Source: Parcubacteria group bacterium Greene0416_39 (GTDB taxonomy: Bacteria > Patescibacteriota > Minisyncoccia > Minisyncoccales > UBA10102). From it: DNA of 62,220 nucleotides. Position numbers and translations under genes: made by a program. The first letter of the stretch is position 1. The number at the start of each line of letters is the position of its first letter. The stretch covers positions 1 through 62,220 of the forward strand of contig VMEU01000006.1 in assembly GCA_007375675.1 (NCBI GenBank). Reading direction: 5' to 3'. The notes below the pieces were generated by a model. That model did not search any database, was not told where the DNA came from, and was given only the letters and a program-made list of their open reading frames with translations. Of this stretch, positions 1 to 62,220 are shown piece after piece.

Positions 1-517
1 CGGCTATGGGATCCATTCCAATAAGAACCCATTCTCTCATCGGTTGGTCCGTGTACTGCTCGCGCAGGGCAGGACCGACCTCGGCCGGGCACTGCTGAAG
101 ACCCAGCTCCAAGGCACGCTCGTAGATCACATCACGTCGCGTATTGACCTTGAAGCCCAACTGACGGCCCGATACGCGCGCCAGGTCCACCTCGACCTCC
201 TCGTTGCTTACGGGAATCTTATCGAGGATCTGGTTGGCGTAAGTACCGATTTGGTACTTGCCGGCCAGCAGAGCCTTGCGGTACTCCTGGGGCGACTTGC
301 GAAGTCCGAGCTTGATGGTTTTCCAAACCTTAAACTTGGCCGTACTCCCATCGTCAGGCATGAGCACCTCGCGAAGCACTTTCTTGAGTGCTGCTTGATT
401 CTCACTCCATCCGTTTGCGATACCTTGGTCAATATCGCGCGGGAGTTGCCGCACCACTGCACCTGCAAACTCTGGAAACCACCCGGGAATCAAGGCTGTA
501 CCATGTTCTTCTGCCAT
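1..517 (-). CDS. Conserved hypothetical protein, 3' end outside window
   Basis: The minus-strand frame is open from an ATG at 515-517 to the window edge, giving 172 codons without a stop. The start is set by a strong AGGAGG six bases upstream and by a good promoter behind it. The protein begins MAEEHGTALIPGW, is soluble, has no signal peptide and contains no catalytic motif I can name. The C-terminal part (LQQCPAEVGPALREQY) resembles a protein seen repeatedly in Parcubacteria and annotated only as hypothetical; this is from memory. It is richer in G+C than its neighbours. The function is unknown. Confidence 0.8.
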   Translation of the reverse strand, partial: MAEEHGTALIPGWFPEFAGAVVRQLPRDIDQGIANGWSENQAALKKVLREVLMPDDGSTAKFKVWKTIKLGLRKSPQEYRKALLAGKYQIGTYANQILDKIPVSNEEVEVDLARVSGRQLGFKVNTRRDVIYERALELGLQQCPAEVGPALREQYTDQPMREWVLIGMDPIA

Positions 518-578
518 GGCTGTTCCTCCTCTTGCTGGTTAGTTTTAGGAGACTTCTCCCACAGCAAGTGCTAAATAA

Positions 579-607
579 AGTGTACACCTCAACTAAACTT
601 TTGTCAA
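579..607 (-). promoter_or_regulatory. Sigma-70 promoter of the 1-517 gene
   Basis: On the minus strand TTGACA (607-602) is followed after exactly 17 bases by TACACT (584-579). The leader to the ATG is about 55 bases and contains the AGGAGG ribosome-binding site. Confidence 0.8.
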
Positions 608-693
608 GTTTTTTGTACGAGATGAGGGCATGGGTAACACTTACTACGAAAACTTGCGACCGCAAAGATTTATAGTTTCTGGCATTCCAAGCG

Positions 694-710
694 CAGAAAA
701 AAGAGCACTC
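694..710 (-). terminator. Terminator after 5S rRNA
   Basis: The 3' tail of 5S reads GAGTGCTC followed by six T. It pairs with GAGCATT just before the 5S 5' end, so the whole 5S forms the stem of a terminator-like structure. No other promoter lies between 23S and here, so it probably ends the 23S-5S transcript. Confidence 0.65.
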
Positions 711-826
711 AGGCGGCGGCTACCTACTTTGGCAGGGAAAACCCTACTATCATCGGCCTTGGAGTATTTCACTTCCGTGTTCGGAATGGGAACGGGTGGG
801 ACAACTCCAGTATAACCGCCACCTCA
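709..826 (-). rRNA. rrf: 5S ribosomal RNA
   Basis: The conserved loop sequence CCCATTCCGAACACGGAAGT is present at the right distance from the ends. Helix I forms between GGTGGCGG (5') and CCGCCGCC (3') with one G-U pair. The length is about 117 nt. It lies about 170 bases downstream of 23S in the same orientation, separated by a palindromic repeat. It should bind uL5, uL18 and bL25; a bL25 gene is present at 18030. Confidence 0.93.
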
Positions 827-837
827 ATGCTCTTTTT

Positions 838-967
838 GCTCCTCACTATCGTTCGGAGCTTCCACTGATTTATACGGATTTTGCTGATTTATGCTGATAC
901 TAGTATCCGCATAAATCTGTCTAATCAGCATTAATCAGCGGTGTAGCGACGAGCGACAGCGAGGAGC
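838..967. repeat. Palindromic repeat family A, copy in the 23S-5S spacer
   Basis: The outer arms GCTCCTCACTATCG and CGACAGCGAGGAGC pair with A/G and C/T differences that preserve G-U pairing. Inner arms carry repeated GATTTATGC/GCATAAATC units around TATCCGCATAAAT. A second copy in the same orientation lies at 5391-5519 within 23S. Confidence 0.85.
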
Positions 968-1003
968 GAACAGTGATCACTAATTGCTAGTCGAGATCTA
1001 TTG
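967..1003 (-). other. 3' strand of the 23S processing stem
   Basis: This stretch is almost perfectly complementary to 5780-5820 over about 33 bases, with core GACTAGCAATTA. The two strands bracket 23S and merge with helix 1, as expected for an RNase III processing stem. Confidence 0.85.
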
Positions 1004-1109
1004 CACAACAACCATTAGTACTCCTCGGCTCAATCCCTTGCGGGACTTACACCTAGAGCCTATCAACCTCATGGTCTCTGAGGGGTCTTTGAGTCCTCAT
1101 CTTGAAGTT

Positions 1110-1142
<33 letters not shown>

Positions 1143-1259
1143 TTTCCGAACTTAGCTACCCAGCGATGCCCTAGGCAGGACAACTGGTACACCAGAGGTT
1201 CGTTCCCTGAGGTCCTCTCGTACTGTCAGGAACTCTTCTCAAGACTCGACGCCTACGGT

Positions 1260-1290
<31 letters not shown>

Positions 1291-1330
1291 GAACCCAACT
1301 CACGAACCGCTTTAATGGGCGAACAGCCCA

Positions 1331-2148
1331 CAGATAGTTCCATAATTACTTATGGTCTAGACTATACCTTTGCTTTCTTTTCATCTAGAAAGCACCGACG
1401 TTTTATAGGGCATTAACCCTATCCCGTGCTCGATTTAATCGAGCGAACGAAGTCGTTACGGGGTTATACGGTAACTTATATTTCATTAAATCAAGGAGGT
1501 AAGGATCTACCAATGCAGAGAATTTTTGCGCATCCCTGCTTGGAATGTATAACCTATACCCGTCTTGAATCCAATGAATGCGAGGATTGAGAGAAAAGTT
1601 TCTTTGCAAGCACTCTGCCAGAATTTCATTTTCTCGCTTCGTGAATGAAAGTGTATTCAAGAATACTCCATAGCAATCGTTTCTCCTTCCTCCATCATCC
1701 ATATACCATACCGCTAAGGTTAAGGGAGATGTAAGAAGAGAAACAATTTTGCTTGGTACGATTTTCCTTTTGCCTTTATAGAATAATTTCCAAAGTTCAG
1801 TAAAGTACGTGTGTGTTTTCGTTTTAAATCTCCACTGCACATACGTTTTCTGAGCTCTCTGGTCAAAATTCTCAAATTGGACAGGTTTTGTGCCTGTGAA
1901 TTTCTTGAGTTCTTGGTACTTCCAGAAAACGTATGCTTTCTGGGTTTCAGAATGCCCAAGTTCCAGGCGTGCATTAAACTTAAGCATGCTTAGATGAGCA
2001 TCTCCTAAAATAGTACCGAGAATGATCTCTTTTTCTCTCGATGAAATCGCTGATTGCCGTAAACTTCCCACGGTGTTGTCCATGTTATTTCATTATACCA
2101 TGGATTTCTCCGTTATGAGTCGATTTTACAAGGGCTAATTTAAAGCTA
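1331..2148 (-). other. Group I intron in 23S domain V (near E. coli 2546)
   Basis: The 5' exon ends AAGGGT and the 3' exon starts TGGGCTGTTCG. Joining them restores the A-loop region, with the junction near E. coli 2546-2548. P1 forms between CAAGGGT and GCCCTTG, with a U-G pair at the splice site, and the intron ends in G. P7 strands CGACT and AGTC are visible near the 3' end (AAGGTATAGTC at 1364-1354 on the minus strand). A LAGLIDADG ORF fills most of the intron. The length is 818 nt. Confidence 0.85.
1403..2083 (-). CDS. LAGLIDADG homing endonuclease of the 23S intron near 2546
   Basis: The 226-aa protein has two LAGLIDADG-type helices, ILGTILGDAHL near residue 20 and LAVWYMDDGG near residue 125. 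This is the layout of monomeric, two-motif endonucleases. The ORF starts MDNTVGSL, and its first codons overlap the intron core element that is shared with the neighbouring intron, so the coding and ribozyme sequences are interleaved. It should cut intronless 23S alleles at the insertion site and may also assist splicing. The acidic residue of each motif (GD, DD) is present, so the enzyme looks intact. Confidence 0.9.
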   Translation of the reverse strand: MDNTVGSLRQSAISSREKEIILGTILGDAHLSMLKFNARLELGHSETQKAYVFWKYQELKKFTGTKPVQFENFDQRAQKTYVQWRFKTKTHTYFTELWKLFYKGKRKIVPSKIVSLLTSPLTLAVWYMDDGGRRNDCYGVFLNTLSFTKRENEILAECLQRNFSLNPRIHWIQDGYRLYIPSRDAQKFSALVDPYLLDLMKYKLPYNPVTTSFARLNRARDRVNAL

Positions 2149-2194
2149 ACCCTTGGCAGCTTCTCCACCACCAGGATGCGATGAGCCGACATCG

Positions 2195-3007
2195 CTTGTC
2201 GGCATTTTTCTCCCTTTACAGGGAGGTTCGGACTATATCTTCACCCGCCAACATCTACGAAGTTGTGGCGGGGCTGGCATATTAGCTCTCTTTTTCAGAG
2301 AACTCCGTCCCGCTAAGCAGGACAAGTCTCTACGGGGTTATAACCCAATTTATATTGCATGGAAGGAATCACTCTATCTCCTATTAAGTCTTTCAAACGC
2401 GGAATTGACCGAGAAAGAAATCGGATTCGATAGTACTGTTTGTCTTTATTCAGACGCGCCTGCAGTCCTAACATTTTCAGTTTCTCTATCAATCTCTTTT
2501 GGTCTTCTACGCTGAACCTCTGGGTGTTGAGATAGAAATTTGATCTTCCACTTCTCCCTCCGTCATCCATGAACCATACGCTCAAGATAAGAGAATTAAT
2601 CCGAAGTTCTTTTGGGATAATCTTTTCTTTACCCACATAAAACATCCGGTACAACTCACTCAGAACAGGATGCTGTCTGGTATAAAACCGATAGGCAACC
2701 CTGTTCCCGTTTCCTCTCCTCATCTTTGGCGCGGAACGACAGATACTTTTGAGCGCCTGGAACTTCCAATCAACATATTCCTTTACGCCAAGTGAATGAT
2801 TGACTTCCAGAAACGCTTCTTTTCTTCCTGGCACAATTCGTAAGTATCCATCGCCCAAAATGGTTCCAATAACAAGAGATTTCTGCAATTGCGTTAAACT
2901 TCCCACGGTGTTGTCCATAGATATTGAGTTATTATACCATATGGAGTTCACCGTTATAAGCCAGATTTATTGTACGACATTACTGTCGTAGCACACCGAT
3001 ATCTTCA
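2195..3007 (-). other. Group I intron in 23S peptidyl-transferase loop (near E. coli 2500)
   Basis: The 5' exon ends GGCACAT and the 3' exon begins CGATGTCGGCTC, so the insertion is at about E. coli 2500. P1 forms between GCACAT and GTGTGC with a terminal U-G pair, and the intron ends in G. The core contains ATAACGGTGAACTCC and the P7 strands GTAGAGACT and GATATAGTCC. Its core and ORF start (MDNTVGSL) closely resemble those of the intron at 1331-2148, so the two share ancestry. The length is 813 nt. The P8 region carries a palindrome also found at 4357-4389 in the exon. Confidence 0.87.
2313..2918 (-). CDS. LAGLIDADG homing endonuclease of the 23S intron near 2500
   Basis: The protein is 201 aa when started at MDNTVGSL (2918). 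That start matches the homologue at 1403-2083; an upstream in-frame GTG would add 11 residues. The two motifs are VIGTILGDGYL and LSVWFMDDGG. The ORF runs to within about 120 nt of the intron 3' end and stops just before P7 (GTAGAGACT), so the last catalytic helices are free of coding constraint. The role is intron homing and possibly maturation. Both active-site acidic residues are present. Confidence 0.9.
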   Translation of the reverse strand: MDNTVGSLTQLQKSLVIGTILGDGYLRIVPGRKEAFLEVNHSLGVKEYVDWKFQALKSICRSAPKMRRGNGNRVAYRFYTRQHPVLSELYRMFYVGKEKIIPKELRINSLILSVWFMDDGGRSGRSNFYLNTQRFSVEDQKRLIEKLKMLGLQARLNKDKQYYRIRFLSRSIPRLKDLIGDRVIPSMQYKLGYNPVETCPA

Positions 3008-3755
3008 ATGTGCCGAACGGAGCCGTAGATATGGACTCGCGGGCTCCACTAGCCTGTTATCCCCGGGGTAACTTTTGTCTGATGATCTTTGCGTTTTCTA
3101 CAAAAACGCATCGGTTCACTAAGTTCTGCTTTCGCACCTGCTCGACATATCCGTCTCGCAGTTAAGCTGGCTTGTGCCTTTACACGACCGCGAGGATTTC
3201 CATCCCTCGTTAGCCAACCTTATAAACGCCTCCGTTACTCTTTGGGAGGCAAGCGCCCCACTTAAACTGACCACCTCCCACTGTCATCCCTTGCGGGAAT
3301 TAGTTTTACCCTTTCAAAAGATGGGTGTTTCATTGTCGGCTCCATCCCGCCCGAAAGCGGAACTTCAAAGCCTACCCACTACGCTACGCATCCGAAATGA
3401 TAAAACAATAGGAAGCTACAGTAAAGCTCCCGGGGTCTTTCCGTCTAGCCGCAGGTAACCGGCATATTCACCGGTATTGCATTTTCACTGGACAGCTCCT
3501 GGAGACAGTTCCCCAGTCGTTACACCTTTCATGCGGGCCTCAACTTACGAGGCAAGGGGTTACGCTACTTTAACACGATTATAGTTATCGCGGACGTTCA
3601 CTGGGGCTTAGCTCAGTAAGCCCCCGCCACAAAGGCGGAGACCTCCAAGTTTAACACTCCAGCACTGGTCAGGTGTCAGCCCCTATACATCCTCTTACGA
3701 GTTTAGCAGGGACTTGTGTTTTTGGTAAACAGTCGCCAGGGATACATTCGCTGCG

Positions 3756-3840
3756 ACCCCGCACCACTTTGGCCTAAATTTTCACGAATTAACCATATCT
3801 TTTGGTCTTTCGTTAAATTAAAGACAAAGTGGTGCGGGGT
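3756..3840. repeat. Palindromic repeat family C inside the 23S helix 63 region
   Basis: The arms ACCCCGCACCACTTT and AAAGTGGTGCGGGGT flank an AT-rich centre with TTTCACGA and TTTGGTCTTTCGTT. By alignment it replaces the variable tip of helix 63 (about E. coli 1710-1750). A close copy lies at 13310-13393 in the 16S leader. Arms of the same type recur at 8826-8890 and 43293-43320 around other centres. Confidence 0.85.
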
Positions 3841-4356
3841 AGTCCTTATCGCGAACTTACGGACACTTTTTTGCCTAGTTCCTTCAGGAGCTTTCATCCA
3901 TTCACCTTGGCGCATTTACGCCAACCCACCTGTGTCGGTTTTCGGTACGGACTCATCAAACTCATATCCATGAAGCTTTTCTGGGAAGGATGCTCGCTTG
4001 AATCCTGTCCCGCGAACGGGACAGTTTCTCCAACGCTTGTCCTAACCTTGCGGCTAGGACTTAGCGCCAGAAACAGAAATCCCATAATCTGCTCAAGGTA
4101 CTATCCTTCGTCACTTTATGGAAGCATTTGACGAGGGGTAGGAATATGAACCTACTTTCCATCATCCCGAGCCTTTCGGCGAGGGACTAAGGACCGCCTA
4201 ACCCTTGGTCGATTACCGTTGCCAAGGAACCCTCGGGTTTTCGGTGTTCCGAGTTTTCATCGGAATTGTGGTTACTCATGCCAACATTCTCACTCCTCAT
4301 CGCTCCACCTTCACTTGCGTTAGGGCTTCACTGCAATGAGGACGCTTCCCTACCAC

Positions 4357-4389
4357 TCCGCCAACATCTTCGAAAGAAGTTGTGGCGGA
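4357..4389. repeat. Short palindrome in a 23S variable helix
   Basis: TCCGCCAACATCTT, the loop CGAA, and AGAAGTTGTGGCGGA form a hairpin. Nearly the same arms (CCCGCCAACATCT and AGTTGTGGCGGG) occur at 2244-2273 within the P8 region of the neighbouring intron. Confidence 0.7.
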
Positions 4390-5390
4390 ATTCTTATCTT
4401 CGGTACCAAGCTTAGCCCCTATGAATTTTTGGCGCAGAACTCCTTAACTAGTAAGCTGTTACGCACTTTTTAAAGGATAGCTGCTTCTGAGCTAACCTCC
4501 TAGCTATCAAAGGAATTCCACTGCCTTGTCTGTTCGCACTTAGCTTGAATTTGGGGACCTTAGATGAAGATCTGGGCTATTCCCCTTTAGAGACACGGAC
4601 CTTAGCGCCCGCGTTCTGACTGCCCACTATTCACTGAAGCATTCGAAGTTTGATAAGAAAACCTGGATTGCTCCAAAATTTTCTTTTCAGAGCTCTACCT
4701 CTCCAATGATTCGGTGGACGCTAGCCCAAAAGCTATTTCGGGAAGAACCAGCTATCACCAAGCTCGATTAGTTTTTCGCTTCTTACCACAGCTCATCCCA
4801 GAGGGTTGAACAACTCACGGGTTCGGACCTCCTCCACCACTTCTGGCGGATTCATCCTGGCCATGGCAAGCTCGCTTGGCTTCGGGTTTTATGCATACTG
4901 CATATTGTTCGCGCATTTAGCACTTGGTTTCCCTTTGCCTTCACTCCGTAATGGAGCTTAGACTGCAATATGCGATAAACTCGTTGGCTCGTTTCGCAAA
5001 AAATACGCCGTCAGGGGGTACCGGACGGCACCCCCCTCCGACTCTTTGTGGGCAAAATGGTTTCAGGTTCTGTTTCATCGCGATTACCTCGCTGCTTTTC
5101 ACCTTTCCCTCACGGTACTGGTTCACTATCGGTGATGTTGAGTATTTAGCCTTGGCCTGGTAGTCAGGCCTGATTCCCACGGGGCTTTCGTTCCCCATGG
5201 TACTTAAGAAAAATAGCAAGGAGCATGAAAGGGTTTTCGAATACAGGGCTTTCACCTTCTTTGGCCTCCCTTTCCAGGGTAGTTCTTCTAACGCCTTCAC
5301 CTAAGTGTTCTCCCTCGAATACTCCACTCCACGTCCCCTATACTACGGACATGGAGTAAAGCTCCGACGCCATTCCCTTGCAACCCCAAT

Positions 5391-5519
5391 CGTGACTCGC
5401 TGCTGCTCGTCACTTCCGCGGATACATGCGGATTTTTGCGGATTTATGCTGATAACGTATCCGCATAAATCAGCTGTATCCGTATAAATCAGCGGTGTGG
5501 CGAACAATAGTGAGCCACG
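5391..5519. repeat. Palindromic repeat family A inside 23S domain I
   Basis: Outer arms CGTGACTCGCTGCTG and CAATAGTGAGCCACG pair with transitions only, so the RNA stem is kept. The centre GGATTTATGCTGATA-ACGTATCCGCATAAAT matches the copy at 838-967 in direct orientation. The insert sits about 290-400 nt from the 23S 5' end, in a variable part of domain I. Confidence 0.88.
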
Positions 5520-5779
5520 ACTGGTTTAGGCTTCTCCCTCTTCGCTCGCCGCTACTAAGGGAATAATATTCGTTGTTTGTTCCTCTGGGTACTGAGATGA
5601 TTCACTTCCCCAGGTACGCTACCCCGTCATTCGACAGGGCTATCCCGATTTTCATCGGGATGGGTTTCCCCATTCGGAAATCTCCGGATCAAAGGCTGCT
5701 CACCGCCTCCCCGAAGCTTATCGCAGGCACGCCACGTCCTTCATCGCCTCAACATCCCAAGGCATCCACCATTTGCCCA

Positions 5780-5820
5780 TAACAATGCAATAGATACGAC
5801 TAGCAATTACTAATCACTGT
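5780..5820 (-). other. 5' strand of the 23S processing stem
   Basis: It pairs with 967-1003 over about 33 bases. The mature 23S 5' end should lie at its inner border near 5793. Confidence 0.85.
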
Positions 5821-5967
5821 ATCTCTGTATTCAGTTGTCAAAGTGCTCGCATGACCAACATAAAACCGCCTAGTTCTGAAGCGGTTCACAAACGAAATCA
5901 AAGGAGTCTGGTCTTTCAGCCGCTTCGAACGTTGTTGTTTGATTTTATATTACTCATGCGTGCAGCC

Positions 5968-5996
5968 AGTATATCGTACAGGAAAACCCGTGTCAA
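5968..5996 (-). promoter_or_regulatory. Sigma-70 promoter of the 23S-5S unit
   Basis: TTGACA (5996-5991) is followed after 17 bases by TATACT (5973-5968) on the minus strand, directly downstream of the mscS-like terminator. About 170 nt of leader precede 23S and include an imperfect hairpin GAACCGCTTCAGAAC-GCGGTTT. It shows that 23S-5S can be transcribed independently of 16S. Confidence 0.87.
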
Positions 5997-6000
5997 TAGG

Positions 6001-6037
6001 CAAAAGAAAACCGCCCCGCAAGACGCAAGGACGGTCT
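6001..6037 (-). terminator. Terminator of the MscS-like gene
   Basis: ACCGTCC pairs with GGGGCGGT across an 11-nt loop and is followed by TTTTCTTTT. It sits 20 bases after the stop codon of the gene at 6058 and directly before the -35 box of the 23S promoter. Confidence 0.75.
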
Positions 6038-6057
6038 CCTTTTTCTGTCTTCAAGCT

Positions 6058-6738
6058 CTATGGCTTGAATTTCCTTTTGAGATCCTGGAGAACTTCTCCT
6101 GCTACTTCTTTGCCTCCCAAGCCAAATGCCAAACCTCCTGCTACCACAAGGAACGCGACAACGCCTGTGAATAAAGTCTGGAGCAAGAAAGGAGTGACGC
6201 CAAGCTGGAGAAGAATTGCGATTATGGCAAAAATCCAGATTGACCACTTCACGATTACTCCAACAAAATGTCCGTACCCCATGCCAGATCCCTCTACGGT
6301 AGCTCGCAGTATCTTCTCTGTTAGTTCAGCGATAATCACTGCGACCACGAAGATAAGCGATGCAACAAGCACATTGGGGATGTACCCCAATACGCTAGTA
6401 AGGAATGCTGCAAACTGGGCCAACCCAAGAATCTCAACTGCCGCAAGCAGGAAGACAATCAAAAGCGCCCACTTAAAAAGCCCTCCCACAAACTCTGCTG
6501 GGTTTACCTTAATCTCTGCTTTTGCCAACGCATCTTTCCAGCCAGTTCCTGCAAAGAGCTGGTTAAACTGGATGCGCTTTAAAATGTCTGTCATCACTTT
6601 TTCTACTGCTTCTGCGACAAACCAACCAATCACAAACACAATCACCGCTCCTATCACTTGAGGAATAAATCCAAGAAATCCCTGCCACAAATTCGCAAGG
6701 GAGTTCAAGGTTACGCTATACCAATTGAGTAAAATCAT
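6058..6738 (-). CDS. Small-conductance mechanosensitive channel-like membrane protein
   Basis: The 226-aa protein has four or five predicted membrane segments. Two glycine-rich repeats (FIPQVIGAVIVFVIGWFVA and YIPNVLVASLIFVVAVIIAE) are typical of the conserved TM helix protein related to MscS. The last helix (VVAGGLAFGLGGKEVAGE) matches the pore-lining signature ALAFGLGGKD with a short tail, so the soluble MscS beta-domain is absent. It probably acts in the cytoplasmic membrane in osmotic adaptation. The start has no Shine-Dalgarno sequence. The gene is single, between the 23S promoter and nickel superoxide dismutase. Confidence 0.8.
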   Translation of the reverse strand: MILLNWYSVTLNSLANLWQGFLGFIPQVIGAVIVFVIGWFVAEAVEKVMTDILKRIQFNQLFAGTGWKDALAKAEIKVNPAEFVGGLFKWALLIVFLLAAVEILGLAQFAAFLTSVLGYIPNVLVASLIFVVAVIIAELTEKILRATVEGSGMGYGHFVGVIVKWSIWIFAIIAILLQLGVTPFLLQTLFTGVVAFLVVAGGLAFGLGGKEVAGEVLQDLKRKFKP

Positions 6739-6759
6739 ATGATGTAAAACTTGTTATGC

Positions 6760-6838
6760 CCCGTAGTAGAACTTTGGCTACCTTCGGCGACGATGTGTCT
6801 CGCGTAGCGAGACACATGCCAAAGTTTCACTACAGGGT
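6760..6838. repeat. Palindromic repeat family B, first copy
   Basis: Arms CCGTAGTAGAACTTTGGC and GCCAAAGTTTCACTACAGG surround CTTCGGCGACGATGTG and the inner palindrome TGTCTCGCGTAGCGAGACA. A second copy lies at 25865-25943 with its outer arms swapped but its centre in the same orientation. Confidence 0.88.
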
Positions 6839-6903
6839 ATGAATGAGTACAATCGACCTTTCCGGGTATTACGATAGTATACCAGGGGTCAAGGGAACTG
6901 TCC

Positions 6904-6912
6904 TGTGGATAA
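6904..6912 (-). promoter_or_regulatory. DnaA box-like nonamer
   Basis: TTATCCACA, the consensus DnaA box, reads on the minus strand upstream of the MscS-like gene. A weak promoter (AGGACA, 17 bases, TATACT) follows immediately. A single box can be chance; the same nonamer recurs at 61137-61145. Confidence 0.35.
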
Positions 6913-6995
6913 CTTAAGATAATGCAAATTTACGAATGACTGCGAATGTACAAATTCGAGTATTCGCGGCATTCGTTTTCATTTGTAGATTTGCA

Positions 6996-7457
6996 TTATT
7001 TATTCTTTGCGGCCTCAGTCTTTGCAAACATCTCTGCAATTTCCTCTACTACGTCCTGCAAGGCCTTTGCAGCTTCCATATTTACCTCCTGTTTTACCTT
7101 AGAGCAGAGTTTTGCAGCTTTCCAAAATTTCTCATGCAAGCCAGGAAACATTACAAGATGCTCTGGTTTGAAGTAATCGGTCCAGAGGATCAGTAGTTCT
7201 TTCTTGCACAGTTGCGCGTGCTCCTCTTTCACTGCAATATATCGAACCAGAGAATTTGCTTTGGAGGGTACAGGACTGTACCCTCCTTTGCCCTCCGCTA
7301 TCTCTGCTTTTTCAATAAGTTCCACCATGCGCACCACGGTTTTTGCCGCAGTTCTCGCAGGCTCTGGGGTATAAATCCCGCATGGAATATCGCAGTGGGC
7401 ATACACCATCTTGGCAGGGAAAAACTTGTTCAAAAACGAAAACATAGAATACAGCAT
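6996..7457 (-). CDS. sodN: Nickel superoxide dismutase precursor
   Basis: The 153-aa protein carries HCDIPCGIYTP, the nickel hook of Ni-SOD (family HCDLPCGVYDP), with His1, Cys2, Cys6 and Tyr9 all present. A second signature, LWTDYFKPEHL, also matches the family. The start at 7457 was chosen because a promoter ends 8 bases before it; it leaves a 20-residue leader that must be removed to expose the nickel-binding His. The enzyme dismutates superoxide to peroxide and oxygen. A lysine-rich C-terminal tail extends beyond the usual length of 117. No SodX leader peptidase gene is seen nearby, so processing must be encoded elsewhere or differ. Confidence 0.9.
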   Translation of the reverse strand: MLYSMFSFLNKFFPAKMVYAHCDIPCGIYTPEPARTAAKTVVRMVELIEKAEIAEGKGGYSPVPSKANSLVRYIAVKEEHAQLCKKELLILWTDYFKPEHLVMFPGLHEKFWKAAKLCSKVKQEVNMEAAKALQDVVEEIAEMFAKTEAAKNK

Positions 7458-7465
7458 ATGAGTGT

Positions 7466-7493
7466 AGTGTACCCCACTAAAAAAACGAGTCAA
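7466..7493 (-). promoter_or_regulatory. Promoter of sodN
   Basis: TTGACT (7493-7488), 16 bases, TACACT (7471-7466), then 8 bases to the ATG. This implies a leaderless or nearly leaderless mRNA and fixes the start choice. Confidence 0.7.
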
Positions 7494-7539
7494 GAGCGAG
7501 CAGTAGCCAAAAACCCATAAAAAGTGGTAGAGTGATGTA

Positions 7540-8463
7540 ATGAAGACCTGGGCATTCCTTGGAATCTTTTCTCTCCTCTTTTTCTGTTTTACCACCGCAC
7601 AAGCTCAAACTCTTAACGCGGGGCTGGTAAGCGGGATCTGGTATTCAAAAACTCCTTTCTTTGCCGGAGAAACCGTACGCATATACGCAGCAATACAGAA
7701 CAATTCAGGCTTTGATATTGCGGGAAAGGTGAAATTCTTAAAAGACGGCAGCGCTCTTGGAGAATTCTCTTTTTCTGCGGCAAAGGGCGGGCTCGTCCAA
7801 ACCTGGACAGACTGGAAGGCTCAAGAAGGAACGCACAAAATTATGGCTGAAGTTGTTGAAATGAAACGTCTCCAAATTGGAAAACCTCCAGAGTCCATAA
7901 CTCTGGGGTCTTCTGTCGGCGCTGCCAGTGTTGTGTCTGTGGAAAGAGACACAGACCAAGACCAAATTGCAGACCCCGAAGATCCTGATGACGACAATGA
8001 CGGACTCACCGATGAAAAAGAAACTATACTCAGAACCAACCCGCTTAACCCGGATACCGACGGTGACGGCATTAAAGACAACGTGGATAGAATTCTCGTG
8101 AAAGAATCAAAGGCAGGAGAAAAAATCTACTCTAACTTAGAAGAGCAGATTGATTCCTTTGTGGAAACAGTCACAGAAAAACTTGCGTCCTATAAAGAAG
8201 AGAGAACAAAACAACGCAAGTCCCCCTTCGGGGGATCTCCCGTAGGGAGAGAACCTTCCAAACCAGTCTTTGCGGGCACGATTCAAAAAATTGATGACGC
8301 CATTCCTATCTTTGAGATTCCAAAAGAACGCATACCCACAAAAGAGGGAATAACCGACTTCCTCCTTGCAGGAGCAATTACTGCTCTTCCCCAGTGGCGC
8401 ATTGGAGTTTTAATTATAGGAGGCATTCTTCTTTTTCAACTCATCCGCCGATTTTTCTTCTAA
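7540..8463 (+). CDS. Exported protein with thrombospondin type 3-like calcium repeats
   Basis: The 307-aa protein begins with a signal peptide (FLGIFSLLFFCFTTAQAQ). Residues about 25-120 form a beta-rich domain that looks like a CARDB/Big-type module. Residues 137-185 hold DxDxDxxxD repeats (DTDQDQIADPEDPDDDNDG and NPDTDGDGIKD), the calcium-binding TSP3 pattern. A C-terminal membrane helix (IGVLIIGGILLFQLI) anchors it. A short palindrome adds SPFGGSPVG near residue 227. It is the only plus-strand gene between 16S and 23S and is read head-on against any 16S read-through. The function is probably cell-surface; the partner is unknown. Confidence 0.75.
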   Translation: MKTWAFLGIFSLLFFCFTTAQAQTLNAGLVSGIWYSKTPFFAGETVRIYAAIQNNSGFDIAGKVKFLKDGSALGEFSFSAAKGGLVQTWTDWKAQEGTHKIMAEVVEMKRLQIGKPPESITLGSSVGAASVVSVERDTDQDQIADPEDPDDDNDGLTDEKETILRTNPLNPDTDGDGIKDNVDRILVKESKAGEKIYSNLEEQIDSFVETVTEKLASYKEERTKQRKSPFGGSPVGREPSKPVFAGTIQKIDDAIPIFEIPKERIPTKEGITDFLLAGAITALPQWRIGVLIIGGILLFQLIRRFFF

Positions 8464-8471
8464 AATTTTAG

Positions 8472-8543
8472 TGGACCCTGCCGGATTCGAACCGGCGACC
8501 TCTTCATTGCAAATGAAGCGCTCTACCACTAAGCTAAGGGCCC
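8472..8543 (-). tRNA. tRNA-Ala (TGC)
   Basis: The acceptor GGGCCCT/AGGGTCC, anticodon arm CTTCA-TTTGCAA-TGAAG and T-arm GCCGG-TTCGAAT-CCGGC all form. The anticodon is TGC. No CCA is encoded. It lies downstream of 16S and tRNA-Ile in the usual order. Confidence 0.95.
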
Positions 8544-8551
8544 ACGATCAC

Positions 8552-8727
8552 ACGGTTTCCCCCGACCCCCCTCTTTTAGAAACCCACGGTTTCTAACGCT
8601 CACTTCGTTCGCTGTTTTCCTACACGGGGGAAACCGACAAATTACCCCGTGGTGGAAAGATCCGACCCCGCAGCGCGGGGGAGCTAAGAAACCGAAGGTG
8701 TCTTAAGCTGGGGGTCGGGGTAATTTG
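8552..8727. repeat. Two large palindromes between tRNA-Ala and tRNA-Ile
   Basis: The first has arms CGGTTTCCCCCG and CGGGGGAAACCG (about 8555-8637). The second has arms AAATTACCCCG and CGGGGTAATTT with inner GATCCGACCCC/GGGGGTCGG (about 8639-8727). Both would fold into long hairpins in the precursor and could guide tRNA processing. They are built of G/C blocks as in other repeats of this window. Confidence 0.75.
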
Positions 8728-8731
8728 CTTG

Positions 8732-8805
8732 TGCGCGTGCCTGGACTCGAACCAGGGACCCCGTCATTATCAGTGACGTGCTCTAACCAGCTGAGCTACA
8801 CGCGC
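8732..8805 (-). tRNA. tRNA-Ile (GAT)
   Basis: The acceptor GCGCGTG/CACGCGC, anticodon arm CGTCA-CTGATAA-TGACG and T-arm CCTGG-TTCGAGT-CCAGG all form. The anticodon is GAT. It is 74 nt with discriminator A and no encoded CCA, and sits in the 16S 3' spacer. Confidence 0.95.
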
Positions 8806-8825
8806 ATTTACTCTGCCCCATTCTA

Positions 8826-8890
8826 AACCCCGCTCCACTTTTTTGCAAGAGAAACAGAATAACGTTACCCGTAAAAAGTGGGGCGGGGTA
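8826..8890. repeat. Palindrome with family C-type arms in the 16S-tRNA spacer
   Basis: CCCCGCTCCACTTTTT and AAAAAGTGGGGCGGGG pair around a centre containing GTAACGTT-like sequence. The arms resemble those of 3756-3840 and 13310-13393. Confidence 0.7.
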
Positions 8891-8928
8891 AACAAAAACA
8901 TGCCTTAAGTAAAGGCCTGCCTTGTTGT

Positions 8929-8953
8929 GTTAATCTCTGAAAGTTGTTCCTAC
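8929..8953 (-). other. 3' strand of the 16S processing stem
   Basis: This 25-base segment pairs with 13240-13264 with only G-U-compatible changes (core GTAGGAACAACT). It fixes the outer limits of the 16S precursor and leaves about 105 nt between the stem and helix 45. Confidence 0.87.
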
Positions 8954-9104
8954 CTCATCCTGCGAAACCTCGCAGGATAGGAGCCGACATATATAGGTTA
9001 TCGACTAACACCACACATTAGTGTGCAAATTTTACACACCAATAATGATCGACACTCAAAGAATGAAATGATCCACGCACAGCTTCCGCTACGCGTGCCT
9101 TGTT

Positions 9105-9947
9105 CATGTTTCTCCACGTCTTTCGACGGGCATGGACTATATCTTCATCCTGCATCTCTTTTGCAGGAGCCAACGTGTAGTCTCTACGGGGTCAAGAGTT
9201 TATATCGCAACGAAGGGTGGACAAATTTCCTGACAATGTTATTGAATTTTTCTTTCGATGCTTTCCCAAAATACAAACGGTATCCAGAATTATTCCACTG
9301 ATGCGTAGAATCCAATCCAAGGCTCTCCCTGAATATTTTCTGAACTACCTTAACTTGTTTGAGTGAAAGTCTCTGTACATTCAACAAAAGTCCATGATCT
9401 TTTCCATTTTGTCCTTTTAACTTTCCTCCATCATCCATAAACCAAACAGCTAACACAATGGGATGCCTTAAGAATATACCAAGATCTTTTGGTAGAATCT
9501 TTCTCCCACGTCTATAGAAAACTTTATGCCACCTTGTAAGCTCTGGGTGGCTTATGGTTCGAAATCTCCAAGAGCTTGTCTTTGCCTGGAATTTGGGTTT
9601 TGAGAAAACCCAGTTCTCAAAAACTTTATATTTCCACCATAAGTAAGCTTTCTGTCTCTCTCCATGTCCGATCTGAAGTCTCCAGTTTGTTTCCCATCCG
9701 TTGGGCAGCAAACACGCATCCCCCAATAAGGTTCCAAAAAGAACCCTCTCTTGGTATGGAGTGAACCGATTGAGATTTTCTCTAAAATCCCTAAGGGCTC
9801 TTGAATTTGTGTTAACTCTTCTTCCGACTTCCCTCGGTATTACCTTCATTCATTCATTTTATCACAAAATGAATAGGAGGGCTCCACCGATACAGTTAGA
9901 TTTTTCTACCCCTTCTCAAGGGTAGGTCGCAAAGTCCTCGTTGGACC
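9105..9947 (-). other. Group I intron near the 16S 3' end (about E. coli 1498)
   Basis: The 5' exon ends AAGTCGT and the 3' exon begins AACAAGG, restoring the conserved AAGTCGTAACAAGG, so the junction is U1498/A1499. The intron ends in G. The core contains GTATCGGTGGAGCCC, and the P7 strands are GTAGAGACTA and GATATAGTCC. The length is 843 nt with one endonuclease ORF. Confidence 0.86.
9184..9849 (-). CDS. LAGLIDADG homing endonuclease of the 16S intron near 1498
   Basis: The 221-aa protein has motifs LFGTLLGDACL (near residue 38) and LAVWFMDDGG (near residue 138). It is homologous in layout to the endonucleases of the two 23S introns, and all three share the block around the second motif (VWFMDDGG). 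The ORF begins shortly after the P3/P4 core and ends right at P7. Its 30-residue N-terminal extension is basic. The predicted role is homing into 16S at the mRNA-decoding helix 44/45 junction. Confidence 0.9.
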   Translation of the reverse strand: MKVIPREVGRRVNTNSRALRDFRENLNRFTPYQERVLFGTLLGDACLLPNGWETNWRLQIGHGERQKAYLWWKYKVFENWVFSKPKFQAKTSSWRFRTISHPELTRWHKVFYRRGRKILPKDLGIFLRHPIVLAVWFMDDGGKLKGQNGKDHGLLLNVQRLSLKQVKVVQKIFRESLGLDSTHQWNNSGYRLYFGKASKEKFNNIVRKFVHPSLRYKLLTP

Positions 9948-10032
9948 ACGACTTAGCCCCTCTCACCGAGCCCAGCTTATTTACCCTTGCGGGCACTTTC
10001 GGCTGTTCCCGGCTCGCTTGGCTTGACGGGCG

Positions 10033-10872
10033 AATATTTTCTACGAACTTAGAATTGACGTTCCCATCGCGCCTGCGGATTTCCCGCACGCGACGAGCTC
10101 TAGTGCATCTGCTGTTTTAAAGCATACAGATTTGCTAACCCTATTTTGGTCAAATGTTCTCCCTTCTTAATTCTTTTCATCAAATCGCAGAAAATTCTGA
10201 AGTCTTTCAGCTTAGATTTTAATCGCAATCGGTATCGCCTAAAGAAAGGAACGATAATTTTCTCCAAATCCTTTCTATTCGCTACCTCATAGCGATAGCA
10301 ATTCTGATGATTCTTTCGTTTATCCACTTGGAAGTAGACATTTCCACAGCGAAAGAACTCTTTAAGCTTATAGAGAATATCTTTATCCCTTTCAATAAGC
10401 TTAAGATAGAATCGAGGTTCAACTTTGACTCTTCTTTTTACTTGTGTTTGTATCTGAGGATTCTTCACGTACACCGTAAAGCTTCCTTCCCCATCTACAA
10501 GCCCAAGAATGTAATCAGGAGTTAACATAATTAGAGAAAGTCCTTCCCCTTGCGGGTACTATGACTTAGCTGACTTCTGACGCTGCGTAAGTTCATTATA
10601 TCTCACATCCTGTGAAATAACAACGTCAGATCTCCTCGGGTTACTCAGTACTCTATTCCAGGCATCCTAGATGGACTTTCATTCTAACCTTCCTCATCCT
10701 CACCGCCTGTAATGAGTCGGTCATCCATTGTTTTTCTAGGCTGTCTTTTGCCGCCAGGTCCTTCGCTTGCCATCTCGCGATGGCAAACTACCTTTTGGCT
10801 ACGTCCCGAAGGCGTACATCGGGAGTGCGGATTTGAACCGCACAGAATACTAAGCTGCCGAGCGCTTTTATT
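10033..10872 (-). other. Probable group II intron at the 16S decoding site (about E. coli 1399)
   Basis: The exon halves CTGCACTCAC and CGCCCGTC join to the universal 1391-1408 segment, so the insertion is near C1399/C1400. Unlike the other four introns it lacks the P7 pair GAGACT/ATAGTC. Near its 3' end a hairpin has a 9-bp lower stem (CTCGTCGCG/CGCGATGGG), a two-base bulge on the 3' side and a 5-bp upper stem (TGCGG/CCGCA) closed by GAAAT, the shape of domain V. Upstream of the ORF lies GTCAGAAGTCAGCTAAGTC, which I recall from bacterial group II introns. A clear GTGYG 5' end is missing, so the class is probable, not proven. Confidence 0.6.
10100..10528 (-). CDS. Single-motif LAGLIDADG endonuclease or maturase in the 16S intron near 1399
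   Basis: The 142-aa protein begins MLTPDYILGLVDGEGSF, one LAGLIDADG helix (YILGLVDGEGSF), followed by a fold with FYLKLIERDKDIL and a lysine/arginine-rich C-terminus. One motif means it should act as a homodimer; it belongs to a different LAGLIDADG family from the four two-motif proteins in this window. It occupies the position of domain IV in a presumed group II intron, where a reverse transcriptase is normally found; none is present here. It may serve in homing, in splicing, or both. Confidence 0.87.
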   Translation of the reverse strand: MLTPDYILGLVDGEGSFTVYVKNPQIQTQVKRRVKVEPRFYLKLIERDKDILYKLKEFFRCGNVYFQVDKRKNHQNCYRYEVANRKDLEKIIVPFFRRYRLRLKSKLKDFRIFCDLMKRIKKGEHLTKIGLANLYALKQQMH

Positions 10873-11342
10873 GTGAGTGCAGGACCCAGGAACATATTCC
10901 GCGCCACATGGCTGATTGGCGCGTACTAGCGATTCCGACTTCATGAGGTCGAGTTTCAGACCTCAATCCGAACTGAGGAATAGTTTAAGGGATTAGCTCC
11001 GCGTTGCCGCCTTGCAACCCTCTGTCTATTCCATTGTAACATGTGTGCCGCCCAGGATATCAAAGGGCCACGCTGACTTGGCGTCATCCCCGCCTTCCTC
11101 TTGGTTGTCCCAAGCAGTTCTCTGTGACACATAAAACACAGAGTAGGGGTTGCGCATGTTGCCCGATTTAACGGAGCGCCTCAAGGTACATGCTGACGAC
11201 AGCCGTGCAGCACCTGGACTAATGTCCTTGTGGGTGGCCCCGACTTTCGTCGGGGTTTCATTAGTCTGTCAAACCCTGGTAAGGTTCTTCGGTTGTTGAC
11301 GAATTAAGCCACATGTTCCACCGCTTGTGTGGGTCCCCGCCT

Positions 11343-11374
<32 letters not shown>

Positions 11375-11470
11375 TCCCAGGCGGGATGCTTAACGCGTTA
11401 GCTTCGCCACGTGAAGGGTCGACACTTCACATAGCCAGCATCCAATGTTTAGGGCGTGGACTACAAGGGT

Positions 11471-12449
11471 CATCTTGTAGAATTTTTACTATCCGTGTTG
11501 CCACGGAGATCGGACTATATCACTTTCTGAAATCGCTTATACCTTGATTTTTTCTCTGCAAGATATTTTTCTATCACGTCACGAGAAAACGATGTTTTCT
11601 CGACGACTTCAGAAATCCAGCGTTCTTGTAATTGGGAATCTTTGTAAAGAAGAATAACTTTGGGTAGTATACTTGCCACTGGAACATACGGTAGAATGAT
11701 GCGTAAGAACTTTTTGAGTTCTTCGCTCGAACGGATCCATAATCGGTAATACTCACGCTTTGTCCCGTCACGCTCTCGAACAATCTTCGCAATCGCGACT
11801 TTAACTTTCCAGACCTTCTGCAGGTACTGTGCTAAAATCTTTTGGTCTTCGAGCAGAAACGGGTCCGTGCAAAACACTCCGCGTTTTCCATTACCAATCA
11901 ACGAACCATCATCAAGCCACCACACCGCCAACGAAAGCGGTGTCAGCTGGTTAAGCCATTTTCGCTTAATGACTAAGCGATTATGCTTATGGGTCAGCTG
12001 GTATAATTCACTAAGTTGCTCTAGTGCTAGGCTCTGATATCGCAACATTTCTCCACCATAGCCATTCGGTTCTTGCTTCCACCAGCATTTTTCTCCGGAA
12101 ATCTCTTTCAACTGTTCAACTTTCCAGAAGAAATAATCCTGTTGGAGAACCGAGTGACGAAAAGAAAAACGTGCGTTCTTGTAGGGTTTTTGGATCCTTA
12201 AAGATCCGTCACCAAGCAAAGAACCCAGCATAACTTCTTTACATCGATCCGACAAAAATGAATGCTTTGTATTCATTTTCTATCTTCTTACTTACATAGT
12301 CTCTACGGGGTCAATACCTCTATCGAGGCTGACTTCCCTCGGGATTGTCCGTTCGACTGAACGGAGTTCCCCGATATAGCTAGATGCGCACTCCGATGTT
12401 GCCACCGAAGGGGACACCATTCGTCTCGTTTCATACGAGACAAGGATTT
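11471..12449 (-). other. Group I intron in the 16S 790 loop (about E. coli 793)
   Basis: The 5' exon ends GGATTAGAT and the 3' exon begins ACCCTTGTAGTCC. Joining restores the conserved 785-806 segment with the junction at 793/794. The intron ends in G. P7 is formed by GTAGAGACTA and GATATAGTCC. Unlike the other group I introns, its core (TATCGGGGAACTCC ... GAGGGAAGTCAGCC) lies entirely 5' of the ORF, and the ORF sits inside the P8-side loop. The length is 979 nt. Confidence 0.86.
11515..12276 (-). CDS. LAGLIDADG homing endonuclease of the 16S intron near 793
   Basis: The 253-aa protein has motifs VMLGSLLGDGSLRI (near residue 15) and LSLAVWWLDDGSL (near residue 115). Between them are WKVEQLKEISG and similar blocks of the two-motif family. 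It is the longest of the five and carries an extra basic C-terminal region (YLAEKKSRYKRFQ). It starts 25 bases after the first P7 strand, so translation does not run through the ribozyme core. It is likely to be active, with acidic residues in both motifs. Confidence 0.9.
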   Translation of the reverse strand: MNTKHSFLSDRCKEVMLGSLLGDGSLRIQKPYKNARFSFRHSVLQQDYFFWKVEQLKEISGEKCWWKQEPNGYGGEMLRYQSLALEQLSELYQLTHKHNRLVIKRKWLNQLTPLSLAVWWLDDGSLIGNGKRGVFCTDPFLLEDQKILAQYLQKVWKVKVAIAKIVRERDGTKREYYRLWIRSSEELKKFLRIILPYVPVASILPKVILLYKDSQLQERWISEVVEKTSFSRDVIEKYLAEKKSRYKRFQKVI

Positions 12450-13188
12450 ATCTAATCCTTTTTGCTCCCCACGCTTTCGTCCCTCACCGTCAGGGTTGCC
12501 CCAGCTGAATGCTTTCGCCTTTGGTGTTCTTCTCGATATCAACGGATTTCACCCCTCCACCGAGAATTCCATCAGCCTCTAACACCCTCTAGCCCGCCAG
12601 TTTTCCCTGCAGTTCCAAGGTTGAGCCCTGGACATTTAACAAGAAACTTGGCGGGCCGGCTACGGACGCTTTACGCCCAGTAAATCCGGATAACGCTTGG
12701 AGGCTCTGTTTTACCGCTACTGCTGGCACAGAGTTAGTCCCTCCTTATTCTCAGGGTACCTTCTTCCCTCGATTGCTCTCGGGATTATTCCCCTGCAAAA
12801 GTGGTTTACAACCCGAAGGCCTTCATCCCACACGCGGTGTCGCTGGATCAGGGTTTCCCCCATTGTCCAATATTCTCGGCTGCTGCCTCCCGTAGGAGTA
12901 TGGCCCGTATCTCAATGCCATCGTTGGGGAACGCGCTCTCACGCCCCCTACCCGTCATAGCCTTGGTAGGCTTTTACCCTGCCAACTAGCTGATAGGACG
13001 CAGACCGCTCCCAAAGTGGATTACTCCTTTACCCTTCGATTGCTCTCAGGGACCATCGGGAATTAGCTCCGCTTTCGCGGAGTTATGCCCGTCTTTGGGG
13101 TACGTATCTACGTGTTACTAACTCGTTTGCCGCTGCTCCCTCGGTCTTGCGACCTCGGGAACCGCTTGACTTGCATGCCTTATCCACA

Positions 13189-13224
<36 letters not shown>

Positions 13225-13239
13225 TGGCTAAACTTGAGA

Positions 13240-13264
13240 GTAGGAACAACTCTCAGAAATCAAC
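13240..13264 (-). other. 5' strand of the 16S processing stem
   Basis: It pairs with 8929-8953 over 25 bases. It lies 10 bases upstream of the 16S 5' end. Confidence 0.87.
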
Positions 13265-13309
13265 TGTATTCAATTGACAATGTCCTACCCCCGCGGAAAA
13301 AGTCATTCA

Positions 13310-13393
13310 ACCCCGCACCACTTTGACCTGAATTTTCACGATTAACCATATTGTTTGGTCTTTCGTTGAATGAAAGACAAAGTGGTGCTGGGT
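13310..13393. repeat. Palindromic repeat family C in the 16S leader
   Basis: About 85% identical by eye to 3756-3840 in 23S, with the same arms (CCCGCACCACTTTGACC and AAAGTGGTGCTGGG) and the same centre. In the leader RNA it would fold as a long hairpin just before the processing stem. Confidence 0.85.
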
Positions 13394-13403
13394 CAAAACA
13401 ACT

Positions 13404-13434
13404 CCCGAAGATATTCGCAAAGAATACCTTCGGG
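13404..13434 (-). promoter_or_regulatory. Leader hairpin of the 16S transcript
   Basis: CCCGAAGGTATTC pairs with GAATATCTTCGGG around TTTGC and is followed by AGTTGTTTT. It could be an attenuator or part of an antitermination region; the T-run is poor. Confidence 0.5.
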
Positions 13435-13489
13435 AATCGTCTTATTCAACAAATTGTACTGAAAAAAGTTTCTGTTTTTCTCTGAGGGT

Positions 13490-13518
13490 ATAATACTCTC
13501 GCACCAATCCCCTGTCAA
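13490..13518 (-). promoter_or_regulatory. Sigma-70 promoter of 16S
   Basis: TTGACA (13518-13513), 17 bases, TATTAT (13495-13490). The leader is about 250 nt. The promoter begins 10 bases after the tRNA-Thr gene. Confidence 0.83.
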
Positions 13519-13528
13519 GACATAGCTG

Positions 13529-13600
13529 AGCCTGAGGTCGGATTCGAACCGACAACCTACTCTTTACAAAAGAGTTGCTCTGCCGTTGAGCTACTCAGGC
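13529..13600 (-). tRNA. tRNA-Thr (TGT)
   Basis: The acceptor GCCTGAG/CTCAGGC, anticodon arm ACTCT-TTTGTAA-AGAGT and T-arm GTCGG-TTCGAAT-CCGAC all form. The anticodon is TGT. No CCA is encoded. It lies between the tsf-side gene cluster and the 16S promoter. Confidence 0.95.
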
Positions 13601-13605
13601 AGACA

Positions 13606-13920
13606 TTATCCTTTTTTCTTGAGCTTATTCCAATAGTTTGAAGAGAACCTGCCGTTTTTTTCTTGCGACTTCTTGCGCAACGACACTAACCAGTCACTGG
13701 TTTTTGCCTCTGCTTTCATAGAAAAGATTCTCGCCTTTGAAACAAGCTTCTGGAGAAAAATCTCAGGCGAACTCAAGAGTTTTGAAACTTTAAACTCTGC
13801 CAATCCTCCTTTCTTTTTTATAGGAACTGCAAGAATCAAGGGAAGTTTTTTTCTTGTCATGTATGCCAATCCTGCAAAACTCCCAAGAAAAAGAACGATG
13901 GCAATAAGAGTTGGAACCAT
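13606..13920 (-). CDS. Hypothetical protein with one membrane helix
   Basis: The 104-aa protein has an N-terminal membrane helix (TLIAIVLFLGSFAGLAYM) followed by a positively charged segment rich in lysine and serine. No domain is recognised. It starts two bases after the tsf stop codon, so it is probably co-transcribed with rpsB-tsf. The orientation would be N-out/C-in by the positive-inside rule. It ends 5 bases before tRNA-Thr, which suggests a short or shared 3' end. Confidence 0.65.
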   Translation of the reverse strand: MVPTLIAIVLFLGSFAGLAYMTRKKLPLILAVPIKKKGGLAEFKVSKLLSSPEIFLQKLVSKARIFSMKAEAKTSDWLVSLRKKSQEKNGRFSSNYWNKLKKKG

Positions 13921-13922
13921 TG

Positions 13923-14372
13923 TTAGATCTCAAGGCGTGAGAATTGTTTTACTACAATATTCTCTCCAAGCCTTGCGATATACGTATTGACAAGATCACG
14001 AACCTGGTAAGAAGGATCTTTTACATAAGGCTGAGACAAAAACTCTTCTGTATTTTGCGGGTTCATAGAAGCAACCTGCAAAGCAAGTTCATGGCACAAA
14101 ACCTTAAACTCTGGCGATCTTGCCACAAAATCCGTTTCGCACCGCACGTCAACCAACGCTCCCAGTTTTCCTGTAGAGTGGAGGTACGAGGCCACCACGC
14201 CTTCTCCAACCTCTCTCGCTTGTTTCTTTTCAGCAACTTCTTTCCCCCACTTCTTAAGCAACTCTCTTGCCTTTTCACTATTCCCTTCTGCTTCTTCTAA
14301 AGCTTTCTTGCACTCTGAAATAGAAATTCCGGTTGCCTCTCTCAGTTCTTTTATTTGATCAATTGTTGCCAT
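13923..14372 (-). CDS. tsf: Translation elongation factor Ts, short form
   Basis: The 149-aa protein has the N-terminal UBA-like domain (LREATGISISECKKALEEA, residues 9-28) and the TDFVAR signature near residue 82 that exchanges GDP on EF-Tu. It ends soon after one core subdomain, whereas E. coli EF-Ts has 283 residues, so the coiled-coil and second core half are missing; short forms are known in reduced lineages. The start overlaps the rpsB stop by 14 bases, indicating translational coupling in the classical rpsB-tsf operon. Confidence 0.93.
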   Translation of the reverse strand: MATIDQIKELREATGISISECKKALEEAEGNSEKARELLKKWGKEVAEKKQAREVGEGVVASYLHSTGKLGALVDVRCETDFVARSPEFKVLCHELALQVASMNPQNTEEFLSQPYVKDPSYQVRDLVNTYIARLGENIVVKQFSRLEI

Positions 14373-15081
14373 TGGCAGTCGTAATTTTTTCTTTGAGCTT
14401 TAAAAGGATATATGCAATGGAACTGGCAGCGTCGTCGTTGGCTGGAATTAGGAAGTCAAGGAGCGAAGGGTCGCAGTTGGTGTCGCAGACTGCAAACGTG
14501 AGAATCTTTTTTTTCTTTGCTTCTTTTACTGCAAGCTCGTTTTCGTCAAGGTCGCACACGAACACAGCGTCAGGAAGCTTCATAAGATTTCTTATCCCTC
14601 CAAATTTCACTTCAAGACCCTTCCTCTCTTCTTCGAGTTTTGCCTGCTCCTTTTTTGTGTACTTTGCAATGTCGCCAGACTCTTTCATCTTTTCTATCTC
14701 CAGGAGCCGCTGAATCCTTTTTGAAATGCCTTCAAAGTTGGTTAAGGTGCCTCCAATCCAACGCTCGCAAATGTATGGAAGACCAAGTACTTTTGCAGTT
14801 TCCATAACCTGGCTTTTTATCTGAATCTTTGTTCCAACAAAAAGGATATTCTTGCCTTCCTGTTTGAGTTTTACCAGAGCTTCAAGCGCTTCTGCAAGTT
14901 TTTCCTTGGTCTTTTCAAGGTCAATAATATGAACGGTGTTTTTCACCCCTCCAATAAAAGGCTTCATCTTTGGGTGAGTCTTGGATGTTTTATGCCCAAA
15001 GTGAAGACCCGCTGCCATCATCTCTTCAATGACAGGGTCTTTCTGTATTTCTAGTTTTGCTTCAATAACTTCTTGTGCCAT
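14359..15081 (-). CDS. rpsB: 30S ribosomal protein uS2
   Basis: The 240-aa protein starts MAQEVIEAK and has the uS2 signatures LHFGHKTSKTHPKM, FVGTK, WIGGTLTNF and PDAVFVCD. An upstream in-frame ATG at 15117 exists, but a promoter whose -10 ends 7 bases before 15081 supports the shorter start. uS2 binds near uS1 and uS5 at the back of the 30S neck. It is first in the rpsB-tsf operon and divergent from rpmE. Confidence 0.95.
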   Translation of the reverse strand: MAQEVIEAKLEIQKDPVIEEMMAAGLHFGHKTSKTHPKMKPFIGGVKNTVHIIDLEKTKEKLAEALEALVKLKQEGKNILFVGTKIQIKSQVMETAKVLGLPYICERWIGGTLTNFEGISKRIQRLLEIEKMKESGDIAKYTKKEQAKLEEERKGLEVKFGGIRNLMKLPDAVFVCDLDENELAVKEAKKKKILTFAVCDTNCDPSLLDFLIPANDDAASSIAYILLKLKEKITTANGNN

Positions 15082-15088
15082 ACATACC

Positions 15089-15117
15089 CTTGTACCACAG
15101 AGAACAAAGGATATCAA
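15089..15117 (-). promoter_or_regulatory. Promoter of rpsB
   Basis: TTGATA (15117-15112), 17 bases, TACAAG (15094-15089), then 7 bases to the ATG. A leaderless transcript is implied, although AAGGG also precedes the ATG. Confidence 0.6.
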
Positions 15118-15161
15118 GAGGAGGGGTTGATTTTTTTCTTAAGATATGATAAAGAAAAACT

Positions 15162-15374
15162 ATGAAAAAAGACATTCACCCAACGTACTACCCAAAAGCG
15201 AAGGTTTCTTGCGCGTGCACAAATACGTTCACCATAGGAGGCACAAAAGAATCCTACGATATTGACATTTGTTCCTCATGCCACCCTTTTTATACAAACA
15301 AGGAGAAAATCCTTGATACGTTAGGCCAGGTGCAAAAGTTTAGAAAACGCTTGAGCCAGAAGAAGGCAAAATAG
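15162..15374 (+). CDS. rpmE: 50S ribosomal protein bL31
   Basis: The 70-aa protein starts MKKDIHPTYYPKAKVSCAC and has the zinc-type ligand set (CAC near residue 17 and CSSC near 38), so it is the C+ paralogue. HPFYTNKEKILDT is the family signature. bL31 bridges the central protuberance and the 30S head. It overlaps nothing but abuts prfA: its TAG is followed at once by the prfA ATG, so the two form an operon. Confidence 0.95.
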   Translation: MKKDIHPTYYPKAKVSCACTNTFTIGGTKESYDIDICSSCHPFYTNKEKILDTLGQVQKFRKRLSQKKAK

Positions 15375-16424
15375 ATGCCAGATCTCAAAGCCCTCAAAGA
15401 GGAGTATGCGACGGTCCTGGAAGAACTCATGAATCCTGAGTTGATTGCAAATTGGGAAAAATTCCAGGAGTTTTCCAAAAGGAAGAACAACTTAGAAAAG
15501 ATTCTCAAAAAGACAGAGGAGCTTGAAGAGCTCACGAATCAAATTGAAGAAAACGAGGGAATCCTCTCCTCTCAAGAAGACAAAGAACTTGCAGTATTGG
15601 CCCAGCAAGAACTTGTCGTGCAAAGAGAAAAAATAAAGGGCATAGAAAAGGAACTCCAAGAACTTACGAAAAAAGGCGCGGAACAGTTCCCTGCTGCTCT
15701 TGTTATGGAAATACGGGCCGGAACAGGAGGAGAAGAGGCAGCGCTCTTTGCGAAAGACTTGCATGAAATGTATGTAAAATATGCGATCTCTAAAGGCTGG
15801 AGCTCAAGGGTTCTCAACCTAAATGAAACAGATATTGCTGGACTAAAAGAAGTGTCTTTAGAAATTGAAGGGGAAGACGCATTTGAAAAATTACGGTTTG
15901 AGGGAGGCGTGCATAGAGTGCAAAGAATCCCTGTCACAGAAAAAGCAGGGAGGGTTCATACTTCCACAGCCTCTTTGGCAATACTCCCAAAGCCAAAGTA
16001 CGAGGAACTTCAAATAAGCCCAAACGACATTCTCCTTGAGTTCTACAATTCTTCGGGCCCTGGAGGCCAGAACGTAAACAAAAGAAAAACTGCTGTGCGC
16101 GTCACGTATCTCCCAACAAAACTTGTCGTTACCTCCCAAACCTCAAGGAGCCAAGAGAAAAACAAGGAGTTTGCTATGGCACTTCTTTCAGCAAAACTTT
16201 TGGAACAGAAAGAAAAAACAGAAGAAAAAGAATTCTCAAAGGAGCGCAAAGCGCAGATTGGCTGGGCAAAGAGAGCAGAAAAAATCCGCACGTACAACTT
16301 CCCTCAAGATAGGTTAACAGACCACCGCATTGAGAAAAGTTGGCACGGCTTAGAGAAAATCTTATCCGGAAACCTTGATCCAGTTATTGGGGCGCTTCAA
16401 GAATTCCAAAACTCTCAAAAATAA
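15375..16424 (+). CDS. prfA: Peptide chain release factor 1
   Basis: The 349-aa protein has GPGGQNVNK near residue 227, the catalytic GGQ loop that triggers peptidyl-tRNA hydrolysis. The stop-codon recognition motif is of the P-x-T type (PVT near residue 186, in RIPVTEKAGRVHTS), which reads UAA and UAG. The N-terminal helical domain is slightly short against 360 in E. coli. AGAAGG lies 10 bases before the ATG within rpmE. Together with prfB (36765) the window encodes both release factors. Confidence 0.95.
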   Translation: MPDLKALKEEYATVLEELMNPELIANWEKFQEFSKRKNNLEKILKKTEELEELTNQIEENEGILSSQEDKELAVLAQQELVVQREKIKGIEKELQELTKKGAEQFPAALVMEIRAGTGGEEAALFAKDLHEMYVKYAISKGWSSRVLNLNETDIAGLKEVSLEIEGEDAFEKLRFEGGVHRVQRIPVTEKAGRVHTSTASLAILPKPKYEELQISPNDILLEFYNSSGPGGQNVNKRKTAVRVTYLPTKLVVTSQTSRSQEKNKEFAMALLSAKLLEQKEKTEEKEFSKERKAQIGWAKRAEKIRTYNFPQDRLTDHRIEKSWHGLEKILSGNLDPVIGALQEFQNSQK

Positions 16425-16427
16425 ACT

Positions 16428-16500
16428 ATCGTATTAATCCTGCTATAGCAGTAATAATACGACAGCTTGTTTGTCTCTGTCCGAAGTAGGACTTCGGACA
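16428..16500. terminator. Two hairpins between convergent prfA and transglycosylase genes
   Basis: TCGTATTA...TAATACGA encloses CTGC-TATA-GCAG (16429-16462), and CTGTCCGAAG-TAGGA-CTTCGGACAG follows (16476-16500). Either could end transcription from both sides, though the T-runs are weak. Confidence 0.55.
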
Positions 16501-16550
16501 GATATCATTGATTACTGAAGAAACTTAGTTTCTCGGTTGATCTCGCTTCA

Positions 16551-17963
16551 TTAGCGATCGCTTACCAAGCGAGATATACCGTTTACTACAATTTTCAATG
16601 TAGATTGGGTTGAAGAAAGAGAACCGTTGAGGGCTTTGATGTCTTCCTCATAGTTGGCGGCAATGCGCATCACAGAGTCTCCGTAGAAGCGGTAGCGGGT
16701 CTTTGAAGAACCTGAAAAGTAAATGAGGGCGGATTTCCACTCTGCGTTATATGTTTGCTTTGCCGCGCCAAAATCTGAAAGATAGAGGCCAGCAGCCATA
16801 AACGCGTCTTTAATGTCCCACGGGTTAGCCGGCCTTCCGAGGATCGCTGAAAGACGCGAGCGATACGCCTTCCACGTAGAAGGAATAAATTGGGCAGGTC
16901 CCATTGCTCCTCCATACCCTCCAACGCTTGGAACTGGGCAGGAAACAGGCGTGTTCAAGGGATCTCTCCCAAGTTCCTGCACAATCTCAAGAAACGGCTT
17001 GACGTCTCGGGAAGGTTTCATTACGTTTTTCACAAAAGCTGCCGAAATTACTCTCGTTCCGCTTCCTGTCTGAATATCCTTGAGAAAACACTGGCCCACG
17101 TTTTTCCCAAGGTTTGACTCTTGCGTGATCACGGCAAGCAAGAAGGCGGGCCGAACTCCGGTTTGGAGAGATACCGCATTTGCAATAGCAAGCGCTTCTC
17201 CAAAAGTTGGGGCTTCAGGCACTCCTATTAATTCAAAGATGCGCGACCTAATCTCTTGCGCGCGCTTCTTTTTATCCTGCAGAAGCTTCTGGTACTCAGA
17301 CTCTTTGCCTTTGGTAGTTTCTAAAAGTCCTTGTGCCTGGCCTTGGAGGTTTTGGCTTTCCTGCTTTTGGAGAATTTGGATGCGCCTAAAGTTTTCTTCT
17401 TCGGTTTTTTCAGTTGCAAGGGCGCCTTTCTGGTTCTCAAGGTACTGCGTGAGACTTGTTAAATCTTCAAGAAGTTCCTGATTTTTTGCCGTCAAAGCCT
17501 GGAGCGCGGCAATGTTGGAGAAGAAGTCAGAAAGCGTTGCGCCAGTCAGTATGATCTCTGGCGTGCCTTTCTGATCTTCCTCCCAAATACGCCTGAGTGT
17601 TTCTGCCATTTGTCTCCTTTTCTTCTGAATGTCTTCGTTGGTCTTGATAATGGACCCTTCGGTATCTGCAATCTGGGAAGTAAGGTCTTTGAGAATCTTG
17701 GTGCTTTTCTCAATCTCAAGATTGGTCTTTTGAATTTTGCTTTGGAGAACCTTAACCTGATTTTGCAGCGTCTGTTTTTGCTGCTTGGTTTTCGTAATAT
17801 CCCCTTCAATACTCTGAATCTCTTTTTCTAAAGCTTGCAGCTCTTGTTCAAGCTGGGTTCGTTCCTCAAGAGGAGTCTGCGCCAAAGCGTCATTCCACAC
17901 CAAAAACAGCACAAGCAAGCACGCTTGCGTCACCATCAAAAGTTTATTCCGTAATCCACGCAT
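16551..17963 (-). CDS. Exported lytic transglycosylase with long N-terminal coiled coil
   Basis: The 470-aa protein has a signal peptide (LLMVTQACLLVLFLVWNDALAQ), then a coiled coil over residues about 30-240 resembling CwlO, PcsB and EnvC. Residues 255-430 form a lysozyme-like transglycosylase domain with ITQESNLGKN (catalytic Glu in QES), GGAMGPAQFIPSTW and AAGLYLSDFGA. It should cleave peptidoglycan glycan strands outside the cell, with the coiled coil as a regulator of access. FtsE and FtsX, which control such hydrolases in other bacteria, are encoded at 35144-36768. An AAATACT repeat ends right at its start codon. Confidence 0.85.
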   Translation of the reverse strand: MRGLRNKLLMVTQACLLVLFLVWNDALAQTPLEERTQLEQELQALEKEIQSIEGDITKTKQQKQTLQNQVKVLQSKIQKTNLEIEKSTKILKDLTSQIADTEGSIIKTNEDIQKKRRQMAETLRRIWEEDQKGTPEIILTGATLSDFFSNIAALQALTAKNQELLEDLTSLTQYLENQKGALATEKTEEENFRRIQILQKQESQNLQGQAQGLLETTKGKESEYQKLLQDKKKRAQEIRSRIFELIGVPEAPTFGEALAIANAVSLQTGVRPAFLLAVITQESNLGKNVGQCFLKDIQTGSGTRVISAAFVKNVMKPSRDVKPFLEIVQELGRDPLNTPVSCPVPSVGGYGGAMGPAQFIPSTWKAYRSRLSAILGRPANPWDIKDAFMAAGLYLSDFGAAKQTYNAEWKSALIYFSGSSKTRYRFYGDSVMRIAANYEEDIKALNGSLSSTQSTLKIVVNGISRLVSDR

Positions 17964-17965
17964 TT

Positions 17966-18032
17966 TGTATATAGTATTTAGTATGCAGTATTTAGGGATC
18001 CCTAAATACTAAATACCAGACACTAAATACTA
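17966..18032. repeat. AAATACT tandem repeat tract
   Basis: On the minus strand variants of AAATACT and AAATACC are repeated about eight times, folding on themselves through the central GGGATCCC. The tract fills the gap between rplY and the transglycosylase and supplies a TACTAT box 7 bases before the latter's ATG. Related tracts are at 20687-20722 and, inside murB, at 61844-61880. Confidence 0.85.
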
Positions 18033-18680
18033 TTTTTTTGGCTGCTCTGCAGCTTCTTCTTTCTTTGGTTTTTCTACCTTTGCGACATCTTCAACTTTCT
18101 CTTCCACTGGTTTTGCTAATTCTTCTTCCACTTTTTCTGGAGGCACCACTTGGGCAACAATGTCTTCGGGCTTAGCAAGAATCTCAACTCCTTCTCCTTG
18201 GAACAAATCTTTCACGAGAATCTTGTGTTCAAACGTTGTGAGGCCTACAACCTGAACTTTTATCTCATGGGGCAAGTTCTGAGGAAAGGCGCGCACCTGA
18301 ACCTCTTGGATGTTTTTAATGAGCGTGCCTCCAAAGTCTTTCACGGCGGGAGCCTCTCCTTCAAACACAATAGGTATGGTTACTTCAATTTTTTTGTCTA
18401 GGGGCGGCTGGTAAAAATCAACATGGATAACCTTGCTTGAAACAGGATCGCGCTGAACTTCACGAATAAGCACGGGAATTGTTTTCTCTTCTGTTCCTAA
18501 ATTCAAAAGCGAAGAGGAGCCTACTTCCTGATACACCTTTTCAAATTCCTTTTCCCCAACACTCAAAGAAAGAGTGCTCAGGACCGGCCCGTACAGTACG
18601 GCCGGGATAGAACCGGCCTTTCTCATAGTTCCTGTTTTTCTTCCCCGTTCAGTTCGGGGAGCTGTAGAAAGTTTCAGCAT
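18030..18680 (-). CDS. rplY: 50S ribosomal protein bL25 (CTC-type)
   Basis: The 216-aa protein has the 5S-binding L25 domain (residues 1-95, with GSIPAVLYGP and SSSLLNLG) and the C-terminal CTC beta-domain (residues 96-185), then an acidic/lysine-rich tail ending PKKEEAAEQPKK. It binds 5S rRNA, and CTC proteins are linked to stress in other bacteria. GGAAAGGG lies 5 bases before the ATG. It follows the pyrophosphatase gene by 18 bases on the same strand and is probably co-transcribed. Confidence 0.92.
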   Translation of the reverse strand: MLKLSTAPRTERGRKTGTMRKAGSIPAVLYGPVLSTLSLSVGEKEFEKVYQEVGSSSLLNLGTEEKTIPVLIREVQRDPVSSKVIHVDFYQPPLDKKIEVTIPIVFEGEAPAVKDFGGTLIKNIQEVQVRAFPQNLPHEIKVQVVGLTTFEHKILVKDLFQGEGVEILAKPEDIVAQVVPPEKVEEELAKPVEEKVEDVAKVEKPKKEEAAEQPKK

Positions 18681-18698
18681 ATAACCCTTTCCATACTC

Positions 18699-20687
18699 TT
18701 AAACCAAAAACTTTGCAAGTAGAATGGCAATGATATTCACGACTTTGATAACAGGATTAATGGCAGGCCCTGCGGTATCTTTGTAGGGATCCCCCACCAT
18801 ATCGCCGGTTACCGCTGCCTTATGCGCGTCAGACCCTTTTCCTCCAAAATGCCCTTCTTCAATAAACTTCTTGGCGTTATCCCACGCGGCTCCGCCTGAA
18901 GTCATAGAGATTGCAACAAACAGCCCTGTGATGATAGTTCCAATTAAAAATCCTCCCAAAGCTTCAGCTCCCAACAAAAATCCTACTGCAATGGGAGCTC
19001 CCACCACAATGAACGTGGGAAGAACCATTTCTTTGAGCGCGGCTTTGGTCACAATATCCACTGCTACGCCGTAGTCTGGTTTTCCTGTCCCGTCCATGAT
19101 TCCTTTAATTTCCCTAAACTGTCTGCGTACTTCTTGAACCACTGCTCCCGCAGATTTACCCACTGCTCTCATCGCAAGAGATCCAAACAGATACGGGAGC
19201 GCGCCTCCCAATAACAATCCTGCCAAGACTTCGGGATTCGCCAGCTCAAAGACAAATACCTTTCCTGCTCCTAAACCAAGAAGCTCGTGGGTGTATGACA
19301 CAAAAAGCACCAACGCCGCCAATCCTGCTGAACCTATTGCGTAGGCCTTGGTCACCGCCTTTGTTGTATTTCCTACAGCATCCAAAGGATCTGTTACATC
19401 GCGTACGCTTTGGGGAAGACCTGTCATCTCAGCAATGCCTCCTGCGTTATCAGTGATGGGGCCAAAGGCATCAATCGCAATAACAATACCGGCCAAGGAA
19501 AGCATCGCGAGAGCAGCTAAAGCAACGCCGTAGAGCCCTGCAAATGTGAACGCGAGCAATACTCCTGCAACGATAATAATCATTGGGGCAAAGGTAGCTT
19601 CCATGCCCATGGCAAGCCCAATAATGACATTGGTGCCGTGGCCTGTTTTGGAAGCTTCAGCAATTGCCTTCACGGGCCTAAATTTCTTTGACGTGTAGTA
19701 CTCGCAAACCACAACAAGAAGCAAGGTCATTACAATTCCAACCGCCATTGCCCAAAACCAAGGCAGTACATTCTCTTGCGCAACAACATCCATTGCAACC
19801 AACACATAGTAAAATCCAGCCAATGAAAGCACTGCGCTTAAAACCAGCCCTTGGTACAAAGCTCGCATTATTCCTTTGCCAGAAATGCGCACACCCAAGC
19901 TCCCAATAATGGAGCCAAGGAGGGCAACCCCTCCTATCAAGAGAGGAATAAATGCTATGGCAGGAGAAGAAAATAGTAGCGAACCTAAAAACATTGCTGC
20001 AACAAGCGTAACCACATAGGTTTCAAACAGATCGGCAGCCATGCCAGCGCAGTCTCCCACGTTGTCGCCCACATTGTCGGCAATCACTCCGGGATTGCGA
20101 AGGTCGTCTTCTGGTATTCCTGCTTCCAACTTTCCCACCAGGTCAGAGCCAACATCAGCAGCTTTGGTAAAGATACCTCCTCCAAGACGCGCAAACACGG
20201 AAATTAAAGAACCTCCAAAGCTAAGACCAATAAGGGCAGTAATATCAGAGGTTAAAAGATAGTACCCTGACACCGCAAGGAGAGCTAACCCAACAACGAA
20301 AAATCCCGTGACTGCTCCTCCTCGAAATGCCAAGGAGAATGCGGGGGACAACCCTCTCTTTGCTGCCTCTGTGACTCTCACGTTTGCCCGTACGGCTATC
20401 ATCATGCCCAAAAATCCTGCTAATCCTGAAGCTGCAGCACCAATCAAAAAACCAATCGCAACAGCTGGATTATCTAAAAAGAGAAACCAGAGAATCGCTC
20501 CAACAGGAAACGCAACCAATGCAATCGTTCGGTATTGCCTTTTTAAGTATGCCCACGCTCCTTCTTGAATAGCCAAAGCGATTTCTTGCATTTTTACATC
20601 GCCTTTGGGCTGCTGGAGTACTTGCCAAGCCAAAAAAACGGCATATCCAATTGACAAAACAGAAGCAAAAATAGGAAAAACCAACAT
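18699..20687 (-). CDS. hppA: Membrane-bound proton-translocating pyrophosphatase (potassium-independent type)
   Basis: The 662-aa protein has about 15-16 membrane helices. The active-site loops [18 protein letters not shown] and [19 protein letters not shown] bind Mg-pyrophosphate. [18 protein letters not shown] carries Lys at the position that is Ala in potassium-dependent enzymes and Thr at the linked position, so it should pump protons without potassium. It hydrolyses pyrophosphate and charges the membrane, valuable in cells with little respiration. It begins directly after an AAATACT tract and has no Shine-Dalgarno sequence. Confidence 0.93.
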
Positions 20688-20722
20688 ATTTAGTATTCAG
20701 TATCTAGTATCTGGTATTTAGG
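20687..20722. repeat. AAATACT-type repeat upstream of hppA
   Basis: Variants of TATTTAG, TATTCAG, TATCTAG and TATCTGG stand in tandem and run into the hppA start codon. It is the same family as 17966-18032. Confidence 0.8.
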
Positions 20723-20726
20723 GCGA

Positions 20727-20803
20727 GTACTATTTGATTTTCTGCAGACGCGTAGGGCCCCGCGCGAAGCGTGGGGTAAAGCGCAAAGAAAATCAAATAG
20801 TAC
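20727..20803 (-). terminator. Long inverted repeat at the end of the GAPDH gene
   Basis: A perfect 17-bp repeat, GTACTATTTGATTTTCT, is inverted across a 43-base GC-rich centre (CCCCACGC/GCGGGGCC). The last codons and the TGA of the GAPDH gene lie inside one arm. It probably acts as terminator and 3' stabiliser. Confidence 0.65.
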
Positions 20804-21794
20804 GAGCTATAACTTCTACATGTTTCACTAACGTGGAAGCGTATCCCCATTCGTTGTCGTACCACGATAGCACTTTTACCAGGTCTCCGTCAATAACCCT
20901 CGTAAACGAAAGGTCTATGATTGCTCCATAAGGCTCCCCTATGATGTCTGAAGAAACAATAGGGTCTTTTGTCACCTTGAAAATCCCCTTCCATTTGGGC
21001 AAAGCGGCAGCATCTTCAAGGATTTTGTTGATTTCTTCTACGCTTGTTTTGCGCTTTGCAACAAAGGTGATGTCTGCAATGGAACCTGCGACAATAGGCA
21101 CTCTCATTGCGATGCCATCAAACTTGCCTTCCAGTTCTTTCACGGCACGGGTCACTGCAATGGCTGCTCCTGTACTTGAAGGAACAATATTTTGACCAGC
21201 AGCTCTGCCGCGCCTCACGTCAGAACCTTTCACTGGTCCGTCAACCAAATTCTGGGTTGCGGTATACCCATGCACCGTGTTTAAAATTGCTTTTTTAATT
21301 CCCGGGTTTTCGCTCAACACCTGAACAACCGGAGCAGCAGCATTGGTAGTGCAAGAACCATTTGAAGAAATGGTGCAGCTTTTCAAATCGTCTTCATTGA
21401 TTCCCATTAACACTGTTTTACCTCCTATTTCTTCACCCCCGACCAAACCCGTCTGCTGGCGAGCAGGAGCAGTAAGAACCACCCGCTTTGCTCCTGCCTT
21501 GAGGTGCAGACTCGCTAACTCATACGACTCAAAGGCTCCAGTTGATTCCACCACAATATCCACGCCAAGCTCTTTCCAAGGAAGTTTTACAGGGTCTTTT
21601 TCTTGGAGAACTTTCATCCCTTCCAATCCTCTATTAAATTTCCCATAGACCGTATCGTACTTGAGCAAATATTCCAAATTCTCCACGTCCCCTAAATCAT
21701 TAATCGCAACAACCTCAAACTCCGACAAGTCTGTGATCTGCCGAAAGAAAAGCCGCCCAATTCTCCCAAACCCATTTATAGCAATCCTTGTCAT
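20793..21794 (-). CDS. gap: Glyceraldehyde-3-phosphate dehydrogenase
   Basis: The 333-aa protein starts MTRIAINGFGRIGR, the NAD-binding Rossmann fingerprint. The catalytic Cys is in SNGSCTTNA (residue about 150), with His in NTVHGYT and the S-loop ending at GRAAGQNIVPSSTGAA. The C-terminus SWYDNEWGYASTLV is canonical. It oxidises glyceraldehyde-3-phosphate to 1,3-bisphosphoglycerate, the substrate of pgk (50189). The start was chosen over an in-frame ATG 54 bases upstream because of the family N-terminus. TACAAT boxes lie directly before it, suggesting a leaderless mRNA. Confidence 0.96.
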   Translation of the reverse strand: MTRIAINGFGRIGRLFFRQITDLSEFEVVAINDLGDVENLEYLLKYDTVYGKFNRGLEGMKVLQEKDPVKLPWKELGVDIVVESTGAFESYELASLHLKAGAKRVVLTAPARQQTGLVGGEEIGGKTVLMGINEDDLKSCTISSNGSCTTNAAAPVVQVLSENPGIKKAILNTVHGYTATQNLVDGPVKGSDVRRGRAAGQNIVPSSTGAAIAVTRAVKELEGKFDGIAMRVPIVAGSIADITFVAKRKTSVEEINKILEDAAALPKWKGIFKVTKDPIVSSDIIGEPYGAIIDLSFTRVIDGDLVKVLSWYDNEWGYASTLVKHVEVIARTI

Positions 21795-21878
21795 ATTGTA
21801 GTATTGTACCACGCAAAAAAGAAAAGAGGAAGCCATACGGCCCCCCAAACCTGCTTTTTACACAAGCCTATTGAAGAA

Positions 21879-22184
21879 TTAATACTCCAATTTCATTCCA
21901 AGCTTCCCGGCGAGCTGCTGAATCCATTTTTCGTGGCGAGTTGTCTGCATTGCTATTGCAGAGTATTCAATCCTCAAATCATCTATTGCTTTTGCAAGAC
22001 TATCAATTGCAGTGGTCAGATGATGCACAGACTCCTCAAGTTTTTCTACTCTTTCAGCGAGATTCTGTATCTGTATGCGTAATTCAAAAACGTCTTCCTT
22101 TGTGGCGGTCTTTTCAAGCTTCTCGTTTACTTTTTCGAACTTTCCATCCAGATATTCAATTAACTCAGAGAAATCCTGGTTCAT
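21879..22184 (-). CDS. Coiled-coil hypothetical protein
   Basis: The 101-aa protein is almost entirely a coiled coil (heptads in residues 12-75, e.g. IQNLAERVEKLEESVHHL) with a C-terminal cap RHEKWIQQLAGKLGMKLEY. Similar short proteins are frequent in Parcubacteria; no function is known. The promoter has consensus -35 and -10 boxes and the ATG follows 6 bases later. Confidence 0.75.
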   Translation of the reverse strand: MNQDFSELIEYLDGKFEKVNEKLEKTATKEDVFELRIQIQNLAERVEKLEESVHHLTTAIDSLAKAIDDLRIEYSAIAMQTTRHEKWIQQLAGKLGMKLEY

Positions 22185-22190
22185 AGCTCT

Positions 22191-22218
22191 ATTATAGATC
22201 CTCCAAAATGAGTGTCAA
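22191..22218 (-). promoter_or_regulatory. Consensus promoter of the coiled-coil gene
   Basis: TTGACA (22218-22213), 16 bases, TATAAT (22196-22191), then AGAGCT and ATG. Both hexamers are perfect, and the spacing to ATG implies a leaderless mRNA. Confidence 0.85.
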
Positions 22219-22275
22219 ATACTGCTCTGCTTGCGAGATTGTCTAACAGCTACTACGCGAGCTAACATGTCTGTT

Positions 22276-22309
22276 GTAACTACGATCGTAGTTACAAGAG
22301 ACATCCTCC
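22276..22309. terminator. Perfect palindrome between two gene blocks
   Basis: TTGTAACTACGA is repeated inverted without a spacer, extended by TGTCT/AGACA. It lies downstream of the VOC pseudogene and upstream of the coiled-coil gene. It is either a terminator for the former or a protein-binding site. Confidence 0.5.
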
Positions 22310-22341
22310 GCATTACTCCTCCTGCGAGATGAAGCTAGAAC

Positions 22342-22713
22342 CTATTTTATCTGCTGATAAAAAACAATCTTGTATCCATCTGGATCTCGAATGACAAATT
22401 CTCTATTCCCCCAAGGCCAGTCACGAGGTTGACTTGAAGGTTTTAGCCCTTTATCAAGTAACGAGTTGTAATACTCATTAATGTTTTCAACGTTGACATA
22501 GATGTAAATTCCCAGCCCTTTTGGTCCTTTGCCCGATTCATCGTTAAGCTAGACTGTTGTTTCATCATGAAAATCTATGTAAAACTCTCCAAGCTCTGCG
22601 CTTATCTTATCCTTTGTTTCTTCTGTAATAATAAAACCAAGCTGTTTGTAGAACTTCGCAGTCTCGACAGTGTCTTTGACTAAAATCACTAATACATCAA
22701 GTTTTTTAAGCAT
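22342..22713 (-). pseudogene. Glyoxalase/VOC-family gene with an in-frame TAG
   Basis: The frame from ATG 22713 to TAG 22342 encodes a 123-aa VOC domain: LDVLVILVKDTVETAKFY at the start and FVIRDPDGYKIVFYQQ at the end, the two ends of the family fold. Codon 55 (22551-22549) is TAG, where a single transition would give CAG. Apart from this codon the sequence looks intact, so the lesion is recent, is read through, or is a sequencing error. The class (glyoxalase I or resistance protein) cannot be told. Confidence 0.8.
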
Positions 22714-22769
22714 GTGTTCATATTACCAAAAAATCGCCCACTTGGCGATTCTTTGGTTCTACTCGTAGA

Positions 22770-23633
22770 TTAACCAATGACGTCTTTGATGGAGTCAATA
22801 ATGTCTGTTGCGACAAGAGATTCTTTGTATATTTTCGCGGCGGCTTCTCCTGCTTTCCCGTTGATATATGCTGCTGCCTGCGCTGCGACAAACGGATTTA
22901 TTCCTCGCGCAAGCAATGCTCCTGCGATTCCTGCCAACGTATCCCCTGCTCCTCCAATACTCATATAGGGAGACCCAGTTTCATTAAGCGCAACGTCAGT
23001 CCCATTGGTAATAATGTCGGTTTTGCTTTTTAGTAAGATGGTGGTGCGCAGTTTGCTTGCGATCTCCCGCACCTCCTGAATTCTTTGATCAAGTTCAAGA
23101 GGCTTCACGTCCTTTCCTCCAAGAAGCGTCAACTCAAAGGTATTGGGCGTGATGAGAAACGGCTTTCCCGCAAGAACATCCAGGCGTTTTGCAATCGCAT
23201 GAATAGCGTCTGCGTCAATAACCACAGGCACGTTGATATTGCTCAAATACTCTATAATTGTCTCCTGGGTTTCCTGGGATCTTCCCATGCCTCCTCCTAT
23301 GACCACAGCAATCTTGCCATGAGCACTCTCTCTCGCGCCCTCAGTCATGGTTAAAAGCGTTGGAAGATGCGCTTTCAGCAGATGAGTACTGTCAAGGGGA
23401 AACGCGGCAAGAATCGGAGAAAAGGAAGCGATAATGTCGGCTGCGCGCTTTGGAGCAATAAGCCGAACCATATCAACTCCTGCTTTGAATCCTGAAAGCG
23501 CTGCTAGCGCAGGAGATCCTGAATAAAACTCGCCTCCTCCAATAATAAGAAGCAGCCCGTAGTCATATTTGCTCACCTCGGCAGGCCGTTGAGGATAAAC
23601 TTCTTTTATTATACGTGTAGTTACTGTATTCAT
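22770..23633 (-). CDS. nnrD: ADP/ATP-dependent NAD(P)H-hydrate dehydratase
   Basis: The 287-aa protein is a ribokinase-like fold of the YjeF C-terminal family: GGGEFYSGSPALAALSGFKAG at the N-terminus, IDADAIHAI, LITPNTFELTLL, and the nucleotide-binding GGAGDTLAGI near residue 225. It repairs hydrated NAD(P)H. The epimerase domain (NnrE) fused in E. coli is absent here. It lies 19 bases after the galU stop on the same strand and ends the ftsZ-galU-nnrD cluster. Confidence 0.88.
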   Translation of the reverse strand: MNTVTTRIIKEVYPQRPAEVSKYDYGLLLIIGGGEFYSGSPALAALSGFKAGVDMVRLIAPKRAADIIASFSPILAAFPLDSTHLLKAHLPTLLTMTEGARESAHGKIAVVIGGGMGRSQETQETIIEYLSNINVPVVIDADAIHAIAKRLDVLAGKPFLITPNTFELTLLGGKDVKPLELDQRIQEVREIASKLRTTILLKSKTDIITNGTDVALNETGSPYMSIGGAGDTLAGIAGALLARGINPFVAAQAAAYINGKAGEAAAKIYKESLVATDIIDSIKDVIG

Positions 23634-23652
23634 GGTTTTCTGTCGTAGATTA

Positions 23653-24504
23653 TCATATATGTTCGTCTTTGAGAAATTTCTGCATAAGGTACAGGTTAGA
23701 CCTCATCCATGCTTTTTTGTTCCCACACTCCAGCCACTTTCCTTCAAGCTCATAGCCATACATGACCCTTCCCTCGTTTACCATATCTCCCAATGTCTCC
23801 CCAAACGAAATCTCTCCTTGTTTATTGGGCTTTGCCTTTTTAAGATAATCAAACACGTCTGGAGTGATGATTCTCCTTCCTGGCATTGCAAGGTTTGAAG
23901 GAGCAGTCCCTGGCTCTGGCTTCTCCATAATCTTTCTAATCTTGGTGAGCCGTGTCGCAATCTGCTCTCCCTGGCACACGCCATACAAATGAAGTTGGTC
24001 TTCAGGGAGTGCAAATAGCCCGGTGACCGGACACTGCGCGCTTCTGAAAATCTTGGCCAATTGCGCTAAAGCTGGCACTTTTGATTCTATCACATCATCC
24101 GGGGAAAGCACAAAGCAAGGTTCGTCTCCTATAAGCTTTTGAGCCTGGAGTATCGCGTGCCCTTCGCCTAAAGGCCTTGTTTGCTGTACGAACGAAAACG
24201 ACATGCCCTCAAATGCTTTCTGAAGACCCTTTAACTCCTCGAGGGCCTGCGTTGCTTTACGTTCTTCCAAGAGTTTCTCAAGGATTGGAGACCGTTTTAA
24301 GTACTCAGAAAGAAACCTGAAATTCCTTGCGTCTACCACAAACACAACGTGTTTTACTCCGGAGTCTACCATTTCTTCAAGCGCGTAGTGAACCAATGGC
24401 TTGTCAGCAAGGGGAAGAAATTCTTTAGATACTGCCTTAGACAGGGGAAAAAATCTTGTTGCAAGACCTGCGGCAGGAACAATCGCTTTGGTGATCTCGG
24501 TCAT
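23653..24504 (-). CDS. galU: UTP-glucose-1-phosphate uridylyltransferase
   Basis: The 283-aa nucleotidyltransferase has the N-terminal loop AAGLATRFFPLSKAVSKEFLPL, in which the usual GxGTR is modified to LATR, and DKPLVHYALEEMVDSG. LSPDDVI holds the metal-binding Asp, and KWLECGNKKAW is the C-terminal signature of GalU. It makes UDP-glucose for polysaccharides and lipids. The ATG overlaps the ftsZ stop (ATGA), so translation is coupled. Confidence 0.9.
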   Translation of the reverse strand: MTEITKAIVPAAGLATRFFPLSKAVSKEFLPLADKPLVHYALEEMVDSGVKHVVFVVDARNFRFLSEYLKRSPILEKLLEERKATQALEELKGLQKAFEGMSFSFVQQTRPLGEGHAILQAQKLIGDEPCFVLSPDDVIESKVPALAQLAKIFRSAQCPVTGLFALPEDQLHLYGVCQGEQIATRLTKIRKIMEKPEPGTAPSNLAMPGRRIITPDVFDYLKKAKPNKQGEISFGETLGDMVNEGRVMYGYELEGKWLECGNKKAWMRSNLYLMQKFLKDEHI

Positions 24505-25802
24505 GCTTTCTTGGCGCGCAAAAACGCGGGGATATCCCAGGCTTTTTCTTTTTCTTGGAGTTCTTCGATTTCTTCTTCAATTGCCTTCTGAAGCTCAAGC
24601 GCGTTTCTCCTTGGTTGAACCTGAAGAACCGGCTCCTGTTTCTCTGCGGAAGATCCCCCGAAGGGGGAGGGTTTTTCTTTTGTTTTTGGAGTCTCTTTTC
24701 TCAGAGCAAGACGAGCTTGCTTTTTCTGTTGTATTACAAGCGGTAAGCTCCTTGGCTTGGGAACCTCTCTCTGTACGGTTTTTGCTTGTTCCTTTTGAAC
24801 TCCCAGCGCAAACAGCGTAATCCTCATTTTCTTCTCAAGCGCATTCTGCAAAGTGATGCCAAAAATAACTTTTGCTTTAGGGCTTTCCTGGGAAAGCGCC
24901 TTGCAAACCTGAGAAACCTCCTGCATCTTCAAATCTTTTCCCCCTGAAATGTTGAAAAGCACTCGCTCTGCTCCTTTGCTTGAGTATTCAAGCAACGGGT
25001 TTGCCAGCACTTGCTCCAAAACCACGCTGGCGCGATCTTGGCCAGAAGAAACTGCGCTTGCGAGGTAGCTCAACCTATCTTTCCCTTCCAACAAAGACTG
25101 AATATCTGCAAAATCAATGTTGATAAGCCCTGGCAAAGAAAGAGTTTCCATAAAACCTTGGAGGCTTTCTGCGAGTTTTTTGTTGAGGGCAGAAAGCGCA
25201 ACGGTAAAGGAAACTTGTTTTTCAACAATGCCAAATATGTTGTCATTGGGAATTAAAACGTACGCATTCACCAATGGTTTCAATTTTTCTAAACAAGAAA
25301 GTGCCAGCTCCCTCCTTTTTTCTCCTTCAAAAGAAAAAGGCATGGTGAAAATGCCAATGGTCAAACATTTAAGTTCTTTTGCAGTCTGCAAAAACACGGG
25401 GGCAGCGCCAGTGCCTGTGCCTCCCCCAAGCGAAGCAACGAGGATAAGAAGGTCTTGCCCTTCCATGAGCTTTACAAGCTTTTCTTTGTCTTGTTGGGCT
25501 GCTGTTTCTCCCAAAACAGCGTCCATGCCGCATCCCAACCCATGGGTGAGCTTCTCTCCAAATGTAAAAGTCTTAACATTCTTGCGAGCAATTTGCCGCA
25601 ATGCCTGAACGTCTGTGTTTGCCGCGACAAAATCAAGTTTTTTTACGCGCTGGGCAATCTCTGCAATAATGTTGCTCCCGCCCCCGCCCACTCCCACCAT
25701 TTTAATCTTTGGCTTGTACACCCTGTCAAATATATCCTGTGCTTTGGCCCGCCCTAATGCCTTGCCGGCTTTAGGCGGGTTTTTGATTTTCTTTTTTGCC
25801 AT
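24501..25802 (-). CDS. ftsZ: Cell division protein FtsZ
   Basis: The 433-aa protein has VGVGGGGSN near residue 40 and the tubulin signature GGGTGTG near residues 126-132, with the T7-loop region NIDFADIQSLL. It polymerises with GTP into the Z ring. The linker (residues about 330-405) is basic and contains SPFGGSSAEK derived from a palindromic repeat (24652-24670). The C-terminal peptide WDIPAFLRAKKA keeps the FtsA/membrane-partner motif DIPAFLR. It heads the ftsZ-galU-nnrD operon. Confidence 0.95.
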   Translation of the reverse strand: MAKKKIKNPPKAGKALGRAKAQDIFDRVYKPKIKMVGVGGGGSNIIAEIAQRVKKLDFVAANTDVQALRQIARKNVKTFTFGEKLTHGLGCGMDAVLGETAAQQDKEKLVKLMEGQDLLILVASLGGGTGTGAAPVFLQTAKELKCLTIGIFTMPFSFEGEKRRELALSCLEKLKPLVNAYVLIPNDNIFGIVEKQVSFTVALSALNKKLAESLQGFMETLSLPGLINIDFADIQSLLEGKDRLSYLASAVSSGQDRASVVLEQVLANPLLEYSSKGAERVLFNISGGKDLKMQEVSQVCKALSQESPKAKVIFGITLQNALEKKMRITLFALGVQKEQAKTVQREVPKPRSLPLVIQQKKQARLALRKETPKTKEKPSPFGGSSAEKQEPVLQVQPRRNALELQKAIEEEIEELQEKEKAWDIPAFLRAKKA

Positions 25803-25808
25803 TCATAT

Positions 25809-25837
25809 AGTCTACTTAAAACAAAACACCCCGTCAA
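25809..25837 (-). promoter_or_regulatory. Promoter of ftsZ
   Basis: TTGACG (25837-25832), 17 bases, TAGACT (25814-25809), then 6 bases to the ATG. A leaderless mRNA is implied. Confidence 0.75.
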
Positions 25838-25864
25838 ATGACTAGGGCGTTTTGTTTTCGCTTA

Positions 25865-25943
25865 CCCTGTAGTGAAACTTTGACCGCCTTCGGCGACGAT
25901 GTGTCTCGCGTAGCGAGACACATGTCAAAGTTCTACTACGGGG
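25865..25943. repeat. Palindromic repeat family B, second copy
   Basis: Same 79-base element as 6760-6838, with the outer arms exchanged and the centre CTTCGGCGACGATGTG in the same orientation. It lies between ftsZ and the zinc-ribbon gene and may also terminate the latter. Confidence 0.88.
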
Positions 25944-26126
25944 TTATCTTCGGAAATCTCTCTGAGGCTTTGGCCTGTTGCGATAGCACTCCTGGCAGTA
26001 TACGTCGCTTCCTTCCCTTGGAGGGAAAGGAAGTTTCGTAATGGCAGTGCCGCATTGAGCGCATGTCCAGTTTCCTTCGTACATTGGCCTCTCAAAAGAT
26101 CGTCCTCCGTCGTTTCTCTCTTCCAT
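25944..26126 (-). CDS. Small zinc-ribbon protein
   Basis: The 60-aa protein starts at ATG 26126; a TTG six codons upstream is possible. It has CAQC and CQEC about 18 residues apart, a zinc-ribbon of the CxxC-x17/18-CxxC kind, and a tail rich in Arg and Pro (NRPKPQRDFRR). Such proteins are common in Patescibacteria and usually unannotated; a nucleic-acid-binding role is only inferred. A promoter lies about 70 bases upstream. Confidence 0.72.
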   Translation of the reverse strand: MEERNDGGRSFERPMYEGNWTCAQCGTAITKLPFPPREGSDVYCQECYRNRPKPQRDFRR

Positions 26127-26190
26127 GGTATGTTGAAAGTTCAAATTGCTTGCTCATATTCTATCTATATGATGCTGTACCTCGACTTAT

Positions 26191-26223
26191 GTACAATAAG
26201 AGTATAGCATACCTGTCCACCTC
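26191..26223 (-). promoter_or_regulatory. Promoter of the zinc-ribbon gene
   Basis: On the minus strand TTGACA near 26223 is followed after 18 bases by TATACT. It starts directly after the palindrome CCCCGTAGATCTACGGGG (26233-26250) that ends the aldolase gene. Confidence 0.65.
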
Positions 26224-26232
26224 TTGTCAACC

Positions 26233-26250
26233 CCGTAGATCTACGGGGTC
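26233..26250 (-). terminator. Palindrome at the end of the aldolase operon
   Basis: CCCCGTAGA/TCTACGGGG is a perfect 18-base palindrome overlapping the stop of the aldolase gene. No T-run follows, so termination is uncertain. Confidence 0.45.
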
Positions 26251-27112
26251 AACCCCTGTTGAACAATCTCAGACGGCTTTCTACCAACTGCTCAATTTTA
26301 TCAAACGCGGGAGCTAAGAGACGGTACGGGGCCACCTCATCAGGATTTTTTTGCAAGGCCTCTTCAACTCCTTGCCTCCAGGCCTTGCGAAGCTCTGTAT
26401 TAATATGGATAATAGATATTCCATCCTCAATTGCTTTGACAAAATCCTCGTCTTGAATCCCAGAACCTCCGTGAAGCACCAAAGGAACGCCAGCTGCTTC
26501 TCTGATTTCTTTGATCCTTTCAATGTCCAACCTTGGATCGGAACTGTCTTTCAACATTCCATGGATATTGCCAACTGCAGGAGCGAACAAATCAACTTTT
26601 GTTTGTTTCACAAAGTCTTCTGCGTCTTGTGGCAAAGTGAAATCCTCTTGTTTTGAAGCTGCGCCCTTAGGAAGTTCATTCAGAATCTGGGAAGAACCTC
26701 CAATATATCCCAACTCTCCTTCTACCAATATGCCAGGATTCTTTGACTTCACATACTCCACTGCCTCTTTTGTTTTCTTTACGTTTTCCTCAAAAGGAAA
26801 TTGCGCTCCGTCAAAAATCACCGAGTCAAACCCGGCTTCAACTGCTTCTTTCACGCTCTCCAAGGTATGGCAATGGTCTGCGTTAAGGAACACGGGCAGA
26901 TTCTGTTCTTTGAGTGAACGAACGAGCGCCGAGGCCTCTTTTGTCCCAAAGAATTTTCTTTCGCCTTCTGAAAGCCCAATAAGCACTGGGATCCTTAGTT
27001 TGGAGGCAGCAGATACAATCGCATGGAAGGCCGTGGTATCGGAGATGTTAAAGTGACCTATAGCGACTCTTTTTTCTTCCGCTTCCTTAATGTATTCTTT
27101 TAGTGTTTTCAT
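26249..27112 (-). CDS. fba: Class II fructose-bisphosphate aldolase
   Basis: The 287-aa protein starts MKTLKEYIKEAEE, and that ATG overlaps the upstream VKOR gene's stop, which decides the start. Zinc ligands are expected in NADHCHT (His), in VEGELGYIG and in LVLHGGSG; VIFDGAQF and INTELRKAW complete the class II pattern. It cleaves fructose-1,6-bisphosphate, or a related ketose bisphosphate such as tagatose bisphosphate, into trioses. It is the last gene of a seven-gene overlapping operon running from 30139. Confidence 0.9.
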   Translation of the reverse strand: MKTLKEYIKEAEEKRVAIGHFNISDTTAFHAIVSAASKLRIPVLIGLSEGERKFFGTKEASALVRSLKEQNLPVFLNADHCHTLESVKEAVEAGFDSVIFDGAQFPFEENVKKTKEAVEYVKSKNPGILVEGELGYIGGSSQILNELPKGAASKQEDFTLPQDAEDFVKQTKVDLFAPAVGNIHGMLKDSSDPRLDIERIKEIREAAGVPLVLHGGSGIQDEDFVKAIEDGISIIHINTELRKAWRQGVEEALQKNPDEVAPYRLLAPAFDKIEQLVESRLRLFNRG

Positions 27113-27507
27113 AGAAAAACGAGAATAAGAATCAACCCGTTGATAATCGCGCTCGCGATGCAATATTCGCACCACATTTTGAGCTTGAACACCTGAATGC
27201 TAATGAGATAGAACGAAGCAAGAGATGCGAGGACAGCGGAGATTCGCAAGAGAGAGATAACTCTCAAGTCAACAATCATTTCTTTTCCCTGGCTTAGCAA
27301 CAAAACGCCCCCAAATACTACAAGGTAAAAAAGAATTCCTGGCACCTCGTTGGGAATTCCAAGGGTCTTGCTGTACTTGCTTTTCACAACGTTATCGCAA
27401 TCTTGCCCAAGAAAACAAACAATCTTTTCGTTCTTGAGTTTCTTTGAAAGAAGATGCGCAGAGATGCCAAGCCCGAGGAAGGAAAGGATGAACAAAGACA
27501 CGATCAT
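27109..27507 (-). CDS. Vitamin K epoxide reductase (VKOR)-like disulfide protein
   Basis: The 132-aa membrane protein has four helices. It has the VKOR set: a loop Cys pair (CFLGQDC near residues 31-37), SKYSKTLGIPN, and the active CxxC as WCEYC near residue 113. The family regenerates disulfides for a periplasmic DsbA-like partner using quinone. No DsbA-like thioredoxin is fused or adjacent here. It overlaps SIMPL upstream and fba downstream by 4 bases each. Confidence 0.88.
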   Translation of the reverse strand: MIVSLFILSFLGLGISAHLLSKKLKNEKIVCFLGQDCDNVVKSKYSKTLGIPNEVPGILFYLVVFGGVLLLSQGKEMIVDLRVISLLRISAVLASLASFYLISIQVFKLKMWCEYCIASAIINGLILILVFL

Positions 27508-28256
27508 CGAATTTCAAACTTAAGGGTCACGTCAACGGTAATGTCTTGGGAGCCTGGCTCAATAGTAGGCAAAGAGGATCTTTCTTTGCCTTGGGCTTCA
27601 AGAGTATAGAACGGAGTAGGGCTTACCCCTCCTTCTTCAATGGAGATCAGCTTGCCTAATTTAAATCCACCTGCGCGGGCCAAAGCCCTTGCTTTTCCTT
27701 TTGCTTTCTCGATAGCTTCTGCCCTTGCCTCGTTTTGCACCATCTCAGGGTCGTCCACGCCAAAGGAAAGTCCCGACACCGTATTCGCTCCTTTTCCCAC
27801 GAGCCCCGCAAGGATCGTTCCTATCTTTTCAAAATCGCGTATCTTGAGTTCAACCATCTGACTGATTGAGTACCCTACAATTTCAGGAGGAGGACAGATA
27901 CCGTCTCCCTCAGAACACCTTGAGTACTGATATCTGGGTTGAATGTTGTACGCGCTTGTTTTGATATCTTTTTCATCAATCCCCTGATCTTTTGCAAAGG
28001 CGATGGCGTCATTAGCCTTTTGAGTGTTTTCCTGCTGGAGGTTCACCAAGTCAGTGCCACCGTCTGTGAGAACGGAGAAACTCAAGCTCGCAATGTCTGG
28101 AATGACCGTGACCTTCCCCTCAGCCTGCACAAAAAAGGTCCTGGCAGGATACACTGATTTCCCGTACGAGAACGCAAGAAGCAACGAGGAAACTCCCAAG
28201 GCTGCCATCAAGAATATGCCTACGGCAAGAACGTATGGTCTGATTGTGTTATTCAT
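27504..28256 (-). CDS. SIMPL-domain (DUF541) exported protein
   Basis: The 250-aa protein has an N-terminal membrane anchor (YVLAVGIFLMAALGVSSLLLAF) and a SIMPL domain, recognised by EGKVTVIPDIASLSFSV, the long segment of alternating helices, and ARAEAIEKAKGKARALARAGG. The family (E. coli YggE) is tied to oxidative stress tolerance without a known reaction. It has two cysteines (CSEGDGIC), perhaps a substrate of the neighbouring VKOR system; this is inference. Confidence 0.83.
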   Translation of the reverse strand: MNNTIRPYVLAVGIFLMAALGVSSLLLAFSYGKSVYPARTFFVQAEGKVTVIPDIASLSFSVLTDGGTDLVNLQQENTQKANDAIAFAKDQGIDEKDIKTSAYNIQPRYQYSRCSEGDGICPPPEIVGYSISQMVELKIRDFEKIGTILAGLVGKGANTVSGLSFGVDDPEMVQNEARAEAIEKAKGKARALARAGGFKLGKLISIEEGGVSPTPFYTLEAQGKERSSLPTIEPGSQDITVDVTLKFEIR

Positions 28257-28260
28257 ATCT

Positions 28261-28782
28261 TTATTTCACGTCAAGGAGTTCCACCTCAAACATAAGGGTA
28301 GCATTGGGAGGAATGGCTCCTGGAATTCCCTGCTCTCCGTAGGCAAGAAAAGGAGGAATAACAAGCTTTCTCTTGCCTCCAACTTTCATTCCAAGAACTC
28401 CTTTCTCCCAGCCCTGGATAACCTGGTTTTGGCCAAGAACAAACTCAAAGGGTTTCCCCCTGTCATGGGAACTGTCAAACTTTGTTCCGTCTAAAAACGT
28501 GCCTTTGTAGTGAACAGAAACTCTGTCTTCTGTTTTTGCCTCTTTGCCTTGGCCCAAGGTAATGTCAGTAATCTGGAGGCCCGCCTCTTTATCGGGCGGG
28601 CTTGCCTCGCCAAGTACAGTACTGTACTTGGCCTCGCCAGGTACAGTACTGTACTTGGCCTCGCCAGCAGGCGCTCCCTCTTTATTTTGCTGTTGGCTAG
28701 TTGGAGATTTAGAAAAAAGCACAGTAAAAAGAAGCACGCCGAGCACCCCTACAATCAAAAGAATAAAAACAATTGGTTTCAT
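28261..28782 (-). CDS. FKBP-type peptidyl-prolyl isomerase, membrane-anchored
   Basis: The 173-aa protein has an N-terminal helix ([19 protein letters not shown]), a linker, and an FKBP domain (residues 70-173) with [34 protein letters not shown] and [19 protein letters not shown]. It should speed proline isomerisation of exported proteins. The linker holds tandem palindromic inserts that encode [20 protein letters not shown] and SPPDKEAG. It overlaps the upstream membrane-protein gene by 4 bases. Confidence 0.92.
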
Positions 28783-29801
28783 GGTGTATTAAGATATTGT
28801 ATCATCGCTGGAGGTTCTTTTGCAAGGTATTCCCAGAAGAGATGCCCAAGGAAGAGCAAAACAATCAAACTAAGATAGGCAAAGAAAAACTGCAGATACG
28901 TAAGGCTAAGGTTTGCAAAGAAGTCCGCAAAGGTAATGGTGCCCCAGGAAGAAATGGAAATAACGCCGGCAACATCTCCTATTCTTTCCCATTTCTTTGC
29001 CAACTGTTTGCCCCCCTCCTTTACTGAAGCCATCATTTTTCTCGTGATGGGGCCCGCAAGCAGAGCGCCGTTAACAATCAAGATGCCCACCACGGTCTGC
29101 ATAAAAAAGAATTTTGGCGTAAGGGCAATGGCTTCTTGAAATATGAAGGCAACGCTCAAGAAATCAATGCCAAGCCCAACCCAGATAACCTTGCTTATTG
29201 TGGGAAACAAGGGGTAGACATGCTGTTTTAAAATTGCAGAGGATTTTGACGTGAGAAACAGAAAGTCCAACACCAGCACCGTGCCAACAGTAAGAATAGA
29301 GTGAAGCGTATGCCCCCAAAAAAACACTTGCGCTTTATCAAACGCGCCGTGCCAAGAAAACAGCATCATCAAAAGCACAACAAACCCAAGCTGCAATGCA
29401 TAGAACCATTCCATATGCTTTTGGAAGAGTTGAGGCCGTAGGCGGCGCAGCGCAAAACCCCCGGCAAACGCAAGCATCCAGAGAAAAACAAAGGGGCTCG
29501 AAACTTCTAGTCCCAAAGAGCGCTGTTCTTCTGTTGCAACAATGCCTATTCCTTCATGGGCGTATGCTGGGAGAAAAGAAGAGAGCAGAAACCACGAAAG
29601 AAACGCTATGAAGAATCCAGCTGCAAGAGGAAAAAGGAGTCTGGCCCCAAGCCATTCGTAGATTATGCAGGAGGCTGCTTCTTTGGCACGGTGTTTACTC
29701 CATTTGGTAAATACAAACCCCCACAGGGATACGGCTCCCGCCAAGGCTAACCCAAGCTGTCTTCCAAAAAGAAGGAATTCTGAAAATTCAACGCTAAACA
29801 T
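28779..29801 (-). CDS. Polytopic membrane protein of unknown function
   Basis: The 340-aa protein has about eight or nine hydrophobic helices with short loops (e.g. [20 protein letters not shown] and [15 protein letters not shown]). Histidines lie near helix ends ([18 protein letters not shown]), which could mean haem or metal binding, but no family can be named. The operon context with VKOR, FKBP and SIMPL suggests a role in envelope redox or folding. Confidence 0.7.
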
Positions 29802-29982
29802 TTGTTTTCCCTTGAAGGGAATTTTGAAAAAGAAATAATAGCACCCCTATCCCGTAGAAAATCTTTCCAACCATCCACGCAAAAAAGCTTCCGGTAAAGA
29901 AGATAAAGGGAAGACTCAAAAGAAGGGTTGCCCCTGCAAGCAACAAAAAGATCTCGCTTATGTGTCTATTATTGTACCACAT
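29794..29982 (-). CDS. Small membrane protein, two helices
   Basis: The 62-aa protein has two hydrophobic segments (IFLLLAGATLLLSLPFIFF and VGKIFYGIGVLLFLF). It overlaps both neighbours: its ATG lies in the zinc-ribbon gene upstream and its stop in the 340-aa gene. Function unknown. Confidence 0.6.
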   Translation of the reverse strand: MWYNNRHISEIFLLLAGATLLLSLPFIFFTGSFFAWMVGKIFYGIGVLLFLFQNSLQGKTNV

Positions 29983-30139
29983 GAGGCGGTGCTCCGTGAG
30001 CTATTATCTCTATATTACAACTTTTGTGCTCTTTGCACCACGCTTCGCATTTCTCGGCCCATTCTTTCTCTGCATACATAAAACCGCACTCTTTACACCG
30101 ATACAATTCTTTACCTTGCTGTTGAATTGTTTTAACCAT
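29969..30139 (-). CDS. Small zinc-ribbon protein, 56 aa
   Basis: The frame runs from ATG 30139 to TAA 29969. It encodes MVKTIQQQGKELYRCKEC, then AEKCEAWCKEHKSCN, so there are CxxC and further Cys/His pairs (CKEC, CEAWC, HKSC), a metal-binding mini-protein of a type recalled from Patescibacteria. It overlaps the next gene by 14 bases, supporting translation, and is the first gene of the operon ending with fba. Confidence 0.75.
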   Translation of the reverse strand: MVKTIQQQGKELYRCKECGFMYAEKEWAEKCEAWCKEHKSCNIEIIAHGAPPHVVQ

Positions 30140-30151
30140 AAGTGGCGTGTA

Positions 30152-30206
30152 CCTCGGTTCATCGAATCTGAAGATTCTTCAGAATCTGAATGATCTAGAA
30201 CCGAGG
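30152..30206. repeat. Hairpin repeat family D, first copy
   Basis: CCTCGGTTC...GAACCGAGG enclose GAATCTGAAGATTC-like arms. A related hairpin with compensating changes lies at 32569-32620, so the two bracket the accessory stretch. Confidence 0.65.
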
Positions 30207-30219
30207 ATTTTAAAGGGTA

Positions 30220-30247
30220 TTGACACCCAGCGAACGCTTGCTATACT
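30220..30247 (+). promoter_or_regulatory. Plus-strand sigma-70 promoter without a gene
   Basis: TTGACA (30220-30225), 16 bases, TATACT (30242-30247). Downstream, GTCCCCATCGGGGGC followed by TTTTTC (30285-30310) is a good terminator. The unit would make an RNA of about 55-60 nt overlapping the 3' end of the NYN gene in antisense. Confidence 0.6.
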
Positions 30248-30253
30248 GTAACT

Positions 30254-30310
30254 ATCACTACGAAAAAGACCCTTATGAGGTTCCGTCCCCATCGGGGGCT
30301 TTTTCTTTTT
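30254..30310 (+). ncRNA. Candidate short RNA between promoter and terminator
   Basis: The interval lies between the promoter at 30220 and the CCCC-GGGG hairpin with T-run. It has no ORF with a plausible start and is antisense to the end of the NYN gene. It could equally be a decayed transcription unit. Confidence 0.3.
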
Positions 30311-30800
30311 CGGCCCCTAGAATTGAACGCTGGTCGTTTATATATGCAATCCGCGCACCCGTTCTTTTAAGAAGTATTGAGCACCTTTTTTCATTACTTG
30401 GTGATAATATCGCCAGAAACTTATGCTTCTCTAGTAAAAACTTAACCAAACCTGCATAGTCACCATCGCTTGCTATAATAACCGCCCCTTCGAACTTATT
30501 CTCATATGCGTCACGCGTTGCCTGCAATACCAAATCAGCATCACAATTTCCTTTTGGCTTTCCGTCGCCATCATAAACCACTTCTTTGAACACAAGCGTG
30601 AAACCTGATTCTTGCAGGTGCTTATAAAGCTCTTTGTATTTTGGTATCAATCCAATGAATAAGTAGGCGGTACGCACTCCGTATTTTTCAGATAACCACA
30701 CTCTGAATCTTTTGTAATCAAGCTTCCAGCCCAAGCTCGCAACGCCTTTATATAGGTTAGCACCATCTATATAGGCAAAATTCTTTTCTTTCAGATTCAT
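30273..30800 (-). CDS. NYN-domain (LabA/PIN-like) protein
   Basis: The 175-aa protein begins AYIDGANLYKGVASLGWKLDY, the NYN signature with the first catalytic Asp; GNCDADLVLQ and ASDGDYAGLVKFL hold the other acidic residues of the PIN-like nuclease centre. It is a probable RNase or nucleotide-binding regulator. A paralogue lies at 45034-45681. Here it stands alone at the edge of the accessory stretch. Confidence 0.87.
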   Translation of the reverse strand: MNLKEKNFAYIDGANLYKGVASLGWKLDYKRFRVWLSEKYGVRTAYLFIGLIPKYKELYKHLQESGFTLVFKEVVYDGDGKPKGNCDADLVLQATRDAYENKFEGAVIIASDGDYAGLVKFLLEKHKFLAILSPSNEKRCSILLKRTGARIAYINDQRSILGAEKEKAPDGDGTS

Positions 30801-30884
30801 AAAAATGTTGTGTATCTCGGTCTAGCCGCCCATTTCAATGGGCGAGCCTCGCCTTCTTGGCGGGGTCATTTTAGCACAAAACCT

Positions 30885-30916
30885 GTCCCGTAGTGAACTT
30901 GTTCTACTACTGGGAT
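30885..30916. repeat. Short family B-like palindrome and shared flank
   Basis: CCCGTAGTGAAC-TTGTTCTACTACTGGG resembles the arms of family B. Nearby GGCGGGGTCATTTTAGCACAAA (30857-30878) and GAGACACTGGATA are repeated with small changes at 32675-32705. The 189 bases between NYN and SWIM genes hold no ORF. Confidence 0.5.
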
Positions 30917-30989
30917 GAGATAAATGAGACACTGGATAGGGGTATTATCTCGTGTCTCATTTCGCAATGTATTTCAGAAGCGATTCTTC

Positions 30990-31712
30990 CTAGTCAAAAC
31001 AGGTTTCTTTACCTTTTAGTTCGTTGAACGCTTTTGCGCAAGAAGAATCAAGTTTTGTATATTCCTTGAGTACCCGCACGGTCTCCTCAATAAATCCTCC
31101 CACGGTACCATCAGAGTCATCGACGCCGCCCCGGCACAGTTTATCATCAAGCCGCAAAAGCATATCAATTAGTAACTTGGTTGTTTGCTCACTTACCGGC
31201 AACTCGGAAACAATCTTTGATAGACGATTACATCCTTCCGAAAGTGAGTTTTGATATGAAAACCATATCCGGGACGGGCCATTGTATGGCTTGATATATT
31301 TCATGGCGCCAGTGATAGATTTTTTAGTTGTGGACAATTCTTCTTTGCTTAATGCTCCCAACCGACCGCTGCAAGTGACCTGAGATACGGGTCGCTTGTC
31401 TTCGTCGCTAAGTTTTCTACCGCCCATCACGGCATAGATTGCCACTGCCACCATGTGCTTGCAGAGCGTATCGTTCTGACCAAGATAGCATTCGCAGCTC
31501 CCCCGGTCATAACGATGACTATCAACATAAACTCGATAAGGCTTGGTGCCCAAAACAGTTGCGAAAAAGCCGTTCAGTTCTTCTGTCCATTGGGTTACCT
31601 TTCTGCTTTCATACGCATTAACCGCCTTCTCAAAAGTCGGCTCATCCGTTGCAAACTTAATTTTTTCTAGATCGTAGGCTGGCAACATAAAAATACAATA
31701 GTAATTTGACAT
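30990..31712 (-). CDS. SWIM zinc-finger protein
   Basis: The protein is about 240 aa from MSNYYCIFMLPAY (31712); a start at 31688 is also possible. Residues about 80-105 read RGSCECYLGQNDTLCKHMVA, the SWIM pattern CxCx(n)CxH that binds zinc and nucleic acid or protein. The rest is alpha-helical with no known domain. It is divergent from the PIN toxin pair, with starts 31 bases apart, so the two may share a control region. Confidence 0.75.
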   Translation of the reverse strand: MSNYYCIFMLPAYDLEKIKFATDEPTFEKAVNAYESRKVTQWTEELNGFFATVLGTKPYRVYVDSHRYDRGSCECYLGQNDTLCKHMVAVAIYAVMGGRKLSDEDKRPVSQVTCSGRLGALSKEELSTTKKSITGAMKYIKPYNGPSRIWFSYQNSLSEGCNRLSKIVSELPVSEQTTKLLIDMLLRLDDKLCRGGVDDSDGTVGGFIEETVRVLKEYTKLDSSCAKAFNELKGKETCFD

Positions 31713-31742
31713 TAGCACCTCAATGTGTAAAAATAAAGGTGT

Positions 31743-31925
31743 ATGAAAAACGGCAATCAAGCCACAATCTTGACCCCAAAAGAGGTGACAGAATATAAAA
31801 CACCTTTGCCTGCAAGCTGGAAAAGGGCAGTCGGGCTTTTACGCAGAAAAAGAAAAGCTCTGGAGCAACATTTAAAAACCGTCCGCAAAGAATGGGGTCG
31901 TCATTCTCCTCAATATGACGATTGA
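31743..31925 (+). CDS. Putative antitoxin of a PIN-domain pair
   Basis: The 60-aa protein is rich in Lys and Arg in its second half (RAVGLLRRKRKALEQHLK) and overlaps the PIN gene by 11 bases, the usual layout of antitoxin followed by toxin. No DNA-binding fold is certain. Confidence 0.6.
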   Translation: MKNGNQATILTPKEVTEYKTPLPASWKRAVGLLRRKRKALEQHLKTVRKEWGRHSPQYDD

Positions 31926-32286
31926 TGCAAATATTGCTATCGCATTCCTTGGAGGAGATACTTTGGTTGTTTCTGAACTCTCCAAGTGGAGAGAAGAAGG
32001 ACTACCTCTTTTTCTTTCCACCGTTGCGGAAACCGAAATACTTTCCTTCTCTCATTGGACAAGCCAAGAACGAATCGCTACAGAGCAATTTCTTGAGCAG
32101 AACTTCACCTCGATTCCCTTTGATCGCAACCTCTCCAGGATTGCGGCTTCCATTCGTAGAGACGTAAAGATCAGATTCCCCGATGCTGCCATTGCAGCAA
32201 CTGCTCTCTTTACTCATACTCCTCTTGTCACTCGCAACCAACGCGACTTCAAACGCATCCCAAATCTGCGTATTGTAAGCATGTAA
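31915..32286 (+). CDS. PIN-domain toxin (VapC-like)
   Basis: The 123-aa protein has MTIDANIAIAFL (first Asp), ETEILS (Glu near 41), PDAAIAATAL (Asp near 93) and LVTRNQRDFKRI, the full acidic set of PIN nucleases. Targets are usually tRNA or rRNA. It is the second gene of an overlapping two-gene module and so a probable toxin-antitoxin system. The next frame downstream holds a recombinase remnant. Confidence 0.85.
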   Translation: MTIDANIAIAFLGGDTLVVSELSKWREEGLPLFLSTVAETEILSFSHWTSQERIATEQFLEQNFTSIPFDRNLSRIAASIRRDVKIRFPDAAIAATALFTHTPLVTRNQRDFKRIPNLRIVSM

Positions 32287-32298
32287 TGCGCCAGAAAC

Positions 32299-32430
32299 GT
32301 GGACGCGGATATGAAGAACTACGCAAAGTACATCTTGCGGGAAGGAAACATATTTGAGAAGCGAGAACTGCTCACCTATCTTAAAGACCGGATACTGCTG
32401 GCAAACAAGGTTATCACGCTCGCAAAGTAG
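32299..32430 (+). pseudogene. C-terminal remnant of a serine recombinase
   Basis: The frame GTG 32299 to TAG 32430 encodes DMKNYAKYILREGNIFEKRE and a short tail ending in NKVITLAK. From memory this resembles the extreme C-terminus of large serine recombinases in Patescibacteria. No catalytic domain remains upstream, where the PIN gene ends. It is followed by a hairpin terminator. Confidence 0.5.
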
Positions 32431-32446
32431 GCAGAACAAACGAAAA

Positions 32447-32467
32447 GCCACCGATGAGGTGGTTTTC
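32447..32467 (+). terminator. Terminator after the recombinase remnant
   Basis: GCCACC-GATGA-GGTGG followed by TTTTCGTT. Confidence 0.65.
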
Positions 32468-32568
32468 GTTCTAAATACGGCGCTCGGCCAGCATGCCATT
32501 TCGGAATGGAAATGTTGGAATTTCGAGGGGTCTAGGTCACCTCGATACTTCCAACCTTGGCTGTGTGC

Positions 32569-32620
32569 CTCGGTCTAGAACTCATCGAGTCTGAGACTCT
32601 CAGAGTCGAATGACCAAGGG
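32569..32620. repeat. Hairpin repeat family D, second copy
   Basis: CCTCGGTC...GACCAAGG around CGAGTCTGAGACTC arms; related to 30152-30206 in inverted orientation. The surrounding 32470-32714 holds more short hairpins and no gene. Confidence 0.6.
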
Positions 32621-32714
32621 TTTAAGAGGGATTCTAGGGCTTTCTAGGGGTGTCTCATCTACCCCTCTCGGTCGGGGTCATTTTAACACAAATGCGACAC
32701 TGGATAAGGAGGGA

Positions 32715-33453
32715 CTATTTGAAGGCTTTTAGAGAAAAAAGTAGCGGTATTTGGATGTTTTTATCTTTAAATCTATAGATTCCTTTCTCGTCCTCTTCCA
32801 TGAAACCCGGAAACTGTTCATATACAGTAAAGGGGAACTCATGCAGAAATTCGATCTTTAGCCCTTCTCCTAGTAAAACATTGATAATATCGCTGAGAGT
32901 ATGCGTCCACATGTATGCTTTGCTTTCTATGATCACAGTATTATCTGCATAATCAGGACCAGACTCTTCGATAAATGGCTCCTTAGTAAAATATGGTTCA
33001 GTTATTTTAAAGTCTTTACTGAGGATAGTAGTTAGAGGATGAATCTCAGCTATATAAAAGACACCCCCATCTTTAAGGAAATGATGTATGACCTCGGCCC
33101 ACTTTTTCAAATCTGGTAACCAAGCGAGAACTCCGTAGGAGGTAAAAATAATATCAAATTTCTTATCAAGGACATCTGGTAAGTTATAAATATCAGAGCA
33201 GATAAAATGGGCTGATACTCCTACTTCTTGGCTTAACTGTTTAGCCCACCGCCCAAGATATAGTTCCCATCCCAAAATGGCATTGAAGATGTAAAAGAGT
33301 TTTCCCCTTAACATTCCCCATCTCTTCAAGTTCTACCGAATTCAAGTTACTCTTTCCTTTTTTAAAACTCTCCACATCATAATGTTTAGAGTTTGCATGG
33401 ATAGGCGTAACTTTATCCCACCATTCTTTATTAGCTCTCAAGTAGTCATTCAT
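32715..33453 (-). pseudogene. SAM-dependent methyltransferase, disrupted by deletion and frameshift
   Basis: The N-terminal part (ATG 33453, MNDYLRANKEWWDKVTPIHA ... LLHLQCHFGMGTISWA) and the C-terminal part (KQLSQEVGVSAHFICSDIYN ... IPLLFSLKAFK, stop 32715) belong to one class I methyltransferase. They are in different frames. At the junction near 33245 the segment normally holding the motif ending in GVDFS and the next helix, roughly 18-20 residues, is missing. SAM binding would be lost, so the gene is probably dead. Confidence 0.8.
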
Positions 33454-33523
33454 AAATTATTCATGTAAGCATAGGGCTGGCTAAACCAACTAATGTCTCC
33501 CGGTCACTTGACTTAGCATATGC

Positions 33524-33766
33524 TTACTTTATTAAGCCGAGTTTCTTTTCTCGGCGCCAACCTTTGATTTCTCGCTCGCGTCTTCTGGCATCTTTCAGAT
33601 TATCAAACGTTTCGGAATACTTTAATTCAACTGGTCTTCTTATTTTTGTGTAGTGAGCACCCCACGTTGATTCGTTGTGTTGTTTTATGCGTTTTACCAA
33701 ATCATTGGTGCATCCGACATACAATGACTTGTCTGCACACTCAACGATATAGACGTAAAACTTCAT
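33524..33766 (-). CDS. GIY-YIG endonuclease family protein
   Basis: The 80-aa protein has YVYIVECADKSLYVGCTNDL (GIY-YIG appearing as VYI and YVG), with Arg in DLVKRIKQH and Glu near the end (RREREIKGW). It is the stand-alone UPF0213/YhbQ-like type, a putative structure-specific nuclease. The gene sits alone on the minus strand between a pseudogene and a tRNA. Confidence 0.88.
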   Translation of the reverse strand: MKFYVYIVECADKSLYVGCTNDLVKRIKQHNESTWGAHYTKIRRPVELKYSETFDNLKDARRREREIKGWRREKKLGLIK

Positions 33767-33821
33767 GAGGAACGAAATTGTATTAGGCCCTTCGTCGTCC
33801 TTCGTTGATACTCAGGATTCC

Positions 33822-33925
33822 TCAGGGACTTCGATTTTCTTAGCGTTATTGATGATGGTCGGAGTTTCTGAGGGAGTACCCGAAGAAACGGAGACACTGA
33901 GATTTGAACGAAGTGAAAATCGAAG
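33822..33925. repeat. Long imperfect palindrome upstream of tRNA-Gln 3' end
   Basis: ACTTCGATTTTC and GAAAATCGAAGT form outer arms; inner CTCAGG/TCTGAG-type arms follow. It fills the 160 bases between the GIY-YIG gene and tRNA-Gln, where no ORF is credible. Confidence 0.5.
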
Positions 33926-33927
33926 TG

Positions 33928-33998
33928 CTGCCAGGCTAGGAATCGAACCTAGATTAATGGATTCAGAGTCCATCTTCCTACCTTTAGAAGACCTGGCA
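33928..33998 (-). tRNA. tRNA-Gln (CTG)
   Basis: The acceptor TGCCAGG/CCTGGCA with U1-A72 is typical of Gln. The anticodon arm ATGGA-CTCTGAA-TCCAT gives CTG, and the T-arm is CTAGG-TTCGATT-CCTAG. Discriminator G, no CCA. Confidence 0.93.
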
Positions 33999-34077
33999 AA
34001 GTATTTCAATCTTATCTCATTTCTCTCAAAAAATCCAGGCCTTCTCATAAAATAGAGGGGGGCGTTGTTGACGTTTT

Positions 34078-35088
34078 GTGAAAAGCATTTTAAAATACAT
34101 CTTGGTACCTGCTAACGCTGGCTCATTCCATCAAAAAGAGAACGAGGAGGCCAAAGTGAATATTGTTGTATTCCAAGGTTTACGGCCTATACACCCTGCG
34201 GCATGGCAAGACATGCTTTCCATACCTGCGGTATCGCTAAAAATCCAGGCAGCTCAGGCAATCCTTAAGGAGGAGGATATAAGAGTGGAGGGTTACCCCT
34301 TGAACCTGATTGATTACTCAACGGGAAAGATCCCGCCGCTCTCACATCATACCCTCACGGTGTTTGAACATCCCATGATCTTCCTCACAAGCCTTGCTTT
34401 ATGGGAAGCGAAAAAACCGCCGTGTGATGGTGTCATGGGCTTCAGTATGGGAGAGTGGACAGCTGCCGTCGCAGCAGGATGTCTTGGTTTCCGAAAGGGA
34501 TTTCTCACAATAGTCAAACGAGGAATGCTCACGTCCCAAGCTGGAGGATCTTCTCTACTCTTGAGGGGACCACTTCCCATCAAACGGCTGAGAGCATTCT
34601 CTGCATTCACAAAGGACGTGTGGCTTGCGAATATTAGTAGCTTCTCCCAAGGGATTATCTCGGGCGAATCAGAGAAAATCACAGCAATCCAACAGGAACT
34701 CGGGAAATCCCACCGCCAGCTCAAAGTAAATCCCCTTGACATTGGAGGTGCATTCCATACCCCTGCCATGAGAAATGCTAGGAAAGAGTTGACAACCTTT
34801 CTGAGGGATGTAAAATTCCGCAGTCCGCGAGTTCCTCTCATCCTAAACGCCACAGGGGAACCGGAGGAAAATCCAAGTGAAATCAAACGACTCCTCTTGC
34901 GGCAGATGACTGCTCGCCTCTATTTCCCAAGAACCGCAAGAAAACTGCCTCCTAGCGCAAGCATTCACGAAATTGTCGTTCCTCTTGGGGGACGACTCAC
35001 CGTATCTCAATTCATCAACGATGGAAAGAAGAGACCACGTCAACTTTCTTTGCCAAAAAGAACAGCTATCGCTGGGCAATCTGCGTAA
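34078..35088 (+). CDS. FabD-like acyltransferase domain protein
   Basis: The 336-aa protein has the acyltransferase pattern: GFSMGEWTAAVAAG near residue 121 (GxSxGE with the catalytic Ser), NISSFSQGIISG, and GGAFHTPAM near residue 222 holding the catalytic His. The family transfers malonyl or other acyl groups to acyl carrier protein. No ACP or ketosynthase gene is in the window. The N-terminus lacks the usual FPGQG but has VVFQGLRPIHP. It is a lone plus-strand gene between tRNA-Gln and a bidirectional terminator. Confidence 0.8.
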   Translation: MKSILKYILVPANAGSFHQKENEEAKVNIVVFQGLRPIHPAAWQDMLSIPAVSLKIQAAQAILKEEDIRVEGYPLNLIDYSTGKIPPLSHHTLTVFEHPMIFLTSLALWEAKKPPCDGVMGFSMGEWTAAVAAGCLGFRKGFLTIVKRGMLTSQAGGSSLLLRGPLPIKRLRAFSAFTKDVWLANISSFSQGIISGESEKITAIQQELGKSHRQLKVNPLDIGGAFHTPAMRNARKELTTFLRDVKFRSPRVPLILNATGEPEENPSEIKRLLLRQMTARLYFPRTARKLPPSASIHEIVVPLGGRLTVSQFINDGKKRPRQLSLPKRTAIAGQSA

Positions 35089-35107
35089 AAGCGCAAAAAC
35101 AAGAAGG

Positions 35108-35145
35108 GGGCCCGCTCCAAACCAATTTGGAGATGGGCCCTTTTT
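35108..35145. terminator. Bidirectional terminator between the FabD-like gene and ftsX
   Basis: GGGCCC-GCTCCAAA-CCAA-TTTGGAGA-TGGGCCC followed by TTTTTAT on the plus strand. On the minus strand the stem is followed by a weaker CTTCTTG tail. Confidence 0.85.
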
Positions 35146-36052
35146 ATATCCTCAAATACTTTTGTATGGCAACAACACTTGAGACAACTCCAAGGCCAAT
35201 GCCTACTCCGAACTCAAGGGCCAAGAAGAGAAAAACATGGGAAGTGAAATATTCAAACAGGTTGAACCCTGAAAGAAAACTTTCAAATCTTGGCCCTGCA
35301 AACCAGCTCAAAAAGAAGAGAAAAAGAAACGTGAGGAGCCCTCCAAATACCCCTACTACAATGCCTTGAACCACAAAGGGGCCTTGGATAAACGAGTTTG
35401 AAGCTCCCACAAGGCGCATCACTTCTATTTCGTCTCTTGAGTTGTATATGGTGAGGCGTATGGTGTTGAACGCAACGAGAACCGCGATGAAAGCAAGCCC
35501 AACGCTCACAATTAAAACCACGAGCCGGATTCCCTTGGTGAGCTCTTCCATTCTTTGAATAACATTCTGCCTGTCTTTGTAGTCAACGCGCTCCACAATG
35601 CCGGAAAACGCTTCCTGCTCAAGAAACTGCGCAATTTTGGGATACTGGCCAGGATCTTTTGCAAGAATATTAAGAGAAGCCAACAAAGGGTTGGTTCCAA
35701 TTGTCTCAAGCGCGTCTACGATAAACTGGTCGTTTTTATGAAGCGCGACAAATTCTTCTAAGGCTTTGTCTTTTGAAATATACACTGCGTCCTTCACTTC
35801 AGGAACTGGGAGTAGGCGTTCCTTGAACGCAAGAATGTCTTCTTCTGACGCGTCTTGCGCAAAGTACACGCTCACGTCAACTGAATTCTCAAGACGAGAA
35901 AGCAAAAATACGCTCACCCCCTGCAAAAAAAGCAGGGAGCTGAACATAAAGACGACAACCGCAGTAACAATGAGCGCGGCCCAAGTGGAACTCTTGTCTC
36001 TTGAGAATTTTTCCCATCCAAGCAGAATTATTCTTTCTAAGGCAAGAAACAT
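35144..36052 (-). CDS. ftsX: Cell division protein FtsX
   Basis: The 302-aa protein has four membrane helices in the FtsX plan: one near residues 25-45, an extracytoplasmic domain (residues 50-165, with SVYFAQDASEEDILAFKERL), and three helices at the C-terminus. EVMRLVGASNSFIQGPF is the FtsX coupling motif. With FtsE it forms an ABC-type complex that activates peptidoglycan hydrolases at division. It follows ftsE by 5 bases. Confidence 0.93.
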   Translation of the reverse strand: MFLALERIILLGWEKFSRDKSSTWAALIVTAVVVFMFSSLLFLQGVSVFLLSRLENSVDVSVYFAQDASEEDILAFKERLLPVPEVKDAVYISKDKALEEFVALHKNDQFIVDALETIGTNPLLASLNILAKDPGQYPKIAQFLEQEAFSGIVERVDYKDRQNVIQRMEELTKGIRLVVLIVSVGLAFIAVLVAFNTIRLTIYNSRDEIEVMRLVGASNSFIQGPFVVQGIVVGVFGGLLTFLFLFFLSWFAGPRFESFLSGFNLFEYFTSHVFLFLALEFGVGIGLGVVSSVVAIQKYLRI

Positions 36053-36057
36053 TGTGG

Positions 36058-36768
36058 TCAGAGAATAAACTTTCCCCGTTGTTCATCTCGTATAAGTCTG
36101 CCTTGTTCTAACGTGAGAACCCTTTTGCCCAAATGATTGATAACCTCTTTATTGTGAGTTGCAAGAATAACCGTGGTCCCAAGATCATGAATCTTGATCA
36201 AAAGCTGGATAATGTCATGGGTGTTATAAGGATCAAGGTTTCCGGTAGGCTCGTCTGCAATAATCACTTCGGGTCTGTGGATGAGGGCGCGCGCTATTGC
36301 AACCCTCTGCTTTTCTCCTCCTGAAAGTTGGGCTGGAAAATGATGGCCTCGCTCACTCAACCCCACAATCTCCAGTACATCATGCACGTCACTCTCAATC
36401 ACTTGGTTTGGAGCTCCCATAACTGCCATCACGTACGCGACATTTTCATACGCGGTTTTTGCAGAAAGGAGCTTATAGTCTTGGAACACCACGCCTATCT
36501 TTCTCCTTAAGTTAGGAATCTTTGCCCTTTCAATCTCGTGCACATTCTCCTTGCCAAAATAGATCTGGCCTGCAGTTGGTTTTTCTTCTGCAAGCAAAAG
36601 CTTCAAGAGCGTGGTCTTCCCTGCTCCAGATCTTCCGACAAGGGAGACAAATTCCCCTGTCTGTATCTCAAAAGAAACACCTTCTACCGCAACGCTCTTT
36701 GGGGGCCTTCGGCTCTGAGGCTCAGTCTCGAAGAGGTATATCTTGCTTACTTTTTCAAACTTTATCAT
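36058..36768 (-). CDS. ftsE: Cell division ATP-binding protein FtsE
   Basis: The 236-aa ABC ATPase has Walker A GRSGAGKT near residue 43, the Q-loop FQDYKLL, signature LSGGEKQR, Walker [13 protein letters not shown] and the switch ATHNKE. It partners FtsX downstream. The ATG overlaps the prfB stop by 4 bases, so ftsE-ftsX is translated from a transcript that also covers prfB. Confidence 0.95.
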
Positions 36769-37794
36769 TTTCTGATTTGGGCTTCAATAAACTCATCCAA
36801 GCGTCCGTCAAGCACTCCTGCCGTATCTGATGTCTCCACATTTGTCCGGTGATCTTTTACCATTTGGTAGGGATGCAGAACATACGAGCGGATCTGGCTG
36901 CCCCATTCAATAGCCATTGGCTTGCCTTGAGCTTGTCGAAGGGTTGCCAATTCTTTGTCCTTTTCTTGCTCTCTTATTTGGTACAGCTTTGCGGCAAGGA
37001 TTTCCAACGCGCGTTCTTTATTCTGCTGTTGGGAGCGCTGGGTTTGCGATTCTACCGCAATGCCGGTTGGAATATGCACAATGCGCACTGCGGTTTCCCT
37101 TTTGTTCACATTCTGGCCTCCGGGGCCTGAAGACTTTGAAACCTCCAAAACAATCTCTTCTGGTTTTATCTCAATCTTCTCTTCTCCCAACCTAATTTCG
37201 GGCAATACTTCAACTGCGGCAAAAGAGGTATGGCGCAACGCCTTTGCAGAAAAGGGTGAAATCCGCACGAGGCGATGCACGCCAGTTTCCTTTTTCAAAA
37301 ACCCATATACAAAGGAACCTTCAATGCCCATACTCACTTGATTGGCTGACTCATGGATAATGCTCGTTTTGAAACCTTTTCTCTCTGCATAGCGCTGGTA
37401 CATTCTCAAGAGCATGGTTGCCCAGTCTTGCGCGTCTTGGCCCCCTGCTCCTGCCGTAATGGTGAATATGGCGTCTCCCGTATCATACTTTCCTGAAAGG
37501 AACGCTTTGGTTTCTTCCTTGCTCAACTCCTCTCCCACAAGCTGAAATTCTTTTTCGCTTGCCTCTTCTCTTAAACCCTCAACTTCTCGTTTTAACTCAA
37601 CAATCGCAGAAACGCTTTCTTGGAGGCGCGCAAGGTCCCTGCTCATCAATGCAGCCCTGGCCCTGTCTTGCCAAATCTGGGGATTCTCTAATTCTTTCCC
37701 AATGCTTTCAATTTCTTGTTTCTTTTTTGCAATGTCAAAGACGGTCCTCCAGAAACTTGAATCGTTTCTGAAGGTCTAAGACTCTCTCTCCCAT
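36765..37794 (-). CDS. prfB: Peptide chain release factor 2, with programmed +1 frameshift
   Basis: Translation starts at ATG 37794 (MGERVLDLQKRFKFLEDRL), meets CTT-TGA-C at 37740-37734, and continues in the +1 frame (DIAKKKQEIESIGKELEN) to the stop at 36765, giving 342 aa. CUU-UGA-C is the classical autoregulatory site; GGAGG stands 5 bases upstream of CUU. RF2 marks are SPF in RISPFSAKALRHTSF and the catalytic GPGGQNVNK. A palindrome-derived LRQAQGKP is inserted before IEWGSQIRSYV. Low RF2 lets ribosomes shift and make more RF2 in the usual way. Confidence 0.94.
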
Positions 37795-37848
37795 GGTTTG
37801 CGCCATATACCTTATTGTAGAGGAACTAGAGAGAAAATCAAATCTTGG

Positions 37849-37920
37849 AGCCGATGGTCGGATTCGGACCGACGACCTACTCTTTACGAAAGAGTTGCTC
37901 TACCGCTGAGCTACATCGGC
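37849..37920 (-). tRNA. tRNA-Thr (CGT)
   Basis: The acceptor GCCGATG/CATCGGC and anticodon arm ACTCT-TTCGTAA-AGAGT (CGT) form. The T-loop reads TCCGAAT, so position 55 is C and not the near-universal T. Otherwise it is 90% like tRNA-Thr(TGT) at 13529. No CCA. Confidence 0.9.
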
Positions 37921-37940
37921 ATGTACGGAAAGCCTCATAA

Positions 37941-38999
37941 TTACTTAGCAAGAATATACGCGGACGAAGGCCCTTTGCCAACCTGGCTAATCATTTTTAG
38001 TTTCTTAAGTTTTTGCAGGCATAATTGAGCTGTCCTTTTAGGACATCCAAGAACATCCATTACGTCCTGCACCGTAATCTTACTCACTTGATCTAAAAAT
38101 TCAAGGATTTTCATCTGGTCTTTATTAAGATAAATCTGGGATGTGATGTTTTGATCAATTTTTCGCAAAGCGAGAGTGGCAACCTTGGCCTTTACGTTAT
38201 CAATTTCCTCTTTGAAGCCACGCACGAAGTACTCGAGCCAGCGAGTAAAATCAATCTTCCTTTCTTCGTAGGTTCTGCCCAAATTGATAGCCTTGTAGTA
38301 TTTTGACCGATCTGTATTATAGTAATCCTCCAGCGCAAAGAGCCGCCTAAAATCGTAGCCCCGAGCGTAGAGAACTAAAGTTGCAAGCGCCCGGGCGGTT
38401 CGGCCATTACCGTCGGCAAACGGGTGAATAGCTGCAAATTCCGCATGCGCTATGCCAGCGGCAATAATCGGGTTGACCCCATTCTTATCGCTTTTCTGTA
38501 TCCACTCTACCAAATCTCTCATAAGTTGAGGGACCTTCTTAGCCTCGGGTGCCGTATAGACGGTCTCTTGCGGCATGCCGAGCCGTCTCCTTACGACATG
38601 CACAGGGCCCTTCCTATAGTGGCCGGATTGTTCTTCAGGCAAGGTCTTGTTGGTAACTAATGCATGAATTTTTAATATTGCCTTTTCGGTAATAGGCAGT
38701 TTTCTCTCAACCATCTGGCTGATATAACGCAATGCTTTAATATAATTCTCAACTTCATATATATCGCGCGCGGGCGCATCAATTTTTTGATGCCCAAGAA
38801 TCGCCTCCACTTGATTGAGATTTAGCATGTTGCCTTCAATGTGCGTAGAGCTGTGCGTCATTCGGATCAACGCCTGACGCCTTAGTCGAAGCTCTTGTTT
38901 TGGAAGAAGTTTCGCACGCCCAATCACCACCCTTGCCTCGGCTATGGCGGTAAGCATATTGAGAATTATATTGGTAAGCCTGTAGCGCAGATGTAACAT
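37941..38999 (-). CDS. Fic family protein with N-terminal inhibitory motif and C-terminal winged helix
   Basis: The 352-aa protein has the Fic motif HPFADGNGRTARAL near residue 195, which transfers AMP or a similar group to proteins. SSTHIEGN near residue 52 is the inhibitory helix motif (S/T)xxxE(G/N), placing it in class II (N-terminal inhibition). Residues 275-350 form a helix-turn-helix (VQDVMDVLGCPKRTAQLCLQ). Three phased repeats overlap its promoter, so autoregulation is likely. The ATG follows the -10 box by 8 bases. Confidence 0.92.
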   Translation of the reverse strand: MLHLRYRLTNIILNMLTAIAEARVVIGRAKLLPKQELRLRRQALIRMTHSSTHIEGNMLNLNQVEAILGHQKIDAPARDIYEVENYIKALRYISQMVERKLPITEKAILKIHALVTNKTLPEEQSGHYRKGPVHVVRRRLGMPQETVYTAPEAKKVPQLMRDLVEWIQKSDKNGVNPIIAAGIAHAEFAAIHPFADGNGRTARALATLVLYARGYDFRRLFALEDYYNTDRSKYYKAINLGRTYEERKIDFTRWLEYFVRGFKEEIDNVKAKVATLALRKIDQNITSQIYLNKDQMKILEFLDQVSKITVQDVMDVLGCPKRTAQLCLQKLKKLKMISQVGKGPSSAYILAK

Positions 39000-39007
39000 A
39001 TATACGT

Positions 39008-39059
39008 ATTATAACGCCCATTACATAATCGCGCAAGTATCGCGCAATTAATCGCGCAA
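39008..39059 (-). promoter_or_regulatory. Promoter and triple operator of the fic gene
   Basis: TATAAT (39013-39008) has TTGCGC (39036-39031) as -35 box at 17 bases. The sequence TTGCGCGAT occurs three times, at 39036-39028, 39047-39039 and 39059-39051, spaced 11 and 12 bases, i.e. on one DNA face, and the proximal copy covers the -35 box. It looks like a repressor site for the Fic protein's own winged helix. Confidence 0.7.
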
Positions 39060-39185
39060 GGTAAACTCAAAAGGTATCAATCTCTCCCCTTCCTCATGTC
39101 GTGTTGTGTTCCAACCATGCCGACGGATAATTTCATAACAAATCTTTGTTGGTGCCATACGGATGTATTAATAATATCACACTTG

Positions 39186-39225
39186 AGCGGGATACCGGAA
39201 TTGAACCGGCGCCTCGACCTTGGGG
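39186..39225 (-). tRNA. 3' half of a tRNA-Gly (remnant)
   Basis: CCCCAAGGTCGAGGC, the T-arm GCCGG-TTCAATT-CCGGT and the acceptor 3' strand ATCCCGC are those of a tRNA-Gly, but the matching 5' half (GCGGGAT...) is absent. It lies about 100 bases downstream of intact tRNA-Gly(CCC) and has a different acceptor sequence, so it is not a simple duplication of that gene. Such halves often mark integration or deletion points. Confidence 0.65.
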
Positions 39226-39322
39226 CCAGAGACAACTGCTTGTCTCTGGCGGGCATTTTAGCGAACCCTCCGTGGTGAGCGTTAAAAAATGCCCAGGGGT
39301 TCACCGAAGGTGAACTACCTTG

Positions 39323-39393
39323 AGCGAGTGAGGGGAATCGAACCCCTGTTTCAACCTTGGGAAGGTCGTGTTCTGCCATTGAACCACACTCGC
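39323..39393 (-). tRNA. tRNA-Gly (CCC)
   Basis: The acceptor GCGAGTG/CACTCGC, anticodon arm CGACC-TTCCCAA-GGTTG and T-arm AGGGG-TTCGATT-CCCCT form. The anticodon is CCC. Discriminator T fits Gly. No CCA. Confidence 0.94.
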
Positions 39394-39397
39394 ATTG

Positions 39398-39772
39398 CTA
39401 TTTGGAGAACCAGGCGAAAGGATTCCACCAGGGTTTTTTCTTTGGGGGCTGGTTTACTTGAGTCTGGGTTTGGGGAGGCAGTATCGTAATCACCTGTTCT
39501 CCTGGTTTTTGGTATAAGCCCTGCTCTCGCAATATCTTTTCCTGGTATTCTGGGGTCTGATTCTCTGTGATTGCAGCCTGCAACTGTATTCCCTCTTGAG
39601 TCAACCTCATAATTTCAGCTTGAAGCTCTCTCGTTTTTTTAAGAAGTTCTGAACGCTTCTGGAAAAGCTTTGTATTCTGGTACACAAAAAATCCTCCTAT
39701 ACCAACAAAAAGCGCAAGGAACACAAACCAAACAAAAACGTTGGAAGAATGCTGTTTTTTGCGAAATTCCAT
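39398..39772 (-). CDS. FtsB/DivIC-like septum protein
   Basis: The 124-aa protein starts MEFRKKQHSS (39772), has one membrane helix (VFVWFVFLALFVGIGGFFVY), a short coiled coil (residues 45-85), and LREQGLYQKPGEQVITIL, the conserved DivIC/FtsB end motif. It then adds a proline-rich tail ending WWNPFAWFSK. The family links FtsL and FtsQ in the divisome. It starts 21 bases from the divergent 31-aa gene. Confidence 0.8.
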   Translation of the reverse strand: MEFRKKQHSSNVFVWFVFLALFVGIGGFFVYQNTKLFQKRSELLKKTRELQAEIMRLTQEGIQLQAAITENQTPEYQEKILREQGLYQKPGEQVITILPPQTQTQVNQPPKKKPWWNPFAWFSK

Positions 39773-39793
39773 AGGTTCTGCTAAACTAAACGT

Positions 39794-39889
39794 ATGCAAC
39801 AAAAAGGCATCTTTCGCGTCATCTGGATTATTCTTGTATCTCTCGTTGCCCTAAGCACGGTCGGCTTTCTCCTCGCGCCTCTATTCTAG
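39794..39889 (+). CDS. 31-aa single-helix membrane peptide
   Basis: ATG 39794 to TAG 39889 encodes MQQKGIFRVIWIILVSLVAL and a further hydrophobic segment ending LLAPLF. A similar tiny membrane peptide beside ftsB is recalled from Parcubacteria. It lies divergent from ftsB and convergent with lepA. Coding status is supported only by the hydrophobic pattern and position. Confidence 0.5.
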   Translation: MQQKGIFRVIWIILVSLVALSTVGFLLAPLF

Positions 39890-39896
39890 CTGATTT

Positions 39897-41708
39897 CTAG
39901 GAGCGGAACAAGTTCAAAAAAACTCTGGCTGGAATAATAACCTTGCCTTTTGCTTTCAGCTCTTTTTTGCCTTTCTTTTGAATCTCCAGCAATTTCTTTT
40001 TTCTCGTTACGTCTCCTCCATACAAAGGAGCTGTCACGTCTTTTCTTTGCGCGTGGATCGTTTCTCTCGCAATGATTCTTCCTTCTGCCAAGGCCTGAAG
40101 CGCAACGTCAAAAAGCTGGGGAGGCAAACTTTCTTTGAGCTTCTCCACCATTGTTTTCCCAATAGAATATGCTCTATCTTTTGGCACAATGGTTGCCAAC
40201 GCCTCTTCCCTTGCCCCTGCAACCAGAAACTCAAGCTTCACCAAATCCCCCTTTCTCTCCCCTATCAACTCATAGTCCATAGAAGCCATGCCAGACGTTG
40301 CGCTCTTCAACCTGTCGTAAAAGCCCCCTATAACCTCCCGCAAAGGAGTTTCTTTTGTGAACACCGCTTTGTTGTCTGCAATATTCTGCACCTCAAACTG
40401 GGTGCCTGAAACGAGCTGCAAAAGATGAGAAACTTCTTGAAAGAAATGTAAGGGAGTTAAAACTTCAAGTTTTGCCCAGGGCTCATAGGTTTCTTTAATT
40501 TCAGAATCTTGAGGCCAGTCAACAGCGCTGCGCAAGCGCGCTTTTCTTCCTTTATTGTCCACTAGGGTAATTTCCACCACAGGCTGAGAAATGACAAGCT
40601 CAATGTGGAATTCTCGCTGAAGCCGTTCTGCAATGATTTCAGAATGCAGCACTCCAAGAAACCCGCAACGGAATCCTCGCCCGAGCGCCTCTTTCACCTC
40701 CACTTCAAAAGAAAAGGAAGGGTCGTTCAAGCGAAGTTTTGAAAGAGCATCCTTGAGAAGATCAAACTCATTTGGATTTGCAGGATAAAAACTCACAAAC
40801 ACCACCGGCTTTGGAATGGTAAACCCCGGCAAGGCAAGATTTGCCCAGTCATCCGACTGGGCACCCCGTCGGATGACGGGGTGGATTTTTACTACAGTAT
40901 CTCCAATGCGAACCGATTCTGGCTCTTTGACTCCTGTTGCAATATACCCTATCTCCCCTGCGCCCAATACCTGACAAGGAGTCTCTTGAGGAAAAAACAC
41001 TCCCACCTCTTTGGCTGTACATGAAATCCCGGTTCCAAGCAAAGAAATAAGGTCGTCTTTTTTTACGCTCCCTTCCACGACTCTGACAAACGCAACAACA
41101 CCCTTGAACGTATCGAATCTTGAATCGAAGATGAGCGCGCGAAATGGCTTTCCATCTTCGTCTTTGGGAGCTGGGATCTTTTCAACCACTCCTTTGAGCA
41201 AATCAGGAATATTTGTGCCTTCTTTTGCAGAAATACGCCACACGTCTTTCTCGGAAACTGAAAGAAGTAAAGCTACTTCTTTGACCACTTCGTCGGTTCT
41301 TGCCTGTGGCAGGTCAATTTTGTTCACCGCAGGAAGAATCACAAGATTCTGCTTTTTTGCAAGGTTTACATGGGCAAATGTCTGCGCCTGAATCCCTTTT
41401 GTGGCGTCAACCAAGAGAATGACGCCTTCCACTGCAGCCAAAGATCTTGAAACTTCATACGAAAAATCCGCATGGCCCGGAGTATCAATAAGATTTAAGA
41501 TATAGTCCTTGTAATACATGCGCACAGGCTGTAGCTTAATAGTAATTCCACGCTCACGCTCAAGCTCCATCTGGTCTAAAAACTGTTCTCGCATTTTACG
41601 CTTTTCAACAGAGCCGGTGAGATCCAAAAAACGGTCAGCCAAGGTAGACTTCCCGTGGTCAACATGAGCAATGATGGAAAAATTACGTATGTTGCTAACG
41701 GGGCTCAT
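39897..41708 (-). CDS. lepA: Elongation factor 4 (back-translocating GTPase)
   Basis: The 603-aa protein has the GTPase motifs AHVDHGKSTL, RGITIK, DTPGHADF and NKIDLP, then EF-G-like domains and the unique C-terminal domain ending VIIPARVFLNLFRS. The family length is about 600. In-frame palindromic sequence (40842-40884) adds HPVIRRGAQSDDWAN in domain II, where E. coli LepA has a short loop. EF4 rescues stalled or mistranslocated ribosomes. It overlaps murJ by 14 bases. Confidence 0.95.
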   Translation of the reverse strand: MSPVSNIRNFSIIAHVDHGKSTLADRFLDLTGSVEKRKMREQFLDQMELERERGITIKLQPVRMYYKDYILNLIDTPGHADFSYEVSRSLAAVEGVILLVDATKGIQAQTFAHVNLAKKQNLVILPAVNKIDLPQARTDEVVKEVALLLSVSEKDVWRISAKEGTNIPDLLKGVVEKIPAPKDEDGKPFRALIFDSRFDTFKGVVAFVRVVEGSVKKDDLISLLGTGISCTAKEVGVFFPQETPCQVLGAGEIGYIATGVKEPESVRIGDTVVKIHPVIRRGAQSDDWANLALPGFTIPKPVVFVSFYPANPNEFDLLKDALSKLRLNDPSFSFEVEVKEALGRGFRCGFLGVLHSEIIAERLQREFHIELVISQPVVEITLVDNKGRKARLRSAVDWPQDSEIKETYEPWAKLEVLTPLHFFQEVSHLLQLVSGTQFEVQNIADNKAVFTKETPLREVIGGFYDRLKSATSGMASMDYELIGERKGDLVKLEFLVAGAREEALATIVPKDRAYSIGKTMVEKLKESLPPQLFDVALQALAEGRIIARETIHAQRKDVTAPLYGGDVTRKKKLLEIQKKGKKELKAKGKVIIPARVFLNLFRS

Positions 41709-43260
41709 CGTGGGAAAACTGAGTTTTAAAGGAAGAAAAAAATTCTTTCAGCTCTTGTGATTTCAACAGGAAGGAAGACACAACAAACACTCCTGCAGCG
41801 CCAAGTCCAGCAAAAACGAGCTGGAACAATGCCCCTTGTTTTTGGAATATGGAAAGAAGCAACACGCAGGCAATACTAAAGAGAACCGAGGAAAGAATTG
41901 GTTTCTTTAATCCTTGCAATAATTCCATCCAAGAAAAAACAGAGCGTCTCTGCAAAAACAAAAGTAAACCGAGGCACTGCCCAATGCTTGAGAGCGCGTA
42001 CGCTAAAGGCAAACTTTGAATACCAAGATTCGTTCCTTTGATCAATAAAACTGCCGAAGCAATATTAACCGCAACTCCTCCAAGACTTACAAGCGTGGGA
42101 ATCTTGGTGTTCTGCAAAGAAAAGAACGTTCTCACAAGTAAGGGGATTAAGACCTGGAAGGGAATGCTCAGCGCGAACGTAGCTAGAAGCAAAGACGTAA
42201 GGTCCGCGTTCTCTTGAGTGAACTTTCCTGTGCGAAAGAGAACCTGGATAATGGGTGAGCTGGAGAAGAACAAGAACAGGGCTATAGGAAGCGCAAAAAA
42301 TACTATCTGGCGGAATATTGAAGAGAATGTTTTCTGAAACTCTTTTGTGTTGTTTTCAGAAAATGCGCGAGTCAAACTCGGAAACACGGCGAGAGCAAAT
42401 GAAATCCCGATAAGGCCCACAGGAAACATCTGCGCTCTGTTTGCAAAGTTAAGAACAGCAAGGCTCCCTACAAACAACGTGGAGGATAACGCGTTCATCA
42501 CAATAGGATTGAAAAAGACTCCGGCTGCTCCTATGATTCGGGGCAAGGCAAGCTTGAATACTTCTTGCAGCCCGGGGTGTGAAAACTCGAGAATTGGCTT
42601 CCAGCGAAATCCCGTGGCAAGCACTGCAGACAACTGCACTAAGGCGTGAAGCAAAGCTCCCAACACCACGCCCATAACAATACCCCATATGCCAAACACA
42701 GGGCTTAAAAACAAAATGCCCAAAATAATTCCTATGTTGTATGCCAAAGGAGCAAGAGCGTATGCTAAAAATCTGTTAAAATAATGCAGCACAGAAGAAA
42801 ACACCGAAGAAAGCGCAAAGAACAAAGGACTCAAAAACATAATTCTCATTAAGCCCGTTGTGAGGTCAAGTTTTTCTTGAGGAAACCCAGGAGCAATGGC
42901 ATGCACCAAAACAGGGGCAAGAAAAAATAGGACGAGAGAAAAAACGCCCAGGGCCAGAAGCGCTGCGTTGAGAAGGTTGTTCGCAAAGCGCCAAGCTTCT
43001 TCTTTGCTCTTGTGCACATACTCAGAAAACACAGGCAAAAAGGAAGCTGCAAGCCCTCCCATAACAAGAATGCCATAGAGAAAATCAGGAATGCCAAACG
43101 CGGCAAGGTAGGCGTCGAGTTCGTCTCCTGCTCCAAAACGCGAGGCCAGCAGACGCTCTCTCACAAACGCAAGCAAGCTGCTCAACAAGGCGGAACCAGC
43201 GAGAATGACGGCCGCGAACGTAACCGTCTTGCTCTGAGAATGAAGAATTCCTGAGATCAT
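41695..43260 (-). CDS. murJ: Lipid II flippase MurJ
   Basis: The 521-aa protein has 14 predicted helices and the MVF signatures RERLLASRFGAGDELDAYLAAF near residue 36 and PRIIGAAGVFFNPIVMN near residue 237. It flips lipid II across the membrane for peptidoglycan synthesis, which agrees with murB and the transglycosylase in the window. GGGAGG precedes the ATG closely. The first gene of a murJ-lepA pair. Confidence 0.93.
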   Translation of the reverse strand: MISGILHSQSKTVTFAAVILAGSALLSSLLAFVRERLLASRFGAGDELDAYLAAFGIPDFLYGILVMGGLAASFLPVFSEYVHKSKEEAWRFANNLLNAALLALGVFSLVLFFLAPVLVHAIAPGFPQEKLDLTTGLMRIMFLSPLFFALSSVFSSVLHYFNRFLAYALAPLAYNIGIILGILFLSPVFGIWGIVMGVVLGALLHALVQLSAVLATGFRWKPILEFSHPGLQEVFKLALPRIIGAAGVFFNPIVMNALSSTLFVGSLAVLNFANRAQMFPVGLIGISFALAVFPSLTRAFSENNTKEFQKTFSSIFRQIVFFALPIALFLFFSSSPIIQVLFRTGKFTQENADLTSLLLATFALSIPFQVLIPLLVRTFFSLQNTKIPTLVSLGGVAVNIASAVLLIKGTNLGIQSLPLAYALSSIGQCLGLLLFLQRRSVFSWMELLQGLKKPILSSVLFSIACVLLLSIFQKQGALFQLVFAGLGAAGVFVVSSFLLKSQELKEFFSSFKTQFSHDEPR

Positions 43261-43292
43261 TACCTCCCTATTCTATCATAAAACAAACCCCC

Positions 43293-43320
43293 CACCACTT
43301 TTGAAAAAGTGGTGGGGGGA
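43293..43320. terminator. Hairpin between murJ and RNase P RNA
   Basis: CCCCCCACCACTTTT-GAAA-AAGTGGTGGGGGG is an almost perfect hairpin with family C-type arms. For the RNase P RNA (minus strand) it is followed by TTTGTTTTATG, a usable terminator. Confidence 0.75.
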
Positions 43321-43321
43321 A

Positions 43322-43645
43322 AAGCAGGCAATAAGCCGAATTCTGTCGAGGGCAATCATCTATCTGTTCTCGATGTTACCATCGGAATCAAGCGAGTTAC
43401 TTTGCCAAGAGCTCCACATGAAAAGCGAACCTCCTGGTTTACTCTTGCGCCCTACAGGGATTTAGCCGTTTCACTTCCACGATCTTGCGATCGGGACATC
43501 GTCACTGTTCGCACCCCTCGCCTCACGGCGGCCGGGCATTACCCGGAGTAGTTGACCCTGCACCCTACGTGGTACAGGGGAGTGTTCGGACTTTCCTCCC
43601 CCACTACTCATAGATGAGCGTGAGAGCGACTGCCTTGCCTGCTTG
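43322..43645 (-). ncRNA. rnpB: RNase P RNA
   Basis: The P4 halves are present: GAGGAAAGTCCGAACAC near the 5' end and ACAGAATTCGGCTTA near the 3' end. P1 forms between AAGCAGGCAA and TTGCCTGCTT. The length is about 324 nt, and the internal TAAACGGC/GCGCAAGAGTAAACC and GGTGCGAACAGTGA segments fit the bacterial A-type fold. It processes tRNA 5' ends. The G·G change CAGAATTCGG for CAGAACCCGG is mild. Confidence 0.94.
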
Positions 43646-43652
43646 TATAATT

Positions 43653-43681
43653 AATGTATCAATACCCTGCGGTTTTGTCAA
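43653..43681 (-). promoter_or_regulatory. Promoter of rnpB
   Basis: TTGACA (43681-43676), 17 bases, TACATT (43658-43653); initiation would fall at the expected 5' end. The -35 box lies inside the last codons of the dehydrogenase gene. Confidence 0.78.
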
Positions 43682-44630
43682 TAAGATTTGGCAGGCGCTC
43701 CCCTTTCAAGTATGCCTGAAGATTCAGGCAAAACAGATCAACCGCCCTATCCATGTACTTTTCTGAAATGCCAGAATGATGAGGGGTAATGACAACATTG
43801 TCCATATCCCACAAAGGGCTGTCTTTTGGCAAAGGTTCTTGTTCTGTTACATCCAGGGCTGCCCCGCCAATCTTCTTCTCTTTGAGCGCCTTTATCAAAG
43901 CCTGCTCATCCACCACCCCTCCCCTTCCAATGTTCAAAAGCACTGCATGAGGCTGCATTGCGCTCAATCTATTTTGATTTATAAAATGATGGGTGTCTTT
44001 GGTATAAGGCAGGCAAAGTACCACAAAGTCTGCCTTGCCAAGAAACTCGGGGAGCGCTTCTATTGTTCCCAACTCTTGCACAAACTCTGGTTTTTCTACC
44101 CCTGGAGTGTCTACTGCAACAACCCGCGCCCCAAAAGAGGCGGCAAGGCGGGCAGCCTCCCTGCCAATGTGCCCCAAGCCAACTATCAGTATGATTTTGT
44201 CTCGGAGTTCTGTTAGGGTATCTATCCTCTGCCATTTCTTTTGCTGCTGCTGTTCAAAGCTTTCTTTGAGCTTTCTGGTAAACGTCAAAAGAAAAGCAAT
44301 AATGTGCTCTGCAATGGGGGTTGCGTGAATGCCAGCAGAATTGCTGGCAAGAACCAAAGAGTTTACCAATTCTGGAGTAAGCACCCTATCCATGCCAGCT
44401 GAAAAAGAATGCACCCATTTCAAGTTCTTTGCCTGAGACAGATCCGGTATGGACTTTGGAATCCCAACCATAACTTCAGCATCTGCAACATGCCTTTCTA
44501 TCTCCGAGATATTAGAAGCAGCAACAACCCGAAGGTCAATGTCGGAGCTGACAGAACGGATCTTTGCCAGATGCTCTTTGGTTACGTTGCACAAAGGCCT
44601 TTCTTCTGGCGTTATAAAAAGTATTTTCAT
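43659..44630 (-). CDS. D-isomer-specific 2-hydroxyacid dehydrogenase
   Basis: The 323-aa protein has the family's NAD motif VGLGHIGREAARLAASFGARVVAVD near residue 150, LCLPYTKDTHHFINQ, the catalytic Arg in NIGRGGVVDE, Glu in VTEQEPLP and His in ITPHHSG. It should reduce a 2-keto acid or oxidise a D-2-hydroxyacid; the substrate (glycerate, phosphoglycerate, lactate) cannot be told. The ATG is preceded by CTAACGGG, as in secF. Confidence 0.9.
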   Translation of the reverse strand: MKILFITPEERPLCNVTKEHLAKIRSVSSDIDLRVVAASNISEIERHVADAEVMVGIPKSIPDLSQAKNLKWVHSFSAGMDRVLTPELVNSLVLASNSAGIHATPIAEHIIAFLLTFTRKLKESFEQQQQKKWQRIDTLTELRDKIILIVGLGHIGREAARLAASFGARVVAVDTPGVEKPEFVQELGTIEALPEFLGKADFVVLCLPYTKDTHHFINQNRLSAMQPHAVLLNIGRGGVVDEQALIKALKEKKIGGAALDVTEQEPLPKDSPLWDMDNVVITPHHSGISEKYMDRAVDLFCLNLQAYLKGERLPNLIDKTAGY

Positions 44631-44645
44631 CCCGTTAGAGATACT

Positions 44646-44936
44646 TCATTGAGAAAATGTAAAGAAATATTGTTTCCCAACCTTTCCATTTTTCACATCG
44701 ATTCCGTCTTTCTTGAGCAATTTCTCTTTTGTCGCAAGCCCTCCTTTCCCGCTGTATCCGCACAATCTTCCATCAAAGCCAACCACCTTATAGCAAGGAT
44801 AATGCACAGGATCGGGATTACTTGCCATAATCCTTCCAATAGCCCTTGGAGAAGTGCGGCACACCCTGGCAAGTTCCTTATAGGTTGCAACCTTACCTTT
44901 TGGAATCTTTTTGAGCAATAAGATTGCTTTGTGCAT
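44646..44936 (-). CDS. Alkyltransferase-like protein (MGMT DNA-binding domain)
   Basis: The 96-aa protein starts MHKAILLLKKIPKGKVATYKEL, matching the MGMT C-terminal domain, with SPRAIGRIMASNPDPVHYPCY and GRLCGYSGKGG. The active-site Cys of PCHR is kept but the motif is PCYK. The N-terminal MGMT domain is absent. It may repair O6-alkylguanine or only sense it, as ATL proteins do. Confidence 0.83.
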   Translation of the reverse strand: MHKAILLLKKIPKGKVATYKELARVCRTSPRAIGRIMASNPDPVHYPCYKVVGFDGRLCGYSGKGGLATKEKLLKKDGIDVKNGKVGKQYFFTFSQ

Positions 44937-45033
44937 AAAAATCTTCAGGATAACAGCCCTCTTGACGGGCACCGATCCCTCATATAGAATAGAAATACCA
45001 AACGTGGGGCGGATATTTCGTATGTCCGTCCCT

Positions 45034-45681
45034 TTACTTTTCCTCAAACTTAATTTCATTCTCCAAGCGGACAAAATCCCGAAAGTTGCTGCCAGCAAAC
45101 TGCCGCAATTCCTTTGCCGTCCTCGGCCCCCTAGCCAAAATAAGCACATCTTTCCCAGTTTCTTTCAGGTACTTGAGCACGGGCAGAAAGTCGCCATCCC
45201 CAGAAAGGATTATCGCCCTATCAAAATTATCCTTTTCTTTCATAAGATGAAAAGCCATATCCACGTCGCAATTCGCTTTCCTTTTTGTGCTTCCATCATC
45301 TTGATCGTATAACTTTACCGGCTTGAGGAATAGTTTGTATCCAAACTCCTGCAGCCGTAAGTAGAATCGAACTCGCCGTAGGTGACGATCCAGCAATAAA
45401 AGCTTTGCTTCGGTAAACGCGCTTCCTTTTCGAGCAATTAAACCTTGGAGATAACCAGCCAGTTCCCCTACTGGAACGGAGTTGTTTTGAAGGTAATTAT
45501 AGGGAAAGTCATAAATTTCCACTCCGCCAAAATAAAATGCTTCAGAAGTATCATACTTCTTCCGTAGGTAATGCAAAAGCTTTTCATAATCAATACTCCA
45601 CCCCAAACTCTTCACGCCTCCGTAAAACAGGTTCGAGGCGTCTATAAACGCGTATGTTCGTTTTGGGTTTTTAGAATTCAT
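45034..45681 (-). CDS. NYN-domain protein, second paralogue
   Basis: The 215-aa protein begins TYAFIDASNLFYGGVKSLGW and has CDVDMAFHLM and LSGDGDFLPVLKYL, the acidic PIN-like residues. It shares the pattern of the 175-aa NYN protein (30273) with an extra middle segment of about 35 residues. It overlaps the dikinase gene upstream by 4 bases, so it is co-transcribed with the two-gene rifampicin-phosphotransferase-like unit. Confidence 0.87.
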   Translation of the reverse strand: MNSKNPKRTYAFIDASNLFYGGVKSLGWSIDYEKLLHYLRKKYDTSEAFYFGGVEIYDFPYNYLQNNSVPVGELAGYLQGLIARKGSAFTEAKLLLLDRHLRRVRFYLRLQEFGYKLFLKPVKLYDQDDGSTKRKANCDVDMAFHLMKEKDNFDRAIILSGDGDFLPVLKYLKETGKDVLILARGPRTAKELRQFAGSNFRDFVRLENEIKFEEK

Positions 45682-46634
45682 AGAGTAGTAATTGGCCTCG
45701 CCTGAAGAATATAGAACTGACTGTTTTCAAAGCCCCATTCAATATCTTGAGGATACTTACAGTGATTTTCTATTTTCATACAGATATCTGCAAGAGCAAG
45801 GACTTGTTTATCAGTTAATTTCTGTTTTCCTTGTTTTGCTTTTGGAACCGGTACTTCTTTGGTGCCCTTCGTATTCCTAATAATCATAGTTTCTTGGCGC
45901 GAGATATTCTTGTCAAGAATAGTAGTAGGCTTCCCTTGGGTGTACTTGTGAATGATGTAGGTATCAGGAGTAATTTTGCCTCCCACAATTGCCTCGCCCA
46001 AACCATACCCTGCCTCAATAACCATTTGGCCCTTATCTTTGGTAACTGGATGCACGGTAAAACAAATCCCTGAAACCTCTGACTGAATCATTTTTTGCAC
46101 CACCACAGCCACAGACACTGGTTTTTTGTGGAGGCTTTTCTCAAATCTATAAAAAATAGCTCGCGGAGTAAAAAGCGAGGACCAGCATTTCTTTACTGAC
46201 TCTAACAGATTTTCTTTTGTTACATTGAGGTAGCTTTCGAGTTCGCCGGCCCAGGAAGCGACAGAAGAATCTTCTGCTGTTGCAGAGGAACGTACCGCAA
46301 CATACTTTGCCCCCAGTTTTGAATACTCTTTGAGAATCTTTTCTCCCAAGTCCCGGGGGAATTCTGCATCAGAAATGAGCTCTCGTATTTCGTTGGAAGC
46401 TCTATCTACCGAGTTTATATCTTTGTAATTTACCTCGTGCATTTTTGCCTCTATTTCTGGGTCTAAATCAGTATCGGCAAGAAACTTGTCAAAGACAGAC
46501 GCAAGAACCACAAAACCAGGGGGCACTGGAAACCCTGCCCTTGTCATTTCTCCAAGCGACGCACCCTTGCCCCCTGCAATAAATATATCTTTTGCGCTGA
46601 TTTTCTCAAAGCGAAGAATAACTTCTCTGTTCAT
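45678..46634 (-). CDS. ATP-binding subunit of a PEP-synthase/rifampicin-phosphotransferase-like dikinase
   Basis: The 318-aa protein is one ATP-grasp PPDK N-terminal domain: GGKGASLGEMTRAGFPVPPGF, AVRSSATAEDSSVASWAGELE, and DIEWGFENSQFYILQARPIT. It ends exactly where PEP synthase would continue into its phosphohistidine domain. The expected reaction is transfer of the beta-phosphate of ATP to a His carried here by the gene upstream (46642). It is one domain in a split enzyme. Confidence 0.85.
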   Translation of the reverse strand: MNREVILRFEKISAKDIFIAGGKGASLGEMTRAGFPVPPGFVVLASVFDKFLADTDLDPEIEAKMHEVNYKDINSVDRASNEIRELISDAEFPRDLGEKILKEYSKLGAKYVAVRSSATAEDSSVASWAGELESYLNVTKENLLESVKKCWSSLFTPRAIFYRFEKSLHKKPVSVAVVVQKMIQSEVSGICFTVHPVTKDKGQMVIEAGYGLGEAIVGGKITPDTYIIHKYTQGKPTTILDKNISRQETMIIRNTKGTKEVPVPKAKQGKQKLTDKQVLALADICMKIENHCKYPQDIEWGFENSQFYILQARPITTL

Positions 46635-46641
46635 TTAGCGT

Positions 46642-48048
46642 TTAGAGTATCGTTACTATTCCTTTATTTGCATTTACTTCAACCATATCTCCGTCTTTTA
46701 GTACTTGAGTGGCTATTTTTGTATTCACAACACAAGGAATTTTTAGCTCACGAGAAATTATAGCAGCGTGCGATGTGATCCCGCCAGAATCTGTGACTAT
46801 AGCTTTGCATCGGCGAATTGCCAACATCAAATCAGGATGTGTAGTTGGCGCAACCAAAATGTCCCCAAAATTAACTTTCCCTATGTCTTTTCTTCCCTTA
46901 ACAATTTTTGCTAATCCTTTTACAATGCCTAAAGATGCAACAATACCAGAAATTGTACTTACTTTTCCTAATGTAGTATTCTTATCAACAATTATTTTAA
47001 TTTTTTGAAAAATTTTCTTTCCATAAAAGAACGCAACCTTCCCACCAATCTGCGCCATCACTCGATACTTTTTCCTCACTTCTAAAGCATCCTTCGTAAG
47101 CTTTATGCTTTTTACCACTAAATTCTCCAATTCTTCAAATGAATAATATGAAAGATCGGAAAAGCTAATATTAAAACGTTCTGATAAGTCTTCACTCATT
47201 AAATAGTCTAACTTTGCAGAAAGATCAGCGGCATAGTTGTCAAGAAAGATATGCCTATGAACTAGTTTGAAAAAATAGATATCCTCTTTACTTAATAGTT
47301 TTTTTGTTGTTTGTGGTAATTTGCTTACTTTATTTGGAGCTTTAATTGGTATGCTATAGAGCCTATCGAAAAAGTCTCTAATAGTGTAAGGCTGCGTATC
47401 GAGATCCAATGCTGTTAAATATTGATAGTGCTTACAATGGGCACTGAATAATTTCTTAATATCATTCGTAACATCCTCAAAGTTAATTTTTTTACCATTA
47501 TACTTTTTGTAAATTAGCAAACAGATTTTTCGAAGCTCGTCTTCTTCCTTTTGGTATCCAAGTGGGTGTTTAAAGTTAAAGCAATAATCCATTACCTTCT
47601 CTATTTGTTTTTTGCTTAACCCTCGCTTGACTAATCTTTCTTGTACATTTTCGGACAAATGCTCTCCCAAATCAGAATGGAAAATATTCCATAAAATTAG
47701 CTTTCCATGCTTAACTTCTCCTAAAATATATTTATCCACCCTCTTCAGATTTTCTACATTTTTAATTATCTCTTTAACCTGATCTATAGATTTTTCCGTT
47801 TCAAAAATAAGTGTTTTAAGAAATTTAGAACCTTCTTTTACAGCATTTTTTATATCCTCTCCCCATATATCACTCTGTCTGTAAAAATATCGGGTATTTA
47901 GCGCTATTGCATTAAGTCTATGTTTTGAGAGAACCAAGGGAATAGCGCCTTTACTAAAAACTATAAATATCAACTCAGTGTTATACCACTTGTCAAACCA
48001 CTCCTCCCCTCTTTCCCATTGAATTTTACCGATATCTTCTATTCTCAT
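46642..48048 (-). CDS. Phosphohistidine subunit with unknown middle domain
   Basis: The protein is 468 aa from ATG 48048 (MRIEDIGKIQW); a TTG 39 bases upstream is possible. The C-terminal 90 residues are a PEP-utilising mobile domain: TDSGGITSHAAIISRELKIPC, with the phosphorylated His in GGITSHA. The N-terminal 370 residues are helical and unlike the TIM barrel of PEP synthase. This order, unknown domain then His domain, is that of rifampicin phosphotransferase minus its ATP domain, which is the next gene. It is notably AT-rich and may be acquired. Confidence 0.7.
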   Translation of the reverse strand: MRIEDIGKIQWERGEEWFDKWYNTELIFIVFSKGAIPLVLSKHRLNAIALNTRYFYRQSDIWGEDIKNAVKEGSKFLKTLIFETEKSIDQVKEIIKNVENLKRVDKYILGEVKHGKLILWNIFHSDLGEHLSENVQERLVKRGLSKKQIEKVMDYCFNFKHPLGYQKEEDELRKICLLIYKKYNGKKINFEDVTNDIKKLFSAHCKHYQYLTALDLDTQPYTIRDFFDRLYSIPIKAPNKVSKLPQTTKKLLSKEDIYFFKLVHRHIFLDNYAADLSAKLDYLMSEDLSERFNISFSDLSYYSFEELENLVVKSIKLTKDALEVRKKYRVMAQIGGKVAFFYGKKIFQKIKIIVDKNTTLGKVSTISGIVASLGIVKGLAKIVKGRKDIGKVNFGDILVAPTTHPDLMLAIRRCKAIVTDSGGITSHAAIISRELKIPCVVNTKIATQVLKDGDMVEVNANKGIVTIL

Positions 48049-48083
48049 GATTCTTACATTTGGTATGTTTTGAACGGCCGGTA

Positions 48084-48341
48084 TCAACGATAAATATCTT
48101 TCCGGTGATCAACATCGAAAAACACCGCGGTTTCTGCATCTTTGAAATAGAAAAATACCCGATAGCGACGGGTAATACGAAAGGAAAGTGCGTAGGGAAG
48201 CGTTTTTACCTTCTTGATGTGAAGACGCGGATCTCGCCAATTGCTCAGGAAACGGTCCTTTTGAACAGCATAGAGACGTTGAATCTCGCTAGGGAGTTTC
48301 CGAAACGATTGTTCGAAATCTTCCGTGCGGATTATTTCCAT
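48084..48341 (-). CDS. RelE/ParE-type toxin
   Basis: The 85-aa protein has FEQSFRKLPSEIQRLYAVQK and LSFRITRRYRVFFYFKDAET followed by DVDHRKDIY, the RelE-fold pattern with a basic groove (Arg and His near the end). Probably an mRNA endonuclease at the ribosome. It overlaps the antitoxin gene by 10 bases. Confidence 0.85.
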   Translation of the reverse strand: MEIIRTEDFEQSFRKLPSEIQRLYAVQKDRFLSNWRDPRLHIKKVKTLPYALSFRITRRYRVFFYFKDAETAVFFDVDHRKDIYR

Positions 48342-48547
48342 GCAAGAGAAACAGGAGGATGCTGTTTTATCGCCTTCTCATAGAAGCGTTTAACACGGGC
48401 TGGGTGAGCATACTCCTCTAAGTTTTCTTGAGGGAAAAGAAACAGAACCTCGTTTCTGAGAAGACGTATTTCTTTTAAAATAGCCTTGAGTATTATAGAT
48501 GATCCTAAATCGGGTTTATTTTGTTTGTAGGTTTTTACTTGGTTCAT
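48332..48547 (-). CDS. Putative antitoxin of the RelE-type pair
   Basis: The 71-aa protein from MNQVKTYKQNKPD has a short helix pair (IILKAILKEIRLLRNEVLFLF) and a charged tail. It precedes the toxin with a 10-base overlap. No standard antitoxin DNA-binding domain can be named. Confidence 0.65.
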   Translation of the reverse strand: MNQVKTYKQNKPDLGSSIILKAILKEIRLLRNEVLFLFPQENLEEYAHPARVKRFYEKAIKQHPPVSLAWK

Positions 48548-48584
48548 ACTACTAGCGTAGCATACCGACATCTAACATACAAGC

Positions 48585-49025
48585 TCAAAAGAGACGTTTT
48601 GCCTTTCCCTGCGCGTCTAGGGCTTCGTTCACAAGACGATCTGCCTCTTTGTTTTTTTCTCGGGGGATTGCGGTAAAACTCACTTTTTTAAAATCTATTT
48701 TAAGATTCCATAGCTCTAAGAACAATGATTGAATGTTAGAATGTTCGATCTTGTATTCTCCGTTCATCTGCTTCACGAGCAATTCAGAATCCGCAAAAAC
48801 CTGCACCTCTGATTTTTTTGCAGTATCTTTTCCCCAGAGCGATTTAATCTTTTTTAAGGCAAAAATCGGGGCTTGATATTCTGCCGTATTGTTTGTTGTT
48901 TCCCCAATATACTCCCCGTATTTTTTCAGCGCCTCCCCTTTTTCATTCGCTATAACAACCCCAAGAGCCGCAGGCCCTGGATTGCCTCTGGCGCCCCCAT
49001 CAGTATGAACAATAAACTTTTGCAT
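48585..49025 (-). CDS. RNase HI-like protein
   Basis: The 146-aa protein starts MQKFIVHTDGGARGNPGPA. The catalytic acidic residues are in HTDGGARGN, NNTAEYQA and VFADSELLVKQM; the fourth is in EADRLVNEA. It should cleave RNA in RNA-DNA hybrids. Of three in-frame ATGs the one before QKFIVHTDGG fits the family. It follows the DHH gene closely. Confidence 0.9.
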   Translation of the reverse strand: MQKFIVHTDGGARGNPGPAALGVVIANEKGEALKKYGEYIGETTNNTAEYQAPIFALKKIKSLWGKDTAKKSEVQVFADSELLVKQMNGEYKIEHSNIQSLFLELWNLKIDFKKVSFTAIPREKNKEADRLVNEALDAQGKAKRLF

Positions 49026-49044
49026 TATTTGCGGCATTCGCATA

Positions 49045-50199
49045 TCATTTGCGGATTTGCATTTTAAAATAGGTTGCAAGATACTTCTTAAATTTGGCAA
49101 GGTTCTTGGTTTTCAGCCTGAATCCTGAAGCAGGAGCGTGGCCTCCGTATGCAACCAGAGATTTTGCAAAACCTTTCATTGCTTCTACGGTGTTGTACCC
49201 TGCCGGAGCCCTTACGCTCCCTATGCTTTCTCCTCGCTTTTTCTTATAGAGAAACACGGGTTTATCAAGCTCTCTTGCGAGAATAGAAGCTGCTCCTCCC
49301 AAAAGCACGTACTCAAAGGAGGGATCCCCTTCAAATATCACTGGGGAATCGGAAATTCCGATTCTTTGTTTTATCGTATTGACGATAGCATAAATCGTAT
49401 CCTGGCGCACTTTGTTTTTTTCTACAAGTTCTTTTGCAATGTCTCGTGCGCTTTCAAGGGAAGAGGTGGTAAAGAGACGATATGCTCCCGGAAGCCTATC
49501 TTTGATATCTCTCACGTTAAGCACTGAAATTGCATGACCAAGCCTATCTCTAAGGTTCCCCTGGTCAATTCCAACGGCTTCAAACAATGCTTGAATGCCA
49601 GGTCTCCATGAAGCAAACAGGCGCGACACCCCTTCTTCAATAATGAGAAGATTGTCGTCTGTTTGAGGCATCATGTCTGCAATCGTACCGAGAGCTGCCA
49701 ACTCTACGAGAGCCCCTCTTAGAGAAGGAGACATCCGTTTTCCTAAAAGCTCGTTGGCCAAAAGAAATGTCACGCCGCATGCAGCCAAACCCTTAAAAGG
49801 ATACGGGTCTGAAGGCTGTTTCGGGTCAACAGTAAGATATGCTTTGGGAAGCTTATCTAATACTTCGTGGTGGTCCACAATAATAACGGTGAATCCTAAT
49901 TTCTTTGCAAGCAGCATTTCTTTAAAGTTTGAAATGCCAAGATCCATGGTAATAAGCAGCGCAGGAGCAAACTTTTTGAGTGATTTCAACGCAGTTTCAG
50001 TAAGGCCATACCCTTCTTTCTCTCGGTCTGGGAAGTAGAGTGCAGAAATTTCCCCTCCAAGGCTTTGGATTGCCTCCTTGAGAATGATAACAGAGCATAT
50101 CCCGTCCAAATCGCCGTCTCCATAGAGAATAATGCGCTCTTTTTTTGAGATCGCTTTTTCAATGCGTTCTGCCGCTTTTTTGAGATTCTTAATTTCCAT
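49045..50199 (-). CDS. DHH-family phosphoesterase (RecJ-like)
   Basis: The 384-aa protein from MEIKNLKKAAERIEKAI has DGDLDGICS near residue 30 (motif I), the middle motif VDHHE near 103, and DHHA1 GGHAPASGFRL at the C-terminus. It is a RecJ-like exonuclease or an oligonucleotide phosphatase; the OB domain of full RecJ is short or missing. The start overlaps the pgk stop by 11 bases, indicating coupling. Confidence 0.87.
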   Translation of the reverse strand: MEIKNLKKAAERIEKAISKKERIILYGDGDLDGICSVIILKEAIQSLGGEISALYFPDREKEGYGLTETALKSLKKFAPALLITMDLGISNFKEMLLAKKLGFTVIIVDHHEVLDKLPKAYLTVDPKQPSDPYPFKGLAACGVTFLLANELLGKRMSPSLRGALVELAALGTIADMMPQTDDNLLIIEEGVSRLFASWRPGIQALFEAVGIDQGNLRDRLGHAISVLNVRDIKDRLPGAYRLFTTSSLESARDIAKELVEKNKVRQDTIYAIVNTIKQRIGISDSPVIFEGDPSFEYVLLGGAASILARELDKPVFLYKKKRGESIGSVRAPAGYNTVEAMKGFAKSLVAYGGHAPASGFRLKTKNLAKFKKYLATYFKMQIRK

Positions 50200-51196
50200 A
50201 GTATCCGAGCGCTTCCAGCCCTGGAAGTTTCTCTCCTGCCAAAAACGCAAGGGCTGCTCCTCCAGCAGTGGAAAGGTATGAAAATTTGTCTTCCACATGA
50301 TGAGAACGCAGAAAACCTACTAAGTCTCCTCCTCCTGCAACCGAGAATGCCTTGCTCTTGCCAATTGCCTTTGCAATTGCAAGAGAACCTTTGGCATACT
50401 CCTCTTTTTCAACTTGGCCCAATGGCCCTGTCCAGAAGATTGATTTTGCTTCTTGAACGTGCCGAGTGAATAGTGTAAGCGTTTTTGGCCCAATGTCAAA
50501 CCCTCCATCTAAAGGCAAAACAACTTTCAAAGGATTTTTAAAGGAACTAAAAGGATTGGTAAGGGAACTGGCGTATTCTTGGCTAAGCAGATTGCCCAAA
50601 AGCACGGAGTCAGCAATCTCGGAGATTGCCTTAACAAACGAAAGCTTGTTTTCTGCTTTTTTGCCTCCTACAATTGCAAGAAAGGGTCTTTGTGGGTTTG
50701 AACGAAACCTTTCAAGACATGCTAACTCCTTCTCAAAAAGCAGCCCTATTGCAGAAGGAAGAAACTCTGCAATTCCTGCAACGGAAGCGTGGTTTCGGTG
50801 AGACACGGAGAAGGCGTCGTTGATATATATGTCCCCAAGTTTTGAAAGAGCCTTTGCGAATTTTTTTCCATTCTCCTCTTCTTCTTTGTGGAACCTCAAA
50901 TTTTCAAGCAAAAGAATTTTCCCTTTTGCCTTAGCTTGAGAATAATCAAGATATGCAAAGAGCTTCTCTTGCACTTTTCCTAAAGCAAGAGATTCCACTC
51001 TCTTGCCTCCAGGATCTCCCAGGTGAGACATGAGAATAACCTTTGCGCCATGAGAAAGAAGATACGCAATCGTAGGAACAGCTTCTGTAATGCGAAAATC
51101 GTCAGTACTATTTCCCTTTTCGTCTAAGGGAACGTTCAAGTCGCATCTGAGAAGAACCCTTTTATCTTGGAACGAAAAATCTTGGAGCCGCTTCAT
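50189..51196 (-). CDS. pgk: Phosphoglycerate kinase, short form
   Basis: The 335-aa protein has RVLLRCDLNVPLDEKG, MSHLGDPGGKR, LLLENLRFHKEEE and FLAIVGGKKAENKL. It is 55-60 residues shorter than usual, with deletions in the C-terminal nucleotide-binding domain, yet SVAGGGDLVGFL and STAGGAALAFLAG remain. It makes ATP from 1,3-bisphosphoglycerate produced by gap (20793). The gene overlaps the VirD4-like gene by 4 bases. Confidence 0.92.
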   Translation of the reverse strand: MKRLQDFSFQDKRVLLRCDLNVPLDEKGNSTDDFRITEAVPTIAYLLSHGAKVILMSHLGDPGGKRVESLALGKVQEKLFAYLDYSQAKAKGKILLLENLRFHKEEEENGKKFAKALSKLGDIYINDAFSVSHRNHASVAGIAEFLPSAIGLLFEKELACLERFRSNPQRPFLAIVGGKKAENKLSFVKAISEIADSVLLGNLLSQEYASSLTNPFSSFKNPLKVVLPLDGGFDIGPKTLTLFTRHVQEAKSIFWTGPLGQVEKEEYAKGSLAIAKAIGKSKAFSVAGGGDLVGFLRSHHVEDKFSYLSTAGGAALAFLAGEKLPGLEALGYYGN

Positions 51197-52818
51197 GAAA
51201 AGTAGACGGTCTCTCCGGGATTGATAACTTTTTTTTGTTCGGGCTCGCCTTGTGGCTTCTTCCCGCCATGGAAAAACGTAGGGCCTTTTTGGAATGCCTG
51301 GTTCAAAGAGATCGGCCCGTCTGGCGGCGAGGCAGGCTTGCCCGCCCCGTTAGAGGCAAGGCCTCTAACGGGGGCCTCCGCAGCCCCGCTACGCTTCTTT
51401 CTGCAAGATTTGCAAAAAACCGGGCGCTTAGGGTCAGGCAAGAACACCACTTTTGTGGGTTTTTTGCAGTTTGAACATACCGCATCATACAAAGTTTGCT
51501 GGGGCAAGAGAGGAACAACAGGCATAGATTTTCCAGCAAGTTCTACTGCTCCGGTCCATTTGGCGATTTGTTCCTCAACTTCAACAATGGGCGCTCCATA
51601 GCGCTCTCTTGAGGAACGTATGATATCCTCTTCATAATTCTTTTCAGGCAAAGGCCAGGGAGGAAGCGTCTGGGCCGAAAAAGGGCGCGAGGCAATTCCG
51701 TCTATCATGAGCTTCACATAGATATTATACTTTCCAAGGTTCACAAAATCTGTGGCGAGAAACTCTGGAGTAAACTCTTTTTCCAGGAACTCTGCGTCCT
51801 CGGCCCCTACGCGAAAAGTAATAATGGTTCCCACGTTTCCAAACACTGCCGGCCTCACCTCTTCTTCGTCAAGCTGGGCAATGTACTGATGCCCCAGAAT
51901 CAAAGAGAGCCGGTACTTTCGGGCCTCTGAAAGAATGTTCGTAAAACTGTCTGTTGCAAAATTTTGAAACTCGTCAATATATAAGAAAAAGTCGTGCCTT
52001 TGCTCTTCTGAAATGTCAACGCGAGACATCGCAGCCAACTGCAGCTTTGTCACGAGAAGCCCTCCTAACAAATGGGAAGTGTCTTCTCCTATTCTGCCCT
52101 TGGAAAGGTTTGCAATGAGAATTTTCTGGCCGTCCATGACCTCGCGCATATCAATTGAGGAGCGAACCTGGCCTACGATATTTCGAATAACAGGGTTTGA
52201 GATAAACTGCCCTACTTTGTTTTGAATTGCGGCTGTTGCCTCAACTTCATAGCGCTGGGTATACCTGGCGTATTCCTGAAGCCAGAAAGCGCGCACCACA
52301 GGGTCTTTAACCTTGTCTACCACGCTCGCGCGAAAATCTGGGTCTGACAAAAGCCTGTTTATGCCCAACAAGGTAGAGTTAGGAGATTCCAAAAGCGCCA
52401 GAATGGCGTAGTTTAAAATATATTCCATGCGGGCAGACCATACGTCGGGCCACAATTTTTTGAACACTGACATTAATCCTGAAACCACAATGTGCCTGTG
52501 CTCTGCTGCCACCTTTTCCATGACGTTGAAAGCAATTGGGAAAGACACGTCTGAAGGATTAAAGTACAACACGTCTTTTACTCTGTTCTCCAGCACAAAA
52601 TCTAAGAGTTCCTCTGCTGCTTCTCCGTGAGGGTCAATAAATCCTATGCCTGCTCCTGCCTGAATATCCTGGATTGCCATGTTCTTAAGCATCACGGTTT
52701 TGCCCATGCCGGTTTTCCCAACAACATAAAAATGGCGGCGCCTGTCGTCAAGCTTTATTCCGAATTTCTTCTTGATGTTGCGAAAGTTTGTTTCTCCAAA
52801 AAACGTGATGTCGCTCAT
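51193..52818 (-). CDS. VirD4/TraD-like DNA-translocating ATPase with C-terminal zinc ribbon
   Basis: The 541-aa protein from MSDITFFGETNFRNI has Walker A VVGKTGMGKTVML near residue 31, Walker B FLYIDEFQNFA near 290, and the TraG/VirD4 blocks GLMSVFKKLWPDVWSARME and LILGHQYIAQL. The C-terminal part has a zinc ribbon (CSNC and CKSC), then a low-complexity linker containing a palindrome-encoded segment (51345-51373). It resembles type IV coupling ATPases, but no pilus genes are nearby. It is 7 bases after its partner gene. Confidence 0.85.
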   Translation of the reverse strand: MSDITFFGETNFRNIKKKFGIKLDDRRRHFYVVGKTGMGKTVMLKNMAIQDIQAGAGIGFIDPHGEAAEELLDFVLENRVKDVLYFNPSDVSFPIAFNVMEKVAAEHRHIVVSGLMSVFKKLWPDVWSARMEYILNYAILALLESPNSTLLGINRLLSDPDFRASVVDKVKDPVVRAFWLQEYARYTQRYEVEATAAIQNKVGQFISNPVIRNIVGQVRSSIDMREVMDGQKILIANLSKGRIGEDTSHLLGGLLVTKLQLAAMSRVDISEEQRHDFFLYIDEFQNFATDSFTNILSEARKYRLSLILGHQYIAQLDEEEVRPAVFGNVGTIITFRVGAEDAEFLEKEFTPEFLATDFVNLGKYNIYVKLMIDGIASRPFSAQTLPPWPLPEKNYEEDIIRSSRERYGAPIVEVEEQIAKWTGAVELAGKSMPVVPLLPQQTLYDAVCSNCKKPTKVVFLPDPKRPVFCKSCRKKRSGAAEAPVRGLASNGAGKPASPPDGPISLNQAFQKGPTFFHGGKKPQGEPEQKKVINPGETVYFS

Positions 52819-52825
52819 TTGTTTT

Positions 52826-54127
52826 TCATTCAGTGGGTAGTTCGGACGGCGCTTCTCCTTTCTTTGACTCAATGCGGGGAACCGCCACCCCGGGAACCGT
52901 CATCTTCCCTGGAAAGTGAAATATGGTTGCCAGCTCCTCAATATTTAAAATGTATTTCCCGTGCTCTGTCTCCTCACTGCCTTGCCATGGGTAAAAAGGC
53001 GAAAGGCGCGAGGTATAATACCGGTAGACTCTCCGTTTCCTTAAGAATAGTCTCCTGGCGTCAAGAAACCAGGTGAATATGGTTTTCTCTTTTGTATAGG
53101 TGCGTTTGATTGGCCTAAAATTGTTGAGCGTTGTACTGCTCATCTGGTTAAAAAAACTTATGGGCAAAGCCTTTGTTGGCGAGAAGTAGTTCTCCTGCTT
53201 GGCAAGATATATGCACCTAATGGACGCCTGAAACGCAGGCTTGCTTATTTTCTGTTCAATCGCGGCAACAATGTCCCGTTCCCCTGGAGTAAGCCGCGCT
53301 TCAGGAGGAAACATTTCTTCTTTTGCAACTGCTTCTTCAGGCATATGCCCTGTCGCAAGAAAATAGGCTGCTTTCCGTTCTGGCGCGAACCCTGAAGCCT
53401 TTGCCTTTTCTGGCCTTTTCACAAGCTTGTTAACAATTTCCGTGCCCCGTTCCACATACTTGTCTTCAGTAGGAAGTTTAGGCCAGAGAAGAATCTGAAT
53501 CCACAAATGCTCGCCCTGCCCAAGCTTGGCTAAGCCTTCCAACAGCAAAGACAAAGGATCAATGCGCTTTTCCTCTTTTTCTGCGGTACTCTCTTCAAAA
53601 AACATTGCGTAGGTTCTTATGGGATAGACATCGGGTTTTTCTAACTTGAAGTTTGTACCCCACATTTCCCAGTCTTTGTTGGGAATGTCGCGCGGGAAAA
53701 ACTTGGTGTAGTCTTCCACAACCGAAATTTCAGTTTCAGGGTATTGAGAGTAAATGGCAGATTCCACAAGCCTCTGGGCCTCTTGGGGAATACGCATATA
53801 AAAGTGAACCTGGCCTTCAGAAGATACAATCTCAATAGAAAAATTGACCTGATAGTGGCCCTCAAACCATATTTCTCTTGGCCTTGCGGGATCGTGCATT
53901 TGCCAAAACCCCGAGAACACGCTTTCCATTGCCTTGATTGGCTTCAAAACTTCAGAAGGAACTTTCAGCTCAAGCATGATGCTCCTCTGCTCTGAACCAA
54001 AGATGTCTTGTCTCCACTGGAACCAAAAATAAAGGGCCGGCTTCCAAAGCAAAAACGGCAGAAACAGCCACCACCAGGTTTTTGCAAACTCCCAGAAGAA
54101 ACCCAAGATTGAACCAAAAAGTTCCAT
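52826..54127 (-). CDS. Membrane-anchored partner of the VirD4-like ATPase
   Basis: The 433-aa protein has one N-terminal helix region (FFWEFAKTWWWLFLPFLLW), then a long soluble domain with FSGFWQMHDPARPREIWFEG and SIRCIYLAKQENYFSPTKA. It resembles the membrane-proximal domain that precedes the ATPase in some conjugation coupling proteins, here as a separate gene. The adjacent ATPase gene starts 7 bases downstream. The pair is widespread in Patescibacteria from memory; a DNA uptake or transfer role is inferred. Confidence 0.7.
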   Translation of the reverse strand: MELFGSILGFFWEFAKTWWWLFLPFLLWKPALYFWFQWRQDIFGSEQRSIMLELKVPSEVLKPIKAMESVFSGFWQMHDPARPREIWFEGHYQVNFSIEIVSSEGQVHFYMRIPQEAQRLVESAIYSQYPETEISVVEDYTKFFPRDIPNKDWEMWGTNFKLEKPDVYPIRTYAMFFEESTAEKEEKRIDPLSLLLEGLAKLGQGEHLWIQILLWPKLPTEDKYVERGTEIVNKLVKRPEKAKASGFAPERKAAYFLATGHMPEEAVAKEEMFPPEARLTPGERDIVAAIEQKISKPAFQASIRCIYLAKQENYFSPTKALPISFFNQMSSTTLNNFRPIKRTYTKEKTIFTWFLDARRLFLRKRRVYRYYTSRLSPFYPWQGSEETEHGKYILNIEELATIFHFPGKMTVPGVAVPRIESKKGEAPSELPTE

Positions 54128-54132
54128 CTACC

Positions 54133-55164
54133 TTACCTTACAAGGTAATAATTGCCAGCTTCGTCTTGTTGAAAGATGCTTTTGTCTTGCAGGTTGAGAA
54201 GAATGGTGCTTGCTTTCACCTGCCTTTGTTCTAATGTTTTTTGCACGATTGCTTCTTTTGCAAGACGAGTCTTTGAACTTGAGAGAATGCTTTGTATGAC
54301 TTCTTTAACGGTGCCAGGAGTATACCCCCATTCGCAAAGCGCGTATGTTCCTCTTCCTACGAGCACGCATCTCTCGTCTTTGATAAGCTCGTTGTGAACG
54401 GTCTGGGCAAGCACTGGCTTTACAATTTTAAGAGGAAACTTGTGCTGGAACTCCGCGATAACTTGGGCAAGCTTTCTAAAATGTAAGGGTTCTCCTTGTT
54501 CTTTGAGCACAAGGTACGCCTTGTCTCTTACAGTCTTGGGGTTCACCTCGGGCCATTCGGCCAAGCCCCATTTCCTGTTGTGGCTAAGAACAAGGTATTT
54601 GGAAATCTCAAGAAAAGAGGCGAGTGTTTGCGGAGCAAAATCGTCAAGTTCGTTCTCAAGCTCCTCTATAGAAAGAGCATCATTCTTTTCTTTAAGCAAA
54701 GAAACAATGCCGTCTAATAGGTTGAGAGCGTCTTGAACAAATTCTTCCTTGTTTGCCCAAAAGGTATGAACCTCATCGGTCTCCCGGTGGTAAAATAGAT
54801 TCTCTGTGAGGTGCAGCAAAAACACCAACTGGCATTGGAGGTTGGAACACCCCAAGGCGCTCGCCAATAAATCCTCTCTCTTTAAAGACCCTTGAGAAGA
54901 CAAAGTTTTTGAAACCCTTGTATAAAATTCAAGGAGGGAGGGCTCTGCCTTTTCTTCCCAGATTTTGTCTTTTAAAAATGTGAGGGAGTTATTGACTATT
55001 TGACGAACGCGCTCTCTTGTAATATCGTGTTTCTTGCCTATCGCCTCTAATGTCAAAGGGGTGCCGTCTTGCAGGCCAAAACGTTTCGCCACAATGTCCT
55101 GGGATCTTGAATCAAGGTTTGAAATAAGTCTTGAACTCACTTGCTGAACAGGAAATAAAATCAT
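54133..55164 (-). CDS. Sigma-70 region 4-like and HARE-HTH domain protein
   Basis: The 343-aa protein from MILFPVQQVSSRLI (55164) has a sigma region 4-like helix-turn-helix, LTLEAIGKKHDITRERVRQI near residue 41. Residues 225-300 are a HARE-HTH domain (LHFRKLAQVIAEF, VGRGTYALCEWGY), as in RpoE delta and DNA-associated factors. It is a likely RNA polymerase accessory factor. Longer starts exist upstream, but they lie in repeat DNA. Confidence 0.83.
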   Translation of the reverse strand: MILFPVQQVSSRLISNLDSRSQDIVAKRFGLQDGTPLTLEAIGKKHDITRERVRQIVNNSLTFLKDKIWEEKAEPSLLEFYTRVSKTLSSQGSLKREDLLASALGCSNLQCQLVFLLHLTENLFYHRETDEVHTFWANKEEFVQDALNLLDGIVSLLKEKNDALSIEELENELDDFAPQTLASFLEISKYLVLSHNRKWGLAEWPEVNPKTVRDKAYLVLKEQGEPLHFRKLAQVIAEFQHKFPLKIVKPVLAQTVHNELIKDERCVLVGRGTYALCEWGYTPGTVKEVIQSILSSSKTRLAKEAIVQKTLEQRQVKASTILLNLQDKSIFQQDEAGNYYLVR

Positions 55165-55204
55165 ACTATCTATTAAACCAGGTTTATAAACGTTTGTCAA
55201 CCAC

Positions 55205-55252
55205 ATTCGACTTCGCTCAGTGTTGACCCTGAGTACGAGTCGAAGGGTCAAC
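55205..55252. repeat. Palindromic repeat between secF and the sigma-like gene
   Basis: TTCGACTTCGCTCAGTGTTGA and TCAACCCTTCGACTCGTACT-type arms pair imperfectly. It forms the last codons of secF (STRTQGQH) and is of the TTCGAC-CTCAG kind also found in prfB at 36921-36943. Confidence 0.65.
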
Positions 55253-56110
55253 CATTTTGAGCAAGAAAGGGGGAGAAAGCAGTATAGAAGAATAGAGGCC
55301 CGCCACAATCCCCACGCCCAGAACCAACGAGAAAGCTCTCAAGGTCTCGCCTCCAAAGAAGAAGATGGCAAGCACCGGAAATAAGGTGCACAAAGAGGTG
55401 TTCAGATTGCGGGAAAGAGTCTGTTTAATGCTTATGTTCATCACTTCTTGCATGCCAAGGCCCTTGTTCTTGAAGACGTTTTCCCGCACCCTATCAAAAA
55501 CTACGATATTGTTGTTGATGGAATACCCCAACACCGTAAGAAGCGCCACCACAACAGGAATGCTTAATTCCATGCCTTCAAGCTTGCCAAAGAGAGCAAA
55601 TACCCCCAAGGGAACCATTAAGTCAAACACAAGAGCCAGCAGGCTTGCTAAGGGCCAGTGCCAAGGATGCACAGGATGCGTAACCTTGCGGAAAGCAAAA
55701 GCAATGTAGGAGACCAGCACGAGCAAAGAAAGAACCGTAATGAGAAACGTCTTCTTGGTCAATTCTCTGCCGATCACAGGACCAATGGATTCAAAGCGAA
55801 GCTCCTGAACCTCCTTGCCCAGTAATGAGAGCACTTCTTGATGCATGTTTTCCTCTATATCTTTCATGCGAACAAGTACGTTCTGCTCCCCTACTGGCTG
55901 AATTTGCAGACTTCCAAGTTCAAGATCCATAAGTCGTGCCTGAATGTCTTGGGTAGAGGGACGACTCTCTGTATACTGCACTTCCATGATGCTTCCTCCG
56001 GTAAAATCAATGCCAAGCGTGAGGCCAAATACGATAATACTCCCCACGCTCAAGAGTATGAGAGAAACAGCCAGAGCAAGATAAAAATTGGAATATGTAA
56101 AAATGTTCAT
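55217..56110 (-). CDS. secF: Protein translocase subunit SecF
   Basis: The 297-aa protein from MNIFTYSNFYL has six helices with LGIDFTGGSIMEV near residue 38 and GYSINNNIVVFDRVREN near 206 (SecF signatures). It works with SecD in pulling exported proteins out with the proton gradient. Its last eight residues come from a repeat. It starts 11 bases after the secD stop. Confidence 0.94.
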   Translation of the reverse strand: MNIFTYSNFYLALAVSLILLSVGSIIVFGLTLGIDFTGGSIMEVQYTESRPSTQDIQARLMDLELGSLQIQPVGEQNVLVRMKDIEENMHQEVLSLLGKEVQELRFESIGPVIGRELTKKTFLITVLSLLVLVSYIAFAFRKVTHPVHPWHWPLASLLALVFDLMVPLGVFALFGKLEGMELSIPVVVALLTVLGYSINNNIVVFDRVRENVFKNKGLGMQEVMNISIKQTLSRNLNTSLCTLFPVLAIFFFGGETLRAFSLVLGVGIVAGLYSSILLSPPFLLKMVDPSTRTQGQH

Positions 56111-56121
56111 CCCGTTAGAAA

Positions 56122-57462
56122 TTACCAAAGCCATTTGAATTTCTGAAGAAATGTTCCCTCAAATACTCGCAGGAAGTTTCGGGTGATAAAAAGCGCCGTG
56201 AACATGCTTGTTATCGTCCCAAGAAGCAAGGTGAATGCAAATCCTTGCACAAAAGAAGATCCAAACCAGAACAGAATGAGCGCAACAAGCATAGCCGTCA
56301 CATTCCCGTCCCAAATGGAAGGCCAAGCTCTCTTGAATCCTTCAGCTAAAGCGCCGCTAAGGCTTCTCCCTTCTTTCAACTCTTCTCGCATTCTTGAGAA
56401 TACAAGGACGTTGGCATCCACCGCCATGCCAATAGAGAGAATAAAGCCTGCAATACCTGCCAAGGTAAAAGTTAGGGAAATAAATTTGAAAATGGCAAGA
56501 AGCAACACGACATACAAAACAAGAGCAAGGGAAGCAAGAAGCCCAGGAAGCCTGTACCAAAGCGCCATAAAAACAATCACTGCAATAAATCCTCCTATTC
56601 CCGCTTTAAGGCTTTTGGCAAGAGAATCATGGCCCAACGTTGCTCCAATACTCTGCTGGGAAATGAGGGTTATGGGTATGGGCAATGCTCCCGCGTTGAG
56701 GTTGCGCACAATGGTTTTTGCTTCCTCAATAGTGAACTTCCCTGTGATCTGCGCTCTCCCTCCCGCGATAACGCCTTGAACAGTGGGAGCCTGCAAAAGC
56801 TGGCCGTCTAAAAATATTGCAACGGGCTTGCCAAGATTCTTTTGAGTTAACTCTTCAAAAATCTTTGCGCCTTCGTCATCAAACTGAAGGAGCACCAAGG
56901 GCTCCTGCGACAGGGAATCAAAGCCAAGCTCTGCTTTTTTAAGATACCTTCCCGTCAAAGCAGTAGATGCGTAAGGATCAGTAAAATCAGTCTTCCCCTC
57001 TTTGAAAAGCTCCTGGTTCTTTTCAATAATCTGGGAATAATCTGGTTTTGTTTCACGGAACTCAAGGTACGGAGTCTGGCCAATAAGCGCGATTGCCTGG
57101 CTAGGGTCTTGCATGCCGGCTAACTCCACAATGAGTCTGCGTTTCTCCCTTTTCCCTTCTGTCTGCACGAGAGGCTCTTTCACGCCAAACAGGTTTACCC
57201 TTCTTTCAATCACGTCACGAAGCCCCTGCATTGCAGAATCGTAGTCAGCAGAAGTAATTTGAGACAAATCCGCTTCATACACAAGGTGAATTCCTCCTTG
57301 AAGGTCAAGGCCCAGCTGAAAGGACTTATCAGGAATTGAGGGCAAAGAAAACGGAAGCTTCTTTGCTAAGGAATTTGCGTACTGTGGCATATCAAAAAAA
57401 CCCGCGGCGATTCCCGCAATAAGTATAATCCCAACTGTGAGAAATGTTCTGCCTTTTCTCAT
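56122..57462 (-). CDS. secD: Protein translocase subunit SecD
   Basis: The 446-aa protein has LGLDLQGGIHLVYE near residue 50, a P1 domain shorter than in E. coli, and a C-terminal RND block with GMAVDANVLVFSRMREELKEG and LNAGALPIPITLIS. E. coli SecD has 615 residues, and this compact form is common in many phyla. Its role is proton-driven export with SecF. Confidence 0.95.
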   Translation of the reverse strand: MRKGRTFLTVGIILIAGIAAGFFDMPQYANSLAKKLPFSLPSIPDKSFQLGLDLQGGIHLVYEADLSQITSADYDSAMQGLRDVIERRVNLFGVKEPLVQTEGKREKRRLIVELAGMQDPSQAIALIGQTPYLEFRETKPDYSQIIEKNQELFKEGKTDFTDPYASTALTGRYLKKAELGFDSLSQEPLVLLQFDDEGAKIFEELTQKNLGKPVAIFLDGQLLQAPTVQGVIAGGRAQITGKFTIEEAKTIVRNLNAGALPIPITLISQQSIGATLGHDSLAKSLKAGIGGFIAVIVFMALWYRLPGLLASLALVLYVVLLLAIFKFISLTFTLAGIAGFILSIGMAVDANVLVFSRMREELKEGRSLSGALAEGFKRAWPSIWDGNVTAMLVALILFWFGSSFVQGFAFTLLLGTITSMFTALFITRNFLRVFEGTFLQKFKWLW

Positions 57463-57479
57463 GGTTCAACTCAATTCAC

Positions 57480-57508
57480 CATGACCCTGAATTATATTGA
57501 AGGGTCAT
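57480..57508. terminator. Hairpin between secD and the Nudix gene
   Basis: ATGACCCT-GAATTATATTGA-AGGGTCAT; on the minus strand it lies between the Nudix stop and the secD start and may end the Nudix transcript. Confidence 0.45.
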
Positions 57509-57545
57509 AGAGATTTTCTTACGATACCACATTCCCTCTTTTTTC

Positions 57546-58004
57546 TCAAGGGAGTTGCTCAAGAGAATATTCTTGAATGGTGTTCTGATCTTTGAACAAA
57601 AACCTCCCTTTGAATCGCTTCCCTTGCAAACACAAAGGATACCAGTACCTATCGTCTGGCCACATGGAATCAAAGGGGATCTCCTGTATGGGAAACCAGC
57701 AAGGTTTCATCTCTTCTGTTTCTTGGGGCTCCCCTTCAAAATCAAGAGCTTTGAACACATGGGTCTCAAGAATTTCAGAGTTGCCCAAAAATTCAAACTC
57801 CAGCACTCCTTGTTCTTCAAACTCTTTGAGAGAAATTCCTGCCTCCTCTCGCACCTCCCGTTTCATTGCTTCAACAAGCCCTTCTCCTTCTTTGAGTTTT
57901 CCTCCAAATCCATTCCACTTGCCTTGTCCAAACCCTCGCTTCTTCATTCCCAAGAGCACCTTATCTCCCTTGTGCACAATGCACAAAGTAAGAATCTTTT
58001 TCAT
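57546..58004 (-). CDS. Nudix hydrolase (MutT/8-oxo-dGTPase type)
   Basis: The 152-aa protein has the Nudix box GGKLKEGEGLVEAMKREVREEAGI in full pattern GX5EX7REUXEEXGU near residues 36-58, preceded by GFGQGKWNGFG, which fits MTH1-like 8-oxo-dGTP diphosphatases. It probably cleans the nucleotide pool. It lies alone between secA and secD on the same strand. Confidence 0.9.
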   Translation of the reverse strand: MKKILTLCIVHKGDKVLLGMKKRGFGQGKWNGFGGKLKEGEGLVEAMKREVREEAGISLKEFEEQGVLEFEFLGNSEILETHVFKALDFEGEPQETEEMKPCWFPIQEIPFDSMWPDDRYWYPLCLQGKRFKGRFLFKDQNTIQEYSLEQLP

Positions 58005-58105
58005 ATTTTTCGCATTTTTTTACATTCTTCTTCTCCAGCGTACTTTCCTCTTATCTCCATAACACTGCCATGGCAATGATAAAAAGATAAGTTTTTCTAT
58101 TCCGC

Positions 58106-60514
58106 TTATACCCCGTGACACTTTTTGTATTTCTTCCCCGAATTGCATGGGCAGGGGTCATTTCTGCCCACCTTGGGGCCTGCGGTAATGTGCCCCTGAA
58201 CTGGATTCGTTGTCACTGATGCTCGCATGACAAAATCTGCTGCGAGAGCGTCTATGCCAGTTAAAAGCCGCTGAAACATTTGGTGCCCTTCATTTTTGTA
58301 TTCTACCAAAGGATCCTGCTGACCGTAGGCGCGCAATCGCACTGATTCACGCAGGTATTCCATGCTTTCCAAATGCTCAACCCATAAAGAATCTATCGCC
58401 CTCAAGAACGCGGCCTTTCCTAGCTGACGCATATTCTCTCCCCCTATCTCCTGCTCCCGTTTCTCATAATTGAGGGCTGTGTATCCGTGTGAAAGGATGA
58501 CATTCCGCACGTATTCCCTTAAGTCCTCACTGGATTTCTCCAAAACTTCCCTTCTCTTTTTGTAGATAATCTCTCTGTGCTTGTTTAATACGTCATCATA
58601 CTCAAGCAAATGTTTTCTCGCGTCAAAATTAAACCCTTCTATTTTTGACTGCGCGCCCTCAATAGAGCTTGCAACAAGGCCTGATTCAATCGCTTGATCG
58701 TCTGGAATATGAAACCGTTCTAACACCCCTTTTAACCTATCTCCTCCAAAAATACGGATGAGGTCGTCTTCCAAAGAAACAAAAAACTGGGAAGATCCCG
58801 AGTCTCCCTGCCTTCCTGACCGGCCTCGCAGCTGATTGTCAATGCGCCGTGCTTCGTGGCGTTCTGTTCCAATTACATGAAGACCGCCAAGCTCCACGAC
58901 CCTTCGAGTTTCTTCAGGGTCGTTTTGGGGATTACCCCCCAAAACGATATCAACGCCGCGGCCTGCCATGTTTGTCGCAACCGTAACCTGGCCTTTTCTC
59001 CCGGCCTGGGCAATGATCTCTGCTTCTCTCTCATGGTTTTTTGCGTTGAGCACTTCATGAGGGATGCCTTCCATTTCAAGCATTTTCCCGAGATACTCGT
59101 TCTTTTGGATAGACACGGTGCCAACCAGCACGGGCTGGCCGAGCTCGTGCCTTGCTTTCACTTCTTTTACCACTGCCTCAAACTTTGCCTTCTCGGTTTT
59201 GTACACTCTGTCGGCAAGGTCTTTCCTTACCATGGGCTTATTTGTGGGAACAGCAACAACTTCAAGTTGATAGACTTTGTAAAACTCCTCTGCTGAAGTT
59301 GCCGCGGTTCCTGTCATTCCTGCCAGCTTCTTGTAGAGACGAAAATAGTTTTGAAAAGTTATAGAGGCCAAAGTCACGGATTCTGGCTGCACCCTCACCC
59401 CTTCTTTTGCTTCCAGGGCCTGGTGAAGCCCCCCTGAATACCTTCTGCCTGGCAGAAGCCTTCCCGTGAATTCGTCAACAATCACCACCTCTCCCTGGCG
59501 CACCACATAATCACGGTCTCGCTCAAAGATAACCTGGGCTTTCAGGGCTTGCTCTAAATGGTGCAGATATTTGATGCCTCGTTCCTGGTAAATGTCTTGG
59601 ACTCCAAGCATTTTCTCTATCTTGTTGATTCCTTCGTCTAACATACTTACTGCCTTAAGCTTCTCGTCTACTTCAAAATCCGGCCCCTGCTTGAGGTTTG
59701 GAACAATGTTGGCAAACTCGTGGTACCAATGGGAACTTTCCATATCTGGAGCAGAGATAATCAGTGGGGTGCGCGCTTCGTCAATGAGGATTGAATCAAC
59801 CTCGTCAACAATTGCGTATTGATGCCCTCTCTGCACCATCAAAGAAAGATCAGAAGCCATATTGTCTCTTAGGTAGTCAAAGCCAAACTCATTGTTCGTC
59901 CCATAGGTAATATCAGCTGCGTATGCTTCTTTTCTTGTTGAGGGCTTCAAATATTTTTTAAACAACTTGAAACTCCCTTGGAGATCCCGTTGTTCGTCAG
60001 TTTCGCTATCTTCATACGCAGGATCGTATATATAGGAAGTATCATGCGTAATGCATGCAACCCTCAGCCCCAGGGCATAAAAAATCTGGCCCATCCACAC
60101 GCAGTCTCTCTGGGCAAGGTAATCATTCACCGTTACGATGTGCACCCCTTTGCCTTCCAGAGCGTTCAGGTACGCGGGAAGAGTTGCGGTTAAGGTTTTT
60201 CCCTCTCCTGTTCTCATCTCCGCAATCTTCCCTTGGTGAAGCGCTATGCCGCCTAGTAGCTGAACGTCAAAATGGCGCTGGCTGATTTCTCTTCTTGCCG
60301 CTTCCCGCACCAAAGAAAAAGCCCCAGCCAAGCACTGGTCAAACGGAGTTCCCTGCGCAATCTTTTCTTTGAGCTCTTTGGTTTTTTCTTTGAGCGCGTC
60401 TGAAGAAAGCTCCTGGAGGTTTTGCTCCAGCAATCCTATCTCTGTAATAAGAGGAGTGAAAGATTTAAGGGAGTGCGCTTGCGCGTTTCCAAAAACTTTT
60501 TCAAGAAATCCCAT
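58106..60514 (-). CDS. secA: Preprotein translocase ATPase SecA
   Basis: The 802-aa protein has Walker [11 protein letters not shown] near residue 100, the DEAD-type [16 protein letters not shown], the signature [14 protein letters not shown], and the C-terminal zinc tail [20 protein letters not shown]. Length is typical (E. coli 901, many 790-850). It drives secretion through SecYEG. Its ATG overlaps the speD stop by 14 bases, so it is co-transcribed. Confidence 0.96.
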
Positions 60515-60875
60515 CTGGTAGCATGCCCCGTTTTAGTGTTTGTATGAAAACTTTCTTTGGCTTAAGTTCTTTTTGCAAAAACTCAAGAGCTTTTTTTGGC
60601 TTCACGTTTTTGCCGCAAGTAAAAATATCCACGGCCATATATCCTATCTCAGGCCAGGTATGAATTGCAATATGGGACTCTGCAACCAACACCACGCCTG
60701 TTAAACCACAGGGAGAAAACGCATGGAGAGAAATTTCAAGAGGAATACTGTTTGCTTCCTTTGCCGCTCTTAACAAAAGACGCTTGAGCTGTTGTACGTT
60801 CTCAATATCCTTTGGGGACCAAAAATCAGCGACAACGTGAACCCCTATAAATTGCGGAATCCGTGATTCTTTCAT
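60501..60875 (-). CDS. speD: S-adenosylmethionine decarboxylase proenzyme
   Basis: The 124-aa protein from [18 protein letters not shown] has [24 protein letters not shown]; the Ser in ESH is the self-cleavage site that becomes the pyruvoyl group. It supplies decarboxylated SAM for spermidine synthesis. The upstream in-frame ATG (60917) lies before the -10 box, so it was not used. Coupling to secA is unusual. GAGAGG precedes the ATG at very short distance. Confidence 0.9.
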
Positions 60876-60888
60876 CTCCTCTCTTATT

Positions 60889-60921
60889 ATTATATGGGGT
60901 TCTTTTAAAAAAAACAACCCC
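60889..60921 (-). promoter_or_regulatory. Promoter of speD-secA
   Basis: TTGTTT, 17 bases, TATAAT (60894-60889), followed after 13 bases by the speD ATG. The -35 box overlaps the T-run of the preceding terminator. Confidence 0.65.
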
Positions 60922-60947
60922 GCCAGGTACAGTCCTGTACCTGGCGG
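60918..60947 (-). terminator. Strong intrinsic terminator upstream of speD
   Basis: CCCGCCAGGTACAG-GA-CTGTACCTGGCGGG is followed by GTTGTTTTTTTT. The stem core GCCAGGTACAG is shared with the inserts in the FKBP linker (28608-28665). Confidence 0.85.
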
Positions 60948-60966
60948 GTGTAAAGAAAAGATAAGC

Positions 60967-61005
60967 TTATCTCTTCTTTTTCTTTCCTCCTTTTTTCTTT
61001 GCCAT
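60967..61005 (-). CDS. Possible 12-residue basic peptide
   Basis: ATG 61005 to TAA 60967 encodes MAKKKGGKKKKR, followed at once by a perfect palindrome AGATAAGCTTATCT with TTTCTTT (60953-60969), i.e. a terminator. A leader of about 100 nt precedes it with a DnaA box-like site. The very biased composition could also be chance. Confidence 0.35.
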   Translation of the reverse strand: MAKKKGGKKKKR

Positions 61006-61136
61006 GTATGTGTTTTCCGGATTCCCGGATATGGTTAAGTTACAAGATGGTGTTATGAGAAGCAACATCGACGTTTCTTTTTTTGCTGCCCGCATACCTC
61101 TGCATTCATTTTTTCACTTGCAGCGCGTCGTGTCAA

Positions 61137-61145
61137 TGTGGATAA
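61137..61145 (-). promoter_or_regulatory. DnaA box-like nonamer
   Basis: TTATCCACA directly followed by TTGACA on the minus strand, downstream of murB. The -10 (AAAAAT at 17) is weak. Confidence 0.35.
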
Positions 61146-61166
61146 CTTATTTCCCTGCTGGGAATA

Positions 61167-62111
61167 CTATAAAAATTCAATTTCTTCTTCCAAGTTCACA
61201 GAAAACCGCTTTTTTATTGCCCTCTTGACCTTTTCAATCAGCGTTCTCACGTCTTTGGCCCTTGCTCCGCCCAAGTTCACCATGTAGTTGGGGTGTTTTT
61301 CTGAAACCTGCGCGCCTCCTTGTCTTAGACCCTTCAATCCTGCCTGATGCACAAGAAATGCGGTAGGAACAACAGGAAACGGATCAACTTTCACGGCAGG
61401 CTTCACAAAATCCTGCAGTTTCAATGGGATCAATTTCAAATCGCAGTTTTTAAAAATGCTCCCGGCGTTGGGAAACTCAAGAGGATGGCGCTCTTTGCGA
61501 TAGCGAATGTGGTCTTGGGCCGCCTCCTCTATAAGTTTTTTGTTCCCTTTCTTCAGCTGGAAAACCGCAGAAAGAACAATCCATTTCTTGTGTTTAAAAA
61601 TGGAAGAGCGATAGGAAAACTGACACTCTTTATTTGAAAGTTTTCTAATCCCTCCTTTTTCGTCAACGCACTCAACAGAAACCAGGGAATCTTTCACCTC
61701 TCCTCCAAACGCGCCCGCGTTGCCCCGCACTGCTCCTCCTACAGTTCCTGGCAATCCGCCTGCCCATTCCAAACCTGCCAGTCCCTTTTTGCCTGCTGCA
61801 AGAACAATTGCAGGGAAAGAAACGCCAGCTTCAGCATACAATCTGGTATTTAGTATTTGGTATTTAGTATTTAGTATTTTAATTACAAGGCCATTGAACC
61901 CTTGGTCTGAAATAAGGACATTGCTCCCCTCTCCCAAAATAAAAAAGGATATGCGCAATTTCTTTGCGGCGCCTGCCGCTTTTAGAATATCTCTGCTTGA
62001 TTTTGCAACAAAAAAATACCGCGCTTTCCCGCCAATCTGAAACGTCGTATGGGGAGCAAGCGGTACATCTTTGCACACTCCTGGCAACAGCTTCTCAAGC
62101 TTTCCTATCAT
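61167..62111 (-). CDS. murB: UDP-N-acetylenolpyruvoylglucosamine reductase
   Basis: The 314-aa protein has FAD-binding HTTFQIGGKARYF and LGEGSNVLISDQGFNGLVI, GLPGTVGGAVRGNAGAFGGE, the catalytic Ser region FSYRSSIFK, and C-terminal MVNLGGARAKDVRTLIEKV. It reduces the enolpyruvyl group to make UDP-MurNAc. A tandem AAATACT/AAATACC tract (61844-61880) is translated in frame as KILNTKYQILNTRLY in a loop. AGGAG lies 4 bases before the ATG. Confidence 0.93.
   Translation of the reverse strand: MIGKLEKLLPGVCKDVPLAPHTTFQIGGKARYFFVAKSSRDILKAAGAAKKLRISFFILGEGSNVLISDQGFNGLVIKILNTKYQILNTRLYAEAGVSFPAIVLAAGKKGLAGLEWAGGLPGTVGGAVRGNAGAFGGEVKDSLVSVECVDEKGGIRKLSNKECQFSYRSSIFKHKKWIVLSAVFQLKKGNKKLIEEAAQDHIRYRKERHPLEFPNAGSIFKNCDLKLIPLKLQDFVKPAVKVDPFPVVPTAFLVHQAGLKGLRQGGAQVSEKHPNYMVNLGGARAKDVRTLIEKVKRAIKKRFSVNLEEEIEFL
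61844..61880. repeat. AAATACT repeat inside murB
   Basis: Five heptads of AAATACT/AAATACC type read through in frame. Removing them would restore a normal MurB loop between GLVI and AEAGVS. Same family as 17966-18032. Confidence 0.85.
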
Positions 62112-62220
62112 AGTCTCCTAATGGATCGGGAGAGTGAACTCCAACTGTAAGTCTTTGTGGGTACATGCCTCCCGATCCGCTTTCTATTGTACTTAAAAAC
62201 CCTCCTTCGCACAAGGCTAC
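62112..62220 (-). promoter_or_regulatory. Leader hairpin and promoter of murB
   Basis: GGATCGGGAG and CTCCCGATCC form a long stem around about 35 nt containing CAAAGACTTACAGTTGGAGT, ending 8 bases before AGGAG. A -10-like TACAAT lies just upstream (62188-62193). The hairpin would place the ribosome-binding site at its base; a regulatory leader or the 3' end of an RNA beginning outside the window are both possible. Confidence 0.45.

Follow-up and report, generated by a model that had tools for sequence, protein, structure and literature searches.

Two copies of one element in an rRNA operon

The window, by which we mean the whole 62,220-nt stretch analysed here, is one contig of a small Patescibacteria genome, that of Parcubacteria group bacterium Greene0416_39 (517 kb, 14 contigs). 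Its 16S, 23S and 5S rRNA genes all lie on the minus strand (Table 1). Aligned to RF02541, the 23S gene has 122 nt in a domain I hairpin where the model has a 5-nt loop. A second copy of the same element occupies the gap between the 5S gene and one strand of an inverted repeat (92% complementary, partner at 5797-5820), which we infer from its position to be the pre-23S processing stem. The first-pass annotation had recognised two copies of an element and had placed one of them in a variable 23S helix, and both statements are borne out. The fold energy of each copy is far below that of its 200 shuffles (z -9.5 for the 23S copy and -11.2 for the spacer copy), the mean column identity of the two aligned copies is 81%, and blastn within the genome matches them at E = 2e-15, which is far beyond chance. 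The helix carrying the 23S copy does vary in length among relatives. The copies had also been described as lying in direct orientation, and this has to be reversed. Once the arms are included, the copies match over their full length (842-963) in inverted orientation, and their asymmetric end motifs face opposite ways. The core aligns in either orientation because it is palindromic.

There are other features of note in the window. The 3' part of the 23S gene holds two LAGLIDADG_2 reading frames, presumably in group I introns. Another long inverted repeat of that gene, in a different helix and of unrelated sequence, has 26-nt arms that are 88% complementary. The 16S gene is about 2.4 kb long and so carries an insert or inserts of roughly 0.9 kb. 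A nested palindrome with a GCGTAGC centre lies between two ORFs, and a further palindrome apparently belongs to a second dispersed family of this genome, the ACGAATGACTGCGAATG type, found elsewhere just 5' of start codons (C4:96540, C12:21570 and C12:47399).

Table 1. Positions, strands and evidence for features of the window.
Feature	Position	Strand	Evidence or remark
5S rRNA	711..823	-	RNA model match
Second copy of the element, in the 23S-5S spacer	838..967	+	End motifs oriented opposite to the 23S copy
End motif L of spacer copy	841..856	+	
Inner palindrome of spacer copy	862..941	.	Inverted repeat found in the window; matched within the genome
End motif R of spacer copy	948..963	+	
Putative pre-23S processing stem, 3' strand	970..993	.	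Adjoins the spacer copy
LAGLIDADG_2 ORFs	1403-2083 and 2313-2951	-	In the 3' part of the 23S gene
Long inverted repeat in the 23S gene	3756-3840		
Insert in the 23S rRNA gene, in place of a domain I hairpin loop	5393..5514	-	RF02541 model ~274-290, alignment [122] vs [5]; fold z -9.5
End motif R of 23S copy, GACGAGCAGCAGCGAG	5396..5411	-	Conserved in 25 elements
Inner palindrome of 23S copy, ~10-nt quasi-repeats	5416..5495	.	Copy of genome-specific dispersed repeat
End motif L of 23S copy, CTCACTATTGTTCGC	5500..5514	-	Conserved in 25 elements
Basal 23S helix, 5' strand, CCAGUCGUGG	5515..5525	-	Equivalent columns covary across 25 elements
Nested palindrome	6756-6840		
Palindrome, ACGAATGACTGCGAATG type	6919-6999		
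16S rRNA gene	10808-13230	-	

Inner palindromes and shared arms

Each copy is composite, with an inner and an outer module that differ in distribution. The inner module, 80 nt, consists of ~10-nt quasi-repeats (ATCMGCATAA) arranged as two inverted halves. The outer arms, CCTCACTnnGTTCGG ... CCGAGCnnAGCGAGG, are common to other Patescibacteria, with the consensus CCTCACTnn(n)GTTCGG for L and CCGAGCnn(n)AGCGAGG for R. Within its own genome the L/R pair occurs only in the two rRNA-operon copies, whereas the inner family has five further loci, mostly intergenic. There is a full copy on contig C6 (E 1e-17) and another copy on C4, between a histidine kinase gene and a response regulator gene. Two half copies on C11, each terminating in an R-like hairpin, stand just 5' of the start codons of ribosomal protein genes, rplJ (by Pfam) and rpmJ (by eye), and a half copy on C13 (L017 1225-1275) forms part of the reading frame of a Mur ligase C domain, as ESISINQQNPHKSAV. 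The exact core was absent from 378 other Patescibacteria genomes in a pattern search, so in terms of sequence the inner family belongs to this genome alone. Sequences more weakly related to the core do occur in some genomes of the order. As a dispersed, genome-specific palindromic repeat, mainly extragenic, it has the distribution of a REP/REPIN family.

The 23S site was compared among relatives, which are designated here by G numbers. About 33 of them have just 6-30 nt at this site, a count in which the helix end is loosely placed in a few cases. At least 109 nt are found in eight genomes, the present one included. Six of the eight have the L/R arms (the present genome, G051, G056, G059, G063 and G099), and the other two, G002 and G013, have other palindromes. 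Presence among relatives is therefore sporadic, as it is for 23S intervening sequences (IVS). The inner sequence of the G063 insert recurs at five further loci in G063 and that of the G056 insert at ~25 loci in G056. The dispersed inner copies examined are mostly between genes, often in gaps of only 3-12 nt, with a few inside ORFs. A scan of ~85,000 named genomes for an anchor plus the L motif gave 13 matches, eight of which are the domain I 23S site in MAGs, two of these eight apparently being the same contigs as G051 and G099. The eight are assigned to Paceibacterota, Parcubacteria, Vogelbacteria and Spechtbacteria, with one unassigned and one labelled Gastranaerophilales; the arms are common to all, and the inner palindromes are unrelated. 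The Gastranaerophilales-labelled sequence (L139), a short contig with a Patescibacteria-like 23S gene and the element, is probably mis-binned. The element had been called mobile-looking from the window alone. That description gains from the five other loci of the inner part, from the many relatives without the insert and from the different dispersed palindromes that other genomes carry at the same spot. The whole-genome search proposed with it found dispersed and intergenic inner copies, and the pattern that would have spoken for an ordinary expansion segment, an expansion in all relatives with no intergenic copies, is absent.

Arm pairs in structured RNAs

In 247 genomes of the order, the L motif gave 25 matches in 22 genomes against 3 for a reversed control, and the form with two bases between the halves is commoner than the three-base form. 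Every arm pair found by exact pattern belongs to a structured-RNA gene, the sole exception being the copy in the window's rRNA spacer. Besides the pairs at the domain I site of 23S, there is one in the loop of 23S helix 25 in G476, and G061 and G084 add two more 23S sites, with flanks that match the region up to helix 45; we take this site to be helix 45. Three genomes (G036, G059 and G086) have a pair in the loop of 16S helix 6. A 16S insert of G038 also carries a pair, and there the flanks look intron-like by eye against the window's own intron, so that the host sequence is probably an intron. Two pairs are in RNase P RNA. In G032 the RNA matches RF00010 at E = 7e-27, with a score that the insert brings slightly below the gathering threshold. 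The pair in G061, just before the conserved GGAGGAAAGUCC, was placed by sequence, with the model match lying downstream. An L match in the 16S gene of G500 has no R by pattern, looser arm variants occur at the helix-45-type site of G062 and as a variant pair in the 16S leader of G063, and the other L matches without a paired R are single small hairpins. The rRNA and RNase P genes make up an estimated ~1% of such genomes, so the concentration of arm pairs in RNA genes is not due to chance. In viral contigs an L-like pattern gave 18 matches, about the chance number by a rough estimate. Several long inserts in one gene were also seen at additional rRNA hairpin loops (L208, L218): the 23S gene of G476 has inserts of 102, 173 and 162 nt, and the 16S gene of G086 has ~140 nt at a second loop.

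The same inner sequence can be found at two RNA sites of one genome, namely in 23S and spacer here, in 23S and RNase P RNA in G061, and at two 23S sites in L142. Between genomes the inner sequences differ, A/T-rich ones excepted. Judged from the sequences, repetition within a genome and difference between genomes is the trace that a mobile or copied module would be expected to leave.

Pairing as such is conserved. Across 25 elements, picked partly by motif, which fixes the motif columns and not the stem columns carrying compensatory changes, 86.5% of cells in the L:R helix and basal stem are paired, and none of 500 shuffles was as high. Slid controls of the arm alignment reach 32-47%, and 14 of its 26 pairs have changed on both sides. 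The motif letters themselves are near-invariant. Alignment columns 17-54 form an A-C mismatch in 25/25 elements, so the motif region is conserved as sequence, and a U-G pair within the motif is present in 24/25. The first-pass annotation had argued that the arm differences are nearly all transitions keeping G-U pairing and that the folded RNA is under selection. The differences are mostly transitions, but about half of them give an A-C mismatch and not G-U. Selection on the fold is thus partly supported: the outer stem has strong compensatory change, but the wobble argument for the arms fails, the A-C mismatch being invariant. Each arm can alternatively be drawn as a local hairpin, CC-GA-RC-GN(N)A-GY-GA-GG (as it reads on R or, for L, on the complementary strand), with tandem G-A and a GN(N)A loop. 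In this model the L hairpin is paired in 90% of cells and the R hairpin in 76%, and such hairpins may possibly be an alternative state of the arms. The R form alone, CC-GA-GC-GN(N)A-GC-GA-GG, has ~150 matches, spread over 47 of 100 genomes, whereas the reversed pattern has 2. These small hairpins (L145-L174), enriched throughout the order, were seen close to tRNAs, as part of a terminator-like hairpin and as a repeated AAGGTTCTGCC...GGCAGGTTCTTA form.

Origin of the insert

In our view the insert is likely to be a composite mobile palindrome of the non-autonomous kind, which enters at hairpin tips and resembles a 23S IVS in its behaviour. Conserved end motifs surround the host's own dispersed palindrome in the loop of a variable 23S hairpin, with the helix extended outwards, and elsewhere in the order other structured RNAs have the same framed design at the tips of their hairpins. 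The element would arrive by insertion into palindromes or hairpin tips, perhaps as a palindrome nesting in a palindrome. A precedent is provided by insertion sequences that have REP palindromes as their target (PMC1525189). The insert would be tolerated because a surface hairpin is only lengthened. A full RNase III gene is present in the genome (G000:C11:37224-37877), and with a long hairpin and this enzyme in the cell, the precursor would probably be cut, so that the insert acts like an IVS; the spacer copy could be read likewise and be trimmed with the precursor. RNase III removes intervening sequences at the helix-25 site, where at least one family member (G476) is located. The 23S copy, which the first-pass annotation presumed to be present in the ribosome, may be retained there or cut out. 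Mismatches interrupt its predicted hairpin, and RNase III need not cleave it.

An ordinary expansion segment, a variable helix that grew in place and resembles intergenic palindromes by coincidence or convergence, would agree with the variable helix length among relatives and with a basal stem that covaries as an rRNA helix should. The insert, however, is neither homologous among relatives nor confined to rRNA: its inner sequence matches dispersed copies in its own genome, such as that on C6, unrelated inner sequences sit within the same arms in other genomes, and these arms also occur in 16S and RNase P RNA. We rejected this candidate on the dispersed copies and the short loop of most relatives, and we regard it as very unlikely. 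That the insert is the remnant of a group I or II intron seems hardly credible, even with two LAGLIDADG-coding inserts in the same 23S gene and with introns common in CPR rRNA (PMC11270868). What occupies the loop is a simple hairpin, whose inner part has further copies between protein genes. An RNA model search of the window found no intron family at gathering score and no group I catalytic core, and a group I intron was rejected for want of such a match.

The remaining alternatives concern what the arms do and what moves the palindrome. It is conceivable, if somewhat doubtful, that the arms act as a signal for RNA processing. Some nuclease, which might be RNase III, would recognise the helix formed by the arms, including the invariant A-C mismatch and the wobble pairs, and excise the insert; essential RNAs would then retain palindromes only where arms frame them. 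This would fit the restriction of arm pairs to structured-RNA genes and the rRNA spacer or leader, with bare inner palindromes mostly between protein genes, and it would fit the near-invariant arm bases and the presence of an RNase III gene. It fits less well with the occurrence of both arm orientations, in 23S and spacer, and with an R motif that is common alone as a small hairpin elsewhere in these genomes. Mobilisation of a REP/REPIN-like element by a Y1 (RAYT) transposase of the genome we consider unlikely. There are five Y1_Tnp genes in this genome and at least one in 34 of 60 relatives, and REPINs are likewise inverted hairpin pairs with singlets. However, two Y1 genes of this genome have hairpins of another kind beside them, with a GTCCGTCC loop, and among the scanned Y1 loci the L/R end motifs were absent from the flanks, bar one weak two-mismatch match each in two loci. 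The RAYT link was rejected on this near absence, no RAYT gene being flanked by the same repeat. By eye, no GTAG or CGTC tag is conserved at the palindrome ends of the 25 aligned arm pairs, CGTC appearing only in a minority of R arms. Hairpins with the GTCCGTCC loop lie on both sides of the Y1 transposase genes at L079 and L082. Palindrome families could also grow or move by template switching during replication, which we counted against the mobile reading. We likewise counted against it that neither transposition nor an empty-site polymorphism or target duplication was observed directly, no clean empty site of high identity being available, and that no transposase could be linked to the element.

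The composite mobile palindrome that we favour has likenesses to several known systems. The domain I site is, to our knowledge, not among the classical sites of 23S IVS. Those at helix 25 and 45 (Campylobacter PMC2801512, Coxiella PMC4990558) are likewise stem-loops at a 23S hairpin tip and sporadic in relatives, and the arm family has its G476 member at the first site and others, by their flanks, at the second. Unlike them, the insert copies a genome-wide palindromic repeat with conserved ends, and its arm family, known here from sequence alone, extends to 16S, RNase P RNA, spacers and a probable intron. For the same bacterial group, Tsurumaki et al. 2024 (PMC11270868) report many inserts in CPR 23S genes, including short (<200 bp) ORF-less ones like ours, of which those at 23IS2 and 23IS4 are thought to be IVS removed by RNase III; the main text makes no mention of palindromes or hairpins, and its section on these inserts describes neither shared ends nor dispersed copies. 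REP, REPIN and BIME elements (PMC3116915, PMC3733652) are also short palindromes in genome-specific, mostly intergenic families with halves and inverted pairs, but the element here is longer, has a ~10-nt internal periodicity, lies inside rRNA and has no REP tag or RAYT neighbour that we could find. Rickettsia palindromic elements, compared by description, lie in frame in protein genes, as does the C13 half copy in the Mur ligase, but do not share the RNA-gene preference of the arm pairs. They are defined in Rickettsia. Mobile hairpins are also present in mitochondrial rRNA variable regions of Allomyces. Mitochondrial double-hairpin and repetitive hairpin-forming elements (PMC2800124, PMC5910586) are mobile hairpins in spacers, but, again by description, they belong to eukaryotic organelles, and the end-motif pair is specific to the Patescibacteria family. 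A literature search that covered few subscription papers gave no published account of the shared end motifs, of the dispersed copies or of an occurrence of this element in RNase P RNA, and no publication on palindromic elements in RNase P RNA.

Tentatively, we propose that Patescibacteria have a family of composite mobile hairpins, not described before, that may specialise in colonising the tips of hairpins in structured RNAs (23S, 16S, RNase P RNA and probably introns). The ends would have two roles, one in inserting the element at palindrome tips and one in marking it for processing, which keeps the host RNA functional. They would for this reason be common to genomes, and each genome would fill in its own palindrome. 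If true, this would explain many uncharacterised short inserts in Patescibacteria rRNA genes, and it could give a common origin for the classical 23S intervening sequences and some variable-helix expansions. Bacterial repeats would then be seen invading essential RNAs, with the testable predictions of fragmented 23S, cleaved arms and presence/absence polymorphism in organisms with already unusual ribosomes.

Follow-up and report, generated by a model that had tools for sequence, protein, structure and literature searches.

Group II-like introns near position 1400 of the 16S rRNA gene were catalogued in CPR bacteria in 2024 as insertion site 16IS9 (Tsurumaki et al. 2024, PMC11270868). Like the intron described here (the window intron, the window being the whole 62,220-nt stretch of DNA analyzed), they are inserted at about 1400, have a group II-like RNA and no reverse transcriptase (RT), and carry a LAGLIDADG ORF in 39 of 53 cases. 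Unlike in the present analysis, one position is given for the site and the text contains no EBS or lariat analysis (PMC11270868). A sliding register, delta/EBS1 covariation and an altered catalytic triple are absent from that description. In a 2026 survey of 753 LHE-bearing group II-like introns, bacteria are represented only by the rns-1396 introns of Thiotrichaceae (Liu 2026, PMC13190283). These introns resemble the window intron in being IIC-like, with a 5' terminal linker and a single-motif LAGLIDADG ORF in domain IV; they come from four gammaproteobacterial genera only, lie at 1396 and not at 1399, and are set beside the window intron by description, not by alignment (PMC13190283). According to the original prediction, fungal mitochondria and giant sulfur bacteria are the main known sources of LAGLIDADG group II introns; this omits the CPR survey of 2024. 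Salman 2012 is reportedly also a source for the rns-1396 IIC-LHE introns of Thiotrichaceae. Shifted 5' splice sites have been described in mitochondrial rRNA introns and in the Clostridium tetani intron C.te.I1, which self-splices by hydrolysis (PMC4424553, PMC3919590). In C.te.I1 and the mitochondrial IIB1 introns that have LAGLIDADG ORFs and 5' insertions, the 5' splice site is upstream of GUGYG, IBS1-EBS1 is altered, splicing is hydrolytic and EBS2 is lost. Their backbones and sites differ from those of the window intron (IIB1 backbone in the mitochondrial introns, a protein gene as the site of C.te.I1) (PMC4424553, PMC3919590).

Since LHE-bearing group II-like inserts at CPR 16S position 1400 were already catalogued in 2024, the window intron can be assigned, by its sequence, to the known 16IS9 kind. 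It is 840 nt long (10033–10872, minus strand) and is found inside the single 16S rRNA gene of a small, 517-kb patescibacterial (CPR) genome. Running from 13230 on the minus strand, the gene is split by several inserts. The window intron is inserted between C1399 and C1400 (E. coli numbering), within the 1396–1400 stretch typical of 16IS9 and rns-1396 introns. The 5' exon (..CCUGCACUCAC; last ten bases at 10873–10882, minus strand) stops at 10873 with C1399, and its IBS1 is CUCAC (10873–10877). The 3' exon (CGCCCGUCA; first bases at 10020–10032, minus strand) starts at 10032 with C1400, and the SSU model picks up directly after the insert (9946–10030). Joining the exons gives TGCACTCAC^CGCCCGTCA. 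Within the same order, 26 of 60 genomes have the uninterrupted site TGTACTCACCGCCCGTCA, which together with the exon ends confirms the interval given in the original prediction to the base. The 3' end of the 16S gene (9050–9110, minus strand) reads ..GUGGAUCAUUUCAUUC, in which no copy of the anti-Shine-Dalgarno sequence CCUCC is visible. Four more LAGLIDADG ORFs, all of the LAGLIDADG_2 type, are found at 9184–9849, 11515–12276, 1403–2083 and 2313–2951; they lie in 16S inserts and at the 3' part of the 23S region. Weak group I matches were obtained for three of the inserts that carry them.

The original prediction described a group II-like intron lacking the group I P7 pair, and pointed to Infernal searches with the Rfam D1D4 and domain V models. 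D1D4-3 (RF02001) matched at 10784–10644 (E 0.046) and D1D4-1 (RF01998) at 10607–10540 (E 0.008, or 3.5e-4 in a whole-genome search), both below the gathering score. The D1D4-1 match is the segment noted earlier before the ORF (GTCAGAAGTCAGC). The domain V model gave no match to the window intron. Both D1D4 models lie on the correct strand and in the expected order on the minus strand (D1D4-3, D1D4-1, ORF, 3' hairpin). No P7 or G-binding core was found: the group I model (RF00028) has no match in 10033–10872 even at E<=10. Across the phylum, D1D4-1 matches were found in 22 of 379 genomes, flanked by 16S exons near E. coli positions 1396–1400 in 21 of them and at 1403 in the remaining one (L017). 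With all 22 matches in 16S near 1396–1403, the weak score reflects a real family and not chance. A covarying multi-domain fold, ending in a domain V with a two-nucleotide bulge, agrees with the two models in assigning the group II class.

The consensus fold and alignment were built from 45 relatives in the register of the window intron (437 aligned core columns). Of the 99 pairs in the 5' half (domains I–III), 81 occur in at least two Watson-Crick types, and the fold also contains domains V and VI. All features lie on the minus strand. Domain I spans approximately 10635–10862 and contains the RF02001 match. Domain II (approximately 10576–10630) is followed by J2/3 AGC (10569–10571), which is invariant in 45 of 45 relatives. 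Domain III (10539–10568) has a CAUAGUA..GAAGG motif and is supported by the RF01998 match and the consensus fold. Domain V (10063–10097) was located by the consensus fold, pattern searches and folding of the region. Domain VI with the 3' splice site occupies 10033–10059. The 3' hairpin has a 10-bp lower stem including a U.G pair, a 2-nt AG bulge on the 3' side, a 4-bp upper stem and a GAAAU loop; its fold has a z-score of -2.76 and is conserved with covariation in the 45 relatives. The domain V geometry proposed earlier is right as to the two-base 3' bulge and needs correction in two places, the lower stem being 10 bp and not 9, and the loop having 5 nt, or three (AAA) when closed by a G.U pair, in place of a plain GAAA tetraloop. 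In six relatives (L047, L057, L062, L069, L078 and L093), insertions of about 50 to 110 nt, some with hairpins, are found in the domain V 3' strand at the triad pairs, an unusual location within a catalytic helix.

The intron starts with AAUAA-AAGCGC and ends with AUAUU, in place of 5' GUGYG and 3' AY; the absence of GTGYG had been noticed before. The first five bases form a 5' terminal linker (10868–10872), and relatives align as exon followed by AATAA-AAGCGCCCGGCAG. The linker is followed by the IIC-like 5' consensus AAGCGCUCGGCAG (10855–10867), which is near-invariant among relatives and replaces GUGYG. The missing GUGYG thus reflects the linker in front of AAGCGC, and a 5' linker has been reported for the rns-1396 family (PMC13190283). 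A true 5' end at a GTGCG about 30–40 nt inside the intron (near 10835) was ruled out: relatives align AAGCGC at nt 6–11 with the IIC-like 5' consensus. In the consensus fold of the 45 relatives, the 3' strand of domain VI shows no conserved bulged branch A. At the branch position part of the family, the window intron included, has a mismatch of C and A or some other non-pair. The linker, the lack of GUGYG and the lack of a conserved branch A make a hydrolytic first step likely. Branching may nevertheless occur, since in domain VI of the window intron an unpaired A faces C.

The guide loop GGUGAG is located at 10699–10704 (minus strand). Its first base, the delta G (10704), pairs with C1400, and EBS1 GUGAG (10699–10703) pairs with IBS1 CUCAC (1395–1399). 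In relatives the loop re-registers with the insertion site: UGUAC at 1396, UGAGU or UGUGU at 1398, GUGAG at 1399, GGUGG at 1400 and GGCGGU at 1403. The register table leaves out rows with CGTCA inside the intron (low bound exceeding high bound by more than 1), and the window intron was placed by its own sequence. Delta and base 1400 form G-C in 44 introns and A-U in six, a count for which three loops with a wrong GUGAG in the automatic table were re-read by eye from the printed loops. In 1400-register introns the base at the delta position is C, facing G1401. The re-registering and the delta covariation fix both splice sites and show an insertion point that moves within a 7-nt stretch. Both properties appear to be additions to what was known of the family. 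In L044, L046, L051, L061, L147 and L149, U apparently replaces the otherwise conserved C at 16S position 1400, and the A at delta matches it.

An intact ORF in domain IV (10100–10528, minus strand) encodes a 142-aa LAGLIDADG_1 homing endonuclease with the single motif LVDGEGSF (PF00961, E 5e-18). It is close to I-OnuI/I-PanMI-type enzymes of known structure; I-PanMI is the best PDB relative (E 2e-30). Identity reaches about 73% to proteins from 80 named loci, which are from Patescibacteria nearly throughout. The original prediction of a LAGLIDADG ORF with no RT holds: the intron has no RT ORF, and no group II maturase domain was found above cut-off in 286 Patescibacteria genomes, including that of the window. 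RT help in trans is therefore unlikely. Introns of the same family, with LAGLIDADG ORFs and register 1400, are also found in archaeal 16S genes of Nanoarchaeota/Woesearchaeota contigs (L085, L089 and L092; RF01959, 894–1093 bits). These DPANN members are an addition to the known range. L080 goes under the label Amesbacteria, but its rRNA is archaeal and it has probably been misbinned.

Group II introns and their U2/U6 counterpart have the triad-bulge triple at the core of the active site, and the third triad base is regarded as nearly invariant. In the crystal structure of the Oceanobacillus iheyensis IIC intron, C377 joins the triad in a triple helix and pairs with C360. G383 is the partner of C360. 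Relatives of the window intron with CGC match this intron position for position (CGC triad, AC bulge, J2/3 AGC). The window intron has G*U-A where O. iheyensis has C377*C360-G383. Its triad is C-G-U (10093–10095, minus strand; the third base U at 10093) and its bulge A-G (10073–10074; the second base G at 10073), in place of an AGC/CGC triad and AY bulge. The partner of the third triad base is A (10067). Most of the family has CGC, with G as partner and C or U in the bulge. Most members read CUCGC-NNNN-U-GCGG-GAAAN-CCGC-NY-G-NNNN-GUGGG in domain V, and the window intron reads CUCGU-CGCG-U-GCGG-GAAAU-CCGC-AG-G-CGCG-AUGGG. An AGC triad at the GAGC before the domain V stem was ruled out; it has no pairing partner, and relatives place the C-G-C/U triad inside the stem.

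About 100 relatives were gathered. Among 79 distinct members, 61 have C-G, all with C or U in the bulge, and 18 (the window intron and 17 other distinct relatives) have U-A, all with G in the bulge. Within the class, a pattern search of 383 genomes that fixed the pair as Y..R and left the bulge free gave 30 matches (14 U-A/G and 16 C-G/Y). With all three positions free, a search of 379 genomes of the phylum gave 11 matches (1 U-A/G and 10 C-G/Y). No intermediate (C-A, U-G or C-G with a G bulge) was found in the 79 members or in either search. In the alignment of 45 relatives, complete switching with the state is confined to 3 of the 437 columns: those of the third triad base (C360 in O. iheyensis), of its partner (G383) and of the second bulge base (C377). 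Fisher p is 1e-11 for each column, a statistic that ignores phylogenetic non-independence. No RT-encoding group II introns of the phylum were found above the maturase cut-off in the 286 genomes, so viral contigs served as the domain V control. In these contigs the canonical AGC/AC pattern gave 63 matches, 49 with paired stems, and the equivalent AGU/AG pattern gave 7, none with paired stems. In the O. iheyensis intron, the C377G mutation alone makes step one about ten times slower and severely impairs step two. Since C377G by itself is crippling and the U-A/G set occurs whole, nature seems to hold a compensated form of this mutation. No U-A/G variant was recorded in the literature searched, the coverage of which is incomplete. 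We consider it likely that a natural group II lineage has rewired its catalytic triplex from C377*C360-G383 to G*U-A as a unit while keeping catalysis, in a family whose guide also slides from 1396 to 1403. The earlier suggestion of a possibly divergent class is right in part: the family had already been described (16IS9/rns-1396-like), but the domain V of the window intron falls in a subset with an altered catalytic triple, a feature that the original prediction missed. The group II class given there is upheld, and the window intron is ordinary in kind and unusual in its active site.

In a tree of domains I–III the U-A members need seven changes and a single clade is rejected (AU p 5e-5); in the endonuclease tree the U-A state needs six. 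An independent-pairs sign test found two triple-switch pairs on strongly supported branches and is underpowered. Near-identical domain Vs occur in different domain I clades, which suggests that domain V moves by recombination (block exchange). With two pairs only on strong branches and with domain V exchange, the number of independent origins of the U-A/G triple is uncertain, and none is claimed here. L036 has a C-G/C domain V, in comparison with L040 and L053, yet its endonuclease falls inside the U-A group (96/88). This mismatch suggests exchange of domain V between introns.

The window intron is very probably a group II-type ribozyme with an IIC-like domain V, of the CPR 16IS9/rns-1396 lineage, that would remove itself from the 16S precursor and be mobile as DNA through its LAGLIDADG endonuclease. 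GGUGAG in domain I would pair with CUCAC (1395–1399) and C1400 and so mark both splice sites. Domain V would supply the active site, in which G*U-A has replaced Y*C-G as the base triple. The first splicing step would probably be hydrolytic and release a linear intron, and self-splicing would join ..CACUCAC to CGCCCGUC. For mobility, the endonuclease is predicted to cut intronless 16S alleles at 1399/1400, and repair would copy the intron in. The triad CGU in place of AGC/CGC and the 3' end ..AUAUU in place of AY count against this reading.

The same non-canonical triad and 3' end, with the non-canonical 5' end and the lack of a group II maturase in the genome, would fit a group II intron that has decayed and lost splicing, with the LAGLIDADG gene persisting as a selfish cutter and the 16S rRNA functioning in pieces or with the insert left in place. 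We consider this improbable, as the insert breaks a single-copy 16S gene at the decoding center, and throughout the phylum covariation maintains the helices, guide loop and splice-site pairings. The window copy by itself might be degenerate, but 17 other distinct relatives have the same triple. A group I intron missed by the models is barely credible; other introns of the same operon do give weak group I matches and carry LAGLIDADG ORFs, but RF00028 has no match in the interval though these neighbors match, and the consensus fold has group II anatomy. Somewhat less improbable than decay, and still unlikely, is an ordinary CPR 16IS9 group II-LHE intron whose U-A/G triple arose by neutral drift or as one inherited accident with no functional coupling. 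It would agree with the introns of the same kind already described at 16S position 1400 in CPR, with the restriction of the U-A type to one part of the family, and with LHE and domain V appearing to be exchanged as blocks. Drift does not readily account for the missing intermediates, for a third position that is the base completing the triple in the crystal structure and not a helix neighbor, or for U-A members that do not form one clade on domains I–III. The sequences show the position of the intron, its domain anatomy with covariation, the covariation of guide and exon and of the triple, an intact ORF and no RT ORF; from these, self-splicing, hydrolysis, homing and a function of the altered triple are inferred.

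The kind of intron was already known, and three things are added to it here: an altered triple, a guide register that slides, and members in archaea. The re-registering guide would give an RT-less intron a route to shift its exact insertion point while presumably still splicing. A repeated natural swap of three bases would be phylogenetic support for the triad-bulge triple. The U-A/G set raises the immediate question of whether C360U/G383A rescues the C377G mutant. If the rewired triplex is true, there is more than one solution for the active site that group II introns and the spliceosome share.

Follow-up and report, generated by a model that had tools for sequence, protein, structure and literature searches.

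How are gene starts found when the promoter leaves no room for a 5′ leader? The question is raised by five minus-strand genes of the window, by which we mean the whole stretch of 62,220 nucleotides analysed here, taken from the genome of an uncultured Parcubacteria-type bacterium. The preliminary description had reported -10-to-ATG gaps of 6, 6, 8, 7 and 8 nt for a coiled-coil protein gene, ftsZ, sodN, rpsB and fic, and all five promoters were confirmed on the sequence (Table 1). The boxes of the coiled-coil gene match the sigma-70 consensus, the -10 box of rpsB lacks the final T, and the sodN product was identified by a match to PF09055 (E=5e-42). As the -10 hexamer of E. coli usually ends 6-7 nt before +1, applying this distance to the five spacings would put the first transcribed base at the A of the start codon or at most 3 nt before it. 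Several genes share an upstream TTTCTAACGGG-ATG or a closely similar sequence directly before the start (44630(-) and 56110(-) in the window, others in L035, L026 and L025), and one protein encoded at 54133-55308 (-) of the window combines a sigma-70 region 4 match with a HARE-HTH domain and is a possible transcription factor.

Table 1. Promoters, genes and 16S rRNA features of the window, with positions counted from its first letter.
Feature	Position (strand)	Composition
Coiled-coil gene promoter	22182..22218 (-)	TTGACA 22213-22218, 16-nt spacer, TATAAT 22191-22196, 6 nt, ATG 22182-22184
Coiled-coil protein gene	21879..22184 (-)	101 aa; Pfam matches only weak, coiled-coil-like
ftsZ promoter	25800..25837 (-)	TTGACG 25832-25837, 17-nt spacer, TAGACT 25809-25814, 6 nt, ATG 25800-25802
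ftsZ	24501..25802 (-)	433 aa; Tubulin + FtsZ_C
sodN promoter	7455..7493 (-)	TTGACT 7488-7493, 16-nt spacer, TACACT 7466-7471, 8 nt, ATG 7455-7457
rpsB promoter	15079..15117 (-)	TTGATA 15112-15117, 17-nt spacer, TACAAG 15089-15094, 7 nt, ATG 15079-15081
fic promoter	38997..39036 (-)	weak -35 TTGCGC 39031-39036, 17-nt spacer, TATAAT 39008-39013, 8 nt, ATG 38997-38999
GAPDH gene, further leaderless-type site	21792..21808 (-)	TACAAT 8 nt before ATG 21794; no good -35
Only 16S rRNA gene	13230 to about 9061-9069 (-)	three or more insertions, carrying LAGLIDADG ORFs at 11515-12276, 10100-10528 and 9184-9849
16S last exon	9060..9104 (-)	helix 45 with GGAA loop, GGATCA 9069-9074, then TTTCATTCT, not CCTCCTTTC

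The genome-wide count of -10 boxes 5-9 bases before starts that the preliminary description had proposed as a check was made on 18 stretches including the window, 312 kb in all, or 60% of the 517-kb source genome (14 contigs, 97% complete). Genes were called by codon usage and the first ATG was taken as the start, a simple annotation rule. A -10 box was scored when a match to TAnnnT of at least 4/6 ended 5-9 nt before the ATG, a two-box promoter additionally required a -35 box at 16-18 nt, and the chance level was taken from dinucleotide shuffles, which keep composition. Such a -10 box preceded 42 of the 130 lead genes, against 10.3±3.1 in shuffles, and a two-box promoter preceded 18 of them, against 1.3±1.3, with a sharp peak of the two-box counts at exactly 6 nt before the ATG. 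TATAAT was the top 6-mer found without supervision upstream of lead genes (24 vs 2), and among 117 cases at the order level the -35 matches peaked at spacers of 16-18 (44 hits, vs about 4 per spacer elsewhere). The same pipeline run on E. coli K-12 as a negative control scored 1 of 64 lead genes and recovered the expected SD peak. The shuffle excess, the 6-nt peak, the recovery of TATAAT, the -35 spacing and the E. coli result therefore indicate that this geometry is an artefact neither of A/T-richness nor of the method. Because about two thirds of lead genes have no -10 box at 5-9 nt, most genes are not demonstrably leaderless. For those that carry the box, transcription with a leader of 0-3 nt is the best reading of the promoter geometry, the start positions being placed by that geometry.

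The arrangement is also conserved. When the upstream regions of ftsZ were compared among 30 genomes, the source genome included, whose orthologues are about 37-55% identical, 17 had two-box promoters ending 5-9 nt ahead of the start codon, against a shuffle mean of 0.59 and maximum of 3. Most of these promoters read TTGACA-N16-18-TACACT/TACAAT, and their spacers are unrelated in sequence. The gap from -10 box to ATG stays at 6-9 nt across the relatives while the spacer changes, and the N-termini are similarly Lys-rich. For rpsB, 7 of 26 genomes had a two-box promoter, against 0.61 in shuffles, and other relatives carry TACAAA or TACAAG variants at a similar distance. Selection keeps promoter and start codon together, which makes little sense if transcription does not begin at the codon or right beside it.

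Two other accounts of the short gaps were weighed. If the promoters were real and the true starts lay further downstream, misannotation would be hiding ordinary leaders, and some ORFs do contain later in-frame ATGs (e.g. sodN at 7445 and fic at 38957). We regard this as quite unlikely, since the ftsZ spacing and N-termini just described hold across relatives and the 6-nt peak persists where the first ATG is unambiguous, the box lying at exactly 6 nt in 19 of 149 such genes. An A/T-rich translation enhancer or unstructured zone in place of a -10 box would suit the A/T-richness of upstream regions near starts and the mild rise of TAnnnT at 6 nt in operon-internal genes as well. It would explain neither why a TTGACA-like box is far commoner 16-18 nt upstream than at other spacings nor the two-box excess over composition-keeping shuffles, and we give it very little credence.

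Most bacteria locate the starts of their genes with the anti-SD of 16S rRNA. As the LAGLIDADG-bearing insertions interrupt the 16S gene, its Rfam match ends before the true 3′ end, which was read from the last exon. The tail is GGATCA-TTTCATTC in place of the canonical GGATCA-CCTCCTTT, and the CCTCC of the anti-SD is absent. No CCUCC follows helix 45 in this single copy (GGATCATTTCATTC), the same is seen in relatives, and a search of the genome for a second 16S copy or a canonical tail found none. SD tetramers precede genes of the source genome at the background rate (0.08 vs 0.07 at controls). The ribosome with weak or no SD recognition that the preliminary description had suspected is borne out by both observations; with no CCUCC, initiation cannot use SD pairing and starts must be recognised in another way. 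The rRNA operon itself (711-13230 (-) of the window) is rich in insertions: the 16S LAGLIDADG ORF at 10100-10528 adjoins group-II-like RNA matches, two more LAGLIDADG ORFs (2313-2951 and 1403-2083) lie just past the 23S match, and sodN and a plus-strand ORF (7540-8463) lie between tRNA-Ala and 23S.

A replacement for the lost pairing was sought in the altered tail. Variant SD pairing with its CATTC is unsupported, as k-mers complementary to the tail were not enriched at internal genes and only marginally so at lead genes. The conserved YWNCATTTT was likewise set aside as a new anti-SD; because this region can form a small hairpin (CAUUC-UUU-GAGUG), a processing signal is just as likely, and the fold itself is not significant (z -0.2 to -1.5).

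Loss of the anti-SD extends over the order of the source genome. CCTCC was absent in 14 of 14 genomes of the first set, the source genome included, and in 26 of 26 order genomes with a readable tail once two wider samples were included. Within the class, CCTCCTTTCT is kept by several families and gone from several others, and nearly all other classes sampled keep CCTCC. This survey is a sample and not a census, because the search pattern recovers the tail in only about half of the genomes. Named matches to the tail type of the source genome were Nealsonbacteria, Wildermuthbacteria, other Parcubacteria or Patescibacteria records, and one record labelled "Lokiarchaeota", whose contig was probably mis-binned. 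In many class members GGAACA takes the place of GGATCA after helix 45, and the 16S tail in the class often lies within a small inverted repeat that changes together with the anti-SD.

SD4 upstream of internal genes, pooled by group, was found in 14 of 261 genes in this order, 7 of 161 in class members that keep CCTCC, and 48 of 174 in other classes. The low count in the second group indicates that SD had already gone from internal genes in members of the class whose anti-SD is intact. In genomes without an anti-SD, AGGAG nevertheless occurs 4-9 nt before the ATG in 17 of 440 lead genes (about 4%, vs 2.0 expected), AGGAG and GGAGG being the two most enriched G-rich purine 5-mers at leads; internal genes of these genomes have no excess of either. 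Such residual SDs are unexpected if SD pairing is impossible; they may be left over from an earlier state, have arrived by recent transfer, or work by another route. Canonical SDs (e.g. AAAAGGAGGTG) stand before some genes despite a 16S without anti-SD, as at L026:1487-2335(-), L036:2881-3408(-) and L027:9164-10234.

The build of the promoters, their excess over chance, the conserved ftsZ arrangement, the altered 16S tail and the absence of SD enrichment are read directly from the genomes. The reading that we favour on these observations, with a probability of about 80%, is that about a quarter to a third of lead genes (the first genes of their operons) are leaderless through sigma-70-type promoters and that a ribosome without an anti-SD chooses starts by other means, the transcription start sites and the initiation route being deduced. 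Transcription of these genes would then begin with the A of the start codon or 1-3 nt ahead of it, yielding a leaderless mRNA. Its start codon is most likely read at the 5′ end itself, and such direct recognition of a 5′ AUG is known from other bacteria.

It is tempting to derive the leaderless promoters from the loss of the anti-SD, as a consequence of it or an adaptation to it, and the order without an anti-SD does have the highest leaderless-type share, with 117 box hits at 5-9 nt in 345 leads, against 60 in 258 in other classes with intact CCTCC. Yet leaderless-type lead promoters were present in all groups compared, and genomes with an anti-SD and working SD still have them: in G178, SD motifs precede 44% of internal genes and 16 of 44 leads are leaderless-type. 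As relatives that keep CCTCC have a comparable share, the loss of SD recognition does not by itself account for the leaderless promoters, and we consider that derivation improbable. The preliminary description had joined short promoter gaps to a ribosome with little or no SD recognition; both halves stand, on the promoter geometry and the missing anti-SD respectively, and the causal tie that it implied does not, given the similar leaderless share in CCTCC-keeping relatives. Leaderless promoters are wider than the anti-SD loss, and probably older. The simplest history, drawn from a limited sample, would have leaderless leads arise first and phylum-wide, SD then disappear at the root of the class or close to it, and the anti-SD erode repeatedly after that. 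The chances seem about even that the Parcubacteria-type class has been caught dismantling SD initiation, in which case leaderless promoters came before the loss of SD from mRNAs with the anti-SD kept, repeated independent anti-SD losses followed, starts were left to 5′ ends, coupling and the U-AUG context, and residual SDs are relics or are read otherwise.

Leaderless genes in mycobacteria and Deinococcus occur beside an intact anti-SD, and other genes there use SD; the source genome differs in having no anti-SD and SD use at background. A TA-like -10 signal lying some 10 bp ahead of the start has been taken as evidence of leaderless genes, which exceed 20% of genes in some phyla (PMC3160421), and the TA-led genes of Actinobacteria and Deinococcus-Thermus in that work resemble those of the source genome in this signal near the start. 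Absence of CCUCC with scarce SD is described in PMC10783764 for Flavobacteriia, Carsonella and Hodgkinia, and its 2024 table holds one or two CCUCC-less genomes each of Campbellbacteria, Wolfebacteria, Absconditabacteria and Peribacter; 128 organisms lacking CCUCC appear in PMC6107228. These organisms share with the source genome the lack of CCUCC in the 16S tail and the scarcity of SD motifs, and as far as the accessible text of both papers goes, no link is drawn between the loss and leaderless promoters in CPR. Compared with the cases described there, the loss here spans a whole order and recurs within the class, where a retained ancestral state allows comparison. In Bacteroidia, the anti-SD is present and sequestered by bS21/bS18/bS6, and SD is abandoned genome-wide (PMC9976891). 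The likeness lies in that abandonment, which CCTCC-keeping members of the present class also show; however, the anti-SD of this order is lost rather than held by those proteins, and bS21 was not found in the source genome and exceeded the cut-off in only 2 of 20 genomes. Nanoarchaeia and other archaea combine leaderless mRNAs with a lack of CCUCC (PMC10783764), as here, but with archaeal promoters and initiation factors in place of sigma-70-type promoters and bacterial IF3, which is present in the source genome.

Bacterial leaderless genes with a TA signature and anti-SD loss in Flavobacteriia, reduced symbionts and a few CPR genomes are thus already known. A genome-wide leaderless architecture with promoters conserved in the lineage, the order-wide anti-SD loss and the dissociation of the two are new; our literature search, of incomplete coverage, found no paper on leaderless mRNAs in CPR. 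CPR make up a large share of bacterial diversity, and translation start there is little studied. If the reading is correct, start prediction in such genomes should weight promoter-proximal ATGs over SD, SD-dependent expression constructs would be predicted to work poorly in such bacteria, and the class would offer many natural replicates, with anti-SD kept or lost, in which to study what allows a bacterium to do without one.

For operon-internal genes, starts would likely be set by translational coupling from ATGA overlaps together with a U-AUG-A/G start context. In the source genome, 30% of internal genes overlap the upstream gene by ATGA. T occupies position -1 at about 50% of starts, vs 23-29% for control ATGs, an enrichment seen at internal and lead genes alike, and position +4 has a raised share of A. 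Kozak-like start contexts have been described in Flavobacterium (PMC6847099). That U-1 adds to the pairing with the initiator tRNA is a suggestion, and stays one because no tRNA with the canonical GGG-CCC initiator anticodon arm was found in the genome. A tRNA-Met (CAT) at L033:15035-15107(-), with the loop CCCATAA (C, not U, at position 33) and an AGG/CCT arm, is a possible initiator candidate.
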